Assembly: GCF_001938985.1 (NCBI RefSeq)
Contig: NZ_MKIN01000026.1
Span: forward strand, 62,001 to 126,000
DNA: 64,000 bases
Direction of reading: 5' to 3'
Origin: Gillisella taibaishanensis
Lineage (GTDB): Bacteria; Pseudomonadota; Alphaproteobacteria; Rhizobiales; Rhizobiaceae
Shown here: positions 1-64,000 of the stretch, in pieces
Layout: every line of letters begins with the position of its first letter
How positions within the stretch are numbered: the first letter of the stretch is position 1
The notes under the pieces: model-generated
What the model was told of the DNA's origin: nothing
Seen by the model: the letters and a program-made list of their open reading frames with translations, nothing else
Database searches by the model: none
Translations under genes and position numbers: made by a program

Positions 1-1
1 C

Positions 2-595
2 GACAATAACGAGGCGTGGTTCGAGCGCCTTTATCGTATTCTTATGCAGCGAGTCCTGCGCAGTTTGCCTAACTCAGAAAGCTCCGACGGCAAAACTGAA
101 TCGCTAACGCGCGGTCTGGTGCGCGACAAGGTCTTCAGTAGGTTCGTTGAATTGCTTTCAGCGGATCGAGCGTCGTATGTCGACAAACTCGACTATTTCG
201 AGGTGCGTTTCGACGGTGCTGTTGCTAGCCTTCGACGCGATGCGCAGGAACAGGCTTGGCGCGAGGAAAACCGCTCTCGGCCTCTCGAATATGACGAGAG
301 TGGCGAATTGTCTGCAGAGGTTGAGGCGGCGGCCGGAGTGCACGATCCTTTCGCCGGATCACATTTCGACGATCCGTCTTACCGGTTGCGTCTGGATGCG
401 GCGATTGACGCTCTACCGCCAGAACAAATCAGGATCATACACATGCTGAAAGAGGGCTTTCCCATAGACTCAAAGGAGCCAAACGTCATGACCATCGCTA
501 AGGCCTTGGGGCGCTCTGAAAAGACGATCCGGACTTATCGCGACAAAGCGATTGCAACATTGCGGTTGGCTCTGGCTGACGGTGAACAGCAATGA
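2..595 (+). CDS. Sigma-70 region-4-like regulator (5' partial)
   Basis: The reading frame is open to the left edge of the window, so the N-terminus is missing; the first ATG inside the window (44) is probably internal. The C-terminal 60 residues (from about DALPPEQIRIIHMLKEGF to KTIRTYRDKAIATLR) look like a sigma-70 region 4 helix-turn-helix: an acidic start, a small-residue turn (AKALGRSEKTI) and a basic recognition helix. The acidic middle part is unlike ordinary primary sigma factors. Its stop overlaps the next start (ATGA at 592-595), so the two genes are translationally coupled. I infer a sigma-like or region-4-only regulator heading the ubiquitin-like/helicase cluster. Ubiquitin-like operons that carry a sigma-like gene have been noted in comparative-genomics work, but I have not verified that link here. 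Confidence 0.6.
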   Translation, partial: DNNEAWFERLYRILMQRVLRSLPNSESSDGKTESLTRGLVRDKVFSRFVELLSADRASYVDKLDYFEVRFDGAVASLRRDAQEQAWREENRSRPLEYDESGELSAEVEAAAGVHDPFAGSHFDDPSYRLRLDAAIDALPPEQIRIIHMLKEGFPIDSKEPNVMTIAKALGRSEKTIRTYRDKAIATLRLALADGEQQ

Positions 596-1170
596 TCCCG
601 GCTGGCGAACGCCCCTCCCGTGAAGCCGTACTTGACGCATTCGCGGTCGAAAGCGAGCCAGATCGCTCAACCCTCGAGCGCTACCTGCGACTTTACCCAG
701 AATACTCTACTGAACTAATTGACCTTTCGCTCGAGCTAAGCCGTGAGATTTCAGAGGATGAGGCGCCCCTCTCCGTTGCGGATCAGGCGCTGATCGATGC
801 CGCGTGGTCGCAACATGCCAAGGCTTTGCCAGCGGCGGCGTCAGATCCTTTTGCGGCTCTGACAGCCGACGATTGGCGTACCGTCGCCCAACAACTGAAC
901 GTTCCGCGCCAGGTCATCACCGCGTTGCGTGAACGGCGCGCGTCGCTGCTTAGTATCCCGCAGCGGTTTCTCAAGAATCTTGCGACCGCAATGCACTGCT
1001 CGCTCACACAGCTCCAGCTGTCTTGGGGGACGGCTCCGTTGGTTGTGGCTCGCAGCTACAAGGCGGATGGCAAGCCGACCGCGGGTGAGCAGGTCACCTT
1101 CGAGAAGATTCTGATCGACGCCGGCGTTCCTGATGATAGGCGCGCCGAGCTTTTGGCAGAGGCGGACTGA
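592..1170 (+). CDS. Unknown protein coupled to the sigma-like gene
   Basis: This 192-residue soluble protein starts in an ATGA overlap with the sigma-like gene and stops 1 bp before the peptidase-helicase gene. No signal peptide or membrane segment is visible. The N-terminal third is acidic and helical (SEPDRSTLERYLRLYPEYS, ELIDLSLELSRE). Residues about 85-145 resemble an XRE-like helical DNA-binding fold (WRTVAQQLNVPRQVITALRE, then FLKNLATAMHCSLTQLQ). Position and coupling suggest a partner of the sigma-like protein, possibly an anti-sigma factor or a repressor cleaved by the downstream ImmA/IrrE-type peptidase, since ImmA proteases cut XRE-type repressors. That role is inference; I do not recognise a named family. 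Confidence 0.55.
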   Translation: MIPAGERPSREAVLDAFAVESEPDRSTLERYLRLYPEYSTELIDLSLELSREISEDEAPLSVADQALIDAAWSQHAKALPAAASDPFAALTADDWRTVAQQLNVPRQVITALRERRASLLSIPQRFLKNLATAMHCSLTQLQLSWGTAPLVVARSYKADGKPTAGEQVTFEKILIDAGVPDDRRAELLAEAD

Positions 1171-1171
1171 T

Positions 1172-4100
1172 ATGGACAGTGTGGAGCTTGCAAGGCAAGT
1201 CGCCGCCGAGCTTCACGCTCATCTGGTCGAATCCGGCGCCAATCCCTGGTCACCGTATGATTTCGTCGTCGCCGAGGCCGCGCGACGGGGGATCGACGTT
1301 GAGCCGACAGCCGCGGGTGCAGCTGTGCTCAACGGCGGTCGGGCAACCTTTATCGCTGCCGACGATCTGATCCTCCACGAGAATGTAGGCTCTCTATTCG
1401 AGAAAGCCTTCCTTGTTGCGCACGAGATTGGGCATGTCGAGCTTGGCGATGATCCGGATGATGAGCCTGCTCTGACTATCGATCCCGCCCGCGCCGCCGA
1501 ACCGTCGCCGGTCGGCATTGACCGCGTTGTCGACTACGGGCGCAAGCAACGGCGCGAAGTCCAGATGGATCTGTTCGCGAGAGAGCTGCTACTCCCTCGC
1601 AGCGTCGCGCGGGGCCTGCATCTAGATGGAGGGCTTTCTGCCTCGGAAATTGCCGCGAAGCTCGGTGCTCCGTTCGAGGTTGTGGCGCAACAGCTGTTTG
1701 ATGCCCTGTTGTTGCCGTCGACCCCGACCAAGCCGGTCGCGGCCCATGTAGAGCGGCCGTTAAATGCCTTGCAAGCAACAGCGGCGGCCCATCGCGGGGA
1801 GGCTTACCTGCTCGAAGCAGGTCCCGGCACCGGTAAGACGCAGACGTTGGTGGCACGCGTGGAGGGCCTTCTCGCAGACGGTGTCGATCCGAGGCGCATC
1901 CTGCTTCTGACGTTCTCGAATAAGGCTGCGGGCGAAATGGCCGAAAGGATCGCGCGCAAGAGGCCCGACGCAGCAGCTGCAATGTGGATCGGCACGTTTC
2001 ACGCCTTTGGCCTCGATATCATCCGTCGGTTCTATGCGGAGCTCGGCCTACAGAAAGATCCACGGATGATGGATCGAACTGAGGCAGTCGAACTCCTTGA
2101 GGAGGAGTTCCCGCGTCTGAGGCTCGCGCACTATCGCAACCTGTATGATCCCACCCAGATCATCTCCGACATGCTGGTTGCCATATCGAGAGCCAAGGAT
2201 GAGGTGGTCGACGCCGACACTTACGCCTCACTTGCTGGCGCCATGCTAACGAAGGCGACTGACGCCGAAACCCGCGAAGCGGCAGAGCGTGCCGTTGAAG
2301 TGGCTCGTGTCTACGCGACCTATGAGCAGCTCAAGCGCAACGCGTATTGCATCGACTTTGGTGACCTTGTCGCGCTGCCGGTGCAACTGCTCGAGAAGGA
2401 TGCGGCTATTCGCGCAACCCTCCAGGCGCAATATGACCATGTCCTGGTCGATGAATATCAGGACGTGAACCGCAGTAGTGTGAGATTGTTGAGCGCTCTA
2501 CGACCTGACGGTCGGAATCTCTGGGTGGTCGGCGACGCCAAGCAGTCCATCTATCGCTTCCGTGGCGCCTCGTCTTTCAACATGACCCGCTTCGGAAGGC
2601 AAGATTTTGCCGGCGGCAAGCGCGGTCGATTGAAACGCAACTATCGGTCGACGCAGGAGATCGTGACCAGTTTTTCCAACTTTGCTGTCACAATGCGAGC
2701 CGGTGACACCGACAGTGGTCTGGAGGCAGAGCGGGACGGCAATGGACATGGTCCAGAGTTGCGCATGGTCAAGCGTGCCGAAGTGCAGCAGGTCGCCTTA
2801 GCCGACGCGATCGAGGAACTCCGGCGCCAGGGCCACGCCTATCGCGATCAGGCGGTTCTGTGCACCGGCAACGAAAAGCTGTCGAGGATCGGTCAAGACC
2901 TCGAGCGGCTCGGTGTGCCGGTGCTATTTCTCGGCAGTCTGTTTGAGCGGAGTGAGGTCAAGGATCTCCTGGCCATCCTGTCAATCTTGGTCGACCGACG
3001 CGCCATGGGTTTGGTACGGGTCGCGTGCTGGCCGGATTTCGCGATGTCTTTCGCAGACGTGAGCGCGGTTTTCGAGCACCTGCGAGCCACAGACCCCGCT
3101 CCGGCAAGTTGGCTTCAGCACGTCGAGTCAATCCCAGACGTGAGTGTGGCTGGCCGCCAGGCACTCGGCAAGCTCTCAGCTGCTCTCGCAGGCTTCGACG
3201 CCGCCGCCTCACCCTGGACAATCCTCGCGAAGCTGCTCGTCGACCGCACGCCGATTGCAGCGCGTCTCGGGACATCGCCGGATCTTGGTGATCGCACACG
3301 CGGTATTGCGATCTGGCAGTTCCTCAACTTCGTGCGAGTACAGCCGTCCGGGCGCGGGCTACCTATCACGCGCCTTCTTGATCGGGTTCGCAGGCTTGTC
3401 CGCCTCGGCGACGATCGCGATCTACGTCAGTTGCCGGCAGCCGCTCAACATCTCGATGGGGTGCGGCTGATGACCATTCACGGCGCCAAGGGCCTGGAGT
3501 TCGAAGGCGTGCATATCCTAGGGCTCAACAGCGATACGATTCCACGCACGCCCCCTGCCCCGGCCTGTCCGGCGCCCCCAGGCATGATCACAGGTTCTGA
3601 AGGCAGCGTTCTAGAGGCATTCCGAGCGGGCCAGACTGAGGAACAGGAGTGCTTGTTCTATGTGGCGCTCTCGCGCGCTCGCGATCGCCTGTTTCTCTAC
3701 GCGCCGACACAGAAGAGCAACGGGAACAATCGGCCGCTCTCGCCATTTCTCGATCGGCTTGGGACCTTGATGCGCCGCTCGATCGTGCCGTCGCGGCCAC
3801 TTCCGGTGGCAGCCGAAGCTCGACCTGTTGAATTGATCATCGATGGGCGGCTTCGTTTCAGCGGACCGCAAATCGCACTTTATGAATCATGTCCCCGCCG
3901 CTTCCTCTACACGCACGTCCTTCAGGTCGGAGGACGTCGGACCGCGACCGCCTTTATGCAATTGCATGAGGCAGTTCGTATCGTGGTCGGGGCGGTGATC
4001 TCGTCCGGCCTGTCGATTTCCGAGCAGGACATGCAAAATCGTGCCGAAGCAGCGTTCGCCAGCCAGGGGCTCTCCGATCACGGCTATCGCGCCGAATTCC

Positions 4101-4570
4101 TTGACTTGGCCATGGCGATGCTACGCTTCTTCCTGTCCAGCCGCGCAGGAGCGGTCGCGGCCGTCCCCGCGGCTGTCAGTCTCATAATCGATGGGGAGGA
4201 GATCTTCGTCCAGCCGGATGAGGTGCTGATGCGACCCGATGGTGTCCGCGCCGTGCGCCGCGTCGGAACAGGGCACCTGCGGTCTACCGAGAGCAAGGAT
4301 GTCGGTGCGGCGGCGCTGATCCTCGCGGTTAAGCAGGCCTTTCCCGGCGCCGTTGCGGAACTGGTGCATCTCTCCGATGGCGAAGCACGTGCGCTGTCGT
4401 TGTCGGATCGCGAATTAACGGGCCGCAGGGACAAGCTCGCAAAGTTTCTAAGCGATATTCGCGCCGGGCGGTTTCCGGCTGATGTTTCACCATTCACCTG
4501 CCCGAACTGTCCGGCTTTCTTTATCTGCGGTCCGACCCCCGAAGGCCCACTCAAAAAAAAGTTTGCGTGA
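1172..4570 (+). CDS. ImmA/IrrE peptidase - UvrD helicase - AddB-type Fe-S domain fusion
   Basis: The 1132-residue protein combines three parts. Residues 1-185 form an ImmA/IrrE-like zinc peptidase: HEIGH at 84-88 and a second helix with E129 before FARELLLP. Residues about 190-850 form a UvrD/Rep superfamily 1 helicase: Walker A GPGTGKT 217-223, DEYQD 427-431, GDAKQSIYRFRGA about 454-466 and a late LFYVALSRARDRL motif. The C-terminus is an AddB/Cas4-like domain with four cysteines spaced for a 4Fe-4S cluster (C907, C1110, C1113, C1119). Where PD-(D/E)XK nucleases have D-x-K, this protein has AVRRVGTG, so cutting activity is doubtful. An ATG at 1133 would overlap the previous gene; 1172 follows its stop and fits better. 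The helicase presumably acts on DNA ends, and the peptidase may sense or process the upstream regulator. Confidence 0.85.
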   Translation: MDSVELARQVAAELHAHLVESGANPWSPYDFVVAEAARRGIDVEPTAAGAAVLNGGRATFIAADDLILHENVGSLFEKAFLVAHEIGHVELGDDPDDEPALTIDPARAAEPSPVGIDRVVDYGRKQRREVQMDLFARELLLPRSVARGLHLDGGLSASEIAAKLGAPFEVVAQQLFDALLLPSTPTKPVAAHVERPLNALQATAAAHRGEAYLLEAGPGTGKTQTLVARVEGLLADGVDPRRILLLTFSNKAAGEMAERIARKRPDAAAAMWIGTFHAFGLDIIRRFYAELGLQKDPRMMDRTEAVELLEEEFPRLRLAHYRNLYDPTQIISDMLVAISRAKDEVVDADTYASLAGAMLTKATDAETREAAERAVEVARVYATYEQLKRNAYCIDFGDLVALPVQLLEKDAAIRATLQAQYDHVLVDEYQDVNRSSVRLLSALRPDGRNLWVVGDAKQSIYRFRGASSFNMTRFGRQDFAGGKRGRLKRNYRSTQEIVTSFSNFAVTMRAGDTDSGLEAERDGNGHGPELRMVKRAEVQQVALADAIEELRRQGHAYRDQAVLCTGNEKLSRIGQDLERLGVPVLFLGSLFERSEVKDLLAILSILVDRRAMGLVRVACWPDFAMSFADVSAVFEHLRATDPAPASWLQHVESIPDVSVAGRQALGKLSAALAGFDAAASPWTILAKLLVDRTPIAARLGTSPDLGDRTRGIAIWQFLNFVRVQPSGRGLPITRLLDRVRRLVRLGDDRDLRQLPAAAQHLDGVRLMTIHGAKGLEFEGVHILGLNSDTIPRTPPAPACPAPPGMITGSEGSVLEAFRAGQTEEQECLFYVALSRARDRLFLYAPTQKSNGNNRPLSPFLDRLGTLMRRSIVPSRPLPVAAEARPVELIIDGRLRFSGPQIALYESCPRRFLYTHVLQVGGRRTATAFMQLHEAVRIVVGAVISSGLSISEQDMQNRAEAAFASQGLSDHGYRAEFLDLAMAMLRFFLSSRAGAVAAVPAAVSLIIDGEEIFVQPDEVLMRPDGVRAVRRVGTGHLRSTESKDVGAAALILAVKQAFPGAVAELVHLSDGEARALSLSDRELTGRRDKLAKFLSDIRAGRFPADVSPFTCPNCPAFFICGPTPEGPLKKKFA
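4555..4561 (+). other. A_AAA_AAG slippery heptamer before the stop codon
   Basis: A run of eight A residues followed by G gives A-AAA-AAG in the frame required for -1 slippage, three codons before the stop of the peptidase-helicase gene. Slippage would bypass the stop and read on into the start of the multiubiquitin gene. Whether it is used is unknown; the tract could simply encode the KKK tail. Confidence 0.3.
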
Positions 4571-4583
4571 CCTTACCGGTCGG

Positions 4584-4602
4584 CCAATCTCGCTCCGATT
4601 GG
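4584..4602 (+). repeat. Inverted repeat between helicase and multiubiquitin genes
   Basis: CCAATC and GATTGG form a perfect 6-bp stem with a 7-nt loop in the 81-bp gap. No U-rich run follows, so it is a poor intrinsic terminator. It could be an operator or an mRNA hairpin; no function is shown. Confidence 0.3.
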
Positions 4603-4651
4603 ATCTTTAGAGCCGCGGCGTCGCCACGGCGGAAATCTAAGGAACCAATCT

Positions 4652-5398
4652 ATGACTACAGAAGAACTTCTTGAATATGACGATGTCGGCGACGCTCTGC
4701 GCGAAGGCCGGCCGCTTCGTCCGGCGCGTGTTTATCGCTTCCTCCTCGCTGAGGGCGATCTCGCTTTTCAGCACCGTCAGGTGAGCGATCCCGTGCCGCT
4801 CGGCCGTCAGTTGCTCGAAGCCGCCGGACTCGATCCTCGGCAGGGTCACAGCCTTTTTGCGATTTTGTCTTCGGGCGATTTCGAGGATGTGCGTTTGAAC
4901 GAGCCTTTCGATCTGCGCGAGCGCGGCGCTGAGCGGTTCATTGCTTTTCAATCGGACCGCGATTTCAAGCTGACCCTCAATGACGACGAACTGCGTTGGG
5001 GCAAGCCGATCATCAGCGGCACGGTCCTCTATGGCCTGGCCAAGCGCGGCGACGGCGAGGCGATCTACCTCGAGGTCCCGGGTGGCGAAGACCGTTTGAT
5101 TGAACGGAATGAGCTTATCGATCTGACCGGCGCCGGGATTGAGCGTTTTATCACTGCGCCGATGACCTTTGAAATCATCGTCAATTCGCGGCCGCGCACG
5201 GTCGATGCTCGGACGGTCACGTTCGAACAGATCGTCCAGCTCGCCTTTCCGGGCCATCACCACCCGAATGTCGTGTTCTCGATGACCTACCGGCACGCGG
5301 CGTCAGCGCCGCATGCCGGGGAACTCGGGGCCGGCGGCTCTGTCGATGTCAAGAAGAAGGGCACGGTGTTTAATGTCACGCGCACTGTTCAATCGTAA
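4652..5398 (+). CDS. Multiubiquitin protein (three ubiquitin-like repeats)
   Basis: The 248 residues divide into a short leader and three beta-grasp-like units at about 25-100, 102-168 and 171-248. The last unit is a clear Multi_ubiq domain: TFEIIVNSRPRTV, FEQIVQLAFPG, VVFSMTYRHA and the terminal strand KKGTVFNVTRTVQS. The first two are divergent copies of the same pattern, each ending in an ERFI motif. There is no Gly-Gly tail; the protein ends VQS, as seen in multiubiquitin proteins of bacterial conjugation operons. It is predicted to be the modifier activated by the next gene's E1-like enzyme, with whose 5' end it overlaps by 26 bp. Processing of the repeats and the identity of targets cannot be read from sequence. 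Confidence 0.88.
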   Translation: MTTEELLEYDDVGDALREGRPLRPARVYRFLLAEGDLAFQHRQVSDPVPLGRQLLEAAGLDPRQGHSLFAILSSGDFEDVRLNEPFDLRERGAERFIAFQSDRDFKLTLNDDELRWGKPIISGTVLYGLAKRGDGEAIYLEVPGGEDRLIERNELIDLTGAGIERFITAPMTFEIIVNSRPRTVDARTVTFEQIVQLAFPGHHHPNVVFSMTYRHAASAPHAGELGAGGSVDVKKKGTVFNVTRTVQS

Positions 5399-6545
5399 TC
5401 CGGACCTCAAGCGGTTGCTGGACGAAGGCTACTTCGTCCAGCAACGGGGTGGCTACCTCGTTATGCGCGAGATCCCTTACGTCGATGAGCGTCAACAACT
5501 GCGCATCGGCACCTTGATCTCCAGTCTTACGCTGGCCGGGGATCAGACGCGCACACCTGACACGCATGTCGTCCACTGGGACGGTGATTTCCCATGCCAT
5601 GCCAATGGCGTTCGAATTCAGGGGATTTCGCACAGCAACGGCGCCTTCGACCTTGGTCACGGCCTGAAGGCGACGCACAGTTTCTCCAGCAAGCCGGAAG
5701 GTGGCTATACCGACTACCACCATAAGATGACGAGCTACGCGAACATCATTGCGGGCCCGGCGGCAGTGCTGAAGCCCGGCGTGACAGCTCATACTTTTCG
5801 TGAGCCCGAGCAGGAGGAAGAGAGCGTATTCAACTACGTCGAAACGGCCTCCGACCGCGTGGGTATCGGCCTGCTGACCGAGCGGCTCGTCAACGAGAAG
5901 ATTGCCATCATCGGGCTCGGCGGAACCGGCGGCTACGTTCTCGATCTGGTCGCCAAGACACCGGTTCGGGAAATCCGCCTGTTCGACAGCGACGAGTTCC
6001 TCACCCATAACGCGTTCCGCGCACCGGGTGCTCCGAGCCTCGAGGAACTGCGGGAAGCACCCAAGAAGGTTGAATACTTGAAGCGCATCTACAGCCGCAT
6101 GCACCGCAACGTCGTGGCACACGACACCGCTCTCGGCGCCGACAATCTCCACCTTCTCGACGGCATCACCTTCGCATTCCTCTCCCTCGACGCGGGGGAG
6201 GCGAAACGGTTGATCGTAGAGAAGCTCGAGGCGATCGGCGCCGCATTCATCGATGTCGGCATGGGTCTTGAGCTCGACGATGGATCTCTCGGCGGCATCC
6301 TGCGGGTCACCGCCAGCACGCCGGAGAAGCGAGACCACGCGCAGCAGCGCATCTCTTTTGTTGGCGGCGGCGCCAAGGACATCTACGCGTCCAACATCCA
6401 GGTCGCGGATCTCAACGCCCTGAATGCCGTTCTCGCGGTGGTGAAGTGGAAGAAGATCCGCGGGTTCTATCGCGACCTCGAGCGCGAGCATCACTGCACC
6501 TACACCACCGACGGCAACATGCTGATCAACGGAGACCTCGCGTGA
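5373..6545 (+). CDS. E1/ThiF-like activating enzyme with N-terminal DUF6791-like domain
   Basis: Residues about 172-390 of this 390-residue protein form a ThiF/E1 Rossmann adenylation domain: GLGGTGG at 181-187, then RLFDSDEFLTHNAFRAPGA carrying the metal/ATP aspartates. The first 165 residues match the extension I know as DUF6791 in ThiF proteins next to multiubiquitin genes. The start at 5373 is preceded by AAGAAGG and overlaps the multiubiquitin stop; an ATG at 5313 would overlap it much further. Only two cysteines exist: C75 in the N-terminal domain and C375 near the end. None lies in the region after the adenylation site where canonical E1 enzymes carry the thioester cysteine. It presumably adenylates the ubiquitin-like protein's C-terminus. 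Confidence 0.87.
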   Translation: MSRALFNRNPDLKRLLDEGYFVQQRGGYLVMREIPYVDERQQLRIGTLISSLTLAGDQTRTPDTHVVHWDGDFPCHANGVRIQGISHSNGAFDLGHGLKATHSFSSKPEGGYTDYHHKMTSYANIIAGPAAVLKPGVTAHTFREPEQEEESVFNYVETASDRVGIGLLTERLVNEKIAIIGLGGTGGYVLDLVAKTPVREIRLFDSDEFLTHNAFRAPGAPSLEELREAPKKVEYLKRIYSRMHRNVVAHDTALGADNLHLLDGITFAFLSLDAGEAKRLIVEKLEAIGAAFIDVGMGLELDDGSLGGILRVTASTPEKRDHAQQRISFVGGGAKDIYASNIQVADLNALNAVLAVVKWKKIRGFYRDLEREHHCTYTTDGNMLINGDLA

Positions 6546-6988
6546 TGCGGCACCACCTGCTCGAACATCGTTTCGTAGAACACATCCCTGAGCGCCTCCA
6601 GCCAGGCGTACTTTATGTTTCGATGGAATATGCGACATCGGCCCATAGTTGCTGCTGCGGCTGCGGAGAAGAGGTCGTCACGCCTTTCACACCGACGGAC
6701 TGGAAGATGACGTTCGACGGCGAGACAGTCTCGCTTCGCCCGTCGATCGGCAATTGGACGCTGAAGTGCCGGTCGCACTATGTGATCGACCGGGGCAAAG
6801 TGATCGAAGCCGGTCCCTGGAGTGAGGAGCAGGTCGAGGCCGAGCGTCGTCGCGATCGCGCGGCCAAGGCCCGTTATTATGGCCAGCCGCCAAAGGTCGC
6901 GCCTGCCGTTCAGCCCACTCCAGCGAAAGTACAGCACAGTCTCTGGCAGCGCCTCTGGGCGTGGATCTCGGGACGCCCCGCAAAATAA
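6545..6988 (+). CDS. DUF6527 Cys-rich protein of the ubiquitin-like module
   Basis: The start ATG shares one base with the E1-like stop (TGATG), so translation is coupled. The 147-residue protein has the DUF6527 hallmarks: HRFVEHIPERLQPGVLYVSMEY, the CCCGCG cluster at 36-41 with H34, TDWKMTFDGE, SIGNW, and CRSHY with C75 and H78. The Cys/His set suggests one or two bound metal ions in a treble-clef-like fold. The C-terminal 50 residues are basic and proline-rich, then end in a Trp-rich stretch (SLWQRLWAWISG). DUF6527 genes habitually follow multiubiquitin and ThiF genes. Ligase, adaptor or isopeptidase roles are all possible; I cannot choose between them from the sequence. Confidence 0.85.
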   Translation: MRHHLLEHRFVEHIPERLQPGVLYVSMEYATSAHSCCCGCGEEVVTPFTPTDWKMTFDGETVSLRPSIGNWTLKCRSHYVIDRGKVIEAGPWSEEQVEAERRRDRAAKARYYGQPPKVAPAVQPTPAKVQHSLWQRLWAWISGRPAK

Positions 6989-7005
6989 ACTTGTGAGTTA
7001 CATTT

Positions 7006-7026
7006 CCGCGCGAGCATATCGCGCGG
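7006..7026 (+). repeat. Perfect 8-bp inverted repeat after the ubiquitin-like module
   Basis: CCGCGCGA-GCATA-TCGCGCGG lies in the 169-bp gap before the AddB-like gene. The stem is strong but no U-tract follows, so it may be an attenuating hairpin, a mRNA-stability element or an operator. It marks a plausible boundary between the ubiquitin-like and nuclease-helicase genes. Confidence 0.4.
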
Positions 7027-7157
7027 GAGTGTACTTCGAAACATCACCGATACCTCATAGAAAGATGCAGTTCACTCTGCACTCCGAGAGAATCGTGCGT
7101 CTTCACGTAGGTCGTGCAAGGCGCCTCCGCGAGGATCAGCCCAGAAAGGAAAGCAGT

Positions 7158-9812
7158 ATGACCAACTCGAGCCGGGCAACACTTGTCGTTCATGGTCGCC
7201 TCGCTATGCGCCAAGCCCGCCTCGCTGCGGCCAGCGGCGCCTGCCACGGCCTTCAGATCATGTCCTTTGAGCAAGCCGCGGTGCGGCTTGCCGGGGGATT
7301 TGCACGGCCGATCGACGAAGAGAGCCTGCGCGCGGCGATCCAAGCGGTCCTCCCCAATACGCCCATGGGCGAGCTGGAAAGCATCAAGATGCTGCCCGGC
7401 ATGACCGGGGCAGCAGCGGACACACTGCACAAGGCTTGGCGCGCCGGCATCGATCTGCCTGCTCGGGCGGGTGAGCATCCGCGACTCGTAGCAATCGCCC
7501 GGCTGGAGACCGCTGTCCTGGAGCAACTTCCTGCCGGAATGATGCGCCCGGTCGACATCGTCACGACAGCTCTTAGCCGCATCGCCCATGCATCCGCGAT
7601 CTTCGGTAAAATCGAGATCGTCGGATTGACAGAGCTTTCTCCGTGTTGGCGTCCGCTGATCAAGCAACTGGCCGAACGCCTTCCCGTTCAGTGGACGGCC
7701 GGTCCACGCTCAGTCCCGGCCTGGCTGGCCGATAGCGGCGTCACTGTCGTGCAAAGCAAGGCTGAAGCGCCATCGGTTCGGTCTATCAGTGGTGCGACCG
7801 CGTATCACGAAGCCATAGAGGCCATGCGCTGGGCTCGCACCTTGCTCGCGTCGGGCATCTCACCGTCAGAAATCGCAATCGCGACGGCTTCGCCGGCGGA
7901 TTATGACGACCATTTCCTAGCGCTGCGCGCCGATGCCAACATCGACCTGCATTTCGTCCATGGCATCCGGGCGGTCGCGACACGCGAGGGACAGGCGGCT
8001 GCGGCACTAGCCGACATCGTTGTGCGCGGGCTCTCACAATCACGTCTGCGCCGCCTTGCCGCGCTGTGCCGAGAATCAGCGCCATTAGAGACCCTTCCCG
8101 ACGGCTGGCTAGGCGTTCTGCCGAGCGATGCACCCTTGTCGACGTCTGCCGCCTGGAACCGGCTCCTTTCGCGGCTCACGCCAAAGGACTGGCCCGATGG
8201 CAAAGATCACGCACCAACGTTGCGCAAAGCGATTGACCTATTGGCAAAGGGACCGGACGCCGCTCAGGAGATCGGCAATGCCTTCCTTAAAGGTCGGTCG
8301 TTGGCCATCTGGCGCAAAGCGCTGCTGGCCGGGCCTGCCGCATCTGTCGATGCCACGCTCGAGGCGTTGAAGCAGGATGACGGGCTCGAGGCTTGCGTTT
8401 CGGTTGCCTGGATGCCAGCAAGTGCGCTCGCGGCCTCACCCCGGCGCTTCGTTCGGCTGATCGGTCTCAACTCTTCTCGTTGGCCGCGCGGGATTGCCGA
8501 GGACCGGCTGATCCCGGACCACATCATCCCGACCGCCGAGCTCGACCCGCTTCCAGTCAGCCTCGCAGATCGCAGGGACTTCGAAACAATTATCGCGACT
8601 ACGTCCGGCGAAGTCGTCCTCTCTCGCGCCCGTCGCGACAGCGACGGTCGTCTCCTCGGACGCAGTCCATTGTTCGCTGCTCATGGCGACGAAACGTACC
8701 TGCGTCGCAACGCCATCCCCGAGCACGCCTTTAGCGAAACCGATCGATTGATGGCGCGACCGCAGGAATTCGCCGCCAACACCCAAGCGATCACTGCCCG
8801 CGATTGCTGGCGCGACTGGCGCGCGCCGGACATCACGCCCCATGACGGCCTCGTGCGGCCTGATCATCCGCTCATTCTCGCAATCCTCGCGCGGACCCAG
8901 TCGGCCAGTTCGCTGAAGACGCTGCTGCGCAGCCCGCTCGGTTTCCTTTGGCACTACGCCTTCGGCTGGCGCGCACCGCAGAGCAGCGCCGAGCCTCTAG
9001 TGCTCGATGGGCTCGCAGCGGGCGATCTGATCCACCTGGTGTTGGATCGCGCTTTGCGAACCCTCGAAGCGGCTGGCGGTCTGGCCTCCGCAGATGCGTC
9101 TGCGATTGAGAAAGCTGTCGCCGCGGCTGCGGATGCGGTCGCAATCGACTGGGAAAGTGAACGCCCGATCCCTCCTAAAGTTATCTGGGGCCGAACACTC
9201 GGTGACGTACGCCTTCTGACGGCGCAGGCCCTCGCTTATGGCGACGAGCATCTGCCGGCAAGCCGCTCCTATAGCGAAGTTCCCTTCGGCGGGTCCGAGC
9301 CTAAGTCGACGGCGGAGCTTCCCTGGGATGCGAGCTTGCCCGTCGTGATCCCGAACACGGGCTTTGAGATTGCGGGCTATATCGATCGGCTCGACATTGC
9401 CGGCGACGGAAGCCGGGCGCTCGTTCGCGATTACAAGACTGGCAAGCCTCCCAAAGGTGAAATCCGACTGAATGGCGGACGCGAGCTCCAACGCTGCCTC
9501 TACGCCTTCGCCGTGAAAGCGTTGTTGGGCGACCAGGTCGCGATCAGTGCGTCGTTGCTTTATCCGCGCGAACCGCTCGAAGTTCGGTTGGATGACCCGG
9601 AAGCCATGCTGGCTGAAATGACGCAGTATCTGCAGGCTGCTCGGAGCGCGTTTGCAAGTGGCGCCGCGCTGCCCGGTCCGGATACGGGCGGTGACTACGA
9701 CGACCTCGCATTCGCCCTGCCGGCCAATGCCAACGCAACATACTGCAAACGCAAGCAATCCGCCGCCACGGAGCGGCTTGGCGAAGTCGCTCAGGTGTGG
9801 GAGGCCGAATGA
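7158..9812 (+). CDS. AddB/RecB-like PD-(D/E)XK nuclease subunit
   Basis: At 884 residues the protein has an inactivated-helicase-like body, with no Walker A motif visible near the N-terminus, and a C-terminal PDDEXK_1 nuclease. The nuclease residues are intact: GYIDRLDI with D743, RDYKTG with D758 and K760, and QRCLYAF as the following helix. Unlike AddB of Bacillus, no Fe-S cysteine set is present. The start at 7158 follows AAAGGA by 7 bp; several upstream ATGs in frame would run back into the DUF6527 gene and are unlikely. It overlaps the AddA-like gene by ATGA, as expected for subunits of one complex. It should process double-strand ends, either as a private repair or anti-phage AddAB-type machine or together with the ubiquitin-like system. 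Confidence 0.8.
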   Translation: MTNSSRATLVVHGRLAMRQARLAAASGACHGLQIMSFEQAAVRLAGGFARPIDEESLRAAIQAVLPNTPMGELESIKMLPGMTGAAADTLHKAWRAGIDLPARAGEHPRLVAIARLETAVLEQLPAGMMRPVDIVTTALSRIAHASAIFGKIEIVGLTELSPCWRPLIKQLAERLPVQWTAGPRSVPAWLADSGVTVVQSKAEAPSVRSISGATAYHEAIEAMRWARTLLASGISPSEIAIATASPADYDDHFLALRADANIDLHFVHGIRAVATREGQAAAALADIVVRGLSQSRLRRLAALCRESAPLETLPDGWLGVLPSDAPLSTSAAWNRLLSRLTPKDWPDGKDHAPTLRKAIDLLAKGPDAAQEIGNAFLKGRSLAIWRKALLAGPAASVDATLEALKQDDGLEACVSVAWMPASALAASPRRFVRLIGLNSSRWPRGIAEDRLIPDHIIPTAELDPLPVSLADRRDFETIIATTSGEVVLSRARRDSDGRLLGRSPLFAAHGDETYLRRNAIPEHAFSETDRLMARPQEFAANTQAITARDCWRDWRAPDITPHDGLVRPDHPLILAILARTQSASSLKTLLRSPLGFLWHYAFGWRAPQSSAEPLVLDGLAAGDLIHLVLDRALRTLEAAGGLASADASAIEKAVAAAADAVAIDWESERPIPPKVIWGRTLGDVRLLTAQALAYGDEHLPASRSYSEVPFGGSEPKSTAELPWDASLPVVIPNTGFEIAGYIDRLDIAGDGSRALVRDYKTGKPPKGEIRLNGGRELQRCLYAFAVKALLGDQVAISASLLYPREPLEVRLDDPEAMLAEMTQYLQAARSAFASGAALPGPDTGGDYDDLAFALPANANATYCKRKQSAATERLGEVAQVWEAE

Positions 9813-12800
9813 TGACCATCATGCAAAAAATCCTCAAGGATGACCGTGCCCGGCGCGATGCCATTAGCGGTCACGAGCGCTCCATCCTGGTTGAGGCAGG
9901 TGCGGGTTCGGGCAAGACAGCGGTTATGGCCGGGCGCATTGCTGTCATGTTGGCACAGGGTGTTGCACCTCGCGCGATTGCGGCGGTCACCTTCACGGAA
10001 CTCGCGGCAAGCGAGCTCCTTTCCCGGGTTCGGGAGTTCGTCAGCGATCTTGCGGCGGGCAATATCGCACCAGAACTTCGGGTGGGGCTGCCAAACGGTC
10101 TGTCGCAGATGCAGCGTGACAATCTCATCGCCGCCAGCGCCGCGATCGACGACATCACATGTTCGACAATCCATGGGTTCTGTCAGCGTTTGATCAAACC
10201 CTATCCGGCAGAAGCAGACATCGATCCGGGCGCCACGGTCATGGACCGGAACCAGGCCGACCTCACCTTTCTCGAAATAGTGGACGGCTGGCTTCGGGAG
10301 AGCCTATCCGGCGACCAAGATGGCATCCTCGCCGAAATGGTTCTGCACAGCCCTGGCGAGACCGTGGCCCTGATGCACAGGGTCGCCGAAGCACTCCGCC
10401 GGCGCAGGAGCCTCATCACTCCGGCGGTGACACCGCTTGCCATGCATTTGGACGCCTTTCAGCAGGCGGCTGATGATTTCTCCGCCTTCATGCAGGCCGC
10501 TAGCGCCTGCGAGCCGGAGACGGAGGTTTATGCGGCACGCTTTTCCGAAATGGCTGCGCGCTTGCCCGCAGCGTCGAACGTGGAAACGCCGGCCGGATTA
10601 GTCGGGCTGCTGGTCTCGCGCCCACATCCCGACCTGTGCACCAAGGCTGGGGACTTCTCCTCCTATCGCAAGAAGGGCAAATGGGCGGCGGCGGCAAAAC
10701 AGGCCGGGCTTTCCAAAGCCGACGCCGACCGGTTGAATGATGCCGCAGAAGGCTTCTTTGACGCCTGCTGCGCTACGTGGACCGCCCTCCTTCAGGCTGC
10801 GTCCGGCCAGGTGCTCGCGGCGCTGATCGATGAAGCACGGCCGATGTTGGAGCGGTATCGAGAGCACAAGCGCGCCAGCGCCCAGTTCGATTTCGACGAC
10901 CTGATCTACGCCGCACGTGATCTGCTGCGCGATCATGAGGCGGTGCGACAGGCGCTCGGGCAACGGTACGCGAAGGTCCTCGTCGACGAGTTCCAGGATA
11001 CCGATCCGCTTCAGGCGGAAATCTTCTGGCGGCTGTGTGGTGACCCCATGGGGGATCCGCGAGATTGGGTCAGCTTCCGAATCCGGCCCGGCGCGCTCTT
11101 CCTCGTCGGAGATCCCAAACAGGCGATCTACCGTTTCCGCGGCGCGGACGTCCGCGCCTACGTCCAGGCGCGGACAGCCTTTTCAGGACAGGATGCGGAC
11201 GGCCTTGTGTCGATCTCGACCAATTTCCGGTCCTGCGCCTCGATCCTCACCTTCGTCAACGAGCGTTTCGAGGCAATCCTGTCGGCGGACGGACAGCCCG
11301 GCTTCACCGCACTCGATCCCTTCCATGACGATCGCGGCGGCGTCTGCGTCGCCGCGCTCGACATCGCTGTCGCCGACGAGAACGGCAAAGCCAGCGCGGA
11401 ACAGCAACGCGATGCCGAAGCCGATGCGGTCGCTGATCTGTGTGCCCGGTTGATCGGTAGCCATCCCGTTCTGGATCGCAAAGCCGGCGCGGAACGCGCC
11501 TGCCAGCCGGGCGACATCGCTCTTCTCGCACCGACCGGCGCAGATTTGTGGCGTTATGAGGAAGCGCTTGAACGGCACGGCATACCGGTGGCAACGCAGG
11601 CCGGTAAGGGTCTGTTTCGCCGGCAGGAGGTGCAGGATCTGATCGCACTGACCCGGGTGCTGGCCGATCGCCGTGACACTCTGGCCCTGGGGGCGCTGCT
11701 GCGCGGCCCGCTGGTCGGACTCAGCGAAGAACAGTTGCTGGACGTCGTCTGGGCGCTCCCGCGGTCTGACGAGGAACCTAACCGCATCCCTCGCCTCAAC
11801 CTTGGTGTCGACGCGGCGGCAATCAGTCATCCGCTGGCGCGCGATATAATCGAAAAGCTGCAGGCGCTCCAGCGACGCGGCAACAGCACCACACCGCACG
11901 AACTGCTTTCGCAGGCCGTGGATGTCCTGCGCTTGCGTCCCATTCTACTCGACCGCCATCGGGGTCAGGCCGAGCGGGCGCTCGCCAATGTCGACCTCTA
12001 TCTCAGCCTCTCAAACAGCTATGCGGTGCGCGGCCTCCGCGCCTTCTCCGAGGCGATGACAGCGGCCTGGACCGACGAGGCCCGGGCGGTTGAGGGACGA
12101 CCCGACGCGCAGGAGGAAGCCGTCGCGCTATTCACCATGCATGCCGCTAAAGGCCTCGAATGGCCGGTAGTAATCCCCATCAACACCATGACCGGCGTGA
12201 TGGCACCTGACAGCGCGGTGATTGACCGGCAGAATGACACTTTCTATTGCCCTGTTCTCGGTGTCCCGCCCTCTGGTTATGACACGGCGCGGCAAGCCGA
12301 GAAGGCCGAGTTGGACCGCGAACGTGTCCGTCTCTGGTATGTCGCTGCGACTCGGGCCCGTGAGCTGCTGATTCTGCCGCGCCTCGACGTAACGCCTTCG
12401 AAGTCTGCCTGGATCGGTCTTGTCGATCTATCACTCGCAGGACTCGTCGCGCTGGACACATCGCATTTATCGCCAGATCCGGTGGTGGTGGCCGGCGGCC
12501 ACGGCAACAGTCAGACGCGGGAGACTTTCGCCGCTGAGGCCGGCGCAATCGCCGATCGGCAGATGCGATTGAAATGGCTTGCTCCGAGCCGGGACGAGAA
12601 CTCAGCCGGAGCGCTCTTGCAAGAGGAGGACGCCGATATCTGGACCGGCTCGGATGATGATGCGCCGCCTGAGCTCGTCGCTTCCTCCACCGTGCAGGGT
12701 GGCCGCGAGCGCGGGCTCGTCCTTCATAAGCTTATGGAAGAAGTCCTGACCGGCGAAACGGACGACTCGCCCGCGGCGCTCTCTGCGCGAGCCGAGGAAC

Positions 12801-13204
12801 TCGTCCGTGCGCTTGGCAGGGTTCCGGTCCCCGACCCGACCGCCGGACTTTCCCCCGAGGAGTTGGCTGGTTGCATCGAACGGACCTTAGGGTTGCCCGA
12901 AATCGCAGCCTTACGGCCAGCACTGTCTGCGGAGTTTCCTGTTTATGCGCTTCGCGAGGAAGACGCTGAACTGGTCGCAACGGCGGGCATCGCCGATGCG
13001 CTGACGGTTGGTCCTGGGGGTCGGCCAGCGGTGGTCATCGATTGGAAAAGCGATGTGAATTCCGATCCCAGAACACTCGATCATTATCGGGCGCAGGTCC
13101 GCGCATATCTCGAAATGACGGGTGCAGAACAGGGACTGATCGTCCTGATGACGAGCGCGACGGTGATCGCGGTCAAGCCAAATGTCCCCTCCCCTCCATC
13201 GTAA
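9809..13204 (+). CDS. AddA-like UvrD helicase-nuclease
   Basis: The 1131-residue SF1 helicase has Walker A GAGSGKT at 31-37, AVTFTELAASEL (motif Ia), DDITCSTIHGFCQRL (Ib), KVLVDEFQDTDP (II), LVGDPKQAIYRFRGAD (III), TMHAAKGLEWPVV (V) and LWYVAATRARELL (VI). A C-terminal RecB-type nuclease ends the protein, with VVIDWKSD (D1078, K1080) followed by HYRAQVRAYLEM. This architecture is that of AddA. Chromosomal addAB in rhizobia is a housekeeping pair, so this second-looking set on a mobile element with defence-like neighbours suggests a specialised function. ATG 9809 is chosen because it forms the ATGA overlap with the AddB-like gene; an ATG at 9797 is an alternative. Confidence 0.85.
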   Translation: MMTIMQKILKDDRARRDAISGHERSILVEAGAGSGKTAVMAGRIAVMLAQGVAPRAIAAVTFTELAASELLSRVREFVSDLAAGNIAPELRVGLPNGLSQMQRDNLIAASAAIDDITCSTIHGFCQRLIKPYPAEADIDPGATVMDRNQADLTFLEIVDGWLRESLSGDQDGILAEMVLHSPGETVALMHRVAEALRRRRSLITPAVTPLAMHLDAFQQAADDFSAFMQAASACEPETEVYAARFSEMAARLPAASNVETPAGLVGLLVSRPHPDLCTKAGDFSSYRKKGKWAAAAKQAGLSKADADRLNDAAEGFFDACCATWTALLQAASGQVLAALIDEARPMLERYREHKRASAQFDFDDLIYAARDLLRDHEAVRQALGQRYAKVLVDEFQDTDPLQAEIFWRLCGDPMGDPRDWVSFRIRPGALFLVGDPKQAIYRFRGADVRAYVQARTAFSGQDADGLVSISTNFRSCASILTFVNERFEAILSADGQPGFTALDPFHDDRGGVCVAALDIAVADENGKASAEQQRDAEADAVADLCARLIGSHPVLDRKAGAERACQPGDIALLAPTGADLWRYEEALERHGIPVATQAGKGLFRRQEVQDLIALTRVLADRRDTLALGALLRGPLVGLSEEQLLDVVWALPRSDEEPNRIPRLNLGVDAAAISHPLARDIIEKLQALQRRGNSTTPHELLSQAVDVLRLRPILLDRHRGQAERALANVDLYLSLSNSYAVRGLRAFSEAMTAAWTDEARAVEGRPDAQEEAVALFTMHAAKGLEWPVVIPINTMTGVMAPDSAVIDRQNDTFYCPVLGVPPSGYDTARQAEKAELDRERVRLWYVAATRARELLILPRLDVTPSKSAWIGLVDLSLAGLVALDTSHLSPDPVVVAGGHGNSQTRETFAAEAGAIADRQMRLKWLAPSRDENSAGALLQEEDADIWTGSDDDAPPELVASSTVQGGRERGLVLHKLMEEVLTGETDDSPAALSARAEELVRALGRVPVPDPTAGLSPEELAGCIERTLGLPEIAALRPALSAEFPVYALREEDAELVATAGIADALTVGPGGRPAVVIDWKSDVNSDPRTLDHYRAQVRAYLEMTGAEQGLIVLMTSATVIAVKPNVPSPPS

Positions 13205-13320
13205 CCGCCGAATCTTCACATAAGCCCGCCGACCTTTCATCAGGCCAGTTCTAAAACCGTGACCACTACCGCGGCAGGAACGAGCCGTCTGTTCCCCTCA
13301 GCGCTTTAGACGGAATTTAC

Positions 13321-14487
13321 ATGTCCTATCTTGCCTGGATTGATTTCGACCCCGAGGAACGGCGACGCGCTCAAACGCTCATCGATCTCTTCAAACAACC
13401 TGAAGCCCGCGATGAATTAGGTTTGGGAACAGTGCGAGATGGCCTTGCCGATCTGCTTTTTCCGGGCACCAGTACGATCCAGACGCGGCTCCGCTATATG
13501 CTTTTTATTCCATGGATCTACCGAGAAGCGCAAAGTCGAAAGGCGACGCAAGCGGAGCGGACGAATGTTGCCCGGGACCTGGAATTCCGGTTGAGCGAAG
13601 CTCTGCTTCGGGGCGACGAGACGATCGGCGTGATCGGCCGGGATGCGGGCCGAAACCTCAAGCGGCTTGCCTCAAGCGTCTACTGGGCAGGTCTCAACAC
13701 CCTTGGCATACGCACACTGGCGGGTTCCCAAGCGACCTTCCTGTCCTATGGTCCCGAAAGCCTCAAGGACCACGATCTGAAATTGTGGGCATCAAGCCTG
13801 CCCAAAGCGCCCGGAGATTTGTTTGATGAGGCAACATTTGCGCTGACGGTGGAAGAAGCGGATTTCCTGCGAGATCGCATCGCCGGCAATGCAAAGCCAA
13901 CGCTGCTGAACGAGCTGGCACGCTCGGGTAAGTCTTACACTCAGGATTGGCCATGGCAGGTGAGCGAAAGCAGCATCTCGAAATCAAATCGCGCGATATT
14001 GCGACACGCAGAAAGGTTCTCCGGCGTGATGTATGGCGCCAGTCTGTTCTACAATCTTCTACTGGCGCTGCGTGCCGCTACGCGGCCAAATGCCAAAAAA
14101 CATGCAGATGCTCCAGCCCTCGTGGAGCACTATCGGTCGCGCCTTGAGGACTGGGTGGCGGAGCTCGAGCATCTCAATTTGAACGAGTGGGATCTCGATG
14201 ATCTTTTTAGCCTGATTGGCAAAACCAGCCATAGTCTGACCAAGTCGTCCCGCGACTTTATCCGCAGCTGGGCATCTATCGCGCGGGACGGCTCAGGCCA
14301 GTTGGAGACAGACAGTGCCGCGATCGAGCTTCTAAAGCACCGGGAACATGGCCTGAAGCGGTTGAAGGCGCGTCTGCTGCACGATGCGCCACTTGAGAGA
14401 TGGTCAGGTGCCTCTGGCGACGCCCGTCTCGATTTCAGATGGGGTATCTCGAGAAGCTATCTTGGGGAGCTCGCCGATGCCGGCTGA
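13321..14487 (+). CDS. DUF6361 family protein
   Basis: The 388-residue protein has the N-terminal signature I associate with DUF6361 (SYLAWIDFDPEERRRAQ, then RDELGLGTVRDGLADLLFPGTSTIQTRLRYMLFIPWIY). It is mostly helical and soluble, without catalytic motifs that I recognise. It lies 116 bp after the AddA-like gene and overlaps the PLD gene by 11 bp; the following helicase is ATGA-coupled, so these three form a unit. DUF6361 proteins occur with PLD-like and helicase proteins in accessory, defence-type loci. The biochemical role is unknown; a structural or target-recognition subunit is a guess. Confidence 0.7.
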   Translation: MSYLAWIDFDPEERRRAQTLIDLFKQPEARDELGLGTVRDGLADLLFPGTSTIQTRLRYMLFIPWIYREAQSRKATQAERTNVARDLEFRLSEALLRGDETIGVIGRDAGRNLKRLASSVYWAGLNTLGIRTLAGSQATFLSYGPESLKDHDLKLWASSLPKAPGDLFDEATFALTVEEADFLRDRIAGNAKPTLLNELARSGKSYTQDWPWQVSESSISKSNRAILRHAERFSGVMYGASLFYNLLLALRAATRPNAKKHADAPALVEHYRSRLEDWVAELEHLNLNEWDLDDLFSLIGKTSHSLTKSSRDFIRSWASIARDGSGQLETDSAAIELLKHREHGLKRLKARLLHDAPLERWSGASGDARLDFRWGISRSYLGELADAG

Positions 14488-16333
14488 ACCCGTCTTCAAC
14501 CCTGAAAATCGCGAACTCTACACATCTCTTATGCGCGCGCCCGATCATTATCGGTTCGACAACGCCGTTGCGACCACCTACTCGCTTGACTTCGAAACAG
14601 CCCTTACTATTCCGATCGCCATCGTTTTCCGAGACGCCGAGAACCGTGAAGAAATGTTGCGGAGCCCGCTTGCCCTGCTGCAAAGCGTCGAGCGAATGAC
14701 CGGCAGGATGGCCATATACTGTGACCGGGGCCGCATCAAGGAAGCGCGCCCTAATGCAGCGCGGCTGATGGCGCTTTACGAGAAGACGATAATCGAGGTT
14801 TCGGCTCCAGAGGGGGGTGCATTCCATCCGAAGCTATGGTGCATCCGTTTCCAGCCGGAGCAAGAGGGACAGCCCACGCGAATACGGCTCGCCATTCTGT
14901 CACGCAACCTGACCAATGATCGATGCTGGGACCTGGCTCTTTGCCTCGACGGGAAGGTCGGCGACGATGTCAACGATGCGAACGAGCCTGTCGTGCAGCT
15001 TGTTCGTGCACTTCCAGGTTTGGCGAATTCTGCCAATCGCCCGCCGGCGCCAAAATTTCTTCCTTCTCTCATGCGGGATCTCGAGCAGTGTATCTGGGAT
15101 GATCTCCCTGCAGGTGCCACCAAAGTCAGCTTTGCAGTGAATGGTTTGAAACCCGGCGCCTGGTCTCCGCAAAAGGGTGAGCGCCTCGCCGTTCTCTCAC
15201 CTTTCGTAAGCAGTGCCGCGCTCGCGCACCTGGCCAAAGGCTACGACGACCCGTCAGCGTGTCAACTCGTGGCACGAGCCGAGGAACTGGATTGTATCAA
15301 GCCTGACATTCGCGAGCTTTTTGATATACGGACCCTCGATGACCGAGCGACCCGTTACGAGGAAGAAGATCGGGACGACATAGGTTCTGCCGATCTTGAG
15401 GGCCTTCATGCCAAAGCCTACGTGGTGGAGCGTGGGTCGCGTCTGCACATTCACCTCGGCTCCGCCAATGCAACGAGCGCTGCACTGGTCCCTGGCCGCA
15501 GTGGTCGTACGCAAAACATCGAAATCATGGCGACCCTCGACGGCCCCAAAAGCCGCATGGGTTCAATTGCCGAAACGCTTTTCTCCGACGAATTTCAGCG
15601 ACTCCTAACCCCTTACGTGCCCTCTGAGCCGCCCGAGCAGGATGCTGCCGCAGCTGCTGAGAAGGTCCTCGAAAATTTGCGCACCAGGATCGCAGCACTG
15701 CCGCTTGACCTCTTCTGCACCCAACTTCCCGACGGCGTCGGGCTTGAATTGGCGGTATCCGGCGACGCGGCGCCTATCCAGATACCCGCGGGAGTGAGAT
15801 GTTTCGTTCGCCCCATTACGGTTGCGAATGAACAGGGGTATGACGCGGCGTCTTTGTTCTCCGGCATGGCGCCGAGAATGGCTGTAAGCACCGTCCCTTT
15901 GAGCGACGTCACACGTTGGCTTGGAATGCGGCTCCGCGACGAGGGCACAGGCGTCGAGATTGCGTTTACGTTGGGCGCCAAGCTCATCGGCCTGCCCGAT
16001 GGCCGGGATGCTGCCGTCCTGCGAGCGCATATTGCCAACGTCGAGAACTTTTTCCGCTATCTGAGCTTGCTACTCGGAAGTTTGGGTGAAGGCAGTTTTC
16101 TCGAAAGCGAAACTGCGGGTGAGGGCCAATGGATTCGACGGCTCGGTCAAGGTGGAAACGCGTTGCTTGAGCCGATGGTGCGGGCCCTTGCACTCGATGG
16201 CGGTGAACTCGCCGAGATCGATCAACTCATCAAACGCCTTGACGATGGTGGCAAGAGCATTGTCCCAGAGGATTTTCTTCAGTTGTGGGCCAGCTTCGCG
16301 CCGATTGTAGCCAGCAAGAGAACCCGAAAATGA
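14477..16333 (+). CDS. PLD-like nuclease-family protein
   Basis: Two HxK half-sites of the phospholipase D superfamily are visible in the 618 residues: FHPKLW with H117 and K119, followed by ILSRNLT, and GLHAKAYV with H311 and K313, followed by HLGSANATSAAL. Both are in the expected arrangement for a single-chain PLD enzyme, which in bacteria is often a nuclease in defence loci. The C-terminal third has no recognised motif and may bind the partner helicase. The ATG at 14477 overlaps the DUF6361 gene by 11 bp and is preferred over 14384, which would lie deep in it. Its stop is ATGA-coupled to the helicase. Confidence 0.8.
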   Translation: MPAEPVFNPENRELYTSLMRAPDHYRFDNAVATTYSLDFETALTIPIAIVFRDAENREEMLRSPLALLQSVERMTGRMAIYCDRGRIKEARPNAARLMALYEKTIIEVSAPEGGAFHPKLWCIRFQPEQEGQPTRIRLAILSRNLTNDRCWDLALCLDGKVGDDVNDANEPVVQLVRALPGLANSANRPPAPKFLPSLMRDLEQCIWDDLPAGATKVSFAVNGLKPGAWSPQKGERLAVLSPFVSSAALAHLAKGYDDPSACQLVARAEELDCIKPDIRELFDIRTLDDRATRYEEEDRDDIGSADLEGLHAKAYVVERGSRLHIHLGSANATSAALVPGRSGRTQNIEIMATLDGPKSRMGSIAETLFSDEFQRLLTPYVPSEPPEQDAAAAAEKVLENLRTRIAALPLDLFCTQLPDGVGLELAVSGDAAPIQIPAGVRCFVRPITVANEQGYDAASLFSGMAPRMAVSTVPLSDVTRWLGMRLRDEGTGVEIAFTLGAKLIGLPDGRDAAVLRAHIANVENFFRYLSLLLGSLGEGSFLESETAGEGQWIRRLGQGGNALLEPMVRALALDGGELAEIDQLIKRLDDGGKSIVPEDFLQLWASFAPIVASKRTRK

Positions 16334-19300
16334 CCTATCAAGCGGAAGAGCATTTGAAGCTCCTCAAACCTTTTCAGCGGGCCACAGTCAATTATGTGTT
16401 TCGGCGTCTGTTCACTGATGCGCTGCCCACGGGGCAGTTTCTCGTCGCCGATGAGGTCGGCCTGGGAAAGACCATGGTGGCGCGGGGTGTCATTGCCAAA
16501 GCAATCGAAGAGTTGACCGGCAAGGTCGATCGTATCGACGTCGTCTACATATGCTCTAACCAGGCGATTGCCGAGCAGAACATCAAGTCGCTCAACGTCA
16601 TTGGCTCGGCGACAAAACCTCTCAATACACGTCTCACTTTGCTGCCGCTCGAAATCGAGCAAGAGGGCGGAATTGCGTCGCAGCCCGTGAATCTTATCAG
16701 CCTCACCCCAGGAACAGCACTCGATCTGAAGTCATCATTGGGTACCGCAAAAGAACGGGTCCTGATTTACGAGATGCTGAGAAAGAGGCTCGGTATCCGA
16801 CACAGCGGCGTGCAGCGTGTCTTCCGCGGAGGCGTTGACAAAGAAAACTGGCCTGGCTGGACCGACTGGATACGCTATCAGAAAATCTCCGAGCAGATTT
16901 CGAAGAATTTCAACGCGGCTGTCGGAGACGAATTCGTAGAGCGGATTCGCGCAGCCGCAGAACTGGCGAGGAGCAAGAAAAATCCAAACTATCCCCCCGA
17001 TCAGCGGCCGCCTGCCATGATTGGGGAATTGCGCCGTGTCCTGGCACGAACCTGTGTCGATGCCCTGACCCCCGATTTGATCATCCTCGACGAATTTCAG
17101 CGATTCGCCGATTTGTTGCACGAGCACGATGAGCAGTTGGCTCCCGAAAAAGCAGCGGCGGCGGAGCTCGCGCGTGCGCTCTTTTCCTATTCTGGCGGCG
17201 ACGGCTCGAAAGCTCGGCTTCTGCTATTGTCAGCAACTCCATACCGCATGCTGACCTTGAATAGCGACGATCCAGAGGACGGTGATCACTACAGTGATTT
17301 CCTGCGCACCATGCGTTTCCTCTTTGGCGCAGAAGCGGGTGATGCGCGGATTAAAGAGCTGGAAACAGAGCTTATCAACTTCCGCCGCGCGTTACAGGCA
17401 ATGCCAGAGACAAGTGTTCAGGCTCGCGTCAGGCGCGATCGCGTTCAACACATTTTGGGGGAAGTCATTGCCCGCACCGAGCGCGTCGATTCCAGCGATG
17501 ACCGCAATGCGCTTGTCAAGGAGAGCAAGCCGCAGCTGAGGATCGAGACGGATGATCTTAGGGAGGCGAAGGTGATTGCCCAGGTAGCAGCGCTCGTCGG
17601 TGCGCCGGGTATAGTTGAGTATTGGAAGTCGGCGCCGTACCTCCTCAATTTCATGCGTGACTACAAGCTCCGGCAGAAGTTACAGGCGGTGAAGCTCCGG
17701 CCATCTAGTGAACTCCGCCACGCAATCAAGGCTGCCACTCCGTTCCTCATCAGCAAGGAGCAAGTCGAGGGCTACGAGGAGATTCCGCTGCGCAACGCAC
17801 GAATGCGCGTTATGGCGGACATGGCCTTCCAGCATGGGCTTGATCGCGCATTGTGGGTTCCTCCATCTCGGCCATCATACGGCGCGCAGATCCCGGCAGC
17901 GAAGTCGCTCATATTCTCTGATTGGTCGATGGTGCCTGACGCGATCGCCGCCCTTCTTTCGCATGAAGCAAGTCGCCGCATGGGCATGACGACCGACCTG
18001 GTCAGCCGCACCAGCCGCCCGATCGGCATCGAGGAGATGATGCCAATGCTCTGCCCCTCCCCTACCCTGGCGGCGTGGGTCGACCCGCTGGCCTTGGAGC
18101 GCCGGTTTGGACGTGCGTCAAGCTATGATGACCTGCACCTCCAGGCCGTCCAAGTACTCACCGAGCGTATCGATAAAAAGCGACTATTACGCCTGGCCGA
18201 GAGATCCGATCGCCTCCTGCCGCTCACACTTGAGGAAGGATTGGGGACCGGCGTTGACTGGGGAAGGGTCGGTGCGATTGAGCATGAAGGCCATGATGAA
18301 CACGGGGCTATGGCGCGCGCCATCGAGGTAATTGGAAACGCACTCGAAGCCGAAGATCATCTTGACGACGGAGACGTCAAGGAAACCTGCGACAAGCTCG
18401 CAGAATTTGCCCTTGGGTCCCCAGCGACCTGCGCACTTCGCGCGTTGGGCCGCCTTTGCCCGGAGCTACCTCTGAACGACCCGGCCCTCGTCGGGGCAGC
18501 GATGGCGATCGCGCTAGGATTTCGGAGCCTGTACAATCAACCAGAGAGCAGGGCGTTGTTGGCAGAAGCATCGCCCCTGAATTACTGGCGCCAGGTCAAC
18601 TCGCATGCAGCGAGACACGACTTGGCAGCTGTTTTGGATGAATATCTCCAACTCGTGGTCGATGCTGAGCACGCCGCCGAATTGCACGCGGGACAACGCG
18701 CGGCTCTCATCGCCAACAAGGTTGTCGAAGTAGTCGCTTTGAGACCAGCTCAGATAACCCTGGATCACTGGACGGCTGGACGCTCGCGCTTGCACGATAA
18801 GACCTTCGAGGTGAGGGCGCGCTTTGCGATGCGCTTTGCGACGAAAGCCGAGGATGAAAAAGGTGTTCGCCGTACGACGCTCGTGCAGGCTGCGTTCAAG
18901 TCGCCTTTCCGTCCGTTTGTTCTGGCGTCAACCTCGATCGGCCAGGAGGGCTTGGATTTCCACCCTTATTGTGCCCGGATCGTCCATTGGAATCTGCCCC
19001 GTAATCCAGTCGACATTGAGCAGCGCGAAGGCCGGGTTCACCGCTTCAAGAATCACGCGGTCCGCCGCAATATCGCTGCCAAGCTTGGTGAATTTGCGAT
19101 CTGCGGCGATGCGCGTGTCGCACCATGGGAGAGCATGTTCGAGGCCGCTCGGCAGCATGAAATCGCGCAAGGTCGCCCTGGGGATATCGTGCCCTACTGG
19201 CTCTACCCCGGCGACACAAAAATTGAGCGGGTTGTTCTCATCCCCCCGTTTAGCAGAGAGGTTGAGCGCTTCGAGAACCTGAAGAAATCTCTCGCGACGT

Positions 19301-19452
19301 ATCGACTTGCCTTCGGACAGCCCCGTCAAGATGAACTGATCAACCTTTTTTCCGCCTTCGGACCGGACGTCGTCGCGGAGCTCGCTGACCTGCAAATTTC
19401 ACTCAGGCCGGTGGGTGAAGCAAAGATATCGCCCAGCCCTACGGAAGGATGA
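16330..19452 (+). CDS. SF2 helicase partner of the PLD protein
   Basis: The 1040-residue protein has a DEAD/SNF2-type ATPase core: DEVGLGKT at 41-48, LIILDEFQRF for motif II, LLLLSATPYRM for motif III, and in the C-terminal lobe STSIGQEGLDFH and DIEQREGRVHRF for motifs V and VI. A long insert of roughly 400 residues separates the two lobes. The architecture resembles DISARM-type or other PLD-associated helicases. Start 16330 forms an ATGA overlap with the PLD gene. I infer that it translocates on DNA and delivers or activates the PLD subunit. It is the last gene of the + strand cluster and converges on the trb operon. Confidence 0.82.
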   Translation: MTYQAEEHLKLLKPFQRATVNYVFRRLFTDALPTGQFLVADEVGLGKTMVARGVIAKAIEELTGKVDRIDVVYICSNQAIAEQNIKSLNVIGSATKPLNTRLTLLPLEIEQEGGIASQPVNLISLTPGTALDLKSSLGTAKERVLIYEMLRKRLGIRHSGVQRVFRGGVDKENWPGWTDWIRYQKISEQISKNFNAAVGDEFVERIRAAAELARSKKNPNYPPDQRPPAMIGELRRVLARTCVDALTPDLIILDEFQRFADLLHEHDEQLAPEKAAAAELARALFSYSGGDGSKARLLLLSATPYRMLTLNSDDPEDGDHYSDFLRTMRFLFGAEAGDARIKELETELINFRRALQAMPETSVQARVRRDRVQHILGEVIARTERVDSSDDRNALVKESKPQLRIETDDLREAKVIAQVAALVGAPGIVEYWKSAPYLLNFMRDYKLRQKLQAVKLRPSSELRHAIKAATPFLISKEQVEGYEEIPLRNARMRVMADMAFQHGLDRALWVPPSRPSYGAQIPAAKSLIFSDWSMVPDAIAALLSHEASRRMGMTTDLVSRTSRPIGIEEMMPMLCPSPTLAAWVDPLALERRFGRASSYDDLHLQAVQVLTERIDKKRLLRLAERSDRLLPLTLEEGLGTGVDWGRVGAIEHEGHDEHGAMARAIEVIGNALEAEDHLDDGDVKETCDKLAEFALGSPATCALRALGRLCPELPLNDPALVGAAMAIALGFRSLYNQPESRALLAEASPLNYWRQVNSHAARHDLAAVLDEYLQLVVDAEHAAELHAGQRAALIANKVVEVVALRPAQITLDHWTAGRSRLHDKTFEVRARFAMRFATKAEDEKGVRRTTLVQAAFKSPFRPFVLASTSIGQEGLDFHPYCARIVHWNLPRNPVDIEQREGRVHRFKNHAVRRNIAAKLGEFAICGDARVAPWESMFEAARQHEIAQGRPGDIVPYWLYPGDTKIERVVLIPPFSREVERFENLKKSLATYRLAFGQPRQDELINLFSAFGPDVVAELADLQISLRPVGEAKISPSPTEG

Positions 19453-19480
19453 TCGACCTCGACTAAGATCGCGGTCGATC
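19451..19480. terminator. Inverted repeat between convergent operons
   Basis: GATCGACC and GGTCGATC form a perfect 8-bp stem around a 14-nt loop, starting at the helicase stop codon. A second small repeat (TCACA/TGTGA) follows within 20 bp. The location between convergent operons fits a bidirectional terminator, although there is no clear U-tract. Confidence 0.4.
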
Positions 19481-19534
19481 ATAGTGTCACATAAGATTCT
19501 GTGATCGGTGAAATAGAAACCTAATCGTGAGCGA

Positions 19535-19789
19535 TCATATGGCGGAATTACTGTCCTTCCGCGGCAGAGGGTGATTTCGCTTCGCCTTCCCAAAGTCTCG
19601 GTCACTCGCCATAAACTTCTGGATCATCGGCGCGATTAGTTTCACCGGCTCCGGTGGTGTAGCCTCCCCATTCGCCCTTGCAAGAATAACTGCATAGGCC
19701 TGCAAATCCTGAAACACCGCAGCCGGCAGTTCGACGGTGATCTTCACGGGCCTGTCGTCCGGAATAGCGGAAAGCTTCAGCTTGGTCAT
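19535..19789 (-). CDS. DUF2274 protein at the end of the trb operon
   Basis: This 84-residue protein (MTKLKLSAIPDDRPVKITVELP, then AYAVILARANGE and KLIAPMIQKFMASDR) is the DUF2274 product that usually follows trbI in alphaproteobacterial Trb operons. Its start overlaps the trbI stop by ATGA. It looks like a small ribbon-helix-helix-type or coiled protein with a basic tail. Its role in transfer is not established to my knowledge. Confidence 0.85.
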   Translation of the reverse strand: MTKLKLSAIPDDRPVKITVELPAAVFQDLQAYAVILARANGEATPPEPVKLIAPMIQKFMASDRDFGKAKRNHPLPRKDSNSAI

Positions 19790-20976
19790 GTCGGTTCCTT
19801 CGCGGCTCGGTAAGGCTGCATAACGAGATCCCGATTGACGATGACACGAACCGGGAATCCCTGCCGAATAGTGAGCGTTGGCTGTATGTTCAGCTGCCGG
19901 CCAACGATCTGCTGACCAACGTTGGAAGCCGTCCCTTGCGCGCTTTCCCGTATCGCCTGAGCGATTTCGCTTTCCTCGTCGTCGCTGCCGATCTGCGTGC
20001 CGACGCCGAGCAGCGTCGAGAGCGCGGCCGCCTTGAAGAGCAGACCCCAATGGTAATCCACCTCATCCTCGAGGCCGGAGAAGCCCTGCGGATCCGTGCC
20101 CTGAAGGCGTTCGAGCACAATGGATGTGCCGTCCGGCATGACGACCCGGTTCCAGACCAGAAGCACGCGCGACTGCCCGAAGGCGACCTGGCTGTCATAC
20201 TGACCGATCAACCGCGAGCCCTGCGGGATGAGCAGATGCGACCCGGTCGGGCTGTCATAAACGTTCTCCGTCACCTGCGCGGTGATCGAGCCCGGTAGAT
20301 CGGACTTGATGCCGGTGATCAGGGCGGCGGCGATCACCGACCCAGCCTGCAGCACATAGGGCGAGGCCTTCTCCTCGACGCGATCGGGGCTGACGGTACG
20401 CCGGTCTGCCTCGGCGTTGACAAAGGCCAGCTTGCGGTCCTGCATGTTCTGCGCCGCGCCGGCGTCGAGCGACGGCACCGTGTCGGCCTGCGTAAGTGCG
20501 TTAGGATCGGCCGTGCTTGTCCGCGTGCTTACGACCTGGTCTGTGCGCTCGGCTCGGCTGTCGGTGAACAGCTTGGCAACACGCGCGGCTTCGATCTCCG
20601 CCAGGCGGCGCTGCTCCTCCGGATCGGCACGCGGCGTCTGGATTGTCGGGACGGCGACAGGCTTGCCCTCCTCCTGCGCCTTCAGGATCGGTCGACCGAG
20701 ATCCCCGGGAAGTGCAGGCCCGAGTTTCGGAATGCCGGTATAGTCCTTCGGTAGGTTGGCGAGGCCGTCCGCCGGCGTGCGGTTGTCGGTATTGTAGAGT
20801 TCGGCAGGCGTCTGGGCCCTGCGCCGATTGGTGTCGAGCGCAAAGAACAATGCTGCGGCGATCGCGAGGCCCGAGACACCGCCGAGACCGATCAGCACCT
20901 TGCGCGACAGGCGCGTGACGCGTGGCGGTTCCGGCCGCAGCCGGAACTCCGCCTTGAGATCGGAGGGACCGGTCAT
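19786..20976 (-). CDS. trbI: Conjugal transfer protein TrbI (VirB10-like)
   Basis: This is a VirB10/TrbI-family bitopic protein that bridges inner and outer membrane in the type IV secretion channel. A short cytoplasmic N-terminus, one membrane helix at about residues 27-47 (VLIGLGGVSGLAIAAALFFA) and a proline-rich periplasmic stretch precede the conserved C-terminal beta-barrel domain. That domain carries LQAGSVIAAALITGI, PQGSRLIGQYDS, VVMPDGTSI and the terminal RQGFPVRVIVNRDLV. At 396 residues it is close to the family's usual length. It overlaps trbG and DUF2274 by 4 bp each. Confidence 0.95.
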   Translation of the reverse strand: MTGPSDLKAEFRLRPEPPRVTRLSRKVLIGLGGVSGLAIAAALFFALDTNRRRAQTPAELYNTDNRTPADGLANLPKDYTGIPKLGPALPGDLGRPILKAQEEGKPVAVPTIQTPRADPEEQRRLAEIEAARVAKLFTDSRAERTDQVVSTRTSTADPNALTQADTVPSLDAGAAQNMQDRKLAFVNAEADRRTVSPDRVEEKASPYVLQAGSVIAAALITGIKSDLPGSITAQVTENVYDSPTGSHLLIPQGSRLIGQYDSQVAFGQSRVLLVWNRVVMPDGTSIVLERLQGTDPQGFSGLEDEVDYHWGLLFKAAALSTLLGVGTQIGSDDEESEIAQAIRESAQGTASNVGQQIVGRQLNIQPTLTIRQGFPVRVIVNRDLVMQPYRAAKEPT

Positions 20977-22034
20977 CGGCTTCTCTCCGACGAGAACAGC
21001 GCCGTGCGGTTGGCGACGCGTCGGCCATCGGTGCGCACGATGCGCACGCGGCGCTGGCTGTCCTTGTCACCGAGCCGGAGTTCCGCGGCAGCAAACAGCC
21101 GGTCGACGACATAGTAGTTCTGCTGGGCGCGGTAGTTCACGAGCTCCGAATTGCCCGACGCGCCGATGACGAAGAGCGGCGGCATTTCGCCCTGGGCGAT
21201 GCCGGAGGTGAACTCGATATAGACCTTAGTGCCATCGTCGAAGGCGCGCAAGGGTCGCCAGGGCGCGCTGTCACCCTCGATCCGGTAGCGGAAGTTCAGG
21301 CTCTGCAGATCGACACCGCTCGCCACAGCCTGTGTTTCAGCGGCCCTGGTGTTCTGGCGCCGTAGCGCGATCAGCTGGTCGGCCGGATATTGCCAGGAGA
21401 CCGAGGCCATGTATGTCTTTTCCGTCGAGCGCAGTTCGAGATGATAGGTGCGAAGATTGGTGTTGATCACGAGATTGGTTTGCAGCTCGGAGCGCGTTGG
21501 CTTGACGAGGATATGCATCTGTTTTGCTGCGCCCGTGCCGCTCTCGGTATCACCGACGATCCAGCGCACGGTGTCGCCGGCTGCAACCGGGCCTGAGCCA
21601 ACCAGCTGCTCGCCCGGCTGCAGCGCGATGTCGGTCACCTGCCCGGGTGCTGCATAGACCTGGTAGAGGGCGCCGATGGCGAAGGGATACACCTGGACGG
21701 CATTGATGAAGCCGTCGCGGACCGGCTGCATGCGAGCCGCCTCATTGGCGGCGGCAATCCGCGCCTTCGGATCGGAGCTGTCGGGCTTCTTCTTGCCCTC
21801 GTCGATCGGCTTCAACTGGCCGGGCAGCGGAAGCGGCTTCGATACCTCGACCACTTTTACCGGCCCGACTGGATCAGCAAGCTTCACCGCGGGTGCCGCA
21901 TCGTCATAGTCGATTTCCGGCGGGATGTACTTCTTGGCGCAGCCAGCCAGCGCTGTCGCTGTCAGCAGTGCCGTTGCGAGCACGGTGGCTCTGCCCGATC
22001 GGATCCTGTTCATGGCTTTTCCTGCCCCCTTCAT
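20973..22034 (-). CDS. trbG: Conjugal transfer lipoprotein TrbG (VirB9-like)
   Basis: The ATG at 22034 overlaps the trbF stop (ATGA) and gives a 353-residue protein with a lipoprotein signal; the lipobox LAGC places the lipidated cysteine at residue 32. The remainder is a VirB9/TrbG domain (YPFAIGALYQVYAAPGQVTDIALQPGEQL, WIVGD, TNLVINTNLRTYHLEL, NFRYRIEG, KVYIEF) that forms the outer-membrane core with TrbI. A start at 22148 would overlap trbF by more than 100 bp and would bury the signal peptide, so it is rejected. Confidence 0.94.
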   Translation of the reverse strand: MKGAGKAMNRIRSGRATVLATALLTATALAGCAKKYIPPEIDYDDAAPAVKLADPVGPVKVVEVSKPLPLPGQLKPIDEGKKKPDSSDPKARIAAANEAARMQPVRDGFINAVQVYPFAIGALYQVYAAPGQVTDIALQPGEQLVGSGPVAAGDTVRWIVGDTESGTGAAKQMHILVKPTRSELQTNLVINTNLRTYHLELRSTEKTYMASVSWQYPADQLIALRRQNTRAAETQAVASGVDLQSLNFRYRIEGDSAPWRPLRAFDDGTKVYIEFTSGIAQGEMPPLFVIGASGNSELVNYRAQQNYYVVDRLFAAAELRLGDKDSQRRVRIVRTDGRRVANRTALFSSERSR

Positions 22035-22720
22035 TGCGAAAGCTCCTTCGACCAGTTGATGGCGTTGACAAAGACCCCGAGCGGATTGGCGCGCAGCTTG
22101 TCGGCGTTGCGCGGCTGCTCGATCACGACGGTGAGGATGGCCGTCCACCGCTCGGTGGATGAGAGTTGCCCGTCCTCGTAGCGGTGCTCCGACCAGGCGA
22201 CGCGGAAGCTCTCGGGCGAGGCGCGGATGACGGATGAGACGTCGACCGCCACCTGCACCTTGCCGACCTTGGTGAAGGGATCATTGGCGCGGGCGTAGTC
22301 GTTGAGCGCCACCGCGCCACGGTTGGTCGTGAACTCGTAGGCGCTCAGCCAGTTCTGGCGGACGATCACCGCGTCGGCCGGGATAGAGCGAACGTTTTCA
22401 ACGAAGCGGGCAAGATGCCAGGCGACCTGTGGGTCGGTCGGCCTGTAGTCGGCGGTCGCCGGCGCGATAGCCTGGGCTTCGCCGATCTTGTCGATCTGAA
22501 CCACCCACGGCACCACCGTGCCTTGCGTCGACTGCCAGATGAGGGCGGAGGCAAAGCCGCCGGCCAGTATGAGCGAGCCGAAGGCCATCAGCCGCCAGTT
22601 CCTCGCCTGCACACGGGCGGAGCCGATCCGCTCGTCCCAGGCCTGAGCAGCTTTCTGGTAAGGGGTTTCAGGCTCAGGCGTTCGGGCATAGCGCACCGAG
22701 GCGCGTTTGAAAGGGTTCAT
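22031..22720 (-). CDS. trbF: Conjugal transfer protein TrbF (VirB8-like)
   Basis: The 229-residue protein has a cytoplasmic N-terminus with TPYQKAAQAWDERIGSARV-type sequence, one membrane helix (LMAFGSLILAGGFASALIW) and a periplasmic VirB8-fold domain with WHLARFVENVRSIPAD, YEFTTNRGAVALNDYA and the strand WTAILTVVIEQPR. VirB8-like proteins nucleate assembly of the transfer channel at the inner membrane. It overlaps trbL and trbG by 4 bp each. Confidence 0.95.
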   Translation of the reverse strand: MNPFKRASVRYARTPEPETPYQKAAQAWDERIGSARVQARNWRLMAFGSLILAGGFASALIWQSTQGTVVPWVVQIDKIGEAQAIAPATADYRPTDPQVAWHLARFVENVRSIPADAVIVRQNWLSAYEFTTNRGAVALNDYARANDPFTKVGKVQVAVDVSSVIRASPESFRVAWSEHRYEDGQLSSTERWTAILTVVIEQPRNADKLRANPLGVFVNAINWSKELSQ

Positions 22721-24072
22721 CTGCGGTCATCCTGATTGAGGGAAACGGACATGGAACCGCCGCCGTGATCGCCGGAGCGGACGGAATGAGCGGCGGTGCT
22801 GACACCGTGCTGGAAGGCGGTCTTACGCTGCATGCGCTCAGCCCATGGCGGCGGCGAAGAAGCTTGCGCGGCTCCGCCAGAGGTCTCGCTAGGCGTGCCG
22901 GACGCACCGGCGCCGACATCGTTCCCGCCGCCTGTGGCCTTCCAGCCAGCAGACTGCCCTGTTGCGTAACTGGAGTGCAGCCCCTCGCCCGAAAGGCCAG
23001 CAGCTTCCTTCGCCTTGCTCATTACAAAACCGGCGCCAGCTTTGGCCATGCCGGCGAGACCCGCGGCGGCGCGCCCAGCACTACCTGCGTCGGAGGAGGC
23101 ACTGGCAAGCCCATAGGCGGTGCTGGCGCCACCTGCGACAGCCGCCCCTCCCCGCATCGCTCCGCCGATAGCGCCGGCAGCCGCGCCCATTCCAGCACGG
23201 GCGCCGACATAGCCGGCAGCACCGAGGCCCGCGGCAGCAAGCCCCGTTCCGACGGCAGCGCCGGCGCCAAGCTGCGGTGCGCCCGACACAAGGCCCGTGG
23301 CGATTCCGGGTCCGAAGATCGAAAGCCCCATCAGCGCAAGCGCGCCCAGAACGAGCGACAGCGCCTCCGAGATAGTAGGCTGCTCGGAAAAGCCGGCAGT
23401 GAACTCGCCGAAGAGACCTGACCCGATACCGACGATCACGGCAAGCACCAGGATCTTCACGCCTGAGGCGACGATATTGCCGAGCACCTTTTCGGCTAGG
23501 AAGGCGGTCTTGTTGAAGAAGGCAAACGGGATCAGGACGAAGCCGGCCAGCGTCGTCAGCTTGAACTCAATCAGGGACACGAAGATCTGGATCGCGAGGA
23601 TGAAGAAGGCGACCAGCACGATCACCCAGGCGGTCATTAGCACGAAGATCTGCACGAAATTCTCGAAGAAGCTGACATAGCCCATCAGGTCGCCGGCGGC
23701 CTGCAGGATCGGATTGCCGGCGTCGATACCGACCTGAGCAACACGACCGGGCTGCAAAAGCTCGGTGCTCGACAGCGAGGATCCCGCTGCCTTCAGACCA
23801 AGACCGGAGAAACTCTCGAAGACGATGCGGGCGAGATTGTTGAAGTTGCCGACGATGAAGGCGAAGAAGCCGATGTAGAGGGTCTTCTTGATCAGGCGCT
23901 GGATGACGTCCTCATCCGCGCCCCAGGCCCAGAAGAGACCAGCCAGCACGACATCGATCGCAATCAGCGTCGAGGACAAGAACGCCACCTCGCTACCGAG
24001 CAGACCGAAGCCGGAATCGATATAGGAGGTGAAGGTTTCCAGGAAACGATCGATGATGCCGGTATTGTTCAT
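22717..24072 (-). CDS. trbL: Conjugal transfer membrane protein TrbL (VirB6-like)
   Basis: The 451-residue polytopic inner-membrane protein starts FLETFTSYIDSGFGLLGSEVAFLSSTLIAID and has about six hydrophobic segments in the first 290 residues. The C-terminus is a low-complexity Gly/Ala/Ser-rich cytoplasmic tail. This is the TrbL/VirB6 layout. Start and stop each overlap neighbours by 4 bp. The Gly/Ala tail makes the opposite strand look open in several frames, but those frames have no coding features. Confidence 0.94.
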   Translation of the reverse strand: MNNTGIIDRFLETFTSYIDSGFGLLGSEVAFLSSTLIAIDVVLAGLFWAWGADEDVIQRLIKKTLYIGFFAFIVGNFNNLARIVFESFSGLGLKAAGSSLSSTELLQPGRVAQVGIDAGNPILQAAGDLMGYVSFFENFVQIFVLMTAWVIVLVAFFILAIQIFVSLIEFKLTTLAGFVLIPFAFFNKTAFLAEKVLGNIVASGVKILVLAVIVGIGSGLFGEFTAGFSEQPTISEALSLVLGALALMGLSIFGPGIATGLVSGAPQLGAGAAVGTGLAAAGLGAAGYVGARAGMGAAAGAIGGAMRGGAAVAGGASTAYGLASASSDAGSAGRAAAGLAGMAKAGAGFVMSKAKEAAGLSGEGLHSSYATGQSAGWKATGGGNDVGAGASGTPSETSGGAAQASSPPPWAERMQRKTAFQHGVSTAAHSVRSGDHGGGSMSVSLNQDDRR

Positions 24073-24386
24073 GGCTTCACCGTGGCATCGGCGCCAGATG
24101 CCGGCGTGGTCGGGCGACCGGATACCGAAGGCTTCAGGAACCGCCGGCGGTTCTCCATCCAGGCCTTCAGGCAGTCCTTGTCTCTTAGCGCCTCGGCGCC
24201 GAGATCACGGCAGCGGAGCAATTCCTTTCGTGCCCCATCAGTCTCAGGATCGCCGCCCGGATCAAGGGACCGGAAGATGGGGGCTTCTTCTGGTCCCTGT
24301 CGCTGGCTGAATGCCATGAGCGTCGCGGTCAGTCCTGCTCCAATGGCAAGCACAGAGGTCATCCGGGCGGCGATCTTGAAGTCCAT
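24069..24386 (-). CDS. TrbK-alt-like small membrane protein (putative entry exclusion)
   Basis: This 105-residue protein has one N-terminal membrane helix (MTSVLAIGAGLTATLMAF) and a periplasmic part containing two cysteines (LLRCRDLG, KDCLKAWMENRRRFL). The pattern and position between trbJ and trbL match the protein usually annotated TrbK-alt, a putative entry-exclusion factor in alphaproteobacterial Trb systems. The function is assigned by analogy only. Confidence 0.8.
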   Translation of the reverse strand: MDFKIAARMTSVLAIGAGLTATLMAFSQRQGPEEAPIFRSLDPGGDPETDGARKELLRCRDLGAEALRDKDCLKAWMENRRRFLKPSVSGRPTTPASGADATVKP

Positions 24387-24399
24387 GGGTCCAAAGCTC

Positions 24400-25167
24400 C
24401 TACTGGTGGAACATGCGGACGCTGGACGGACTGTAGGCCGTACCGGTCATGAAACGGCTGAACTGTTCGCGCGCCTGCTCCTGGGCGGCGGCTTGGCGCG
24501 CCCACTCGAGCGCTTCCGCCCGTCCCTGAGCGGCTAGCATGGCAGTGAGATCCGACATCTGCTTCGCCTGCACCGCGAGCAGCTGGTTGCCGGCCTGGGC
24601 GGCCTGCAGGACACCGACGGCCGACTGGCTGGCGCTGACGAGGGTGGAGGTTTGCGCCTGGGTGCTCGCAATACCATCAACCGCGACCGCGCCGGTCTTC
24701 AGCGAATCCTCGAAGGCCGAGACCGACTGCCGCCAGCGTTCACGTGCCGACGTCACAAGCTGATCGTTACTCTTTCCGGCGGCAAAGGTCTCGTAGGTGG
24801 AGCTGAACTGCTGGTCGATGGCCTGGACATTGTAAGCAAGCTGCTCGGCCTGATCGAGCAGGCTCTTCATCTCGGAGAAGTTCCCCTCGATATCGGAGAG
24901 CATCGACGTCGGCAGACTGGTGAGATTGCGCGCCTGATTGATCAGCATTTGCGCTTCGTTCTGAAGCGAGGTGATCTGGTTGTTGATCTGCTCCAGCGCG
25001 CGGGCGGCGGACAGCAGGTTTTCGGTATAGTTCTTCGGGTCAAAGACGATCAGCGCATGGGCCGGCTGCGGCACAAGCGTGACGGCGATCGGCAATAGCG
25101 TGGCGGCGCTGAGCGCGAGTGCGATTGCACGGCCGGAATGGCCGGGGCGGAAAACGAAACGGGTCAT
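24400..25167 (-). CDS. trbJ: Conjugal transfer protein TrbJ (VirB5-like)
   Basis: The 255-residue secreted protein has a Sec signal peptide (to about residue 38, ending PQPAHA) followed by VFDPKNYTENLLSAARALEQINNQI, a long alpha-helical coiled region typical of TrbJ. It corresponds to the minor pilus component VirB5. The start overlaps the trbE stop by 4 bp. Confidence 0.94.
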   Translation of the reverse strand: MTRFVFRPGHSGRAIALALSAATLLPIAVTLVPQPAHALIVFDPKNYTENLLSAARALEQINNQITSLQNEAQMLINQARNLTSLPTSMLSDIEGNFSEMKSLLDQAEQLAYNVQAIDQQFSSTYETFAAGKSNDQLVTSARERWRQSVSAFEDSLKTGAVAVDGIASTQAQTSTLVSASQSAVGVLQAAQAGNQLLAVQAKQMSDLTAMLAAQGRAEALEWARQAAAQEQAREQFSRFMTGTAYSPSSVRMFHQ

Positions 25168-27668
25168 GGTGTGATCTCCTCTTCGAGTGATGGGGAATTG
25201 GAATTGTGGTCGCTGGCTCCGCCGGGCGTAGCTTCAGTGAGGTTGGCGAGGACCGGAATGAGGTCGGCGGCCCAGCGGAGACCGCGGGCGACAAGCCACG
25301 ACTCCAGGAAGCGGGGACGTTCGCCGTCTTCGACCAGGTCATTCATCGCCGCATGGGCGGCCTTGTCGGAGGAAGCGCAGAGCGCGAGCGCCACCTCGCC
25401 TAAGCCCAGTTCGAAGAGCCGGTTGCCGCGCCTAGACTGGCAGTAATAGTCGCGCTTTGGCGTCGCACGGGCGACGATCTCAATCTGCCGATCGTTGAGG
25501 CCGAACTGCCGGTAGACGCTGGCGATCTGCGGCTCGACGGCGCGTTCATTGGCGAGGAAGATCCGGGTCGGGCAGCTTTCGACGAGCACCGGTGCGATCG
25601 GCGAAGCCTCGATGTCTGCAAGCGACTGGGAAGAGAAGACGACACTGACATTCTTCTTGCGCAGGGTCTTCAGCCATTCCTTGATTTTCTGGGCGAATCC
25701 GCCGTCATCCAACGCCCGCCAGCCCTCGTCGATGATCAGCAGCGAGGGCCGGCCGTCGAAGCGCGCCTCGATCCGGTGGAAGAGATAAGCGAGCACGGCA
25801 GGCGCGGCCCCGGTTCCGATAAGACCTTCCGTTTCGAAAGCCTGGACCGAGGCATCTCCCAACCATTCCAGTTCCGCATCGAGCAGACGACCGTATGAGC
25901 CGCCAATGCAATACGGCCGAAGCGCCTGCTTCAGGGCGGTTGACTGCAGAAGGACCGTCAGGCCGGTGATCGTCCGTTCCGGGACCGGCGCGGACGCAAG
26001 CGATGTCAGCGCCGTCCAAATATGCTCCTTGACACCAGGCGTTATCTCCACCCCTTCGCGGGTGAGAATGTCCACGAGCCAATCGGCCGCCCAGGCACGT
26101 TCCGGCGTGTCGTGGACGCCAGCAAGTGGCTGCAGCGCGACCATGTTCAGGAAGGATGTTGCGTCCGAGATCGAGCCACCGAGATCCTGCCAGTCGCCGC
26201 CCATGGCAAGGGTCGCCGCACGGATTGAACCGCCGAAGTCGAAAGCGAAAACCTGGGAGCGCTCATAGCGCCGGAACTGCAGCGCCATCAGAGCCAGCAG
26301 CACCGATTTGCCCGCCCCTGTTGGACCGACGACAATGGTATGGCCGACATCGCCAACATGCAGCGAAAAGCGAAACGGGGTCGCGCCCTCTGTCCTCGCA
26401 TAGAAGAGCGGCGGCGCGTTGAGATGCTCATCCCGCTCAGGGCCTGCCCAGACCGCCGAGATCGGGATCATGTGGGCGAGGTTCAGGGTCGAGATTGGGG
26501 GCTGGCGGACATTGGCATAGACATGGCCGGGAAGGCTGCTGAGCCAGGCCTCGATCGCATTGACCGTTTCCGCGATGCAGGTGAAGTCGTGGCTCTGGAT
26601 GATCTTCTCGACGAGCCGGAGCTTTTCCTCGGCAATGCTGGGATCGGCATCCCAGACGGTCACGGTTGCCGTCACATAGGCCTCGCCGATCTGATCGGAA
26701 CCGAGGTCCTGGAGTGCGGCATCGGCCTCGGTCGCCTTGTTGGCGGCATCGGAATCGACCAGCACCGACTGTTCATTGGTCAGCACTTCTTTCAGGATTG
26801 CCGCGATCGACTTGCGCTTGGCAAACCACTGCCGCCGGATTTTTGTGACGAGGCGCGTCGCGTCGGTCTTGTCCAGCATGATGGCCCGAGTGGACCAACG
26901 ATAGGAAAAGGCAAGTCGGTTGACGTCATCGAGGATGCCGGGAAAGGTGACCGTCGGAAAGCCGATGACCGTCAGCGTGCGCAGATGGAAATTCCCGAGC
27001 CGCGGCTCCAGTCCGCCTGCAAGCGGCTGGTCGGCGAGAAGTGCATCAAGATGCATCGGCGTCTCTGGAACCCGGACGCGCTGGCGTGTCACCGAGACGG
27101 TGGAATGCAGATAGGTGAGTGTGTCTGCGTCATCGAGCCATGCGGCTTCCGGAACGAACCCTTCGAAGAGATGCAGCACACGGTCGGTGCGATCGATGAA
27201 GCCCTTCAGAATCTCCCATGGATTGATGCCGGACTGCTCGCGCCCCTCGTAAAGCAAGCCTTCCATGCGCGAGGCCTCCTCGGCCGGCGGCAGCCAGACG
27301 AAGGTGAGACAATAGCTGCTCTCGAACAGGAGGCCGCTTTCCTCGAACTGCTCACGGCGTTCGACATCAACAAGCGCAGACGCGGTATCCGAAAACGCGC
27401 TAGCCGGATAATCATTGGCGGGATTGCGCTGTGCTTCCACAAAGACGGCCCAGCCGGAGCCAAGGCGCCGTAGTGCATTGTTGAGGCGCGCGGTGACTGC
27501 CACGAGTTCGGCCGGCGTGGCGCTGTCGAGGTCCGGCCCGCGAAACCGCGCCGTCCGCTGGAACGACCCGTCCTTGTTGAGAACGACGCCGGGTGCCACG
27601 AGCGCTGCCCAGGGCAGGAAATCGGCGAGGCCGGTATTCTTCTTCCGGTATTCGGCAAGGTTCAACAT
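25164..27668 (-). CDS. trbE: Conjugal transfer ATPase TrbE (VirB4-like)
   Basis: The 834-residue VirB4-family ATPase carries a CagE/TrbE/VirB N-terminal domain (LNLAEYRKKNTGLADFLPW...) and a RecA-like ATPase: Walker A VVGPTGAGKSVLLALM, Walker B SLLIIDEGWRAL, and the SVVFSSQSLADIEAS region. It powers pilus assembly and substrate transfer at the inner membrane. Length and motifs are complete. It begins 10 bp after the trbD stop and overlaps trbJ by 4 bp. Confidence 0.96.
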   Translation of the reverse strand: MLNLAEYRKKNTGLADFLPWAALVAPGVVLNKDGSFQRTARFRGPDLDSATPAELVAVTARLNNALRRLGSGWAVFVEAQRNPANDYPASAFSDTASALVDVERREQFEESGLLFESSYCLTFVWLPPAEEASRMEGLLYEGREQSGINPWEILKGFIDRTDRVLHLFEGFVPEAAWLDDADTLTYLHSTVSVTRQRVRVPETPMHLDALLADQPLAGGLEPRLGNFHLRTLTVIGFPTVTFPGILDDVNRLAFSYRWSTRAIMLDKTDATRLVTKIRRQWFAKRKSIAAILKEVLTNEQSVLVDSDAANKATEADAALQDLGSDQIGEAYVTATVTVWDADPSIAEEKLRLVEKIIQSHDFTCIAETVNAIEAWLSSLPGHVYANVRQPPISTLNLAHMIPISAVWAGPERDEHLNAPPLFYARTEGATPFRFSLHVGDVGHTIVVGPTGAGKSVLLALMALQFRRYERSQVFAFDFGGSIRAATLAMGGDWQDLGGSISDATSFLNMVALQPLAGVHDTPERAWAADWLVDILTREGVEITPGVKEHIWTALTSLASAPVPERTITGLTVLLQSTALKQALRPYCIGGSYGRLLDAELEWLGDASVQAFETEGLIGTGAAPAVLAYLFHRIEARFDGRPSLLIIDEGWRALDDGGFAQKIKEWLKTLRKKNVSVVFSSQSLADIEASPIAPVLVESCPTRIFLANERAVEPQIASVYRQFGLNDRQIEIVARATPKRDYYCQSRRGNRLFELGLGEVALALCASSDKAAHAAMNDLVEDGERPRFLESWLVARGLRWAADLIPVLANLTEATPGGASDHNSNSPSLEEEITP

Positions 27669-27677
27669 GATCGACCC

Positions 27678-27959
27678 TCACACGCCCATATGCGCGGGAT
27701 AGCGCAGGTGGCGGCGACCGACGTCGACGAACTGCGCGTCCCGCCTCGCCGCCCAGACCGCCGTGAAATGGCCGATCGCCCAGATGGCTAGCCCCGCGAG
27801 CCAGAGACGGAGACCGAGACCGACGGCGCCGGCAAGCGTGCCGTTGACGATCGCCACTGCGCGCGGCGCACCCCCGAGCAGTATCTGCTCGGTCAACGCG
27901 CGGCGGACCGGCGCGTAGAAACCGCGGATCTCGTCGTGTTCAGAGTCGAACGCCGCCAT
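27678..27959 (-). CDS. trbD: Conjugal transfer protein TrbD (VirB3-like)
   Basis: The ATG at 27959 shares one base with the trbC stop, giving a 93-residue protein that begins AAFDSEHDEIRGFYAPVRRALTEQ. It has two adjacent hydrophobic segments (VAIVNGTLAGAVGLGL, LAGLAIWAIGHFTAVW) and ends RYPAHMGV. This matches VirB3/TrbD size and topology. A longer reading to 28445 would cover trbC in another frame and is not credible. Confidence 0.93.
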   Translation of the reverse strand: MAAFDSEHDEIRGFYAPVRRALTEQILLGGAPRAVAIVNGTLAGAVGLGLRLWLAGLAIWAIGHFTAVWAARRDAQFVDVGRRHLRYPAHMGV

Positions 27960-28300
27960 CAGACCAGCGCTCCGCCGCCGAAAGAGAAGAAGGAAAGAAA
28001 GAAGCTTGAGGCGGCGAAGGCGATCGACAGGCCAAAGACGATCTGGATTAGCTTGCGGAAGCCACCAGACGTGTCGCCAAAAGCGAGTGCAAGGCCAGTC
28101 GCGATGATGATGATCACGGCGACGATCTTGGCGACTGGCCCCTCGATGCTTTCGAGGATTTTTTCCAGCGGCTCCTCCCAGGGCATCGAGGAACCGGAGG
28201 CGTGGGCGGGTAGCGCCGTCATAATGGAGGTGGACAGGAGCGCTGTTGCCCGCATGAACTGGCGACGGGATCGGCGAAACAGGGAGATGGCTAAGATCAT
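27959..28300 (-). CDS. trbC: Conjugal transfer pilin TrbC (VirB2-like)
   Basis: Start 28300 overlaps the trbB stop by 4 bp. The 113-residue pre-pilin has a long signal peptide ending near ALPAHASG, followed by two membrane helices (VAKIVAVIIIIATGLALAFG and IVFGLSIAFAASSFFLSFF) separated by GDTSGGFRKL. This is the typical VirB2/TrbC pilin layout. An in-frame ATG at 28360 would overlap trbB by 64 bp and is less likely. Confidence 0.94.
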   Translation of the reverse strand: MILAISLFRRSRRQFMRATALLSTSIMTALPAHASGSSMPWEEPLEKILESIEGPVAKIVAVIIIIATGLALAFGDTSGGFRKLIQIVFGLSIAFAASSFFLSFFSFGGGALV

Positions 28301-29304
28301 TTCTGTTCTCCTTTCGGGAGCGGTTGACGGTCGGTTGGGAGGTGGGCGCTGAGGGTGCAATAATCGCCGGTTGCCGGATCGAGCCCGTCGACGAGGGCGA
28401 TTTCGACAAGCCGGCGGGCGGTGCCGCGGCCGGAAAGCACGGCAATCAGATCAATCGTGTCGGCGATTAGCGCTCGTGGCACGGTGACCACCGCTTCCTG
28501 CACGAGCTGTTCCAGCCGCCGAAGCGCGCCCACGCCCGAGTTGGCGTGAATGGTGCCGATGCCACCCGGATGGCCGGTGCCCCAGGCTTTGAGGAGGTCA
28601 AGCGCTTCCGCGCCACGCACCTCGCCGATCGGAATACGGTCGGGTCTGAGTCGGAGTGACGATTTGACGAGATCGGAGAGTGAGGCGACGCCGTCCTTGG
28701 TGCGCAGCGCTACAAGATTGAGCGAGGCGCATTGCAGTTCGCGCGTGTCCTCGATCAGCACAATGCGATCGGATGTCTTGGCGACTTCGGCAAGGAGGGC
28801 GTTGGTCAGCGTCGTCTTGCCGGTGGAGGTGCCGCCGGCGACCAGGATATTCTTGCGTCGTTCGACCGCGATCCGTAGCACATCGGCTTGCGCTGCGGTC
28901 ATGATGCCGGCCGCAACGTAATCGGAGAGCGTGAAAACAGCGACCGCCGGCTTGCGAATGGCGAAGGTGGCAGCCGCGACGACGGGGGGAAGCAGGCCTT
29001 CGAAGCGCTCGCCGGTTTCTGGAAGCTCAGCGGAGACACGTGGATTTGCGGAGTGAACTTCAGCGCCGACGTGGTGTGCGACGAGACGGACGATGCGCTC
29101 GCCATCCGCCGCCCGCAGCGTTTCACCGGTGTCGGCGAGCCCTTCCCCCAACCGGTCGATCCAGAGCCGACCGTCTGGATTGAGCATAACCTCGACGACC
29201 GCGGGATCCTCAAGGTGACGCGCAATGGTCGGCCCCAGCGCCGTGCGGAGCATGCGCGCGCCACGCGAGATCGCTTCCTGATTCTGATAATGATGTGCCG
29301 ACAT
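28297..29304 (-). CDS. trbB: Conjugal transfer ATPase TrbB (VirB11-like)
   Basis: The 335-residue VirB11/GspE-type ATPase has Walker [12 protein letters not shown], an Asp box with [24 protein letters not shown] and [12 protein letters not shown]. The ATG at 29304 ([19 protein letters not shown]) has GGGGA 4-8 bp upstream and matches the usual TrbB N-terminus; an in-frame ATG at 29361 is less likely. In related elements trbB directly follows copG, but here copG lies 34 kb away. The promoter now driving trbB-trbI is therefore unknown; the 29305-29494 gap is the natural place to look. Confidence 0.95.
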
Positions 29305-29494
29305 TCGGTCCCCACTTTCGGCGATCGGGGCCAAGCGGCAGATCGCGACGGGGACAATCAAGAAAGGCAGAAATATGCGATCAGCAACAAGATAATCGCG
29401 GGGTTCGCAGAGGATCGTAGGCGGTCGGAAAAATACTGGCCGGCTGCGGTTCTGCTCTGATCATTATCGTGCGGGAGCTATGGTTCTGCGAGAA

Positions 29495-30385
29495 TCAATC
29501 CGCGCAGCGGAACACATCGAAAAAATTCTTGAGAACCGGATTGGAGTTGTCGGGTCTCCAGCATGCGATATAGCCGAGCCGTATGCCGCCGTTGCCGTCG
29601 TGAACAGGTCGGGCAATGACGCCCTCTCCCGCAACAGGCTGCGTGCCCTCGCATTGCAGGCTGATCCCCTGCCCGCTTGCGACCTCGCCGAGGATGCTTT
29701 CCCGGCTTAGCTGACGCATGATGATTTCCGGATGATCGGAAGGTGCGGCCAGGTGACGAAGCAGGATGTTTCGCAGGTCTGGCCCAGGATCATCGTGGCT
29801 GATCAGGAAGCGCTCCCCCTTCAGCTCCGACCAATAGACCGTCGCTTTTTCAGCAAGCGCATGGTCCTCCGGCAAAGCTATCACCAATTGCGTGGACCAG
29901 AGCGGCATGGAGTCGAGAAGCTCTATTCTTCCGATATCGCCGAGAAGGATTGCGAGGTCGACCATCCCGGACATCACACCAGCTTTGAGCTCGATGTAGG
30001 AGGCCTCCATCAGCTCCACGTCAACTCCAGGGTATTTCCCGCGGAACATCCTTAAGGCATTCCGGAAACAGCCTGACGACATCGACTTATAAGAGCCAAC
30101 TACTATGCGCCCGGTCCTGCCGGTACCGCTCGCCTTCGCCCGTTCGGACAATCGCTGGAAACCGTCGATGATCCGGCGAGCGCCGACTACGAATTCCTCT
30201 CCTGTCGGCGTGAGCCGTGCTCCAGCCGTTGAACGGTCGAACAGGAAAACGCCGAGTTCATCCTCCAGCTCGCGGATACGCTTGCTGATGATCGGCTGCC
30301 GCACGTTTAGCTCCTGGCCGGCGGCGCTGAAGCTCCCGTTCCGGGCAGCTGCAACGACGTATCGGAGATGACGAAGATCCATCAA
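29495..30385 (-). CDS. LysR-family transcriptional regulator
   Basis: The 296-residue protein has an N-terminal LysR winged HTH (MDLRHLRYVVAAARNGSFSAAGQELNVRQPIISKRIRELEDELGV-type, residues 1-62) and a periplasmic-binding-protein-like effector domain with GRIVVGSYKSM and VDLAILLGDIG. It lies 195 bp downstream of bhcD, in the same direction, with a gap long enough for its own promoter. It could respond to a metabolite of the glyoxylate pathway, but BhcR is the expected regulator of that pathway. Its target is open. Confidence 0.9.
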   Translation of the reverse strand: MMDLRHLRYVVAAARNGSFSAAGQELNVRQPIISKRIRELEDELGVFLFDRSTAGARLTPTGEEFVVGARRIIDGFQRLSERAKASGTGRTGRIVVGSYKSMSSGCFRNALRMFRGKYPGVDVELMEASYIELKAGVMSGMVDLAILLGDIGRIELLDSMPLWSTQLVIALPEDHALAEKATVYWSELKGERFLISHDDPGPDLRNILLRHLAAPSDHPEIIMRQLSRESILGEVASGQGISLQCEGTQPVAGEGVIARPVHDGNGGIRLGYIACWRPDNSNPVLKNFFDVFRCAD

Positions 30386-30580
30386 TTCCCCCAGCCTCAG
30401 TTACGACGGGCGTAAACGTCACCGTAGCTGTTGTGATTTGCCACATCAGCGCCTTTGGTCGCTAGCGCCTACCCTTGCCGGCGACAGCGCCGAATTCCCA
30501 AAAAGCCTGGCCGCCTTTTACAAGTATCGTCTTTGTGATCATCCACCAACGGAAGCTATCTTGTATGGTGGGTACAATTT

Positions 30581-31546
30581 TCAAAAATCAATCTCGATGG
30601 CGACACCTTTCACCAACGCCAGCTCGACGGCCACCGAAGCGACAGCAAGATCCTGCAGCGCAATGCCGGTGCCATCGAAGAGCGTGATCTCATCCGCTGA
30701 GCTTCGGCCGGGATGTTTTCCACTGATCACCGCACCAATTTCGATAATTGCCTCTTTGTTGGTGATGCCCCTTTCGACGGCGTGCTGGCACTCACCGATG
30801 GTCACAGCTTGCGCAATTTCGTCGGTGAACACGGTGGCCATGGCGACTAGTTCCGGCTCGACCTCCTGCTTTCCCTTGGTGTCGGTGCCCATGCAGGCCA
30901 CATGGGTGCCTGGCCGAACCTGCGATGCTTTTAAGAGTGGGGCAAAGGATGAGGTGATCGAGATGATCACGTCCGACTCGGCCCCAAGCCGCTCAAGATC
31001 AAGCACCTCAAAAGGAAGCCCTTCGTCATTGGCGACTTGTTCCAGGCGGCTCAGCATCTCGGGATGGAAGTTCCAAGCCACCACTTTCTCGAATTGCCGC
31101 TGCTGAAGGGCTGCACGAAGTTGGAAGGCGGACTGGTGCCCCGCGCCGATCATGCCGAGCACCTTTGCTTCCTGTCGGGCAAGATATTTGATCGACACTG
31201 CCGACGCGGCTGCCGTGCGGAGCGCAGTAATCAGATTGCCCCCGACGGCCGCACGGCATTTTCCCGTATCGGCGTCGAAAAGAAAGATGGTCGACTGATG
31301 ATTCGTCAGTCCCTTTGATACGTTATTCGGCCAGAAACCACCCGCCTTGAGGCCCAGTGCTAAGCTCTCGCGATCAAACCCGGACTTGAAGCCGTAGAGC
31401 GCATCCGCATGACCAATCGCCTCCCGAATGACTGGGAAATTGTAGGCCGCCTTGTTGGCCATAGACGCGAATACGCGTTCCACAGCGGTGAAGCAGTCAG
31501 CCGCGGTGATGAGATTAGCGATCTCTCTCTCAGGGACGATGAGCAT
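30581..31546 (-). CDS. bhcD: Iminosuccinate reductase BhcD (ornithine cyclodeaminase/mu-crystallin family)
   Basis: The 321-residue protein belongs to the ornithine cyclodeaminase/mu-crystallin family, with a Rossmann motif VLGMIGAGHQSAFQL and LFDGTGIALQDLAVA near the end. Clustering with bhcC, bhcB and bhcA identifies it as the iminosuccinate reductase of the beta-hydroxyaspartate cycle, which reduces iminosuccinate to aspartate with NAD(P)H. A GGAGA box precedes the ATG. It is the last of the four cycle genes, 38 bp after bhcC. Confidence in the specific activity comes from context; the family alone would be ambiguous. Confidence 0.88.
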   Translation of the reverse strand: MLIVPEREIANLITAADCFTAVERVFASMANKAAYNFPVIREAIGHADALYGFKSGFDRESLALGLKAGGFWPNNVSKGLTNHQSTIFLFDADTGKCRAAVGGNLITALRTAAASAVSIKYLARQEAKVLGMIGAGHQSAFQLRAALQQRQFEKVVAWNFHPEMLSRLEQVANDEGLPFEVLDLERLGAESDVIISITSSFAPLLKASQVRPGTHVACMGTDTKGKQEVEPELVAMATVFTDEIAQAVTIGECQHAVERGITNKEAIIEIGAVISGKHPGRSSADEITLFDGTGIALQDLAVASVAVELALVKGVAIEIDF

Positions 31547-31584
31547 AAGGTCTCCGATCGGTGCGGCCGCGGCCGCCTTTGATG

Positions 31585-32748
31585 TTAGTAGGCTTTACCG
31601 CGGGCTGAGATTGGCCACAGAGTTTCGACCTTGCCGTTGCGGACGCCGACATACCAGTCGTGAACGTTGCATGTAGGATCGCAGTGGCCGGGAACGAGGC
31701 GAAGCTTCTCGTTGATCTTGAGAACGCCGTTCAGGTCTTCGATAACGCCGTGCTCATCGGAGCATTTGATGTATTTCACGTCGTTGCGACCGTAGACAAA
31801 GGGCAGCCCGGAATCGACCGATTGTGCCTTGAGGCCGGCATCGCAGATTGCCTTGTCGGCTTTGGCGTGGCTCATCACACTGGTCAGAATGAAGAGCGCA
31901 TTCTCCCATTCGCCATGGTCGATCCTCTTGCCATCCTTGTCCTGAATGCGGCCGTAGTCGGCATCCATGAATGCATAGCTGCCGCATTGCAGCTCGTTAT
32001 AGACGCCCGAATTGCTCTCGAAATAGTAGCTGCCGGTGCCGCCGCCGCTGACCAGTTCTGGTTCGAGACCTTCGGCCTTAAGGGCATCGACGGCATCCTT
32101 GACCTGGGCAATGGCCGCATCGAGCTTCGCCTTGCGGTCTTCATATTTGTCGATGTGCTGCATCGCGCCCTGGTAGGCCTGAATGCCGGTGAACTTGAGA
32201 CCGGGTGCCGCATGGATGGCATTGGCGAGCTCGACGACGGCCGACGTCGTCGTGACGCCGCAGCGTCCGGCGCCGCAATCGATCTCCACGAAGCATTCCA
32301 GCGTCGTGCCGTACTTCTGTGCCGCCTTCGAGAGCTCTTCGACATTTGCGAGATCATCGACGCAGACGATGATGCGCGCACCATGCTGCGGCAGGAGTGC
32401 CAGGCGATCGATCTTTGCCGGGTCGCGAACCTGGTTCGAGACCAGCACATCCTTGATACCACCGCGAACGAAGACTTCGGCCTCGGACACCTTCTGGCAA
32501 CAGACCCCGACAGCGCCGCCAAGTTCCTGCTGCAGCCGCAAGACATCAACGGATTTGTGCATCTTCCCGTGTGCGCGGTGACCCATGTTATGCGCCTTTG
32601 CATAATCGCCCATTTTGCGAATGTTGCGTTCAAGCGCGTCCAGATCGAGGATCAGGCAAGGCGTCTGGATTTCGTCGACTTTCATTCCAGGAAGAGCCGG
32701 CACGTCGTAGCCGACTTCCATGCCAGCGAATTTCGTTTCGATGTTCAT
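31585..32748 (-). CDS. bhcC: beta-Hydroxyaspartate aldolase BhcC
   Basis: This PLP-dependent D-threonine aldolase/DSD1-fold enzyme of 387 residues condenses glycine and glyoxylate to beta-hydroxyaspartate. The PLP-binding motif HGKMHKS lies at 60-66, and the C-terminal metal site is GHCDPTCN. The N-terminus (MNIETKFAGMEVGYDVPALPGM) matches the BhcC pattern, which is why the ATG at 32748 is chosen. An ATG directly before it (32751) or one at 32772 is possible; GGGAG lies 8 bp upstream of 32748. Confidence 0.92.
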   Translation of the reverse strand: MNIETKFAGMEVGYDVPALPGMKVDEIQTPCLILDLDALERNIRKMGDYAKAHNMGHRAHGKMHKSVDVLRLQQELGGAVGVCCQKVSEAEVFVRGGIKDVLVSNQVRDPAKIDRLALLPQHGARIIVCVDDLANVEELSKAAQKYGTTLECFVEIDCGAGRCGVTTTSAVVELANAIHAAPGLKFTGIQAYQGAMQHIDKYEDRKAKLDAAIAQVKDAVDALKAEGLEPELVSGGGTGSYYFESNSGVYNELQCGSYAFMDADYGRIQDKDGKRIDHGEWENALFILTSVMSHAKADKAICDAGLKAQSVDSGLPFVYGRNDVKYIKCSDEHGVIEDLNGVLKINEKLRLVPGHCDPTCNVHDWYVGVRNGKVETLWPISARGKAY

Positions 32749-32762
32749 CATTGGATCTCCCT

Positions 32763-33710
32763 TTACTGCCAAGGTAATTTGTCAAGATCGACGTTGCCGC
32801 CCGTGACGATGATGCCGACACGTTTCCCGGCGAAGATCTCCTTGTTCTTCAGGATCGTCGCAAGCGGCACTGCGCTGGAAGGCTCCATCACGATTTTCAT
32901 CCGCTTCCAGATGAGCTTCATCGCGTCGACGATGTCCTCTTCGGAGGCCGTGAGGATATCGGACACGTGGTTCCTGACGAAATGCCAGGTCAGATCCTTG
33001 AGCGGGACTTTCAGACCATCGGCCACCGTATTCGGCGCGTCATCAGCGATGATGTGTCCGGCTTTGAAACTGCGGTAGGCGTCATCCGCCTGCTCCGGCT
33101 CAGCCGCATAAATCTTGATGCCCGGCGCGAGATTGGACAGGGTGAGGCAGGTGCCGGAGACCATACCGCCGCCGCCGATCGGCGCGACGACGGCATCGAG
33201 CCCGTCCACTTGTTCGATCAATTCCCTCGAGCACGTTCCTTGGCCGGCAATCACCCTGGGGTCATTGTAGGGATGGACGAATTCTGCGCCTGTCTCGGCG
33301 ACAACGTCTGCAAAAACGGCTTCGCGTGACGAAGTCGAAGGGTCGCACTCGACAACCTTGCCACCATATCCGCGAACAGCATCCTTCTTTGCCTGTGGCG
33401 CGGTGTGCGGCATGACCACGGTACATGGAATTCCCCGCCGGCCGGCGGCATAGGAAAGGCAGGTTCCGTGGTTGCCCGATGAATGCGTTGCGACTCCTTT
33501 GGCGGCCTGCTCGTCACTTAGGCCGAAGACGGCGTTCGATGCGCCACGAGCTTTGAAGGCGCCCGCCTTCTGGAAGTTCTCGCATTTGAAGAACAGTTCG
33601 GCGCCCGCAAGCACGTTGATGTAGCTCGACGTAAGAACCGGCGTAAGATGGATATGAGGTTTGATCCGCGTATGTGCGGCAACCATGTCAGCGAGCGTTG
33701 GAATATACAT
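32763..33710 (-). CDS. bhcB: beta-Hydroxyaspartate dehydratase BhcB
   Basis: This is a fold-type II PLP enzyme of 315 residues in the serine/threonine dehydratase family. The Schiff-base lysine is K53 in AFKARGA, with SSGNHG for phosphate binding and a GGGGMVSG loop. In the beta-hydroxyaspartate cycle it removes water from beta-hydroxyaspartate to give iminosuccinate. GAGGAG precedes the start, 11 bp after the bhcA stop. The sequence closely follows erythro-3-hydroxyaspartate dehydratases (FKCENFQKAGAFKARG, HPYNDPRVIAGQGTC). Confidence 0.92.
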   Translation of the reverse strand: MYIPTLADMVAAHTRIKPHIHLTPVLTSSYINVLAGAELFFKCENFQKAGAFKARGASNAVFGLSDEQAAKGVATHSSGNHGTCLSYAAGRRGIPCTVVMPHTAPQAKKDAVRGYGGKVVECDPSTSSREAVFADVVAETGAEFVHPYNDPRVIAGQGTCSRELIEQVDGLDAVVAPIGGGGMVSGTCLTLSNLAPGIKIYAAEPEQADDAYRSFKAGHIIADDAPNTVADGLKVPLKDLTWHFVRNHVSDILTASEEDIVDAMKLIWKRMKIVMEPSSAVPLATILKNKEIFAGKRVGIIVTGGNVDLDKLPWQ

Positions 33711-33721
33711 GATTCAACTCC

Positions 33722-34912
33722 TCAAGCCGCAGCTTGGACTGCAGACAAGTGGACGTTCCGGTAGTGATCCTGTGCGGCTGCAACACCTGATCCGAGTGTG
33801 ATTTCGAGGCCGAGGTCGACCATGACCATTTCGGCCGTAGCAATCCCGGATAAGGCCATCACGTCCGTCAGGCTGCCGAGATGTCCGATGCGGAACACCT
33901 TCCCGGCCACTTCGCCCAAGCCAACCCCGAAAGCGACGTCGTACTTTCTCGCGGCGTGCGTGACGATCGATGTGGCGTCGAAACCTTCGGGCGTGCGGAT
34001 TGCGCTAACAGTGTCTGAGTAGAGTTCCTCATCTTTTGCGCAGAGTTCGAGGCCCCAGGCCCGGACAGCAGCGCGAATACCGGAGGCAATGCGCCGGTGC
34101 CTTGCGAATACGTTTTCCAGCCCTTCCGCCAGCAACAGTTCCGTCGACAACTTTAAGCCATTCAGCAGGCCGACTGCCGGTGTGTAGGGGTAAGCGTTGT
34201 TCGCGTAGCTCTTCGTCATATCGCGGACATCGAAGAACGTGCGCGGAAGCTTTGCGCTATCCAGTGCTTCCAACGCTTTAGCTGAAAACGCCGCAATTGC
34301 CAGGCCGGCGGGCAGCATGAAGCCCTTTTGAGAACCGGTAATCGCGATGTCGACAGCCCATCCGTCCATGCGGAAATCCATCGACGCGATGGAACTGACG
34401 CCGTCGACGAAAAGCAGGGCTGGATGCTTGGCAGCATCTATTGCCTGGCGAATCGCACCGATGTCCGATTTAACCCCGGTGGCCGTCTCGTTGTGCGTGA
34501 CGAGAACCGCCTTGATTTCGTGTCCGGTGTCGGCCGTCAAGATTTCCTCGTACCGGTCGGCAGGCGCGCCGCCGCCCCATACGCTTTCGATGACATCGAC
34601 CTTGAGACCATGGCGTTGGCACATATCGATCCAGCGGTGGCTGAACATGCCGTAGCGGGCCGCCAATACGCGGTCACCCGGACTGAGCGTGTTGGTAATA
34701 GCGGTTTCCCACCCGCCCGTGCCAGTAGAGGGAAATACGAATACCGACGCCGTTTCAGTTTTCAGAACCTTCTTTACGCCCGCAAGAGCCGGCCTCAGAA
34801 TCTCACCGAACAGCGGCGAACGGTGATCCAGCGTCGGCATGTCAGAAGCCTTTCGAAGAACTTCGGGCATGTTAGTCGGGCCAGGGATAAAGACGGGGTT
34901 TTGCATGTACAT
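33722..34912 (-). CDS. bhcA: Aspartate-glyoxylate aminotransferase BhcA
   Basis: The 396-residue class V aminotransferase (alanine/serine-glyoxylate type) begins with the characteristic NPVFIPGPTNMPEVLRKA and has its PLP lysine at K196 in ITGSQKGFML. In the cycle it transfers the amino group of aspartate to glyoxylate, giving oxaloacetate and the glycine used by BhcC. It is first in the bhcA-bhcB-bhcC-bhcD operon and diverges from bhcR; GGAGG lies about 8 bp before the start. The 192-bp divergent region contains two inverted repeats that may be BhcR sites. Confidence 0.93.
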   Translation of the reverse strand: MYMQNPVFIPGPTNMPEVLRKASDMPTLDHRSPLFGEILRPALAGVKKVLKTETASVFVFPSTGTGGWETAITNTLSPGDRVLAARYGMFSHRWIDMCQRHGLKVDVIESVWGGGAPADRYEEILTADTGHEIKAVLVTHNETATGVKSDIGAIRQAIDAAKHPALLFVDGVSSIASMDFRMDGWAVDIAITGSQKGFMLPAGLAIAAFSAKALEALDSAKLPRTFFDVRDMTKSYANNAYPYTPAVGLLNGLKLSTELLLAEGLENVFARHRRIASGIRAAVRAWGLELCAKDEELYSDTVSAIRTPEGFDATSIVTHAARKYDVAFGVGLGEVAGKVFRIGHLGSLTDVMALSGIATAEMVMVDLGLEITLGSGVAAAQDHYRNVHLSAVQAAA

Positions 34913-34969
34913 CTAGGCGTCCTCCGCGTGTGAGAAACTCCTAACACGAGAGCCGCGCACAAGATATTT

Positions 34970-34990
34970 TTCTGAAAATGGTTTTTAGAA
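34970..34990. promoter_or_regulatory. Inverted repeat in the bhcA-bhcR divergent region (site 1)
   Basis: TTCTGAAAA-TGG-TTTTTAGAA is a 9-3-9 inverted repeat with one mismatch, 58 bp upstream of the bhcA start. Its TTCTGAA core recurs in site 2. It is a candidate operator for the IclR-type BhcR; no binding data can be read from the sequence. Confidence 0.45.
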
Positions 34991-35061
34991 CCTGATGCAA
35001 CGGCTATAATCTTCGTGAAAACAAGCAATTAAGTTTTTTCATTGTACAAAGCAATTTTTCA

Positions 35062-35080
35062 GTTCAGAGATTTTCTGAAC
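35062..35080. promoter_or_regulatory. Perfect inverted repeat before bhcR (site 2)
   Basis: GTTCAGA-GATTT-TCTGAAC is a perfect 7-5-7 palindrome ending 24 bp before the bhcR ATG. It overlaps where the bhcR 5' leader should be, which fits autoregulation by an IclR-family protein. A TATAAT at 35005-35010 could be the bhcR -10 element, although no good -35 box accompanies it. Confidence 0.5.
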
Positions 35081-35104
35081 CCATTCTCACGGAGACGATT
35101 TCCG

Positions 35105-35914
35105 ATGCCCGTTGAAATGCGCAAAAGAGGACGGCCGAAAGCCTTCAATGGACCACAGTCACAAAACACCATTCAAGCACTCGACCGGGCACTGGATGTA
35201 CTAGAGGCTCTCGCTACACCGGAGGGTATGACGCTTTCGAAGCTCGCTGACCATCTTGGTCAATCAACGGCCACGATGCACCGCGTGTTGGCTACTCTTG
35301 AACGGCGTGAATTCGTCGAAATCAGCCCCGATCGCCAGGTCTGGCATATCGGCCCTGAAGCGTATCGGCTGGGCTCGGCGTTTCTGCGCAGATCCAACGT
35401 CGTCGAGCGTAGCCGCCCAATCATGCGCGAGCTCATGCTGGAAACGGGGGAGACGTCCAATCTGGGGATCGAGAAGGGCGGTCATGTCCTGTTCATAAGC
35501 CAAGTGGAGACGCACGAGTCGATCCGGGCCTTTTTTCCACCGGGAACACTGTCTCCTCTGCATGCTTCTGGCATCGGCAAGGCACTTCTCAGCACCTATG
35601 ACGGTGATCGGCTCACGGCTCTCTTCAAGACGAGGGAACTCGAGCGGTTTACGGAAAACACCGTGCGCTCCCTCGATCAATTGAAAGAGGAACTGCAAAG
35701 GACGCGAGAAAGGGGCTATGCGTTTGACGACGAGGAACGCACCTGGGGTATGCGATGTGTCGCGGCGCCGATCCTCAATGTGCATGGAGAGGCCGTGGCA
35801 GGCATCTCTGTCTCCGGACCGAAAATTCGCCTCCAGGACGCCGACGTGCACCAGATTGGAGAGCGTGTGAGACGCGCGGCGAGCATGGTGTCCCGCCGCA
35901 TTGGTGCGCCATGA
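35105..35914 (+). CDS. bhcR: IclR-family regulator BhcR
   Basis: The 269-residue protein has an IclR winged HTH (IQALDRALDVLEALATPEGMTLSKLADHLGQSTATMHRVLATLERR, roughly residues 20-70) and the IclR effector domain ending GISVSGPKIRLQDADV. It diverges from bhcABCD exactly as the known BhcR does in Paracoccus, where it senses glyoxylate. The ATG at 35105, with GGAG about 12 bp upstream, gives the usual length; an ATG at 35042 would include the palindrome at 35062-35080 and is rejected. Its stop lies 3 bp from that of the convergent glcF. Confidence 0.9.
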   Translation: MPVEMRKRGRPKAFNGPQSQNTIQALDRALDVLEALATPEGMTLSKLADHLGQSTATMHRVLATLERREFVEISPDRQVWHIGPEAYRLGSAFLRRSNVVERSRPIMRELMLETGETSNLGIEKGGHVLFISQVETHESIRAFFPPGTLSPLHASGIGKALLSTYDGDRLTALFKTRELERFTENTVRSLDQLKEELQRTRERGYAFDDEERTWGMRCVAAPILNVHGEAVAGISVSGPKIRLQDADVHQIGERVRRAASMVSRRIGAP

Positions 35915-35917
35915 CGG

Positions 35918-37243
35918 TCAGGCGTGCGCTTCTTCTCGAACCGGCACTTCGGGCGGGGCAGCCAGACTCGGGGGCATGGGGCCACCTGTTGCCCAATCGA
36001 GAAGTTCCACCGTGTGAACCACCGGAATGGCCGTTGCCGATCCGATCTGCATCATACAGCCTATATTGCCCGCGCTGATCACCTGGGGCAGCGTCGCCTC
36101 AAGTGTCGCGACCTTGCGCGTCTTGAGGTCGACCGATATTGCCGGCTGCATCAGATTGTAAGTGCCGGCTGACCCGCAGCAGATGTGGCTTTCACGGGGC
36201 TCGAACACTTGGAATCCGGCGGCTTTCAGCAGGTCTTTTGGCGTCGAGCGGATCTGCTGGCCGTGCTGCAAGGAACATGCGGCATGATAGGCGACGCGCA
36301 GCGGTTCGGCGTGCGACGGGTCCCTCAGCCCGACGTCGGCAATCACCTCGGAAATGTCTTTCGCACGAGCTGCAACGCGTCCAGCATCAGCGGCCAGCGG
36401 ACCATTGCGGAACATGTGACCATAGTCTTTGACCGTGGTCCCACAGCCTGAGGTATTTATGACGACGGCATCAAGCCCCTTACCATCAAGCTCGGCGACG
36501 ATCGCCCGGATGTTGGCAGCGGCCATCGCATGACTGTCATCGGTCTTACCCATATGATGGGTAAGCGCGCCGCAGCAACCGATTCCCTGCGGAATGACAA
36601 CTTCGCAGCCGTGCCGTCTCAGCAACCTGATGGTCGCGTCATTGATGTCGGTGTTGAGGGCGCGCTGTGCGCAGCCGGTGAGAAGAGCAACGCGTTTGAT
36701 CTCCTGACCCTCAGCAGGAAAGCATTGCGGCCGATCATTCTTGCTCGCGAGCGGTATTCGGTCCGGCGCCATTTCCAGCATCGCCCTGAGCCGGAGATCC
36801 GGAACAATTTTCCTCAAGGGTCGAGCGAGCATTGCGCATGCCAGTGCAAAGCGAAATCGGTTGGGATAGGGCAGGATCTTCGAGAGAAGCCATCGAAGCG
36901 CCCGGTCGTCCCACCTACGTTTGTAGTTCCGCTCAATGTAGGCGCGCGCGTGATCGACAAGGTGCATGTAGTGAACGCCGGACGGGCAGGTCGTCATACA
37001 ACTGAGGCAACTCAGGCACCGGTCGACATGCATCACCGTCTTTTCATCCGGCTTCCTGTTGTTCTCCAGCATGTCCTTGATCAGGTAGATGCGGCCGCGC
37101 GGACTATCGAGCTCATCGCCGAGCACCTTGTAAGTTGGACATGTGGCCGTGCAGAAGCCGCAGTGGACGCATGATCTCAAGATTTCGTTGGAACGTTGGG
37201 TAGCGGGGTCGGCCAGTTGCGCTTCGGTAAAGTTCGTCTGCAT
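35918..37243 (-). CDS. glcF: Glycolate oxidase iron-sulfur subunit GlcF
   Basis: The 441-residue protein has two 4Fe-4S motifs (C25-x2-C28-x2-C31-x3-CP and C76-x2-C79-x2-C82-x3-CP) and two CCG-type cysteine-rich domains (GIGCCGALTHHMGK; HICCGSAGTYNL). This is the electron-transfer subunit of the membrane-associated glycolate oxidase GlcDEF, which oxidises glycolate to glyoxylate. It starts 1 bp after the glcE stop. Confidence 0.95.
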   Translation of the reverse strand: MQTNFTEAQLADPATQRSNEILRSCVHCGFCTATCPTYKVLGDELDSPRGRIYLIKDMLENNRKPDEKTVMHVDRCLSCLSCMTTCPSGVHYMHLVDHARAYIERNYKRRWDDRALRWLLSKILPYPNRFRFALACAMLARPLRKIVPDLRLRAMLEMAPDRIPLASKNDRPQCFPAEGQEIKRVALLTGCAQRALNTDINDATIRLLRRHGCEVVIPQGIGCCGALTHHMGKTDDSHAMAAANIRAIVAELDGKGLDAVVINTSGCGTTVKDYGHMFRNGPLAADAGRVAARAKDISEVIADVGLRDPSHAEPLRVAYHAACSLQHGQQIRSTPKDLLKAAGFQVFEPRESHICCGSAGTYNLMQPAISVDLKTRKVATLEATLPQVISAGNIGCMMQIGSATAIPVVHTVELLDWATGGPMPPSLAAPPEVPVREEAHA

Positions 37244-37244
37244 C

Positions 37245-38402
37245 TCAGTTGCCCATCAGGCGGGGATTGAAGATCCCGGCGGGATCGAATGTTTTGCGCA
37301 GCGACGCTGATATCCGGGCAACGGCGCCGTATTCAGGTGGGAAGAGGTCGGCGGCAGGCAGCGGACCACGTCTCACCAGCATCGCGCGTCCCTTGCCCAC
37401 GGCTTTGCGAACAGCCGCACTTGCGGCCACACCTGAGAACCAGATCAAGCCCCCGCCCCAATCGGCAGATGCATCTCCGCCAAGCTGACGCAGTGCCTCT
37501 ACCACGGCCGGTGCTTCGCTCGGCTTGATCAGGATCCGCCAAATCGGAGCTTTCGAATCCGCGAAATGTTTAACGTCGCGCAGGTCACGCCACACGCTGC
37601 GGCTTACAGCGTCCGCGACGACATTGATTTCCCGGGGCAAGAACAGCTCCTTGAGCCGTTCCACGCGATAGTCGACTTGTGCCTCGAAACCTTCGACCCT
37701 CAACCATGCAGTACCCCCGTGAAACGCGGCGCCGGACACCTCGAACGGCATGGCGAGAGCTGCGACGAAGATTTCGCATGCATCGCGGAGAGTGATCCGA
37801 GGAAATGCCAAGCTCTTCTCGACTTCAGCCCGAGGCAGCGTCTTCAGCGCGACTTCCGTCAGCACACCCAGAGTGCCAAAGCTGCCGCAAAGGAGCTTGC
37901 CGAGGTCAAGCCCGGTGACATTTTTCATCACGCGGCCGCCATTCTTGATTGTTCGGCCGCGACCATCAACGAACCGAACACCGAGAAGGTAATCTCTACA
38001 TGCGCCGGCCTGGATTCGTCGTGGTCCTGAGACATTAGCGGAGACAATGCCGCCGATCGTCGGTGTGCCTTTTGAATCGAGGATTTCCCTGTGGTCCATT
38101 GGTTCAAACGCCAGGGCCTGCCCTTCGGCTGCCAGCGCGTCTTCCACATCCTGCAAGGACGTGCCCGCGCGCGCGATCAGCGTCAATGCGCCCGGTTCAT
38201 AGGTTACGATCCCCGACATCTTGCGAGTTGTGAGAATATGCTCCGCTTCGGCGGCTCCCGCCTCAATCCGCGTCCCGCCCCCGACAATGCGCATCGGCGC
38301 TGCCCTTGCATGGCTTTCGCCAACGAAAGCTGCGAGCTCGGCTTCGTCCTTCGGACTGATGAGGGAATGAGATGCCTCAATTGTTGACTCGTCGATGTTC
38401 AT
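37245..38402 (-). CDS. glcE: Glycolate oxidase FAD-binding subunit GlcE
   Basis: The 385-residue FAD_binding_4 (PCMH-type) protein has the sequence PMRIVGGGTRIEAG and the FAD contacts GTPTIGGIVSANVSGPRRIQAG. It is shorter than GlcD and lacks the GlcD-type C-terminal cap, as usual for GlcE. It overlaps glcD by 4 bp and is followed by glcF. Confidence 0.94.
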   Translation of the reverse strand: MNIDESTIEASHSLISPKDEAELAAFVGESHARAAPMRIVGGGTRIEAGAAEAEHILTTRKMSGIVTYEPGALTLIARAGTSLQDVEDALAAEGQALAFEPMDHREILDSKGTPTIGGIVSANVSGPRRIQAGACRDYLLGVRFVDGRGRTIKNGGRVMKNVTGLDLGKLLCGSFGTLGVLTEVALKTLPRAEVEKSLAFPRITLRDACEIFVAALAMPFEVSGAAFHGGTAWLRVEGFEAQVDYRVERLKELFLPREINVVADAVSRSVWRDLRDVKHFADSKAPIWRILIKPSEAPAVVEALRQLGGDASADWGGGLIWFSGVAASAAVRKAVGKGRAMLVRRGPLPAADLFPPEYGAVARISASLRKTFDPAGIFNPRLMGN

Positions 38403-39856
38403 CGGCCCCTCACCACCTCGCCCCTGTATGGCTGACTTGCTTCCAGGGGGAAAACCTTGGCCGAATTTAGCAGCCAGTTTGGGTCAAAGACGCTTTTGAT
38501 CTCCATCTGGATCGCCAGGTCTTCAGCCGAATATTGCTTGGTCATCAGATCGCGCTTCTCAATTCCGACGCCATGCTCCCCGGTCAGACACCCCCCGACG
38601 TCGACGCAGAGCCGGAGGATATCGGCTCCGAATGCTTCCGCCCGCTCTAGGTCGCCGGGCGCATTGGCGTTGAACAGGATTAGGGGATGCATGTTGCCGT
38701 CACCGGCGTGGAAGACGTTGGCTACCTCCAGGCCGTACTCTTTGGAAAGCTCGCCGATGCGCTTCAGTGTATAAGGCAACTGCGAGACGGGTACGGTTCC
38801 ATCCAGACACAGATAGTCGCCGAGCCTTCCCATGGCACCAAAGGCCGACTTGCGGCCTTTCCAGATGGCAAGCGACTCATCCGCGTTGCGGCTGATGCGA
38901 AACTCCACAGGGTTGAGCTCTTCAGCGATCTGGCGAATCCGCTCGATCTGGTGAAGGATCTCACCGTCGGAACCCTCTACCTCGACAATCAGAACCGCTG
39001 CGCAGTTTGGATATCCGGCGTTCGCAAAAGTCTCGATCGCCCGCAGGCAGACATTATCCATGTATTCGATTGCAACGGGGAGCAGACCGGACCGAATGAT
39101 GCTCGCTACGCACTTGCCTGCGGTCTCGGCGCTGTCAAATCCGATGAGGATCGGGCGCGCGCCTTCCGGCTTTGGCAGGATGCGCAAAGTCGCCTCGGTG
39201 ATGATTGCAAGCTGCCCCTCCGAACCGCATAGCAGGCCCAAAATATCGAGCCCGCTTCCACCCAGCAAAGGCCCACCGAGATCGACGATATCTCCGTTGG
39301 CCATGACCATCCGGACGCCCATTAGATTGTTCGTGGTGACACCATACTTGAGGCAGTGCGCGCCGCCGGAATTCATCGCTATGTTCCCGGCAATGGTGCA
39401 TGCGAGCTGGGAGGACGGATCCGGTGCGTAGAAGAAACCCTCAGCCTCCAGCTCGGCGCTCACCGACAGATTGGTGATACCTGTTTGGACGCGGATGAAG
39501 CGGTTCGCGGTGTCAACCTCCAGAACGTCGCGCAAGCGAATGGTCCCGATGACCACGCTGTCAGCCGTTGGCAACGCCCCGCCGGCTAGCGATGTGCCAG
39601 CACCTCTCGGAATAACGGGCACGCCCAGGTCATGACAAATCTTCATCGCTGCTGAGACCTCCTCCGTCGTCCGCGGCAGAACCACCGCAAAGGGCGGGCA
39701 ACGATAAGCAGCTAATGCGTCGCACTCGTAAGCACGGGTCTCTTTAGGATCCGAGATAACCGTGTCTGGCGGAAGCGCAGCCAAGAGCCGATCGACAATG
39801 TATGAGGCTCTGGCGAGTATGCGCCGGTCAGGTTCCGGCATGGCTATGATTCCCAT
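38399..39856 (-). CDS. glcD: Glycolate oxidase catalytic subunit GlcD
   Basis: This 485-residue flavoprotein has an FAD_binding_4 domain (VIPRGAGTSLAGGALP; AMNSGGAHCLKYG) and an FAD-oxidase C-terminal domain with NVFHAGDGNMHPLI and GGCLTGEHGVGIEKR. The start at 39856 has a strong GGGAGGAG box about 6 bp upstream; an upstream in-frame ATG (39940) lacks one. It is the first gene of glcDEF. Its promoter region carries operator-like site A (40043-40059). Glyoxylate produced here is the substrate of the adjacent beta-hydroxyaspartate cycle. Confidence 0.95.
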   Translation of the reverse strand: MGIIAMPEPDRRILARASYIVDRLLAALPPDTVISDPKETRAYECDALAAYRCPPFAVVLPRTTEEVSAAMKICHDLGVPVIPRGAGTSLAGGALPTADSVVIGTIRLRDVLEVDTANRFIRVQTGITNLSVSAELEAEGFFYAPDPSSQLACTIAGNIAMNSGGAHCLKYGVTTNNLMGVRMVMANGDIVDLGGPLLGGSGLDILGLLCGSEGQLAIITEATLRILPKPEGARPILIGFDSAETAGKCVASIIRSGLLPVAIEYMDNVCLRAIETFANAGYPNCAAVLIVEVEGSDGEILHQIERIRQIAEELNPVEFRISRNADESLAIWKGRKSAFGAMGRLGDYLCLDGTVPVSQLPYTLKRIGELSKEYGLEVANVFHAGDGNMHPLILFNANAPGDLERAEAFGADILRLCVDVGGCLTGEHGVGIEKRDLMTKQYSAEDLAIQMEIKSVFDPNWLLNSAKVFPLEASQPYRGEVVRGR

Positions 39857-40042
39857 GAAAAGCTCCTCCCTTGGGTTGATCACGATGCGAGCGCTACTCA
39901 CACCTATGCCTGCGCCTCTAGCCGGGCCTCGAAAAGGCATGCTCGGGAGCCAAGACGTCCTTTACTCACCGTTCCACGCCACGGACGCCCCTGCTGAATA
40001 TCCCATGGATCAGATAAGGTGGAGGTGAAACGGGGGGTGAGC

Positions 40043-40059
40043 TGGGTAAGTTTGGGTAA
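40043..40059 (-). promoter_or_regulatory. Direct-repeat operator candidate A (glcDEF)
   Basis: TGGGTAA-GTT-TGGGTAA: two identical 7-mers 10 bp apart, 187 bp upstream of glcD and after the end of the MCP gene. The same element precedes three other operons in the window (49084, 53844, 63341), always in this orientation relative to the transcribed genes. Confidence 0.6.
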
Positions 40060-40103
40060 TGTCGTCGCGGTTTGATTGTCAAGCGGCAGCCAAACCCTAA
40101 AAG

Positions 40104-42338
40104 CTAGCTTGCAAGCAATTGCTGCTCGGCTGACTTATTATCGGCTAACGAAAACTGACTGATGAGTGTTTGCAGATGCGTGGCTTCGCTCTGCAATGAC
40201 CGACACGCCACCATGGATTCGTCGGCCATGCTAGCGGTCCGCTGTGTGGCGGCATCGATCTGGGATATCGTCGATTTGAACTCAGCGAGATGATTGGCTT
40301 GGCCAGCAGCTGTGGTCGCTATTTCAGATACCATAGACCTGATAAGTTTGATGTGGTTGGCTACATATTTTAGGACATCGCTCGTCGAACCCACGAGTTG
40401 CATTCCTTTCTCGACCCGTTGAGATGAGACGTCAATCAGGCCCTTGATTTCCTTTGCCGCCTCCGCAGAGCGTTGCGCCAGCGCACGCACCTCTGAGGCA
40501 ACCACCGCAAAGCCCTTGCCGGCATCGCCTGCCCTCGATGCCTCGACCCCAGCGTTGAGGGCAAGAAGGTTTGTCTGGAAGGCTATCTCGTCGATAACGG
40601 TGATGATGCTGGCGATATCGAGGGATGAACGCTCGATTTCGGCCATGCCACTCAGCGCGCTGGAAATGATCTCGTCGGATGACGCGGCCGCCTTATGGGC
40701 CTCGGAAACCAGTTGGTCAGCCTTAGTGGCAGCGGCAGCCGTCTGGCTGACATCTCGCGCAATCGCAGTCATCGTGTTGACCGCTTCGTCAAGGACGAGG
40801 GCTTGTCGCTCGGTTTGCGCCGCCAAGCTGTTGCTGGCATTGCTGATCTGGTCGAGCGTGGCTGACATTGACGTCGCCTGCCCTGCAACGGATTGGATCG
40901 TATGATTCAACTGCACAAGCGCGTCATTGAAATCGCTCTTTAGTTGCCGGTAATCGTCAGGAAAACTTCCGGAAATTTGACACCTGAGATTACCTTTTGC
41001 GAGCGCCGAGAGGCCACGACCGATCTGGTCGACAATCTCGGCTTGGGTTTTGAGCCGCTTCATCCTTTCGGCCTCCATGGCCAGGCGTTCGGCTCCGGCA
41101 AGCTTTTCAGCCCTGAGCGCATCGGCCTCGGCGTTGGTCTTCGCCACGGCATTATCACGAAAAACGACAACTGCGCGTGACATGTCACCCACTTCGTCAC
41201 CACGATCGATGCCCTCAATCCGCCCGGTTGTGTCACCCGTGGCGAGCCTCTTCATGCTCGAAACCAGCCGGGTGATTGGCTTTGAAATAGAGCGAGAAGC
41301 CATGATCGACACGATGAGCGTCGCGAACGCTGTAAATCCGGTTATTCCGAGAATCTTGTAAATCATCATAACTGCTGGGGCGAAGACCTCAGCCGTCGGC
41401 TCCACAGCCACCACGGTGAGTTGCCGGCCCCCCCACTTCAATGTCTCGGAAGCAGAAAGCACGTTCAGACCCTCGAAAGTGCCTGAAGATATGCCCTCTG
41501 CGAGGAAGCGCGTGTCGATTGATCCAGTCTCGTCTTGCGAAGCCCCAAAACGGGATGTTGAGCGTAGGCGCCCGTCATCGCCCACGATCACCGCTTGACC
41601 GCGGGCGCTGAAGCCCGCCGCGTCATGCATAATGTCGTCGAGTACCGTTGTACTCACCGCCACGACCAATGTTCCGCTTCGCTCGTTCGGATTATATGGA
41701 TCCGCAACTCCGACCGTAAAATAGGCTTCCCCCGGCCCCACCACCGAAGGTGCGGTAAAATCCGTCATTGTGATGTTTTTGGCATCTTGGGAGGAGGCGA
41801 CGAGTCGACCGGCTGAGGTGTCCGCCTTCAACGGACCCAACGGCTCTTTACCGGTGCTGAATACGAGATCATCATTTTTGTTTATAAGGGTAATACTGGC
41901 GTATCTGTGTTCACTGCTGAATTGCCGTAGCCATTGCTCAAGCTTCGCGTAGTTCGATAGGAAATACTTGGCCTTGTCCGGCGCGCCAGCCGTAATATCG
42001 CTGCCCGCTTCTTTTTTGCTGGAGAGGGCCGATACGATTTCTGCCGGCAACATCTTCAAGCCGTTGTTGGTGTCATCAAACAGTTGCACCAGTCCCGGAT
42101 TGGCAGCCAGTGCCTCGACTTCGAGGCGCGTGCTGCTTAATTTCGACGCGACCGTGTAGCGCTTAGTGCTCGCTATGTATTCGAGATGCTTGCCAATCAG
42201 ATCCCGTGTCGCTGAAAACGATGTGATACCCGCATATGTAGCGACTACGCTACATGACACGACAGCTATGCCGACCGTGAGCGCGGGAATTTTTTTACTA
42301 ATCGTCCATTGGTATCGTGTTTTGAACAGGCGCCGCAT
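40104..42338 (-). CDS. Methyl-accepting chemotaxis protein
   Basis: The 744-residue chemoreceptor has an N-terminal membrane helix (about residues 17-40), a large periplasmic Cache-type sensor domain (about 45-325), a second helix (AVMMIYKILGITGFTAFATLIVSIM region), HAMP linkers (SISKPITRLVSSMKRLATGD) and a cytoplasmic signalling domain. The conserved hairpin EIAFQTNLLALNAGVEASRAG lies near residue 580. No C-terminal CheR-binding pentapeptide is present. It sits between the ribose-type transporter and glycolate oxidase genes. It may sense the substrate or product of the neighbouring pathway, but the ligand cannot be deduced. Confidence 0.92.
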   Translation of the reverse strand: MRRLFKTRYQWTISKKIPALTVGIAVVSCSVVATYAGITSFSATRDLIGKHLEYIASTKRYTVASKLSSTRLEVEALAANPGLVQLFDDTNNGLKMLPAEIVSALSSKKEAGSDITAGAPDKAKYFLSNYAKLEQWLRQFSSEHRYASITLINKNDDLVFSTGKEPLGPLKADTSAGRLVASSQDAKNITMTDFTAPSVVGPGEAYFTVGVADPYNPNERSGTLVVAVSTTVLDDIMHDAAGFSARGQAVIVGDDGRLRSTSRFGASQDETGSIDTRFLAEGISSGTFEGLNVLSASETLKWGGRQLTVVAVEPTAEVFAPAVMMIYKILGITGFTAFATLIVSIMASRSISKPITRLVSSMKRLATGDTTGRIEGIDRGDEVGDMSRAVVVFRDNAVAKTNAEADALRAEKLAGAERLAMEAERMKRLKTQAEIVDQIGRGLSALAKGNLRCQISGSFPDDYRQLKSDFNDALVQLNHTIQSVAGQATSMSATLDQISNASNSLAAQTERQALVLDEAVNTMTAIARDVSQTAAAATKADQLVSEAHKAAASSDEIISSALSGMAEIERSSLDIASIITVIDEIAFQTNLLALNAGVEASRAGDAGKGFAVVASEVRALAQRSAEAAKEIKGLIDVSSQRVEKGMQLVGSTSDVLKYVANHIKLIRSMVSEIATTAAGQANHLAEFKSTISQIDAATQRTASMADESMVACRSLQSEATHLQTLISQFSLADNKSAEQQLLAS

Positions 42339-42503
42339 TCAATTCCCTCCCAAAATCGATAAGCATCATGGAAACGTCCGCTAATGAAAGCGCCCGTGGA
42401 AGATAGTTTTTCATCATCAGCCGGTTCTTCGTCTCAGTCGGATCGTCAGCAATCGCAGTCCGATAAAGACATCAATGCAACTGCTGCGGTGACAAAGAAG
42501 AGT

Positions 42504-42517
42504 GACTTGTTCAAGTC
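42504..42517 (-). terminator. Short hairpin after the ribose-type ABC operon
   Basis: GACTTG-TT-CAAGTC forms a perfect 6-bp stem 8-21 bp beyond the permease stop codon. In the transcribed direction a pyrimidine-rich stretch (CACTCTTCTTTG) follows. It is a plausible but weak intrinsic terminator. Confidence 0.35.
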
Positions 42518-42524
42518 TCGCTAG

Positions 42525-43496
42525 TTATTTGATAAAGGCTAGCCGCGACCTATCCAGCGTGATGGTCACCGACAGGATCACGATCATGCCCGTCACCATG
42601 ATCTGAACGTAAGGGTGGACACCGGCGATGTTCAGCCCATTTTGAAATACCGCTATGACCAATACGCCGGTCAGCGTCCGATGCACTCCTCCAGAGCCGC
42701 CGGACAGTGCAGTCCCACCCATCACAACTGCTGCGATTGCCTGAAGCAGAAGATCGTCACCCATGTGTGCGGTGCCAGTCGAGGTTCTGGACACAAGCAG
42801 CAGTCCTGCCGTGCCGCACAGTACGCCGGAAGTGATAAACGCAAGAGCTTTCGTGCGGACAACACTGATGCCGGAGAGCCGGGCAGTCACTCCGCCTCCG
42901 CCGATCGCAGTCAGCGACCGACCAAAATGGCTGCGAGCGCCGACGAACGAGGCTGCTGCGAATATTATTAGGGCTAGGACGCCTGAGTTAGGAACTCTGC
43001 CCACCATCGCGCCCGAAGCGATCCAAGTTAATTCGGGGCTGCGAAAGAAGACAGTAACGCCACCGCTTATCCAGGTGGAAATACCACCAACTATCGTCAT
43101 CGTGCCCAAAGTGGCGACAAATGAGGGCAGTCTGAACTTGAGAACCAGGACCGCGTTGAGAGCGCCGCAAATAGCCCCGATCCCCAGTGCGGAGACAGCC
43201 ACAGGCAACGCACCGAACCCAGCCTGGGTCACCAAGACGGCACACGAGACGCCGACCAGGGTGACGATGGCACCGACAGAGAGGTCGATGGCACCCATTA
43301 GTATGACGAAACTGATGCCGGTAGCCACGACGAGCAGGATGGACGACTGCCTCATTAGATTGAACAGATTGATCCAGCTAAGGAAGCGCGGATTGATGGC
43401 AGTGAAGACTGCCACCATCACTAGCAGCAGAACCACAGGCCCCAGGGCGCTGACGAAAGCACGGTGTCGATGATAGAATGTCGTAATGGGCTGCAT
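42525..43496 (-). CDS. Ribose-type ABC transporter permease (distal)
   Basis: The 323-residue BPD_transp_2/RbsC-type inner-membrane permease has about nine hydrophobic segments and the hallmark GISFVILMGAIDLSVGA in the fourth segment, with GGTALSGGSGGVHRTLTGVL near the end. It is the last gene of the operon amidase - binding protein - permease - ATPase - permease. Together with the permease at 45061 it should form a heterodimeric channel for a sugar or sugar-like compound. The substrate is unknown. Confidence 0.92.
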   Translation of the reverse strand: MQPITTFYHRHRAFVSALGPVVLLLVMVAVFTAINPRFLSWINLFNLMRQSSILLVVATGISFVILMGAIDLSVGAIVTLVGVSCAVLVTQAGFGALPVAVSALGIGAICGALNAVLVLKFRLPSFVATLGTMTIVGGISTWISGGVTVFFRSPELTWIASGAMVGRVPNSGVLALIIFAAASFVGARSHFGRSLTAIGGGGVTARLSGISVVRTKALAFITSGVLCGTAGLLLVSRTSTGTAHMGDDLLLQAIAAVVMGGTALSGGSGGVHRTLTGVLVIAVFQNGLNIAGVHPYVQIMVTGMIVILSVTITLDRSRLAFIK

Positions 43497-43522
43497 CTGC
43501 TTGCTCTCCCTTCGTTACCTGT

Positions 43523-45064
43523 TCAGACCATGTGCTTTACAAGCTCCTGCTCGGTCGGCTTGTCTTTCGCCGGCGCAGGTCGCTCGAACTGAATTGATCC
43601 GTCCCTCATGACCAAGATTCGATTGGACAGACCAATTAGCTCCAGAAGATCGTCAGATATCAGAAGCACCGACACACCTTGGTCGGCCAGATCGCGCAGC
43701 ACCCCGTAGATTTCCTCCTTCGCACCCACATCGACGCCTCTTGTAGGGTTATCAAGAACAAGGACGCTCACCCCTCGGGCAAGCCACTTCGAAAGAACGA
43801 CTTTCTGCTGATTGCCGCCTGAGAGAAACTGGCACAGCTGGGCAGCGCTGCTGCAGCGGATACTTAGAAGTTCCACGTGCTTTTTGGCTAAGCGCCTTTC
43901 AAGGCGCCTGGAGATAAATCCCCTAACATTCGAAACTGCTGGGAGCGATGCCAAGGTGACGTTTGCCTCGACCGACATGTAAGGAACTATGCCTTCCGTT
44001 TTCCGTTCCTTCGGGACGAACCCTACGCCAAGCTCCATTGCCCACTTGACACGGTTGCGGACAGGAAGAGGCTTTCCGCCGACTTCCACCGTGCCGCCAA
44101 CAGGGAATGGGTCATATCCGACGATGGCTCGTGCAACTTCTTCCTTGCCGCAGCCTACAAGGCCTCCAAGGCCGAGAATCTCACCACGCCGTACCTGGAA
44201 GCTCACCTCGCGTACCGTTGCCCCTGACAGCCCGTTCACGGAAAGGGCGACTTCCGCGTTGCCTACTTCCAGCTGACGGTGCTCCTTGAAGTACTCGTCA
44301 TCACGAATGCGGCCGACCATGGCCTTATGAAGGTTCTGTTCGGAATTCGATTCGCCGATGAACTCGCCGACGTTCCGGCCGTCCTTGAACACGTAGATTC
44401 TGTCGCAGAGCTCGGTGTATTCTGCAAGACGATGAGTAATGAGCACGAAGGAAGCGTGCTTTCGAAAGCGGCGGACCGACTCAAAAAGAACTTTGACCTC
44501 TCGCTCGCCGATCGCAGCAGTCGGTTCGTCCAGGAGGATGATCGGGTGCTTGATATCGAAGAATTCGGCTAACGCGAACGCCTTGGCGATCTCTATCATC
44601 TGTCGGTCATGAAAGGGGAAATCGCTGGTGCGTTTGCGAGGATCAATATGGTCCAGTCCAAGCTTCGCAAGGTGACGCCGGCTATATTCAATCATCTGTT
44701 GGCGGTTAATGATACCGGCAAACCTGGAGAAGTTTCTTTCTAGTGAAAGGAACATGTTCTCGTAAACCGCCATGTTGGGGATTAGGGCCTGCTCCTGGAA
44801 GACCATCGATATCCCAGATTCCACAGCGTGGGTGTATCTTGAAGGCCTGAATTCCTTACCGAAAAGCCGCATTTCACCCGAAGAAGGAGGATGAATTCCG
44901 GCGATCATCTTGAGAGTGGTGGACTTGCCAGCTCCGTTCTCTCCTGCAATTCCAACGATCTCGTTCGGGAATATCTGGAGGTCGATACCCTCCACGACGG
45001 TGATACCGTTGAAGGCCTTCGACGCGTTCGTCATTGTGAATATGGGTTCACGCAGGCTCGTCAT
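43523..45064 (-). CDS. Ribose-type ABC transporter ATP-binding protein (RbsA-like)
   Basis: The 513-residue duplicated ATPase has an intact first half (Walker A GENGAGKSTTLKMIAG, IILLDEPTAAIGEREV). In the second half Walker A is atypical (GLVGCGKEEVARAI), as is normal for RbsA/MglA proteins, while LSGGNQQKVVLSKWLARG and VLDNPTRGVDVGA are conserved. It overlaps the upstream permease gene by 4 bp and lies 26 bp before the distal permease. Confidence 0.94.
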   Translation of the reverse strand: MTSLREPIFTMTNASKAFNGITVVEGIDLQIFPNEIVGIAGENGAGKSTTLKMIAGIHPPSSGEMRLFGKEFRPSRYTHAVESGISMVFQEQALIPNMAVYENMFLSLERNFSRFAGIINRQQMIEYSRRHLAKLGLDHIDPRKRTSDFPFHDRQMIEIAKAFALAEFFDIKHPIILLDEPTAAIGEREVKVLFESVRRFRKHASFVLITHRLAEYTELCDRIYVFKDGRNVGEFIGESNSEQNLHKAMVGRIRDDEYFKEHRQLEVGNAEVALSVNGLSGATVREVSFQVRRGEILGLGGLVGCGKEEVARAIVGYDPFPVGGTVEVGGKPLPVRNRVKWAMELGVGFVPKERKTEGIVPYMSVEANVTLASLPAVSNVRGFISRRLERRLAKKHVELLSIRCSSAAQLCQFLSGGNQQKVVLSKWLARGVSVLVLDNPTRGVDVGAKEEIYGVLRDLADQGVSVLLISDDLLELIGLSNRILVMRDGSIQFERPAPAKDKPTEQELVKHMV

Positions 45065-46023
45065 CTCACGTCCTCCGCGCGGGCACGGCTGGTGTTAAGT
45101 AGAACAGCCAAGAGAATGACCGTGCCCTGGATTATGGTCTGTAGAAACGGCTGTAAGGCCATGATATTCATGCCGTTGGTGAGTGTCGTGATAAATGCAA
45201 CGCCTAGAAGCGTGCCCGCGACAGTTCCGATGCCGCCAGTTATCGCCGTTCCTCCGACGACGACCGCGGTGATGGAGTCCAACGTCATGGAGTTGCCCAT
45301 CGTGGCGGTACCGGATCCAAGTCGTGCTGCAAGCAATGCGCCTGCAACGCCTGCAAGAAGACCGGAAAAGGCGAACGCCTTGATCTTCGTTGATTTGACC
45401 TTGACCCCCACCAATGCCGCGGTTTGTTCATCGCTGCCCATAGCAACGGTCATTCTGCCAAAGATCGTGCGAGAGCCTATCGCCACGGAGCCGAGATAAA
45501 TTGCCACCGCAATGAGAACTGCATTCGGCACGAGGGGGATCCAAGTACCCTGCGCCATGTCGAGGATGATCGGATCGACGATCGGTACTGACTGGCCATC
45601 GGAGATAAAGAGCACCGCGCCGGAAAGCGTAGTGGCTGTCCCTAAAGTGACAAGAATTGAAGGAATTCTCAAATAGACATAGATAATGCCGTTGAGCACA
45701 CCGAACACCAATCCTGCAGCGCAGGCGACCAGCACAGCTGCGAAACCCAACTGCGGCGCCAAGCCCGCCACCAGCATGCCGCAGAAGGTTGCAATTGCTC
45801 CGACTGAAAAGTCTATCGATCCCATAAGGATGACGAACGTCGCGCCAACGGACACGATCAGCAGCGCAGAACTCGAAAGAACAATGGCACGGACATTGTC
45901 TGCAGAGAGAAACGATGGTGCTAGGGCGCTGAATAGTAGGCATGCGACAATATAAATCACGACGGTAAGGAGGCGCCGGGTGAATTCGCCATGACTGGGG
46001 TCGCTAAACAGATCTTTAAGCAT
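45061..46023 (-). CDS. Ribose-type ABC transporter permease (proximal)
   Basis: The 320-residue RbsC-type permease has the same hallmark as its partner (SVGATFVILMGSIDFSVGA) and GGTAITGGIGTVAGTLLGV near the C-terminus. It lies 76 bp downstream of the binding-protein gene and overlaps the ATPase gene by 4 bp. Two different permeases in one operon indicate a heterodimeric pore. Confidence 0.92.
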   Translation of the reverse strand: MLKDLFSDPSHGEFTRRLLTVVIYIVACLLFSALAPSFLSADNVRAIVLSSSALLIVSVGATFVILMGSIDFSVGAIATFCGMLVAGLAPQLGFAAVLVACAAGLVFGVLNGIIYVYLRIPSILVTLGTATTLSGAVLFISDGQSVPIVDPIILDMAQGTWIPLVPNAVLIAVAIYLGSVAIGSRTIFGRMTVAMGSDEQTAALVGVKVKSTKIKAFAFSGLLAGVAGALLAARLGSGTATMGNSMTLDSITAVVVGGTAITGGIGTVAGTLLGVAFITTLTNGMNIMALQPFLQTIIQGTVILLAVLLNTSRARAEDVR

Positions 46024-46099
46024 TTCGAAGTCCGGTTGAACGTGGGCAGGTTGCGATGCCCTCTTCGAGAACGAAGAAGGGCATCGCTCGAGTTCGCTT

Positions 46100-47275
46100 T
46101 TAGTCCGGAATGCGTTGCTTGTAGTGCGTTTCGTATTCCGTTTTCAGCTTCTCCACGCATCCGGAGTCAAGTGCCTCCTGATATGCCTTCGGGAAGGTAT
46201 ATCCAGCAGGAGTGGACTTACCCCAGTAGTTGGCCACGTCGATCGGCCAAACCACGTTCTGAGGATCCCAGTCATTTGGATGCAGCACGCGCGACATCTT
46301 CTTCCAGTCGAACGGCAGCTTATCGCCTGACAGGAATTTCTGATAGGTGTCCACATTGGCAGCGGTGATTTGGGTGGCGCCCGTATACATCATGCGCTCA
46401 CAAGGGCTGGGTTTGAAGCCCTTGGATACATCATAAGCGCGAACGAGCGCATAGCCTGCCTGCCACTGAGGCGTGAACGCCATGGTGCCGAGAATGCGCC
46501 CTTCCTTAATGAGGTCCAAGGTCTCCTTATTGCCGTCGAGACCAACAATAGGCAGGTTTAGACCGGCATCCTCGACTGCCTGCATCGCACCAAGAGCGAT
46601 CGAATCGTTCTGGCCGAATACAGCATTAATGTCAGGATGCGCGACGAGCAGGTCTTCCATCACCTTGCGCGAGTCGTTCTGGTTCCATTTTCCTGGCTGC
46701 CGGGCAACAAGTTTGATGCCAGGGTATTCGGCCAAAGCCTTGTCGAAACCTGCGGTTCGTGCAACGTCTGGCGGGGCACCGGGGAAGCCCGTGATATGAA
46801 CCACATTGCCCTTTCCGCCGATCTTGTCAAACAAGAGCTTCGCCATCCGATACCCGCTCTGGACGTCATCGGGGGTAAAGAATGTTGCAAAGGCGTAGTT
46901 ATCCGCGCCCGCATCAAGCGGATGGAAGCCGGGCAACGATTCCCATACACCCACGTGGACAGCACCGGCTTTCTTGGCCTTCTCAATGATTTGCTTCAGA
47001 TTTGAAGCATTGAGATTTTCGCCAAAGGTGATTTTAACACCGCGAGCAAACTGAGCCTCGTAGATTTCGATCTGCTTCGCGGCGTCACCTTTGTCGGCCA
47101 ACAATTGATAGTTGAGACCAAGAGCCTCAGCCGCTTGTTTGGCGCCTTGGTCCCAGTTGTTGAAGTATTCATTCTCGATGGTAGAGACCTCGGACAGGAC
47201 GTCCTCGGCCCACGCCGCCGCGGACATTCCCGACAACGCGGCAGTCGCAAGCAGGCATGCAAGTAGTTTTCGCAT
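46100..47275 (-). CDS. Periplasmic sugar-type binding protein (ribose ABC family)
   Basis: The 391-residue secreted protein has a clear Sec signal peptide (cleavage after AAWA, near residue 23) and a Peripla_BP_4-type fold: GAVHVGVWESLPG, VVHITGFPGAPPDVARTAGF, DINAVFGQNDSIALGAMQA and PIVGLDGNKETLDLI. The ligand is unknown. It is longer than typical ribose-binding proteins (about 300) because of a C-terminal extension with aromatic and Pro residues. The gene lies 170 bp after the amidase, a gap that may hold its own promoter or an mRNA-processing site. Confidence 0.93.
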   Translation of the reverse strand: MRKLLACLLATAALSGMSAAAWAEDVLSEVSTIENEYFNNWDQGAKQAAEALGLNYQLLADKGDAAKQIEIYEAQFARGVKITFGENLNASNLKQIIEKAKKAGAVHVGVWESLPGFHPLDAGADNYAFATFFTPDDVQSGYRMAKLLFDKIGGKGNVVHITGFPGAPPDVARTAGFDKALAEYPGIKLVARQPGKWNQNDSRKVMEDLLVAHPDINAVFGQNDSIALGAMQAVEDAGLNLPIVGLDGNKETLDLIKEGRILGTMAFTPQWQAGYALVRAYDVSKGFKPSPCERMMYTGATQITAANVDTYQKFLSGDKLPFDWKKMSRVLHPNDWDPQNVVWPIDVANYWGKSTPAGYTFPKAYQEALDSGCVEKLKTEYETHYKQRIPD

Positions 47276-47444
47276 CAGTTCACCCTCCTGTTGTAAACAG
47301 ATTATATTTTGCTGCCAGTTTGCACGGGTACTATAGAGAAACCCTGCACGGTCATCCTGGCGATGACTTCCAACTTTGGCGTGAAAGCGTTGAGCTTCGC
47401 CAAAGCTTGAAACTTAAGCTGGTGGTTTGCTGAAGTGCGACTGG

Positions 47445-48959
47445 CTACATCGTTCGCCAGTCACCGCTCTGCTCGAAGGCGTGAGCTGCCGCGTAAATAG
47501 TCGACTCCTCAAAGTGCCGACCGACGAGCATGAGCCCAACTGGAAGACCGTCCACGAATCCGCACGGGATCGACATTGCCGGATGATGCGTGAGGTTGAA
47601 CGGAGCAGTGTTCGTAAACATTTCCGTGGCACGGGTGATATACTCTTTCCGGCTCGCATCTTCCGGTGGCAGCTTCGTCGCCTTCATCGGTGTTGTGGGC
47701 ATCAGGATGAGATCGTAGTCCTTTAAAACAAGGTCGTACGCGGCTCGAAGGCGTCGGGTGATGTTGACTGCCTTTCCGTAGTAGCGCGGTCCGTACATGT
47801 TGTTCACATAGGTACCAAGCAGCAGAAAGAGCTTCGCCTGATCAGAAAGCATATCGGCCTTCTGGCGCCAACCTCGATGGAAATCCATCAGCGAGAGCGA
47901 ATATAAATCGTTACGTCCCACACCGTAGCCATCGCCGAACATCATGTTTTGCGTGGCACCTTCGGTGCCAATCGGCGTCCAGATGGCCGGACCATCCAAA
48001 TGCATCGGGATGGAGACTGTATCGACCGTTGCGCCCAACGTCTTGTAGCGCTCAGCGGCTGCAAGCACCTTTTGGTTCACCTCAGCCTCGGCCCCCTCCT
48101 GAACAAAACCCTCCTTGAGCACGGCTACCTTGAGACCCCGCACGCCGCGGCCTAAAGCTGCTGTGTATTCCTGGACTTTCGGAGATTTGATTCGCGGATC
48201 GTATCCATCGTCTCCTGCAATTACTTCCAGCAGAAGGGCATTGTCAGCAACGTTTGCTGTCATCGGGCCGATATGGTCGATCGTCAATTCATTCGGCATG
48301 ATGCCGGTGTATGGCACGAGGCCCCATGTCGGCTTCATGCCATAGATGCCGCAGAAGGAGGCCGGCATGCGGATAGACCCTCCCTGATCGCCTCCGATAG
48401 CCATATCGACTTCACCAAGCGCGACAACAACGCCCGAACCCGACGAAGAGCCACCTGCAGAATAGCCCATTCTGTGCGGGTTATGCACTGGCCCGAGGGC
48501 CGCGGTGTGGCTGCCGCCAGAAGTACAGAATGTTTCGCAGTGAACCTTTCCTGCTATCTCGGCACCTGCGTCAAGCATACGTTCCACAATTACAGCATCA
48601 ATGTCCGGAACGAAGCCTTCGAGCGTTGAGGAGCCATTCATCATCGGCACCCCCGCAAGCAGGACATTATCCTTTAGCGCAATCCTTCTGCCCTTGAGCT
48701 TGCCCGTCGGAGCGCCCGGGATGCTGGTTTTGCGGTACCAGGCGTTATGGCTGTTCTCTTCTGGAGAGGGTTGGTATCCCGGCGTGCGGGGATATTTCAC
48801 CGCAGGCACTTCGTCGTTGGCCATCGCTACATAGTTGTAGGCCCTGAGTGCGTCCTTGACGAGTGCCCCATAGGACTGGACGTCATCGTCCGTGAGCGAG
48901 AGGCCGCACTGCTTTGCGACCGCCAGCAGCTGTTCAGGGCTTGGCGCTACTATAGGCAT
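47445..48959 (-). CDS. Amidase signature family hydrolase
   Basis: The 504-residue protein has the Ser-cisSer-Lys catalytic set: K96 in IALKDNV, the GGSSSGSG loop at 169-176 and nucleophile S195 in GGDQGGSIRMP. It has an N-terminal helical extension of about 70 residues, as in nitrile-linked and aryl amidases, rather than GatA. It is the first gene of the ribose-type ABC operon and is preceded by operator candidate B. It may cleave an amide or carbamoyl group from the imported compound; specificity cannot be read from the sequence. Confidence 0.9.
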   Translation of the reverse strand: MPIVAPSPEQLLAVAKQCGLSLTDDDVQSYGALVKDALRAYNYVAMANDEVPAVKYPRTPGYQPSPEENSHNAWYRKTSIPGAPTGKLKGRRIALKDNVLLAGVPMMNGSSTLEGFVPDIDAVIVERMLDAGAEIAGKVHCETFCTSGGSHTAALGPVHNPHRMGYSAGGSSSGSGVVVALGEVDMAIGGDQGGSIRMPASFCGIYGMKPTWGLVPYTGIMPNELTIDHIGPMTANVADNALLLEVIAGDDGYDPRIKSPKVQEYTAALGRGVRGLKVAVLKEGFVQEGAEAEVNQKVLAAAERYKTLGATVDTVSIPMHLDGPAIWTPIGTEGATQNMMFGDGYGVGRNDLYSLSLMDFHRGWRQKADMLSDQAKLFLLLGTYVNNMYGPRYYGKAVNITRRLRAAYDLVLKDYDLILMPTTPMKATKLPPEDASRKEYITRATEMFTNTAPFNLTHHPAMSIPCGFVDGLPVGLMLVGRHFEESTIYAAAHAFEQSGDWRTM

Positions 48960-49289
48960 AGATTTCCTCCACGATCGTCGTATCTCGCTGCAGCAGTTTG
49001 CTGCTATTCTGCGAATGGTTCACCCTTTTATGCGGCCAGACTATCAGGGAAAATTTTGGCAGCGATGAAATTTCATGTCGACTTGAGTAAAGTTGGGTAA
49101 ATGAGAATGCGCTTGCCCGCGCTGAGGAAGCGAGGGGGAGACACAGGGGATTGCTCTGGCGACAACCATCTTTGCCAACTTCCCGAGCGGCATTTCGTAC
49201 CGCGAATCGATCGCATTAACTGACAGAACGTCCGCTTCGGAACTACGCGAGGGACGTCAGGGCTTCGGCTCACCGCAGACGGCTGTGGC
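48960..49289. other. 330-bp intergenic region with operator B
   Basis: No gene is credible in this gap. A frame of about 66 codons (49073-49273, - strand) has no ribosome binding site and unlikely composition. The gap contains the promoter region of the amidase operon, including the direct-repeat element at 49084-49100, and the 3' flank of the NTF2-like gene. Confidence 0.6.
49084..49100 (-). promoter_or_regulatory. Direct-repeat operator candidate B (amidase/ABC operon)
   Basis: TGAGTAA-AGT-TGGGTAA, 125 bp upstream of the amidase start, with half-sites 10 bp apart. Same orientation relative to the operon as sites A, C and D. Confidence 0.6.
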
Positions 49290-49667
49290 CTACAAAGGAG
49301 CTAAAGAGGAATGGTGGTGCAAAATCTGCGGCCGGGCACCGCCGAGTTCCAAGACAAAGGTAAATCTCGCTTCGATTTCCTTAATTTGCTTTCCTTCAGG
49401 CACCCGGAACATATAGTACCCAACGGCAAGCGCTCCTGCGTCTGGCAGGGAAGAAATCTTACTGCACAAAAATTCGACCGAGGCCTGTCCTTTGAAATAG
49501 CTTCGGATTTGCTCTCGGCCTTGGTATAGCAAAGCACTCGAGGTACCATGCAAGGATGCATGCTGCGCATACAGCAGTGCCAGTTGGTCGAATTCATGCG
49601 CGTTAAAGAGCTCGCGCCATGACTCCATGACAGCCCATGCAGCAAGTTCGAGCATTGACGTGCTCAT
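49290..49667 (-). CDS. NTF2-like/SnoaL-type small protein
   Basis: The 125-residue protein has an NTF2-like cone-fold pattern: WAVMESWRELFNAHEFDQLALLYAQHASLHGTSSALLYQGREQIRSYF-type sequence, then ARFTFVLELGGARPQILHHHSSLAP. This matches SgcJ/EcaC or DUF4440-type proteins, which range from isomerases and dehydratases to non-catalytic binding proteins. It lies after the terminator of the UPF0261 operon and before the amidase operon, with gaps on both sides, so it may be transcribed alone. Its role in the pathway is unknown. Confidence 0.75.
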   Translation of the reverse strand: MSTSMLELAAWAVMESWRELFNAHEFDQLALLYAQHASLHGTSSALLYQGREQIRSYFKGQASVEFLCSKISSLPDAGALAVGYYMFRVPEGKQIKEIEARFTFVLELGGARPQILHHHSSLAPL

Positions 49668-49769
49668 GTCTTTAATCCCGGTTTTTCTGCTTCGTTTTCA
49701 AGATTACCGATACCGGCAGAGCCGTATGCAAATTTGCCGCCATGGCATCTGCCTCCATGAAGGCCACGT

Positions 49770-49800
49770 AAAAAGAGGCCCCGCAATCAGTTGCGGGGCC
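49770..49800 (-). terminator. Strong intrinsic terminator after the FAD oxidoreductase
   Basis: On the - strand GGCCCCGCAA and TTGCGGGGCC pair perfectly (10 bp, 4-nt loop), followed by TCTTTTT. It lies about 125 bp beyond the FAD-oxidoreductase stop and separates that operon from the NTF2-like gene. Confidence 0.9.
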
Positions 49801-49923
49801 AAAGCTCTGTCCATCGCTTGGGAGGAGCGCTTCGTAAATGAGGACAGAGGACATTGTGACCTTTGCTTGGGAACGGCGTGCTCGCTGTGTTGATGGCGCG
49901 CAAAATCTGCAGAATATCGCCGC

Positions 49924-51654
49924 TCACGTGGTGCCAGCGATAGCCTTGGCAGCCCTGTAGGCGAACACGATCCCCGGACCAATCGTAATGCCTGCCCCTG
50001 GGTAGAGACCCCGCATCAGCGACGTCGCGTCATTACCGCAAGCATAGAGCCCCTCGATAGGCGAGCCTTCGCCATTCAAAACGCGCCCGTTCGTGTCCGT
50101 CGCAAGGCCGGTTGCGGTCCCGAGCGTCGCCGGCACGATACGGAGCGCGACGAACGGGCTCTTGCGGATAGGACCGAGATTAGGGTTTGGCTTTCCAATG
50201 GACGGGTCTCCAAGCATGCGGTTGAAAGCGGACTCACCACGGTGAAAATACGGATCAACGCCGCTCTTTGAATGGATGTTGTGCTCCGCCACGGTCTTGT
50301 CCAACTCTGACGGATCGACTCCAATCTTCCGCGCAAGGTCGGCGATCGTTGCTGCGACCTGGATGTAATTGACGCGCTCATATGATCTCGTTCCGAGTGT
50401 CCAGGGCCACGGAAGGAGATGACCCATGCCTCGCTTCTTCAGGAACTCGTAATCGCAAATGAAATAGAATCGTTTGTCCTGCGGGTATCCGTTCTGGAAC
50501 ATCGCAAGGCAGATGTCGTGATAGGAATTGGACTCGTTGACGAAACGGCGAGCGTTCGGCCCGATCGCAATGACGCCAGGCCGCCCGCGATCTAACCACC
50601 CATATGGAACCGTTTGGGTTTTTCCTTTCTTGCCATGCAACAAGGAAACAGGCGTCCAAAAGCCAGCGCTGGCGACATTGTTGTCGATGGCGCCGCCCAG
50701 CTCCGTCGCGAGCGTAATACCGTCGCCGGTCGCGTCCGGGTGTGCGAGCGTATCATCGTGCTGGTGCGTGCCACTCAATGCAGCGCGCAACTTCGCATCG
50801 CGCGCAAATCCGCCCGTCGCCAGGACAACACCACGCTCCGCTTTGATGCGCAGCTCGCGGCCATCGCGCCGAAGAACGACGCCAACGACACGGCCGTTAT
50901 CACAAACCAAGCGTACTAACGGTGCATTCGTCCAAATATCGACCTTGCGCTTACGAAGACTTGTGATGAACCTTGCAATGAGCGCATTGCCGCCGCTCAG
51001 CTCAGTACCGCGCCGATAGCTCAGGCGGTCCTTTGCATAGCGGCCGACACGACGGAGCACATGCCGCATCGCGTCCGCTGATTTGAGCGGATTGAGGAAT
51101 TTTCCGACCTCGCCGGAGGAAATCATCATGCCGCCGAGAACCACTCGAATAGGATCTCCGACCAGGTCAAAATCCTTGCCAAGCTGACGCCCATCGTAAG
51201 GAGCTGGACTAAGCGCCCTCCCTGAATCGACACCGCCTACTTGGCTCGAGTGGTAATCGGGGGCCGACGCGAGCGTGAACTTCACGTCCGTCCCCTTCTC
51301 TATTTCCATAAGCGCATTGGGACCGTCGATCAGATATGCGTCGGCGAAATCTTCACGGTAGTAGTTTCCAAGCTCGTTCTTGAGATAGGTTCGGGCGTTT
51401 TCAATGCTGTCCTTGACCTTCGCGGCCACTGCTTGCGGCGAACACGGAACCCAGATCATCCCGTTCGAGAGTGCGGTGGTTCCCCCCAATTTCGGCGATT
51501 TCTCGCAGACGAGGACCTTCAGGTTGGACTGAGCGGCGAACAAGGCGGCCGACAGGCCAGCTGCGCCGCTTCCGACACAAACGACGTCATAAGCCGCGTC
51601 CCATGCAGGTTTGACGGACTGTTGGGGAGAAAATGGGGTGACAACTTCAGACAT
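49924..51654 (-). CDS. FAD-dependent oxidoreductase (KstD/fumarate reductase-like)
   Basis: The 576-residue FAD_binding_2 flavoprotein has a dinucleotide site VVCVGSGAAGLSAALFAA, EKSPKLGGTTALSNG, a second conserved block GVVLATGGFARD, and the C-terminal YACGNDATSLMRGLYPGAGITIGPGIVFAYRAA. This pattern is closest to 3-ketosteroid dehydrogenase-like flavoproteins, but there are no other steroid genes nearby, so it probably oxidises or desaturates a different substrate. It is the third gene of the UPF0261 operon, 40 bp after the TIM-barrel gene, and is followed by a strong terminator. Confidence 0.88.
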   Translation of the reverse strand: MSEVVTPFSPQQSVKPAWDAAYDVVCVGSGAAGLSAALFAAQSNLKVLVCEKSPKLGGTTALSNGMIWVPCSPQAVAAKVKDSIENARTYLKNELGNYYREDFADAYLIDGPNALMEIEKGTDVKFTLASAPDYHSSQVGGVDSGRALSPAPYDGRQLGKDFDLVGDPIRVVLGGMMISSGEVGKFLNPLKSADAMRHVLRRVGRYAKDRLSYRRGTELSGGNALIARFITSLRKRKVDIWTNAPLVRLVCDNGRVVGVVLRRDGRELRIKAERGVVLATGGFARDAKLRAALSGTHQHDDTLAHPDATGDGITLATELGGAIDNNVASAGFWTPVSLLHGKKGKTQTVPYGWLDRGRPGVIAIGPNARRFVNESNSYHDICLAMFQNGYPQDKRFYFICDYEFLKKRGMGHLLPWPWTLGTRSYERVNYIQVAATIADLARKIGVDPSELDKTVAEHNIHSKSGVDPYFHRGESAFNRMLGDPSIGKPNPNLGPIRKSPFVALRIVPATLGTATGLATDTNGRVLNGEGSPIEGLYACGNDATSLMRGLYPGAGITIGPGIVFAYRAAKAIAGTT

Positions 51655-51693
51655 GGCAAACTCTCGTAAAACGGAAACTGGTGGCGCTCTAGG

Positions 51694-52524
51694 TCACGAG
51701 CGGGGAGACATGGGCACCGCCTTGAAGGCCTTTGCGACTGCCTGTACCGCCCTCTCGATCGGTATGCGCTCGATCGACGAGGCTCCGACAAAGCCGACGC
51801 AGTCCGTTGACCGATAGACCTCCGCGGTATCCTCCGGATCGGCAATGGCGCCGCCGTGAGCAAGCAGGATGACATCCGGCCGAACCGCCTTCGCCGCGTC
51901 ATTGATCTTGTTGATTTTTGCTATTGCTTCCTTGATGGCCTGGCCTTCCTCGTGGCCAGCAAGCCCGCCACGCGTTGCCCCGACATGCGGTACGATGCAG
52001 TCAGCCCCCGCCTCGGCCATCGCAACGGCGTCGTCCGCAGAGGCGACGTACGCCAGTGAGAAGATGTTTGTCTTACTTGCGAGAGCGATCATCTGCACTT
52101 CGCGGTCAAAGCCCAGGCCGACGCGACCGCGACGGTCACGCCATTTGTCACCCATTGTCGAGATCGTGGGGTAGTTGATCACACCAGAGTAGCCGGCCGC
52201 CCAGAATTTATCGAGGAGCTGGTCGAGGTCGAGGCGCACCGGGTCCCATGCTTCGATGCCGCCTATCACGGGAATATCCGACACGACATTGCGGATTTCC
52301 GCTGCCATTTCGATCGTACGGGCGTTGGAATCGCCAATGCGACTGGTCGGGAGCCCCATGAGCCGCGACAGACCGGTGCTATAGACGACGAGCATATCGG
52401 CTCCGCCGAGAGCGGCGCATTTGGCAACGAGGCCACAACTGCTGCCTGCTGCAAGGATCGGATTTCCTTGCGCGGTCTGCTCGCGGATCGCAGCCAAAAT
52501 TTCCGAACGCTCAAACATTTTCAT
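51694..52524 (-). CDS. PEP_hydrolase-family TIM-barrel protein
   Basis: The 276-residue protein belongs to the phosphoenolpyruvate hydrolase-like TIM-barrel family: GNPILAAGSSCGLVAKCAALGGADMLVVYSTG, GYSGVINYPTISTMGDKWRDR, AEAGADCIVPHVGATRGG, VILLAHGGAIADPEDTAEVY and VGFVGASSIERIPIE. Related barrels break or make C-C or C-O bonds next to carboxylates. The start at 52524 overlaps the UPF0261 gene by 14 bp, and the two proteins correspond to the two halves of plant Tm-1. An ATG at 52518 is an alternative. The reaction is not known; aldol-type cleavage is my inference. Confidence 0.85.
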   Translation of the reverse strand: MKMFERSEILAAIREQTAQGNPILAAGSSCGLVAKCAALGGADMLVVYSTGLSRLMGLPTSRIGDSNARTIEMAAEIRNVVSDIPVIGGIEAWDPVRLDLDQLLDKFWAAGYSGVINYPTISTMGDKWRDRRGRVGLGFDREVQMIALASKTNIFSLAYVASADDAVAMAEAGADCIVPHVGATRGGLAGHEEGQAIKEAIAKINKINDAAKAVRPDVILLAHGGAIADPEDTAEVYRSTDCVGFVGASSIERIPIERAVQAVAKAFKAVPMSPRS

Positions 52525-53737
52525 GGGAGACAACCTCTTCTTCGATGTTTTGAAGGATCCAGCTGACCGCGACCGCCGCGAATGCTGGGTCGTTGATGTG
52601 ACAGGCAATTTCCTGGACGATGACCGAAGGAGGCAGCGTGCTTCGCAGCCCCGTCAGCCAGGCTGCGTTTGCCTCGGGATCGTAAAAGACCGCACCTTCC
52701 CGATCATAGTCGGAGACCCCTTCAGAGGGCCAAAGGACATAAGAAGCACCTTTTGCCGCAGCAAGCTTCATCCCGGTACGGCGACCGATCTCGAAGGTCT
52801 CCTCCGGCGTTGTCCGCATCAGTGTGGTGTATGGCGTATGGGAATAGAATGTCCGTCCGGAAAACCGCTCCGGCACACTGGAGGGAATACCGAAATTCAC
52901 CATGTCGACAGCGCCCGGCGCGATCAACTCCGGAATACCTCGACGGCCCGCAGCGGTAAGGCGATCCTGCCCAGCACTTGCTGTGCCTCCAATGAGATCG
53001 TCTGCGAGTTCCGTCGTCGTCAGGTCGAGAACGGCATCGAATTCACCTGCATCGACCAAGGCTTCCATCTTCCGGCCACCAGAGCCGTTCGCGGGGAAGA
53101 CGATCGCTTCAATGTCCTTCTCGGATAGAAGACGCACGCACTGATTTACCGCTGGCGTCGTTACCCCGAATGCCGTGATCGCGACTATTTTTCGCCGGGT
53201 TTGGCCCTGCGGCTTGTAATGCATGGCCGCGATCGCATCGGCAGCGTTTGCGAGGATCCGCCCCGTGAAGCCATTGACACCGAAAAGATCGACGAGGGTC
53301 GGATAAAGCAGTATGTCGCTTTTGGCCGCAAGTTCGGCGAGCAATGCCGGCCGTGCGCTTGATACTAGGAGCTTTGGAAAACCGAAGGGAAGATCAGCGA
53401 TCACTTCGCTATACACACCGCTGCCCTTCCCGCCGGCAATGCCTATGATCGCTGAAATGCGACCCTCTGTAAGCAGCGCATTGACCGAGCCGCGAGTGCG
53501 TCGGCCGATATCGGCAAGCAACGCCGCCGGGTCCGCCGACCTGGTCGCAGCGACGCTGGATGTGCCGACATCGACCAACACAACGCCCCTGCCGCTGGCG
53601 CGTATGATATCCGCCACGTAAGATACTTCCGCCTGTTTGGTATCCATGGTTGCGACGATCGCAACCGCGTCCTGTTCGAGCTTTTCCTGGCTCACGACGC
53701 TTTCCTCCGTTGGCGCTGAGTGGGCGCCTTCCGGCAT
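52511..53737 (-). CDS. UPF0261/Tm-1-like ATP-binding protein
   Basis: The 408-residue protein has the UPF0261 pattern: AIVATMDTKQAEVSYVADIIRASGRGVVLVDVGT, IGIAGGKGSGVYSE, MLFGVNGFTGR-like DLFGVNGFTGRIL, IVFPANGSGGRKMEALV, ELADDLIGG, and EEIACHINDPAFA-like sequence at the C-terminus. UPF0261 is homologous to the N-terminal domain of tomato Tm-1, which binds ATP. It is the first gene of a three-gene operon and diverges from the gene at 53853; operator candidate C lies in the gap. The reaction is unknown. Confidence 0.87.
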   Translation of the reverse strand: MPEGAHSAPTEESVVSQEKLEQDAVAIVATMDTKQAEVSYVADIIRASGRGVVLVDVGTSSVAATRSADPAALLADIGRRTRGSVNALLTEGRISAIIGIAGGKGSGVYSEVIADLPFGFPKLLVSSARPALLAELAAKSDILLYPTLVDLFGVNGFTGRILANAADAIAAMHYKPQGQTRRKIVAITAFGVTTPAVNQCVRLLSEKDIEAIVFPANGSGGRKMEALVDAGEFDAVLDLTTTELADDLIGGTASAGQDRLTAAGRRGIPELIAPGAVDMVNFGIPSSVPERFSGRTFYSHTPYTTLMRTTPEETFEIGRRTGMKLAAAKGASYVLWPSEGVSDYDREGAVFYDPEANAAWLTGLRSTLPPSVIVQEIACHINDPAFAAVAVSWILQNIEEEVVSHENV

Positions 53738-53843
53738 ACGCTTTTCATAACCGCCCTCCCTTGTGCACGCTCATGCTTTGAGCGATTTTGAGCCAGTTTT
53801 AGAGGAGAGGGTCGCGCTGCCAAATCGCGCGCGAGACGGGAGT

Positions 53844-53860
53844 TGGGTAAAAATGGGTAC
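53844..53860 (-). promoter_or_regulatory. Direct-repeat operator candidate C (UPF0261 operon)
   Basis: TGGGTAA-AAA-TGGGTAC, half-sites 10 bp apart, 107 bp upstream of the UPF0261 start. It overlaps the likely start codon of the divergent gene at 53853, so a protein bound here could activate one direction and block the other. Confidence 0.6.
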
Positions 53861-54476
53861 GTGGACGATTGTTGATCACGTCGAGGGGCGCTTGGAGAGG
53901 ACTTCGGGCACCCGCGAAGCTGACGTGCATGTCTTCGCACCATCGCTCCGCTCCTTGCCGGCAGGCTATCCACTGGTCATGGCGACGCTGCCTCTCGTCG
54001 ATTGGAATGCGGAATTGGTCAATGCGCTCGGCGATGTAACATCAGCAAGAGGAAAGCGCTGCTACGCGGCAGTCTTGATGGTCGATCCCTTCACTCTCTG
54101 GGAAGACCTCACCGATTTACTCAAGAAAAAGGGCTTCGCCGGCGTTGTTAATTTCCCGCCAGCATCACTTGTGGAAGGGGTTCAATCGGCCGAATCTAGC
54201 GGCGCTACCAACACGCTCGAAATCGATCGCATGAAGTGGTTCCATGACACTGGGCTAGGGATTGTACACGCTGCATCGTCCAAGAAGGAGATGGCCGATG
54301 TCAGTAATCGCTTGGCAGACCTCCTGGACGGGATGATCTATTTCCCTCCCGAAGCTCTCTCGCGGCGTGTCGCTGCACGGATGGACCTGGAGCCCATCGC
54401 CGAGGCCGGCTTCTTCCCGGCTACTGTTTGGTCGCTGAAGCCAGCGTCGGCTTCCCTAGCCGAAGAGGCAGTTTGA
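53853..54476 (+). CDS. Short PEP_hydrolase-like TIM-barrel paralogue
   Basis: The 207-residue protein keeps the central PEP_hydrolase-type segment (MVDPFTLWEDLTDLLKKKGFAGVVNFPPASLVEGVQ, then TGLGIVHAASSKKEMADV) but lacks the later strands of the barrel. It is therefore shorter than the roughly 275-residue enzymes and probably cannot form a complete barrel alone. GGGAG about 10 bp upstream supports the ATG at 53853; an in-frame ATG at 53763 would place operator C inside the gene. It is the only + strand gene between bhcR and the end of the window and converges on the AAA-Fis regulator gene. It might act as a regulatory ligand binder, a pseudo-enzyme or a decaying paralogue. Confidence 0.6.
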   Translation: MGTWTIVDHVEGRLERTSGTREADVHVFAPSLRSLPAGYPLVMATLPLVDWNAELVNALGDVTSARGKRCYAAVLMVDPFTLWEDLTDLLKKKGFAGVVNFPPASLVEGVQSAESSGATNTLEIDRMKWFHDTGLGIVHAASSKKEMADVSNRLADLLDGMIYFPPEALSRRVAARMDLEPIAEAGFFPATVWSLKPASASLAEEAV

Positions 54477-54489
54477 TACGGCACCGTGA

Positions 54490-56202
54490 CTAATTCAGAA
54501 TCTTGAGCTTCCGGATCTTGTTGTACAGGGTTTTGCGCGAAAGGCCGAGCGCCAGTGCCGTCTTGCCGCGATGCAGCTTGTTGCGTCGTAGCGCTTCGAT
54601 GATCCACTCGCGTTCGGAGAGACCTGCCGCTTCCTTCGAGACGGCCCTGGTACCGACGATCGGCTGCAGACGATCCGCTGTGATTTGAAGGTTCGACGGC
54701 AATGTGGCCAACTGCTCGACGACATGCCTTAGCTCTCGAACATTTCCTGGCCAGGAATGGCTGGCGAGCGCAAGGAAGGCTGAATTCTCAATCGCCAGAG
54801 GCACAGTTCCGGCATCTCCCTTCGTCTCCACGGTGAAGTGATGGATAAGCGCCGGGAGATCCTCAAGACGGTCCCTCAAAGGCGGCAGGTGGATTTCCAG
54901 CCCTGCAAAGGCAGCTCGCAGCCGTGGCGTCATCGGCAACGAGTCATCTGTGGCGCCTGCCAATACGGTGCAAGTGGCAATCACTTTTGCTTCCGAGCGT
55001 GTCGAGACGATGCCGTTGGCTGCGGTGAACGCACCGGTTTCCAGGAAGTCGGCCAGTTGTTCCTGACCCTCTTCAGAAAGATCGTTGAGGTGAAGAATGA
55101 TGAGTGATGTATCCGTCGCGGTTTCCAATACCGAGATCCGACGCCGCGACTCCTTATCCGCCTCTAACCCAAAGAGGGTAATCGCATTCTGGTTTCCGGG
55201 AAATGGTCGGCAAGGAAAGACGACAGGCTTGCGATGCTTGTGCGCGCCCAGTGAATGGACAAGCGAGGCAACGCGCCGCTTGCCGGTGCCTGGTTCGCCA
55301 ACAATGAGGACCGGGTTCGTACCACTCGCAAGACGCTTGGCGGCGTCGAGCGCACTGTTCATAGAAGCCGAGCGCGCGACGATGCCGTGTCGGTAACCGT
55401 TGAGCTGGAGTTGCCGTTCCAGAAGGTCTACTTTTTCGCGGAGCACATTGATGGTCTTGAAGCCGGAGGTCATCTCGAGGACAGACATCTCCAGGGGGAC
55501 GCGGTCAAGTGATGAGCCGCCGATGAAACCTTGCGTGCCGGTTTCGCGGCAGACGTCCATCAGCTCCTCGGGCTTTGTGATCGGCCCGCCGCCGAGTAGG
55601 CAAACGACGTTGCGGTCAATTGCGTGAACTGTGCGGGCGATGTCGCGCGTGCGCGCAGCCAATTCCGCAAGGCCGATCGAGGAAGACGACAACCCCGTTT
55701 CCGCAGGGTTCAGATTGAAGTTCATGCTGATTGCTTCGACGCCCGCTTCGACCATCTGCCGGGCTTCAGCCTGCGTCCGCGTATAGGCGATCGTCATCAG
55801 GCCGCGTTCAGCCGCCTTGACTAGTAGCTCGACTTCACGGGCATATCCGAGCCCGCAAGTTTCAAGGACGCTCCGTCGGTGCTCGTCGAGATGAATGACG
55901 GAAGGGAAGTTCGTGACGCCTGAAAAGCCCCACCGTTTAAGCTTGTCCAGGAAGTCGTCGATATCAAGTCGGGGATCGAAGGTGCAGGCGCCGAAGAAAA
56001 CCGGAAGCCGGGTGCTTCGCAGGATTTCTGAGCGGCCGAAGCTCGCGACGAAGGCGTTGCTGTCCCGTATGGGCAGAACCGAGGCGGGTGACGAGCCGCC
56101 CATGGCACGAAAGCGGCCGGCATTCAGCGCAAGCACGAAATCAGCGCCCGCGCGCTCGGCCGCGCGCGCTGTCATGCCAGAGCCGATTGCGGCCCCCAGC
56201 AT
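54490..56202 (-). CDS. TIM-barrel sensor - degenerate AAA+ - Fis HTH regulator
   Basis: Residues 1-247 form a PEP_hydrolase-like TIM barrel (FSGVTNFPSVIHLDEHRR, LGYAREVELL, GFIGGSSLDRVPLE). Residues about 275-500 are an NtrC-type AAA+ domain with Walker A GEPGTGK (302-308), WPGNVREL (484-491) and PRLRAAFAGLEIHLPPLRDR. Residues 529-566 are a Fis HTH (REWIIEALRRNKLHRGKTALALGLSRKTLYNKIRKL). The sigma-54 contact loop GAFTGA is absent (after LFG comes LEADKESRRR), and Walker B is LHLNDL rather than a DE pair. It therefore resembles TyrR-like regulators that do not use sigma-54. The barrel presumably binds the substrate of its enzyme paralogues, making it the prime candidate for the shared operator sites. 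Confidence 0.85.
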   Translation of the reverse strand: MLGAAIGSGMTARAAERAGADFVLALNAGRFRAMGGSSPASVLPIRDSNAFVASFGRSEILRSTRLPVFFGACTFDPRLDIDDFLDKLKRWGFSGVTNFPSVIHLDEHRRSVLETCGLGYAREVELLVKAAERGLMTIAYTRTQAEARQMVEAGVEAISMNFNLNPAETGLSSSSIGLAELAARTRDIARTVHAIDRNVVCLLGGGPITKPEELMDVCRETGTQGFIGGSSLDRVPLEMSVLEMTSGFKTINVLREKVDLLERQLQLNGYRHGIVARSASMNSALDAAKRLASGTNPVLIVGEPGTGKRRVASLVHSLGAHKHRKPVVFPCRPFPGNQNAITLFGLEADKESRRRISVLETATDTSLIILHLNDLSEEGQEQLADFLETGAFTAANGIVSTRSEAKVIATCTVLAGATDDSLPMTPRLRAAFAGLEIHLPPLRDRLEDLPALIHHFTVETKGDAGTVPLAIENSAFLALASHSWPGNVRELRHVVEQLATLPSNLQITADRLQPIVGTRAVSKEAAGLSEREWIIEALRRNKLHRGKTALALGLSRKTLYNKIRKLKILN

Positions 56203-56303
56203 GAACGAGCGGGAATTACTCAGAAACTGCCGGATCCCGGAAATGGTCGTATCGCCTCATGAATTTTGTGCTCCCGGCAGGATCATGCATCCGGAAGCGA
56301 TAA

Positions 56304-57419
56304 TCAACTCCAGCTTTTCGGTGCCTCCAGACGCGGTAAAGCCTTTCCCTGCGGAGTGAATACGTAGCAGTCGGACGCAGCCACCGCGAGCGAGACGCGC
56401 CCTCCTTTTCCGGAATGAAAGTGATCATTGGGCGAGCGGGCCACAACATGCTCTCCCAGCGCAGTCCCGTAGAGGTACGTGGCGCTACCCAGGTGTTCCA
56501 CGAAATCGACATCGATCTCCACGATCAGTTCACCCGGGCGGCCGGATGGCGCTACGAAATCGTCGGGCCGAACCCCGAGCGTCAGCGTAGTTCCAAGTCC
56601 AACCGTCCCTGTTTGTACGGGAAGCCAGCCGGACAATCCGTCTTTGAGGCCAATTTCGGCGCGCCCGTCGTCCTTGGTCTTCAGCTTGCAGGGCAGGAAA
56701 TTCATTCGCGGCGACCCAATGAAGCCTGCAACAAACTGTGTCGCCGGCGAATGGTAAAGATCGTGGGGGCTGCCTACCTGTTCGATGCGCCCGTCCTTGA
56801 GCACGACGATCTTGTCCGCCATCGTCATGGCCTCCACCTGATCGTGGGTGACATAGATCATAGTGTTGCCGAGCTGCCGATGGAGCTTGGCGATCTGAAC
56901 GCGCATCTGGACCCGCAATTCGGTATCGAGGTTAGAAAGCGGTTCATCGAACAGGAACACCTTGGGCTCGCGAACGATCGCTCGACCTATTGCGACACGC
57001 TGCCTTTGGCCGCCGGAGAGTTGCTTCGGCTTGCGGTCGAGGAGGTGCTCTATCTGTAACAGGGCCGCCGCGTCACGTACTTTTGCAGTGATCTGGTCTT
57101 TGCCCAGTTTCGCCATGCGAAGCGGGAAGGCCAGATTGTCGCGAACGGTCAGATGCGGATAAAGCGCGTAGCTCTGGAACACCATGCCGAGATTGCGGTC
57201 AGCAGCATCGATCGAGTTGACGACTTTGTTGTCGATCTTCAAAGTTCCACCGGAGATTTTTTCCAAACCGCCGATCATGCGCAGCAGCGTCGATTTCCCT
57301 GAACCAGACGGCCCCACGAACACCACGAACTCGCCATGAGCGATGTCGAGATCGATATCGTGCAGAATACCCAGGGCGCCATAGGCCTTCCGGATTCCCT
57401 CAAGACGGACTTCAGCCAT
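56304..57419 (-). CDS. CUT1 sugar ABC transporter ATP-binding protein (UgpC/MalK-like)
   Basis: The 371-residue ATPase has Walker A GPSGSGKSTLLRMIGG, signature LSGGQRQRVAIGRAIVREP, Walker B VFLFDEPLSNLD, and a C-terminal TOBE/OB regulatory domain from about residue 235. It belongs with the binding protein and two permeases of the operon starting at 63222. Here it is the last gene, after the kinase, SDR and HAD genes, rather than beside the permeases. A 101-bp gap then separates it from the regulator gene. Confidence 0.94.
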   Translation of the reverse strand: MAEVRLEGIRKAYGALGILHDIDLDIAHGEFVVFVGPSGSGKSTLLRMIGGLEKISGGTLKIDNKVVNSIDAADRNLGMVFQSYALYPHLTVRDNLAFPLRMAKLGKDQITAKVRDAAALLQIEHLLDRKPKQLSGGQRQRVAIGRAIVREPKVFLFDEPLSNLDTELRVQMRVQIAKLHRQLGNTMIYVTHDQVEAMTMADKIVVLKDGRIEQVGSPHDLYHSPATQFVAGFIGSPRMNFLPCKLKTKDDGRAEIGLKDGLSGWLPVQTGTVGLGTTLTLGVRPDDFVAPSGRPGELIVEIDVDFVEHLGSATYLYGTALGEHVVARSPNDHFHSGKGGRVSLAVAASDCYVFTPQGKALPRLEAPKSWS

Positions 57420-57449
57420 TTCTTCCTCCCATTGTCAGTTCCGCGCCTA

Positions 57450-58244
57450 TCAGCGCGCCGATGGTATCTGCTTCAGACTGGATATGACGAAATCCGGCGC
57501 CTGCAACGTCGGATCGTTCACCGGTGGCACGCCGGTCGTCACGAGAACAGAGCACAGCCCGGCCCGTTTTCCTGCCTGGATGTCGGTCGGTATCTGGTCG
57601 CCGATCATCAGCGTCGATGCCCTGTCGGTCCCCAGTCGCGACAGTGCAGCCTCGATCATATGGACCTCCGGCTTGCCGACGATAATGGGCTTGACCCGGG
57701 CAGCGGTCGCAACCGCGGTGAGGATCGCCCCCGCACCGGGCTCGAAGCCGGTTGGTGTCGGGAGCAATAGATCCGGGTTGGTGCCCATTAGCTGAGCTCC
57801 CTTCAGTACGGCGTCGACAGCGATACGCAGCTTCTCGTGGGTGATTTCGCGATCAAGACCCATGATCACGACAGCCGGATTTTCATCGGTGATTTCGAGT
57901 TCTGCATCCGCGATCGCCTTTTTGAGGGATGGCGCGCCGATCACATAGATGCGCGTACCAGCAGGATGGCTCTGGCGGATCAACTGTGCCGCGGTCACCG
58001 CCGACGTAACGACATTGTCCTCCGTGATCTCCAGACCGAAGCTATTCAACTTGGCCACGACATCTCCGGCCGAATGGGTCGAGTTGTTGGTGACGAAGCA
58101 GTATGGGATTCCCGCGGCGCGCCAGTCCTGGAAGGTCTCGACCGCATCCTGAATGGCCGCCTTGCCGCGGTAGACAACGCCGTCGAGATCGGAGACGACA
58201 CCTTCCACAAGCGGCCAGTCAAGGGCGTGTGCGATCTTAGCCAT
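57450..58244 (-). CDS. HAD-IIA phosphatase (NagD/phosphoglycolate phosphatase-like)
   Basis: The 264-residue HAD-IIA hydrolase has motif I DLDGVVY (nucleophile D19, D21), motif II FVTNNSTHSAGD, a C2B-type cap with IVGKPEVHMI after it, and motif III/IV GDQIPTDIQAG. HAD-IIA enzymes dephosphorylate small phosphorylated compounds such as phosphoglycolate, nucleotides or sugar phosphates. In a cluster that also contains glycolate oxidase, 2-phosphoglycolate is an attractive substrate, but this is inference. It overlaps the SDR gene by 8 bp and is followed by the ABC ATPase. Confidence 0.88.
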   Translation of the reverse strand: MAKIAHALDWPLVEGVVSDLDGVVYRGKAAIQDAVETFQDWRAAGIPYCFVTNNSTHSAGDVVAKLNSFGLEITEDNVVTSAVTAAQLIRQSHPAGTRIYVIGAPSLKKAIADAELEITDENPAVVIMGLDREITHEKLRIAVDAVLKGAQLMGTNPDLLLPTPTGFEPGAGAILTAVATAARVKPIIVGKPEVHMIEAALSRLGTDRASTLMIGDQIPTDIQAGKRAGLCSVLVTTGVPPVNDPTLQAPDFVISSLKQIPSAR

Positions 58245-59010
58245 TCATCAACATCCCGCCGTTTACATGCACGATCTGCCCGGTGATGTAGGCCGAAGCC
58301 GGACTTGCGAGGAAGACAGCAATGCCGGCGATATCTTCAGGAGAGCCGACACGGCCAAGTGGGATACGCCCCGCGTGGCGCGCTTCCGTCTCTTCGCGCG
58401 GACGCCCATGCATCGGGGTGTCGATGATACCGGGCGCGACACCATTTACGTTGATGCCGAAGGGAGCACATTCGTAGGCAAGCAGCTTCGTCAGATCATG
58501 AACGACTGCCTTCGAAAAGCAGTAATCGGCTCCGCCCGCCTGATAGTTGAACACCGCACCTTGCGAAGAAAGCGAAGATCCGATGTTGACGATGCGGCCG
58601 CCACTCTCCTTCATGAAGCGGTGTACGACCAGCTTCGAGCAGAGGAGCACCGCCCCGGAATTGATTTCCATTGTGCGATCGATCTTCGCCTTGTCGCCTG
58701 ACAGCAGGGACTCGGCCGATTTGATACCGGCATTGTTCACAAGTGCGTCCAAGCGTCCAAAGCGCTGGGCAACTGCATCCATGACGCGCTCGATGTCTTT
58801 TTCGCTGGTGACATCCATTGACATGGTGACGGCCTTCTCGCCGCCTTCCACCTTGGCAAGAGCGCGCTCCAGCGCGTCCTGATTTGCATCAGTGGCGATC
58901 ACATTTGCGCCGTTTGACAGAAACGCGGCCACAATTGCTGCTCCAATTCCGCCCCCCGCCCCTGTCACGAGAACGGTGTTGCCTGGCGTCGAGAAAAGAG
59001 GGGATGTCAT
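58237..59010 (-). CDS. SDR-family dehydrogenase
   Basis: The 257-residue classical short-chain dehydrogenase has NAD(P) motif TGAGGGIGAA (G-x3-G-x-G), VNNAGI, the catalytic serine in NIGSSLSS and YCFSK, plus GVAPGIIDTPMHGRP. The acidic residue after the second strand (ATDAN) favours NAD. It probably oxidises the imported sugar, sugar alcohol or acid. It overlaps the kinase gene by 4 bp and the HAD gene by 8 bp, within the CUT1 operon. Confidence 0.92.
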   Translation of the reverse strand: MTSPLFSTPGNTVLVTGAGGGIGAAIVAAFLSNGANVIATDANQDALERALAKVEGGEKAVTMSMDVTSEKDIERVMDAVAQRFGRLDALVNNAGIKSAESLLSGDKAKIDRTMEINSGAVLLCSKLVVHRFMKESGGRIVNIGSSLSSQGAVFNYQAGGADYCFSKAVVHDLTKLLAYECAPFGINVNGVAPGIIDTPMHGRPREETEARHAGRIPLGRVGSPEDIAGIAVFLASPASAYITGQIVHVNGGMLMNG

Positions 59011-59948
59011 CGTATCTCCAATAAGGTTTTGTGATTGAGGAATTCGTCGACCTCAGCTGCGGTCGGCATCGATGGCTGGGCACCGCGTCGAGTGACGCAA
59101 AGTGCCGCAACCGCCATTGCCTGGCGGACGGCCTCGCGAACCGGGACACCTCTCGCGAGCGCTGCAGCAAATCCACCGTTGAAGGCATCGCCTGCCGCCG
59201 TGGTGTCAACGACGACGACCGGAAACGCCGGAACAACAAATGTCTGCGTCCCGTCAGCGTAGAAGGCTCCACGTTCGCCGAGGGTGATAAGTGCCGCCTT
59301 CGGCCCAAGCGCTAGCAAGGCTTTGGCAGCTTGAGCAGCGGCTTCCTGACTGTCGATTTCGATCCCGGTGAGCTCGTAGGCTTCAGACTCGTTCGGCGTG
59401 ACGAAGTCGACCGCAGACCAGGCGGCACGCGACAGTCCTGCCCTGACAGGGGCGGGGTTGAATATGAGCCGAAACCCGAGTTGCTCTTTCAGAGAGAAGA
59501 GCTGTTCCAGTGCCGCAATAGGCAAGCCCATTTCCGCAACCACGATCGAATTTGGTTCGATGTGGGCCTTCGCCTCGTCGATCAGTTCGGGCGTGACGTT
59601 TGCGTTAGCGCCTGGGTCGATGACAATCATGTTGCCGCCATCATCGCCGACCATGACCAGCGCCGAACCCGACCCTTCCCCCTTTGCAATCTGAACGGCC
59701 TCTGTGATGACGCCCGCGCTCGTGAGAGAATGCATGAGAACGCGACCGGCTTCGTCGTCGCCGAGGCGAGTAAAGAGCTTGGGTTTAAGTCCCAGCCGTG
59801 CGGCGGCGACCGCCTGGTTCGCGCCCTTCCCGCCCGGATGTCGAACCAGCGATCCAATGAGGCTTTCGCCAGGCGTTGGCAGCCGTTCGACATTGAAGCA
59901 AAGATCGAGATTCGTCGTTCCAAAGAAAACTATGGGCGCTGATCTCAT
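59007..59948 (-). CDS. PfkB-family carbohydrate kinase (ribokinase-like)
   Basis: The 313-residue ribokinase-like enzyme has the N-terminal PfkB signature LVRHPGGKGANQAVAAARLG, GERGAFYADG, and the catalytic signature DTTAAGDAFNGGFAAAL, in which the Asp is the general base. The start at 59948 forms ATGA with the upstream permease; an ATG at 60149 would overlap that permease by 200 bp. The kinase presumably phosphorylates the imported carbohydrate or its SDR product. Confidence 0.92.
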   Translation of the reverse strand: MRSAPIVFFGTTNLDLCFNVERLPTPGESLIGSLVRHPGGKGANQAVAAARLGLKPKLFTRLGDDEAGRVLMHSLTSAGVITEAVQIAKGEGSGSALVMVGDDGGNMIVIDPGANANVTPELIDEAKAHIEPNSIVVAEMGLPIAALEQLFSLKEQLGFRLIFNPAPVRAGLSRAAWSAVDFVTPNESEAYELTGIEIDSQEAAAQAAKALLALGPKAALITLGERGAFYADGTQTFVVPAFPVVVVDTTAAGDAFNGGFAAALARGVPVREAVRQAMAVAALCVTRRGAQPSMPTAAEVDEFLNHKTLLEIR

Positions 59949-60805
59949 TTGACCGCTCCGAAGGTGAGGCCGCGCTCGAGATGACGTTGCCCAACAATAA
60001 TCAGGATAACGGGGACGATCATCGTCACGACTAGGCCCGCCGCCATCACGGGATAGAACTGAACTCCAGGATTGAGCAACTTCAGAAGCGCAACCGTGAC
60101 CGGCGCCTTCGTCGAACTCAGCATCAGACCGAGTGCAAAGTTGTGCCATGCAAGCAGGAAGACCAGCAGCGAGGCGCCGATCAGACCGGTCTTAAGGAGT
60201 GGCAAGACGATGTGAAGGAGGATACGCACCGGCTTTGCACCGTCGATGGCGGCTGCCTCTTCGATGTCTTTGGGAATATCCTCGACGTAGGAGCGGGCAA
60301 GCCAGACGATCATAGGCAACGTGATGACCTGGTACACCCAGATCATGCCGAGATAGGTGTCGTAGAGTCCCAAGGACTGGAACAGACTGAAGAGCGGGAT
60401 GACCACGAGCAGGACTGGCGCGAAGCGGAAACCCAGAATGAAAAAGGCGATGTCTTCCTTGAAGGGGATCTCACGTCGAGCAAGCACGTATCCGGCCGGC
60501 ACGCCTGCGATCAAAGAAACAACGACGGCTCCGAGTGCCACAATGACGCTGTTGATGATGGGGCTCAGGAAGTCGACCTTGATGGTCCCGTAGCTGGTCG
60601 CACCCGCTTGGGCGACGTCAAAGAGAACCCGGAAATTCTCTAGTGTCGGGGTGAAGATGAACGTTGGCGGCCAAGCCATGACCTCGCTCTGGTTCTTGAG
60701 CGACATCATCAGGATCCAGACAAGCGGGAATGCAAGGATGAAGACGCAGAGCAGGACTAGTGCATTGAGAATGACCGTCGTGACGGGCGAGCGTGTGAAT
60801 TCCAT
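59945..60805 (-). CDS. CUT1 sugar ABC transporter permease (MalG-like)
   Basis: The 286-residue permease has six membrane segments. The BPD_transp_1 EAA loop reads EEAAAIDGAKPVRILLHIVLPLLKTG. It is the second permease of the operon, 12 bp downstream of the MalF-like gene and overlapping the kinase gene by 4 bp. Confidence 0.94.
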   Translation of the reverse strand: MEFTRSPVTTVILNALVLLCVFILAFPLVWILMMSLKNQSEVMAWPPTFIFTPTLENFRVLFDVAQAGATSYGTIKVDFLSPIINSVIVALGAVVVSLIAGVPAGYVLARREIPFKEDIAFFILGFRFAPVLLVVIPLFSLFQSLGLYDTYLGMIWVYQVITLPMIVWLARSYVEDIPKDIEEAAAIDGAKPVRILLHIVLPLLKTGLIGASLLVFLLAWHNFALGLMLSSTKAPVTVALLKLLNPGVQFYPVMAAGLVVTMIVPVILIIVGQRHLERGLTFGAVK

Positions 60806-60817
60806 TGTTCCCTCCCC

Positions 60818-61777
60818 TTAGTTCACTCGGCGGCGGACAGCCTGCCAGGCTTTGACCGTCAGGAACGCGCCGATCAAAACAATGAGCCAGTTGACGACCA
60901 TCAAGGCAGCGCCTCGACCAAAGGTCATGTTCTGAAATGCGGTGATGTAGCCTTGGACCGAAAGCGCCGCCGTGGCGTTGCCTGGACCACCTTGCGTCGT
61001 CCCGAAAATGATGTCGAACTGATTGAAGGACTCGATCAGGCGGAAGACGGCGGCGATCAGACAATAAGGAGCAACAAGTGGCAACTCGATCCGCCAGAAT
61101 GTGGACCAGCCTTTTGCTCCATTGATGCGAGCCGCCTCACGGATGTCGTCTGTGATACCTTGAAGCCCTGCGAAGATGATGAGCGCGAAGAATGGTGTGT
61201 AGGTCCATACGTCGATCAGGATCACCGATATCAATGCAGTTGCTGGGTTTGAAATCCATGCAAACGGCCCAAGGCCAACAAGGGAGAGCAGATAGTTCAA
61301 GACACCGCTTTGCGGGTTCATCATCGTCGTCCACATGAGGGCAACACTCATTGGTGGAAGAACAAGCGGCAGCAGAATGATTGGCCTCAGCCAGCGTGCG
61401 AGCGATACCCCGGATGCAAAGAGCTTTGCGATCGCCAGGCCCAGGAACGCCTGCAGCAATACCGCCGACAGGGCATAGGTCACCGTCACCCTGACGTTGT
61501 TCCAGAAGTCGGCGGTATTCATCAGCGCAGCGTAGTTCGCAAAGCCCACGAAACGTACGATCGGTCGGCCAAGACGGAGGTCAGTCAGTGACTGAAAAAC
61601 GCCGTAGAAGAACAGAAGCAAGAAGCCCAACAGGATCAGAACGGCTGGAGCGATTACGACCAGGCTGAACCAGTCGATCTGCTGGGCAGCTTGGCTTTCG
61701 GATTTTCCGGTCAGTTGCGCTTTTTCGGGAGCGCTGGTTCGGACAGCCATTGCCGTCTCCGAAACATGAGGTGTCAT
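60818..61777 (-). CDS. CUT1 sugar ABC transporter permease (MalF-like)
   Basis: The 319-residue permease has a hydrophilic N-terminus of about 40 residues, six membrane segments and an EAA loop (REAARINGAKGWSTFWRIELPLVAP). The ATG at 61777 has GGAGA 5-9 bp upstream; an ATG at 61789 and one at 61750 are alternatives. It lies 56 bp after the binding-protein stop. Confidence 0.92.
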   Translation of the reverse strand: MTPHVSETAMAVRTSAPEKAQLTGKSESQAAQQIDWFSLVVIAPAVLILLGFLLLFFYGVFQSLTDLRLGRPIVRFVGFANYAALMNTADFWNNVRVTVTYALSAVLLQAFLGLAIAKLFASGVSLARWLRPIILLPLVLPPMSVALMWTTMMNPQSGVLNYLLSLVGLGPFAWISNPATALISVILIDVWTYTPFFALIIFAGLQGITDDIREAARINGAKGWSTFWRIELPLVAPYCLIAAVFRLIESFNQFDIIFGTTQGGPGNATAALSVQGYITAFQNMTFGRGAALMVVNWLIVLIGAFLTVKAWQAVRRRVN

Positions 61778-61833
61778 TGTGGTCTCCATCCGGGTAACGG
61801 AAGGCGGCAGCCGCAAGCTGCCGCCCTCTTGGC

Positions 61834-63222
61834 TTAAAGTCCGGCGCGAATTTCCTCAGCCAGCGACTTCAGCGTCGTTTCCACGTCGTCACCATTGACC
61901 ATTTTCTGCATAGCGACCGCCCATGCATTCATCGCCTCGCCGAAGCCAACACGCGCGGTAAAGGCCAGTGCGGCGCGATCCTGCGTCGTCTTGAAGCTCT
62001 CGACGAAATTGTTGAATTCGGGTTTGGAGGCGTAGTCGAGCCATGCTTTGTCGTTCCACGTCGAAGTCCGCGGCGGGTTAACCAGCTTGCCAGAGACGGC
62101 ACCGGCGAGCACGGTTTCCTTCGATGTCGCCCACTGGATGAACAACCAGGCGGCGCCCTTCTTCTGCGACGCAGAATTCATCGCCAGCGACCAAATCCAG
62201 ATGTTGGATTCAAAGTTCTTGGCATTCGGCGCATGGAGAGGGGGAGCAAAAGCAATCTTTCCGGACGCTGGCTGACCGGCAACATCGTTCCAGAAGCCGA
62301 ACATATTGGAGTCGATCGCCATGGCAGTGCGGCCGGATGAAACCCCGTCGACGACTTGGTACCAGTTGTCATTGGCGAAGGAGGGGGCGGCGCACTTCTT
62401 GATCATATCCACATAGTCTTTGTGAAAAGCGATCGATTCGGGCGAGTCCAGGCCGGTGTCCAGCTTGCCGTCCTTCATGACGAAGTCCTTGACGCCGTAC
62501 GAGCTTGCAATTGAAATCGCGGCAGTATGAATGCTGCTCCAGAACCGCACGCCGCGAACGCCGAGCGGCGTGATTGAAGAATCGGCGGCCTTCAGCTTCT
62601 CGCAGGCCGCAGCCATCTCCGGTGGAGTGGTCGGCAAGGCGATCTTATATTTGTCAAGGATGTCCTTGCGGTAGAACAGCTGGATATTCTCGAATGCATG
62701 CGGGATGGCCCAAACGTTGCCGCCCTCACCGGGTGCAATCTGGCCATCTTCCAACTTCCACGTCAGCGCTTTGCGGAGTGAAGGGAAAAAGTCGTCATAG
62801 TCGTAGCTGGCGTCGGTCAGCTTCGGATCGTTCAGATACTTATCGAGGGGCTCGAGCGAACCACCCGGAGCGAAGTCCCAGGCGGGCTGAATACCGGTTC
62901 CGACGACGTCCCATGCTGGAGATTTCGTCGTCAGTTGGAGCGTCAACTTGTTCCAGTAGGAATCGTCGGGGTAGAGCTCCGGTACAACCTTGATACCGGT
63001 CAGCTTTTCGAACTCCGGCAGTTTCGCGGCCAAGGCGTCGGCATAGGGATGAATGTCGTAGGCCCAGGTGATCGTAGTTCCTTCGAACTGGCGCCAGTTG
63101 ACGTTGTCAGCCGCAGTGGCGGACGAAACGACCCCTGTCGCCGCCATCGTTGCGGATGCGATTACAAAGCCTTTTGCAGCGCGTATCGCACTGCTACGAA
63201 AAACGCTCAATAAATAACTCAT
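61834..63222 (-). CDS. Extracellular sugar-binding protein (CUT1 family)
   Basis: The 462-residue secreted binding protein has a Sec signal peptide ending near SSATA, about residue 38, followed by an SBP_bac_1-type fold: ITWAYDIHPYADALAAKLPEFEKLTGIKV, SPAWDVVGTG, NVWAIPHAFENIQLFYRKD and GAAWLFIQWATSKE. The ATG at 63222 has GGGAGGAG immediately upstream and is preferred to 63240. It is the first gene of the seven-gene operon SBP - permease - permease - kinase - SDR - HAD - ATPase, with operator candidate D in its promoter region. Confidence 0.93.
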   Translation of the reverse strand: MSYLLSVFRSSAIRAAKGFVIASATMAATGVVSSATAADNVNWRQFEGTTITWAYDIHPYADALAAKLPEFEKLTGIKVVPELYPDDSYWNKLTLQLTTKSPAWDVVGTGIQPAWDFAPGGSLEPLDKYLNDPKLTDASYDYDDFFPSLRKALTWKLEDGQIAPGEGGNVWAIPHAFENIQLFYRKDILDKYKIALPTTPPEMAAACEKLKAADSSITPLGVRGVRFWSSIHTAAISIASSYGVKDFVMKDGKLDTGLDSPESIAFHKDYVDMIKKCAAPSFANDNWYQVVDGVSSGRTAMAIDSNMFGFWNDVAGQPASGKIAFAPPLHAPNAKNFESNIWIWSLAMNSASQKKGAAWLFIQWATSKETVLAGAVSGKLVNPPRTSTWNDKAWLDYASKPEFNNFVESFKTTQDRAALAFTARVGFGEAMNAWAVAMQKMVNGDDVETTLKSLAEEIRAGL

Positions 63223-63340
63223 TCTCTCCTCCCGCGGCACTCAGCCTGATTGATCTTGGCTTGCCCTCTCCATTCCCGGGTTTGCCAACTCTACGAATAG
63301 CCAAGGAAACAAGGGGCACAAACGAGAGCCGCCAGAGATT

Positions 63341-63357
63341 TGAGTAAAAATGGGTAA
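63341..63357 (-). promoter_or_regulatory. Direct-repeat operator candidate D (CUT1 operon)
   Basis: TGAGTAA-AAA-TGGGTAA, half-sites 10 bp apart, 119 bp upstream of the binding-protein start. It matches sites A-C. It lies in the 188-bp gap next to the copG end, so it is at the very edge of the cargo block. Confidence 0.6.
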
Positions 63358-63410
63358 ACCGGTGAACCATACCGTCGGGCTTTGTAGTTACCGGCCAGCC
63401 AGAGCGGAGT

Positions 63411-63860
63411 TCATTTTGTTTGGATAGGAGGTGCTTCCCTCGGGGCCATTTGATCGGTGATTTCATCTTGAAGCTTTGGACCGCTGGCGAAACGCCTCCC
63501 GAGGGCCTCGATAAACTTCTCATAGCGCTGGGCCCCGCTCGCTCGAGCAATCACTTGCTCGTTCTCCGGCAGAGAAACAGTTGAGTTCAACCAGGACCGG
63601 ACGAATAGGGCCAACGTCTCGCTTATGATCTCCAGATCTCGCTCCAGGCGCTGGAGATTGCGGTCAATTCGATTAAGGCGTTTGACGACGGCCGCCTCCT
63701 TTCTTTCATCCGCATCCGGCGAGAGGAAGGACGCTATGGCGGCCTCGGCGATCAATGAAGCCGATTGCTCGCGTCGATTTGCAAAGTCCGCAAGCCGCCG
63801 TTTCAGATCGGGCTCCAGATATACGGACAGACGCTGCTTCTTTTCCGGGGTTGCCACCAT
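63411..63860 (-). CDS. CopG-family protein of the transfer operon
   Basis: The 149-residue protein has an N-terminal ribbon-helix-helix-like segment (KKQRLSVYLEPDLKRRLADFANRREQS), a helical middle part (RLNRIDRNLQRLERDLEIISETLALFVRSWL) and a short C-terminus. It is the CopG-type protein that sits between traG and trbB in Trb-type ICEs. The start at 63860 lies 1 bp after the traG stop. Here its 3' neighbour is the catabolic cargo instead of trbB, so it may have a modified C-terminus. A start at 63971 is rejected because it would cover the end of traG. Confidence 0.88.
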   Translation of the reverse strand: MVATPEKKQRLSVYLEPDLKRRLADFANRREQSASLIAEAAIASFLSPDADERKEAAVVKRLNRIDRNLQRLERDLEIISETLALFVRSWLNSTVSLPENEQVIARASGAQRYEKFIEALGRRFASGPKLQDEITDQMAPREAPPIQTK

Positions 63861-63861
63861 C

Positions 63862-64000
63862 TCACAGCTCCACACCGTCATTTGGGTCCATCGAGGCTTG
63901 TCGCGCGACCTGATGCATACGGCGCGCCAGCGTGCGCGCAGAGATAGCGTTTCGCTCGGGCACGTCGTCATCTAGGTCGAACTCGTTGATTGGCGTTGTT
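63862..64000 (-). CDS. traG: Conjugal transfer coupling protein TraG, C-terminal end (partial)
   Basis: Only the last 45 codons are inside the window: TPINEFDLDDDVPERN, then ARTLARRMHQVARQASMDPNDGVEL and a stop. This acidic-then-basic ending with a terminal SMDPNDGVEL is the usual VirD4/TraG C-terminus in these operons. The rest of the coupling protein lies beyond the right edge. Confidence 0.85.
   Translation of the reverse strand, partial: TTPINEFDLDDDVPERNAISARTLARRMHQVARQASMDPNDGVEL

Follow-up and report, generated by a model that had tools for sequence, protein, structure and literature searches.

A mobile Bub-like cassette for predicted ubiquitin-like conjugation, probably regulated by its own sigma-like factor

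The window analyzed here is a 64,000-nt stretch of the Gillisella taibaishanensis genome (assembly GCF_001938985.1, contig NZ_MKIN01000026.1, positions 62,001 to 126,000, forward strand). A first-pass annotation had described a ubiquitin-like conjugation module flanked by a sigma-like gene, an ImmA-UvrD fusion and an AddB/AddA-like pair, and every gene that it named exists, lies on the + strand and is close to its assigned position. Its E1 gene is real but starts at 5373 and not at 5313, and it left the hth gene between sig and immA-uvrD undescribed. The gene cluster itself is confirmed, as a unit smaller than first proposed. The features are the following.

2..595, +, sig, 3' part of a sigma-70-like regulator (Sigma70_r4_2 in aligned members; 56/59 loci)
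379..406, +, P1, exact match to TTACCGG-N16-CGATT, within sig and ahead of both hth and immA-uvrD
592..1170, +, hth, 192-aa HTH-like protein, candidate peptidase substrate (repressor or anti-sigma; 56/59 loci)
1172..4570, +, immA-uvrD, M78 (ImmA/IrrE) metallopeptidase, UvrD helicase and FeS PD-(D/E)XK-like domain, from profile matches
4573..4600, +, P2, TTACCGG-N16-CGATT, before multiubiquitin, conserved across cassette loci
4597..4651, +, stem-loop after P2 (RNA fold z -2.5)
4652..5398, +, multiubiquitin (BubA-like), three beta-grasp domains (PF14452 x3, 6e-57)
5373..6545, +, predicted E2-E1 fusion, DUF6791 (BubB/E2-like fold, 5373-5807; PF20590 1.8e-59) and ThiF E1 (BubC-like; 1.4e-8)
6545..6988, +, DUF6527, predicted metal-binding protein (PF20137 1.3e-24)
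7158..9812, +, AddB-like PD-(D/E)XK nuclease, accessory (PDDEXK_1 3.2e-18, DYKTG motif intact)
9809..13204, +, AddA-like UvrD helicase-nuclease, accessory (TIGR02784 2.3e-81, DWKSD intact)
13321..19452, +, Azaca zacA, zacB and zacC, neighbor and not core (PADLOC ZacA 4.5e-119, ZacB 1.6e-160, ZacC E=0)

The first six genes, sig, hth, immA-uvrD, multiubiquitin, the E2-E1 fusion (hereafter E1) and DUF6527, make up a conserved cassette of co-directional genes. A single scan with a close query gave 65 E1 loci, among which the window's clade is over-represented and many members are near-identical, and these collapse into 41 clusters at 97 percent identity. Linkage of sig, HTH and ImmA-UvrD was counted over the 59 E1 loci whose upstream sequence reaches 4.2 kb or more, and linkage of AddAB over 63 loci. 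The window's locus is numbered L005, and the other loci cited (L042, L045, L111-L114, L118, L119, L153-L156, L162) are numbered likewise. ImmA-UvrD is encoded at 58/59 loci and sig and HTH at 56/59; at cluster level, ImmA-UvrD is present in 36 of the 37 clusters with enough upstream sequence. The cluster is not a chance assembly, because the six genes recur in the window order at 56/59 loci, and the coupling of the ubiquitin-like module to the sigma-like gene and ImmA-UvrD, as originally proposed, goes far beyond chance. The first-pass annotation had made its association depend on the flanking genes being present at most homologous loci: this is so for sig, HTH and ImmA-UvrD at nearly all of them, whereas AddAB is present at 11/63. 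The cassette is found across Proteobacteria, Planctomycetes and others, and the E. coli strain CP61_Sichuan carries a version of it (L162). The six proteins coevolve: their distances correlate at r 0.90-0.98, a level reached by 0/300 permutations. In the reverse direction, among 289 alphaproteobacteria, sig and full-length ImmA-UvrD each occur in the same three genomes, with multiubiquitin next to them in 3/3, and one additional weak sig fragment of 58 residues was found. The controller genes remain constant while the ubiquitin-like operon is swapped, being DUF6791-E1 in the window, JAB-E1 at L111 and L153, and a four-gene Ubl/DUF7665/JAB/E1 operon at L154-L156. E1 is encoded on 115 plasmid records, and the cassette sits on plasmids and conjugative elements; no match to E1 was found among phage records. 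Two partial sig relatives were seen on viral contigs.

The sig gene is truncated by the window edge, and its full 283-aa frame begins 257 bases upstream (L005:1744-2595). A Sigma70_r4_2 match is present in 20/24 aligned Sig members (best 1.1e-6), with the window's own Sig below the cut-off; sigma region 2 gave no Pfam match in Sig, and only the region-4-like HTH is recognized by profiles. The HTH protein exhibits weak Cro/C1 and Xre-like matches in 2/22 members only, and PDB profile searches with Sig, HTH and DUF6527 returned no match. ImmA-UvrD matches Peptidase_M78 (4.1e-14), UvrD-helicase (5e-63) and PDDEXK_1 (3.1e-6), and its HExxH motif, the later glutamate and the four FeS cysteines are conserved. 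The (D/E)xK motif of its FeS nuclease-like domain is missing from all 54 aligned copies; on this alignment-based judgment an active nuclease was rejected, and so the domain is probably a sensor and not a nuclease. The earlier suggestion of two active helicase-nuclease machines is not supported. Its peptidase-controlled regulator is still the best reading of this part of the locus; CapH+CapP has the same layout, with an M78 peptidase encoded next to an HTH protein (PMC13373217).

Multiubiquitin matches PDB entries 9cd2 (2.4e-27) and 9d59 (5.4e-21), and its conserved C-terminal tail, FNVTRTVQS, ends in QS with no Gly-Gly. The structural model of DUF6791 (pLDDT 90.8) has BubB (9eae_C) as its best fold match, with Z 8.8 and rmsd 3.6 over 119/128 residues, and the remaining top matches are E2 or UEV folds. 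The best PDB profile match of the E1 half is BubCD (3.4e-5; fold Z 16.5), and the AF2 model of the full E1 protein (pLDDT 69.5) is of low quality except in DUF6791 and the core. We predict from these models that DUF6791 is E2-like and nearest to BubB, and that the gene encodes an E2-E1 fusion of a Bub-like variant. The alignment shows no conserved cysteine for catalysis in the ThiF half, and the sole invariant cysteine of the E1 protein, C75, is in DUF6791, where in the model it appears to follow the fourth sheet strand, the place where E2 active sites lie. The E1 and DUF6527 genes meet at a TGATG junction. Invariant positions of DUF6527 are H35, CCCxC and CxSH; the E. coli orthologue, with which an alignment was made, is named ubiquitination-like system serine protease in RefSeq.

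The element TTACCGG-N16-CGATT occurs at two fixed places in the cassette. P1 lies in the coding sequence of sig, and its codons are frozen even at synonymous sites (TAC 49/49, CGG 48/49, GCG 50/50, ATT 49/49); over conserved columns in general, codon identity averages 0.65. P2 has at most one mismatch in 55/55 scorable cassette loci, and at least three mismatches in eight ubiquitin-like loci without sig; in the gap before multiubiquitin of 20 diverse loci, no columns other than TTACCG and GATT are invariant. Apart from these two sites there is no exact copy in the 5.4-Mb genome of the window, and the same holds for two other genomes (G266 and G513); in Acinetobacter both sites carry the same variant, TTACCGA. 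Two planctomycetes (L042 and L045) have a third copy before an HNH-SAVED / CD-NTase / E2 CBASS operon. The element is asymmetric and bipartite, with its 16-base spacing fixed in nearly all loci, and it reads as the predicted promoter of the cassette's own Sig. In the window's clade, the stem-loop after P2 pairs the multiubiquitin Shine-Dalgarno (AAGGA); its covariation is modest but above shuffles, and in distant loci this position is occupied by hairpins whose sequences differ.

Downstream of the cassette, the AddB-like and AddA-like genes are joined by an ATGA junction, and AddA always adjoins AddB. By profile score they are an AddAB-like pair and not housekeeping AddAB, because AddA scores 274.6 bits against TIGR02784, far below the equivalog cut-off of 860.75. 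A 1359-aa Eco57I-type methylase is encoded upstream of the window's cluster. Many cassette loci are found among defense genes, including Azaca, an AbiEii-type gene and a caspase-helicase.

The explanation that we favor, with a probability of roughly 0.6, is that the six genes travel and evolve together as a mobile, self-regulated, Bub-like cassette predicted to carry out ubiquitin-like conjugation, in which ImmA-UvrD would sense damaged or foreign DNA and inactivate HTH, and Sig would turn on the ubiquitin-like module; induction and anti-phage activity are hypothetical, and AddB/AddA and Azaca would be independent neighbors in a defense island, each a separate passenger. In this model HTH, acting either as a repressor or by restraining Sig, would keep the system silent. 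The UvrD motor, together with its nuclease-dead FeS domain, would load on DNA ends or single-stranded DNA arising from damage or phage, which would activate the fused ImmA peptidase to cleave HTH, cleavage being a guess. Sig would then fire P1, generating more HTH and ImmA-UvrD as feedback, and P2, producing the ubiquitin-like protein, the E2-E1 enzyme and DUF6527. The E2-E1 enzyme would attach the ubiquitin-like protein to targets, and DUF6527 would process or remove it. We infer the steps that treat the element as a Sig promoter, HTH as a brake and the peptidase as DNA-triggered. The odds are about even for the wider formulation, that an element-encoded immune sigma factor, released by a DNA-reading helicase-metallopeptidase, drives ubiquitin-like conjugation and, in some bacteria, CBASS through a private promoter.

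The most serious competitor, although an unlikely one, is that the cassette mounts a general response to DNA damage, or one that maintains mobile elements, and is not an anti-phage system; its parts would act when DNA of the host or of the element is damaged or transferred. The location of the cassette on plasmids and conjugative elements is consistent with it, the putative sensor would respond to any DNA damage, and Bub operons are without demonstrated phage protection (PMC13373217); yet the same element precedes a CBASS operon in Planctomycetes, and many loci lie among defense genes. Less probable still is that TTACCGG-N16-CGATT is an operator bound by HTH or another factor: HTH is encoded beside it and repressors commonly bind at promoters, but an asymmetric, bipartite element with fixed spacing is more like a -35/-10 pair than the binding site of a repressor dimer.

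The first-pass annotation had proposed a single system in which ImmA-UvrD and the AddAB-like helicase-nucleases serve as effectors or are targeted by conjugation, a proposal that we consider improbable. These genes are all co-directional in the window, AddB and AddA keep their nuclease motifs, and AddAB stands after the module at 11 loci, does so too on a pTi plasmid of Agrobacterium, and lies near other ubiquitin-like operons at L112 and L113. Against this, AddAB is absent from 52/63 loci, is found in genomes that lack the module, at times together with Azaca, and carries no copy of the cassette element, and the ImmA-UvrD nuclease domain looks dead; AddAB was accordingly rejected as a part of the system. 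That unrelated genes have gathered by chance in a defense island is very improbable: the region does hold unrelated systems, Azaca and the upstream methylase, but fixed order at dozens of loci in several phyla, coevolution and a shared private element speak against it.

The cassette with its predicted promoter matters because the trigger parts travel with a Bub-like module, so that both the input (ImmA-UvrD as activator) and the output (Sig targets) are testable. With single-base definition of the promoter element, reporter strains become usable, and its sequence can serve to look for other immune operons that are controlled in this way, as in the CBASS case. The putative E2-E1 fusion is a compact Bub variant for biochemistry. 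We report as new the element at two fixed places, the predicted E2-like DUF6791 and the DxK-less FeS domain.

Several known systems resemble the cassette in part. The passages on type 6e in Iyer et al. 2006 (PMC1779556) describe a polyUbl protein with two to three tandem ubiquitin-like domains, an E1 with an N-terminal JAB or "domain X", the latter guessed to be JAB-like in action, and a metal-binding protein with the signature C-x(3)-C-x(35-38)-H-x(2)-C; those passages do not mention UvrD, RecB or a sigma factor. The cassette likewise has three PF14452 domains and an E1 with an N-terminal extra domain, and the CCCxC and CxSH motifs of DUF6527 are similar to the published signature, with spacing not exactly the same. 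From its position, DUF6791 would be domain X, but its model is E2-like; the JAB-like identity suggested in 2006 was judged less likely for DUF6791, the fold search favoring E2 with no JAB match seen. Azaca (ZacABC) is present in the window with ZacA, ZacB and ZacC all encoded, and the genes at 7158-19452, AddAB and Azaca together, are cassette neighbors and not members. The CBASS enzyme Cap2 shares an E2-like domain fused ahead of E1, and 7to3 and 7tqd are among the matches in the fold comparisons of the E1 half and DUF6791, but the cassette sequence is nearer to Bub than to Cap2 and no cyclase is encoded in the window's cassette.

Bub operons are conjugation machines. The cassette has in common with the Citrobacter BubCD-BubB-BubA system (PDB 9ea4, 9eae, 9eav) a multi-domain Ubl, a BubC-like E1, a BubB-like domain and upstream controllers. 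It differs in uniting BubB-like and BubC-like parts in one protein and in having sig, HTH and ImmA-UvrD as controllers; the JAB part (BubD), which the sister cassettes at L111 and L153 have, is absent from the window's E1. Because the window's E1 has no JAB domain, we file the cassette as a Bub-like variant and not as canonical Bub, for which anti-phage activity has not been shown (PMC13373217). CapH+CapP, an HTH repressor with a single-stranded DNA-activated peptidase, is a DNA-damage-activated controller of immune operons, and it and CapK+CapS are DNA-damage-responsive pairs reported beside Bub operons (PMC13373217). Ubiquitin-like loci that lack the cassette (L118, L114 and L119) have M78 and HTH or HATPase and wHTH genes upstream instead, matching those pairs. 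Common to the cassette and CapH+CapP is the pairing of an HTH-like protein with an M78-type peptidase immediately before a Bub-type or CBASS operon (PMC13373217), and the ImmA-type zinc peptidase of the cassette has an intact active site; the cassette differs in that the peptidase is fused to UvrD and a probably inactive FeS nuclease, and in the addition of a dedicated sigma-like factor and the element.

All the genes listed in the first-pass annotation were found in the window, and all are co-directional. The full sig frame encodes 283 amino acids and meets hth at an ATGA junction, and hth is spaced by one base from immA-uvrD. The multiubiquitin gene overlaps the E1 gene, which overlaps the DUF6527 gene in turn. 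An interval of 81 bases between immA-uvrD and multiubiquitin is the only real gap among the first six genes.

Start 257 bases ahead of the window edge (flanking genome), plus strand: sig, sigma-like protein
379-406, plus strand: P1, element copy inside sig
592-1170, plus strand: hth, HTH-like protein of 192 amino acids
1172 (ATG), plus strand: start of immA-uvrD, peptidase-helicase
4573-4600, plus strand: P2, element copy before multiubiquitin
4597-4651: predicted hairpin between P2 and multiubiquitin
7158-19452: AddB-AddA-ZacA-ZacB-ZacC
19786-29361, minus strand: gene run resembling a trb conjugation cluster (TrbI, TrbL, TrbE and TrbB by eye)

Using the E1 as query over genome contigs yielded 65 loci. 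Upstream sequence reaches 4.2 kb or more in 59 of them, of which 58 have ImmA-UvrD and 56 have sig with HTH; DUF6527 is present in 63 of the 63 loci with room. The first-pass annotation rightly drew attention to the peptidase-helicase and the sigma-like gene as partners of the ubiquitin-like module. Because the E1 loci are redundant, we also counted by cluster, and after clustering at 97 percent identity ImmA-UvrD accompanies 36 of the 37 E1 clusters that have room. The three sig-less exceptions are L065, with a different neighborhood, and L028 and L032, with a broken or chimeric ImmA-UvrD. In the Mesorhizobium locus L028 (3965-9253) the N-terminal two thirds of ImmA-UvrD are swapped in frame for another helicase-like gene, which makes it a recombinant and probably dead copy. 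In the reverse test, full-length ImmA-UvrD was found in three of 289 alphaproteobacterial genomes, with multiubiquitin directly next in each, and sig in the same three together with one weak 58-residue match. Pairwise distances of the six cassette proteins across 26 representatives correlate at r 0.90-0.98, with 0 of 300 permutations as high for any pair; common descent of entire cassettes is enough to explain this correlation, which shows that the six genes move as a unit. On a conjugative Klebsiella plasmid (L127, CP120875.1) the cassette adjoins Tn7-like transposition genes. A 4 kb Kiritimatiellae MAG contig (L012) encodes an E1 89 percent identical to rhizobial ones, possibly a binning contamination.

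The 81-base gap is strikingly conserved: in 20 diverse loci TTACCG and GATT, a fixed distance apart, are its sole invariant columns. The element TTACCGG-N16-CGATT is present as P2 with at most one mismatch in 55 of 55 scorable cassette loci, and the same position in eight ubiquitin-like loci without sig has at least three mismatches. P1 occupies a fixed place inside sig, exact in 47 of 56 and with one mismatch in 7. The encoded amino acids YR and AI could dictate part of that sequence, but the codons are frozen too (TAC 49/49, CGG 48/49, GCG 50/50, ATT 49/49); mean codon identity is 0.65 at 96 conserved sig columns, and the only three columns reaching 1.00 all lie in P1. P1 and P2 are the only exact copies in the window's 5.4 Mb genome, where simple counting expects about 0.65 by chance and one-mismatch sites are no commoner than for the reversed pattern; the two cassette copies are likewise the only exact ones in genomes G266 and G513. 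Acinetobacter shares one variant, TTACCGA, between P1 and P2. Since the element is bipartite, asymmetric and fixed-spaced, and the genes behind it keep company with a sigma-like protein, its sequence is best read as a putative promoter used by Sig. The predicted hairpin after P2 pairs the multiubiquitin Shine-Dalgarno sequence in alphaproteobacteria, and distant loci have hairpins of differing sequence at the equivalent place. Its covariation is above shuffles but modest, with slid controls near it on some measures; as a minor point, the hairpin may link translation with promoter activity.

In two related planctomycete loci (L042, L045) a third element copy follows DUF6527 and precedes a CBASS operon (HNH-SAVED effector, CD-NTase and E2). 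The L042 copy is nearly identical to its P2 over 29 bases, none being expected by chance. The third copies in these two loci give the strongest indication that Sig may serve immune operons. Other cassette neighbors include a caspase-domain/DEAD-box helicase fusion just 3' of the cassette (L007 12187-15291 and near-identical loci; caspase and HamB-like by PADLOC), a downstream 1004-aa protein with a RelA/SpoT domain (L034 11761-14775), and a 1359-aa Eco57I-type restriction-modification methylase on the upstream side, opposite strand (L004 14350-18429).

The inclusion of AddAB in the system was mistaken. AddB is present in 11 of 63 E1 loci with room. Its relatives, always with AddA alongside, occur in eight of 289 alphaproteobacterial genomes; in six the pair either has no multiubiquitin locus near it within the available sequence or is at least 11 kb from one, and only in the window and G004 is it close. 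The window's AddB-AddA-ZacABC unit recurs with the controller (L006, L064, L129) and without it (L130, L135). AddAB, with or without Azaca, is therefore its own module, repeatedly settling beside ubiquitin-like operons, and recurrence of all five genes with and without the cassette suggests an AddAB-containing form of Azaca. In L113 (the same region as L135) the order is the reverse of that in the window, with the unit first and multiubiquitin, DUF6791-E1 and DUF6527 after it; sig, HTH and ImmA-UvrD are absent from this ubiquitin-like locus.

ImmA-UvrD conserves HExxH, a downstream Glu, four FeS cysteines and intact helicase motifs, but its nuclease-like domain has a sequence of the RR-x-x-TG type in place of DxK in 54 of 54 copies and likewise in the distant L153-L156 helicases. 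A motor, a dead nuclease and a peptidase would fit a DNA sensor signaling by proteolysis. Because hth and immA-uvrD are always adjacent, HTH would be the obvious candidate substrate, by analogy with CapH+CapP.

E1 proteins of this family begin with either a JAB or a DUF6791 domain, as in polyUbl operon type 6e (PMC1779556). DUF6791 alone was modeled by AlphaFold2 with pLDDT 90.8, and the best structural match of the model is Citrobacter BubB (Z 8.8, 119/128 residues, rmsd 3.6), other leading matches being E2 or UEV domains (Z 4-6). Foldseek alone gave no significant match, so the modeled E2 likeness is good yet short of conclusive. Profile and fold both place the ThiF half nearest BubCD, and with DUF6791 nearest BubB the protein in the window probably fuses an E2 to an E1 and lacks JAB. 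Its sole invariant cysteine, C75, sits in the E2-like part. The Ubl C-terminal tail is conserved (FNVTRTVQS), and an E. coli orthologue of DUF6527 is named ubiquitination-like system serine protease in RefSeq. We classify the module as a Bub-like variant.

The controller extends beyond this clade. L111 (helicase 48 percent identical) encodes sig, HTH, ImmA-UvrD, multiubiquitin, a JAB-ThiF E1 and DUF6527, and distant plasmid relatives of sig (27-34 percent) again stand with HTH and helicase at the head of the locus. In L153, where P1 and P2 are both exact, multiubiquitin, JAB-E1 and DUF6527 follow. In L154-L156, where P2 has drifted (TTTCCGG or similar), the head precedes genes for a 169-aa protein, a DUF7665 protein resembling an E2 on visual inspection, a JAB protein and a protein of E1 size (without Pfam match in L154, annotated ThiF in L155, weakly ThiF in L156). 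WYL and WGR domain genes immediately precede the sig homologue in L155 (7708-8761), which may have two controllers side by side. Where ubiquitin-like operons with an E1 of this family lack ImmA-UvrD, other regulators lie upstream: M78 and HTH (L118, L114), M78 (L112) or HATPase and wHTH (L119). The window-type controller with its private element appears not to have been described in the literature covered, which excludes the primary Bub papers. Among 544 Bub operons, 219 carry CapW or CapH+CapP and 59 CapK+CapS, all DNA-damage-responsive controllers (PMC13373217), and the controller of the window type occupies the same position.
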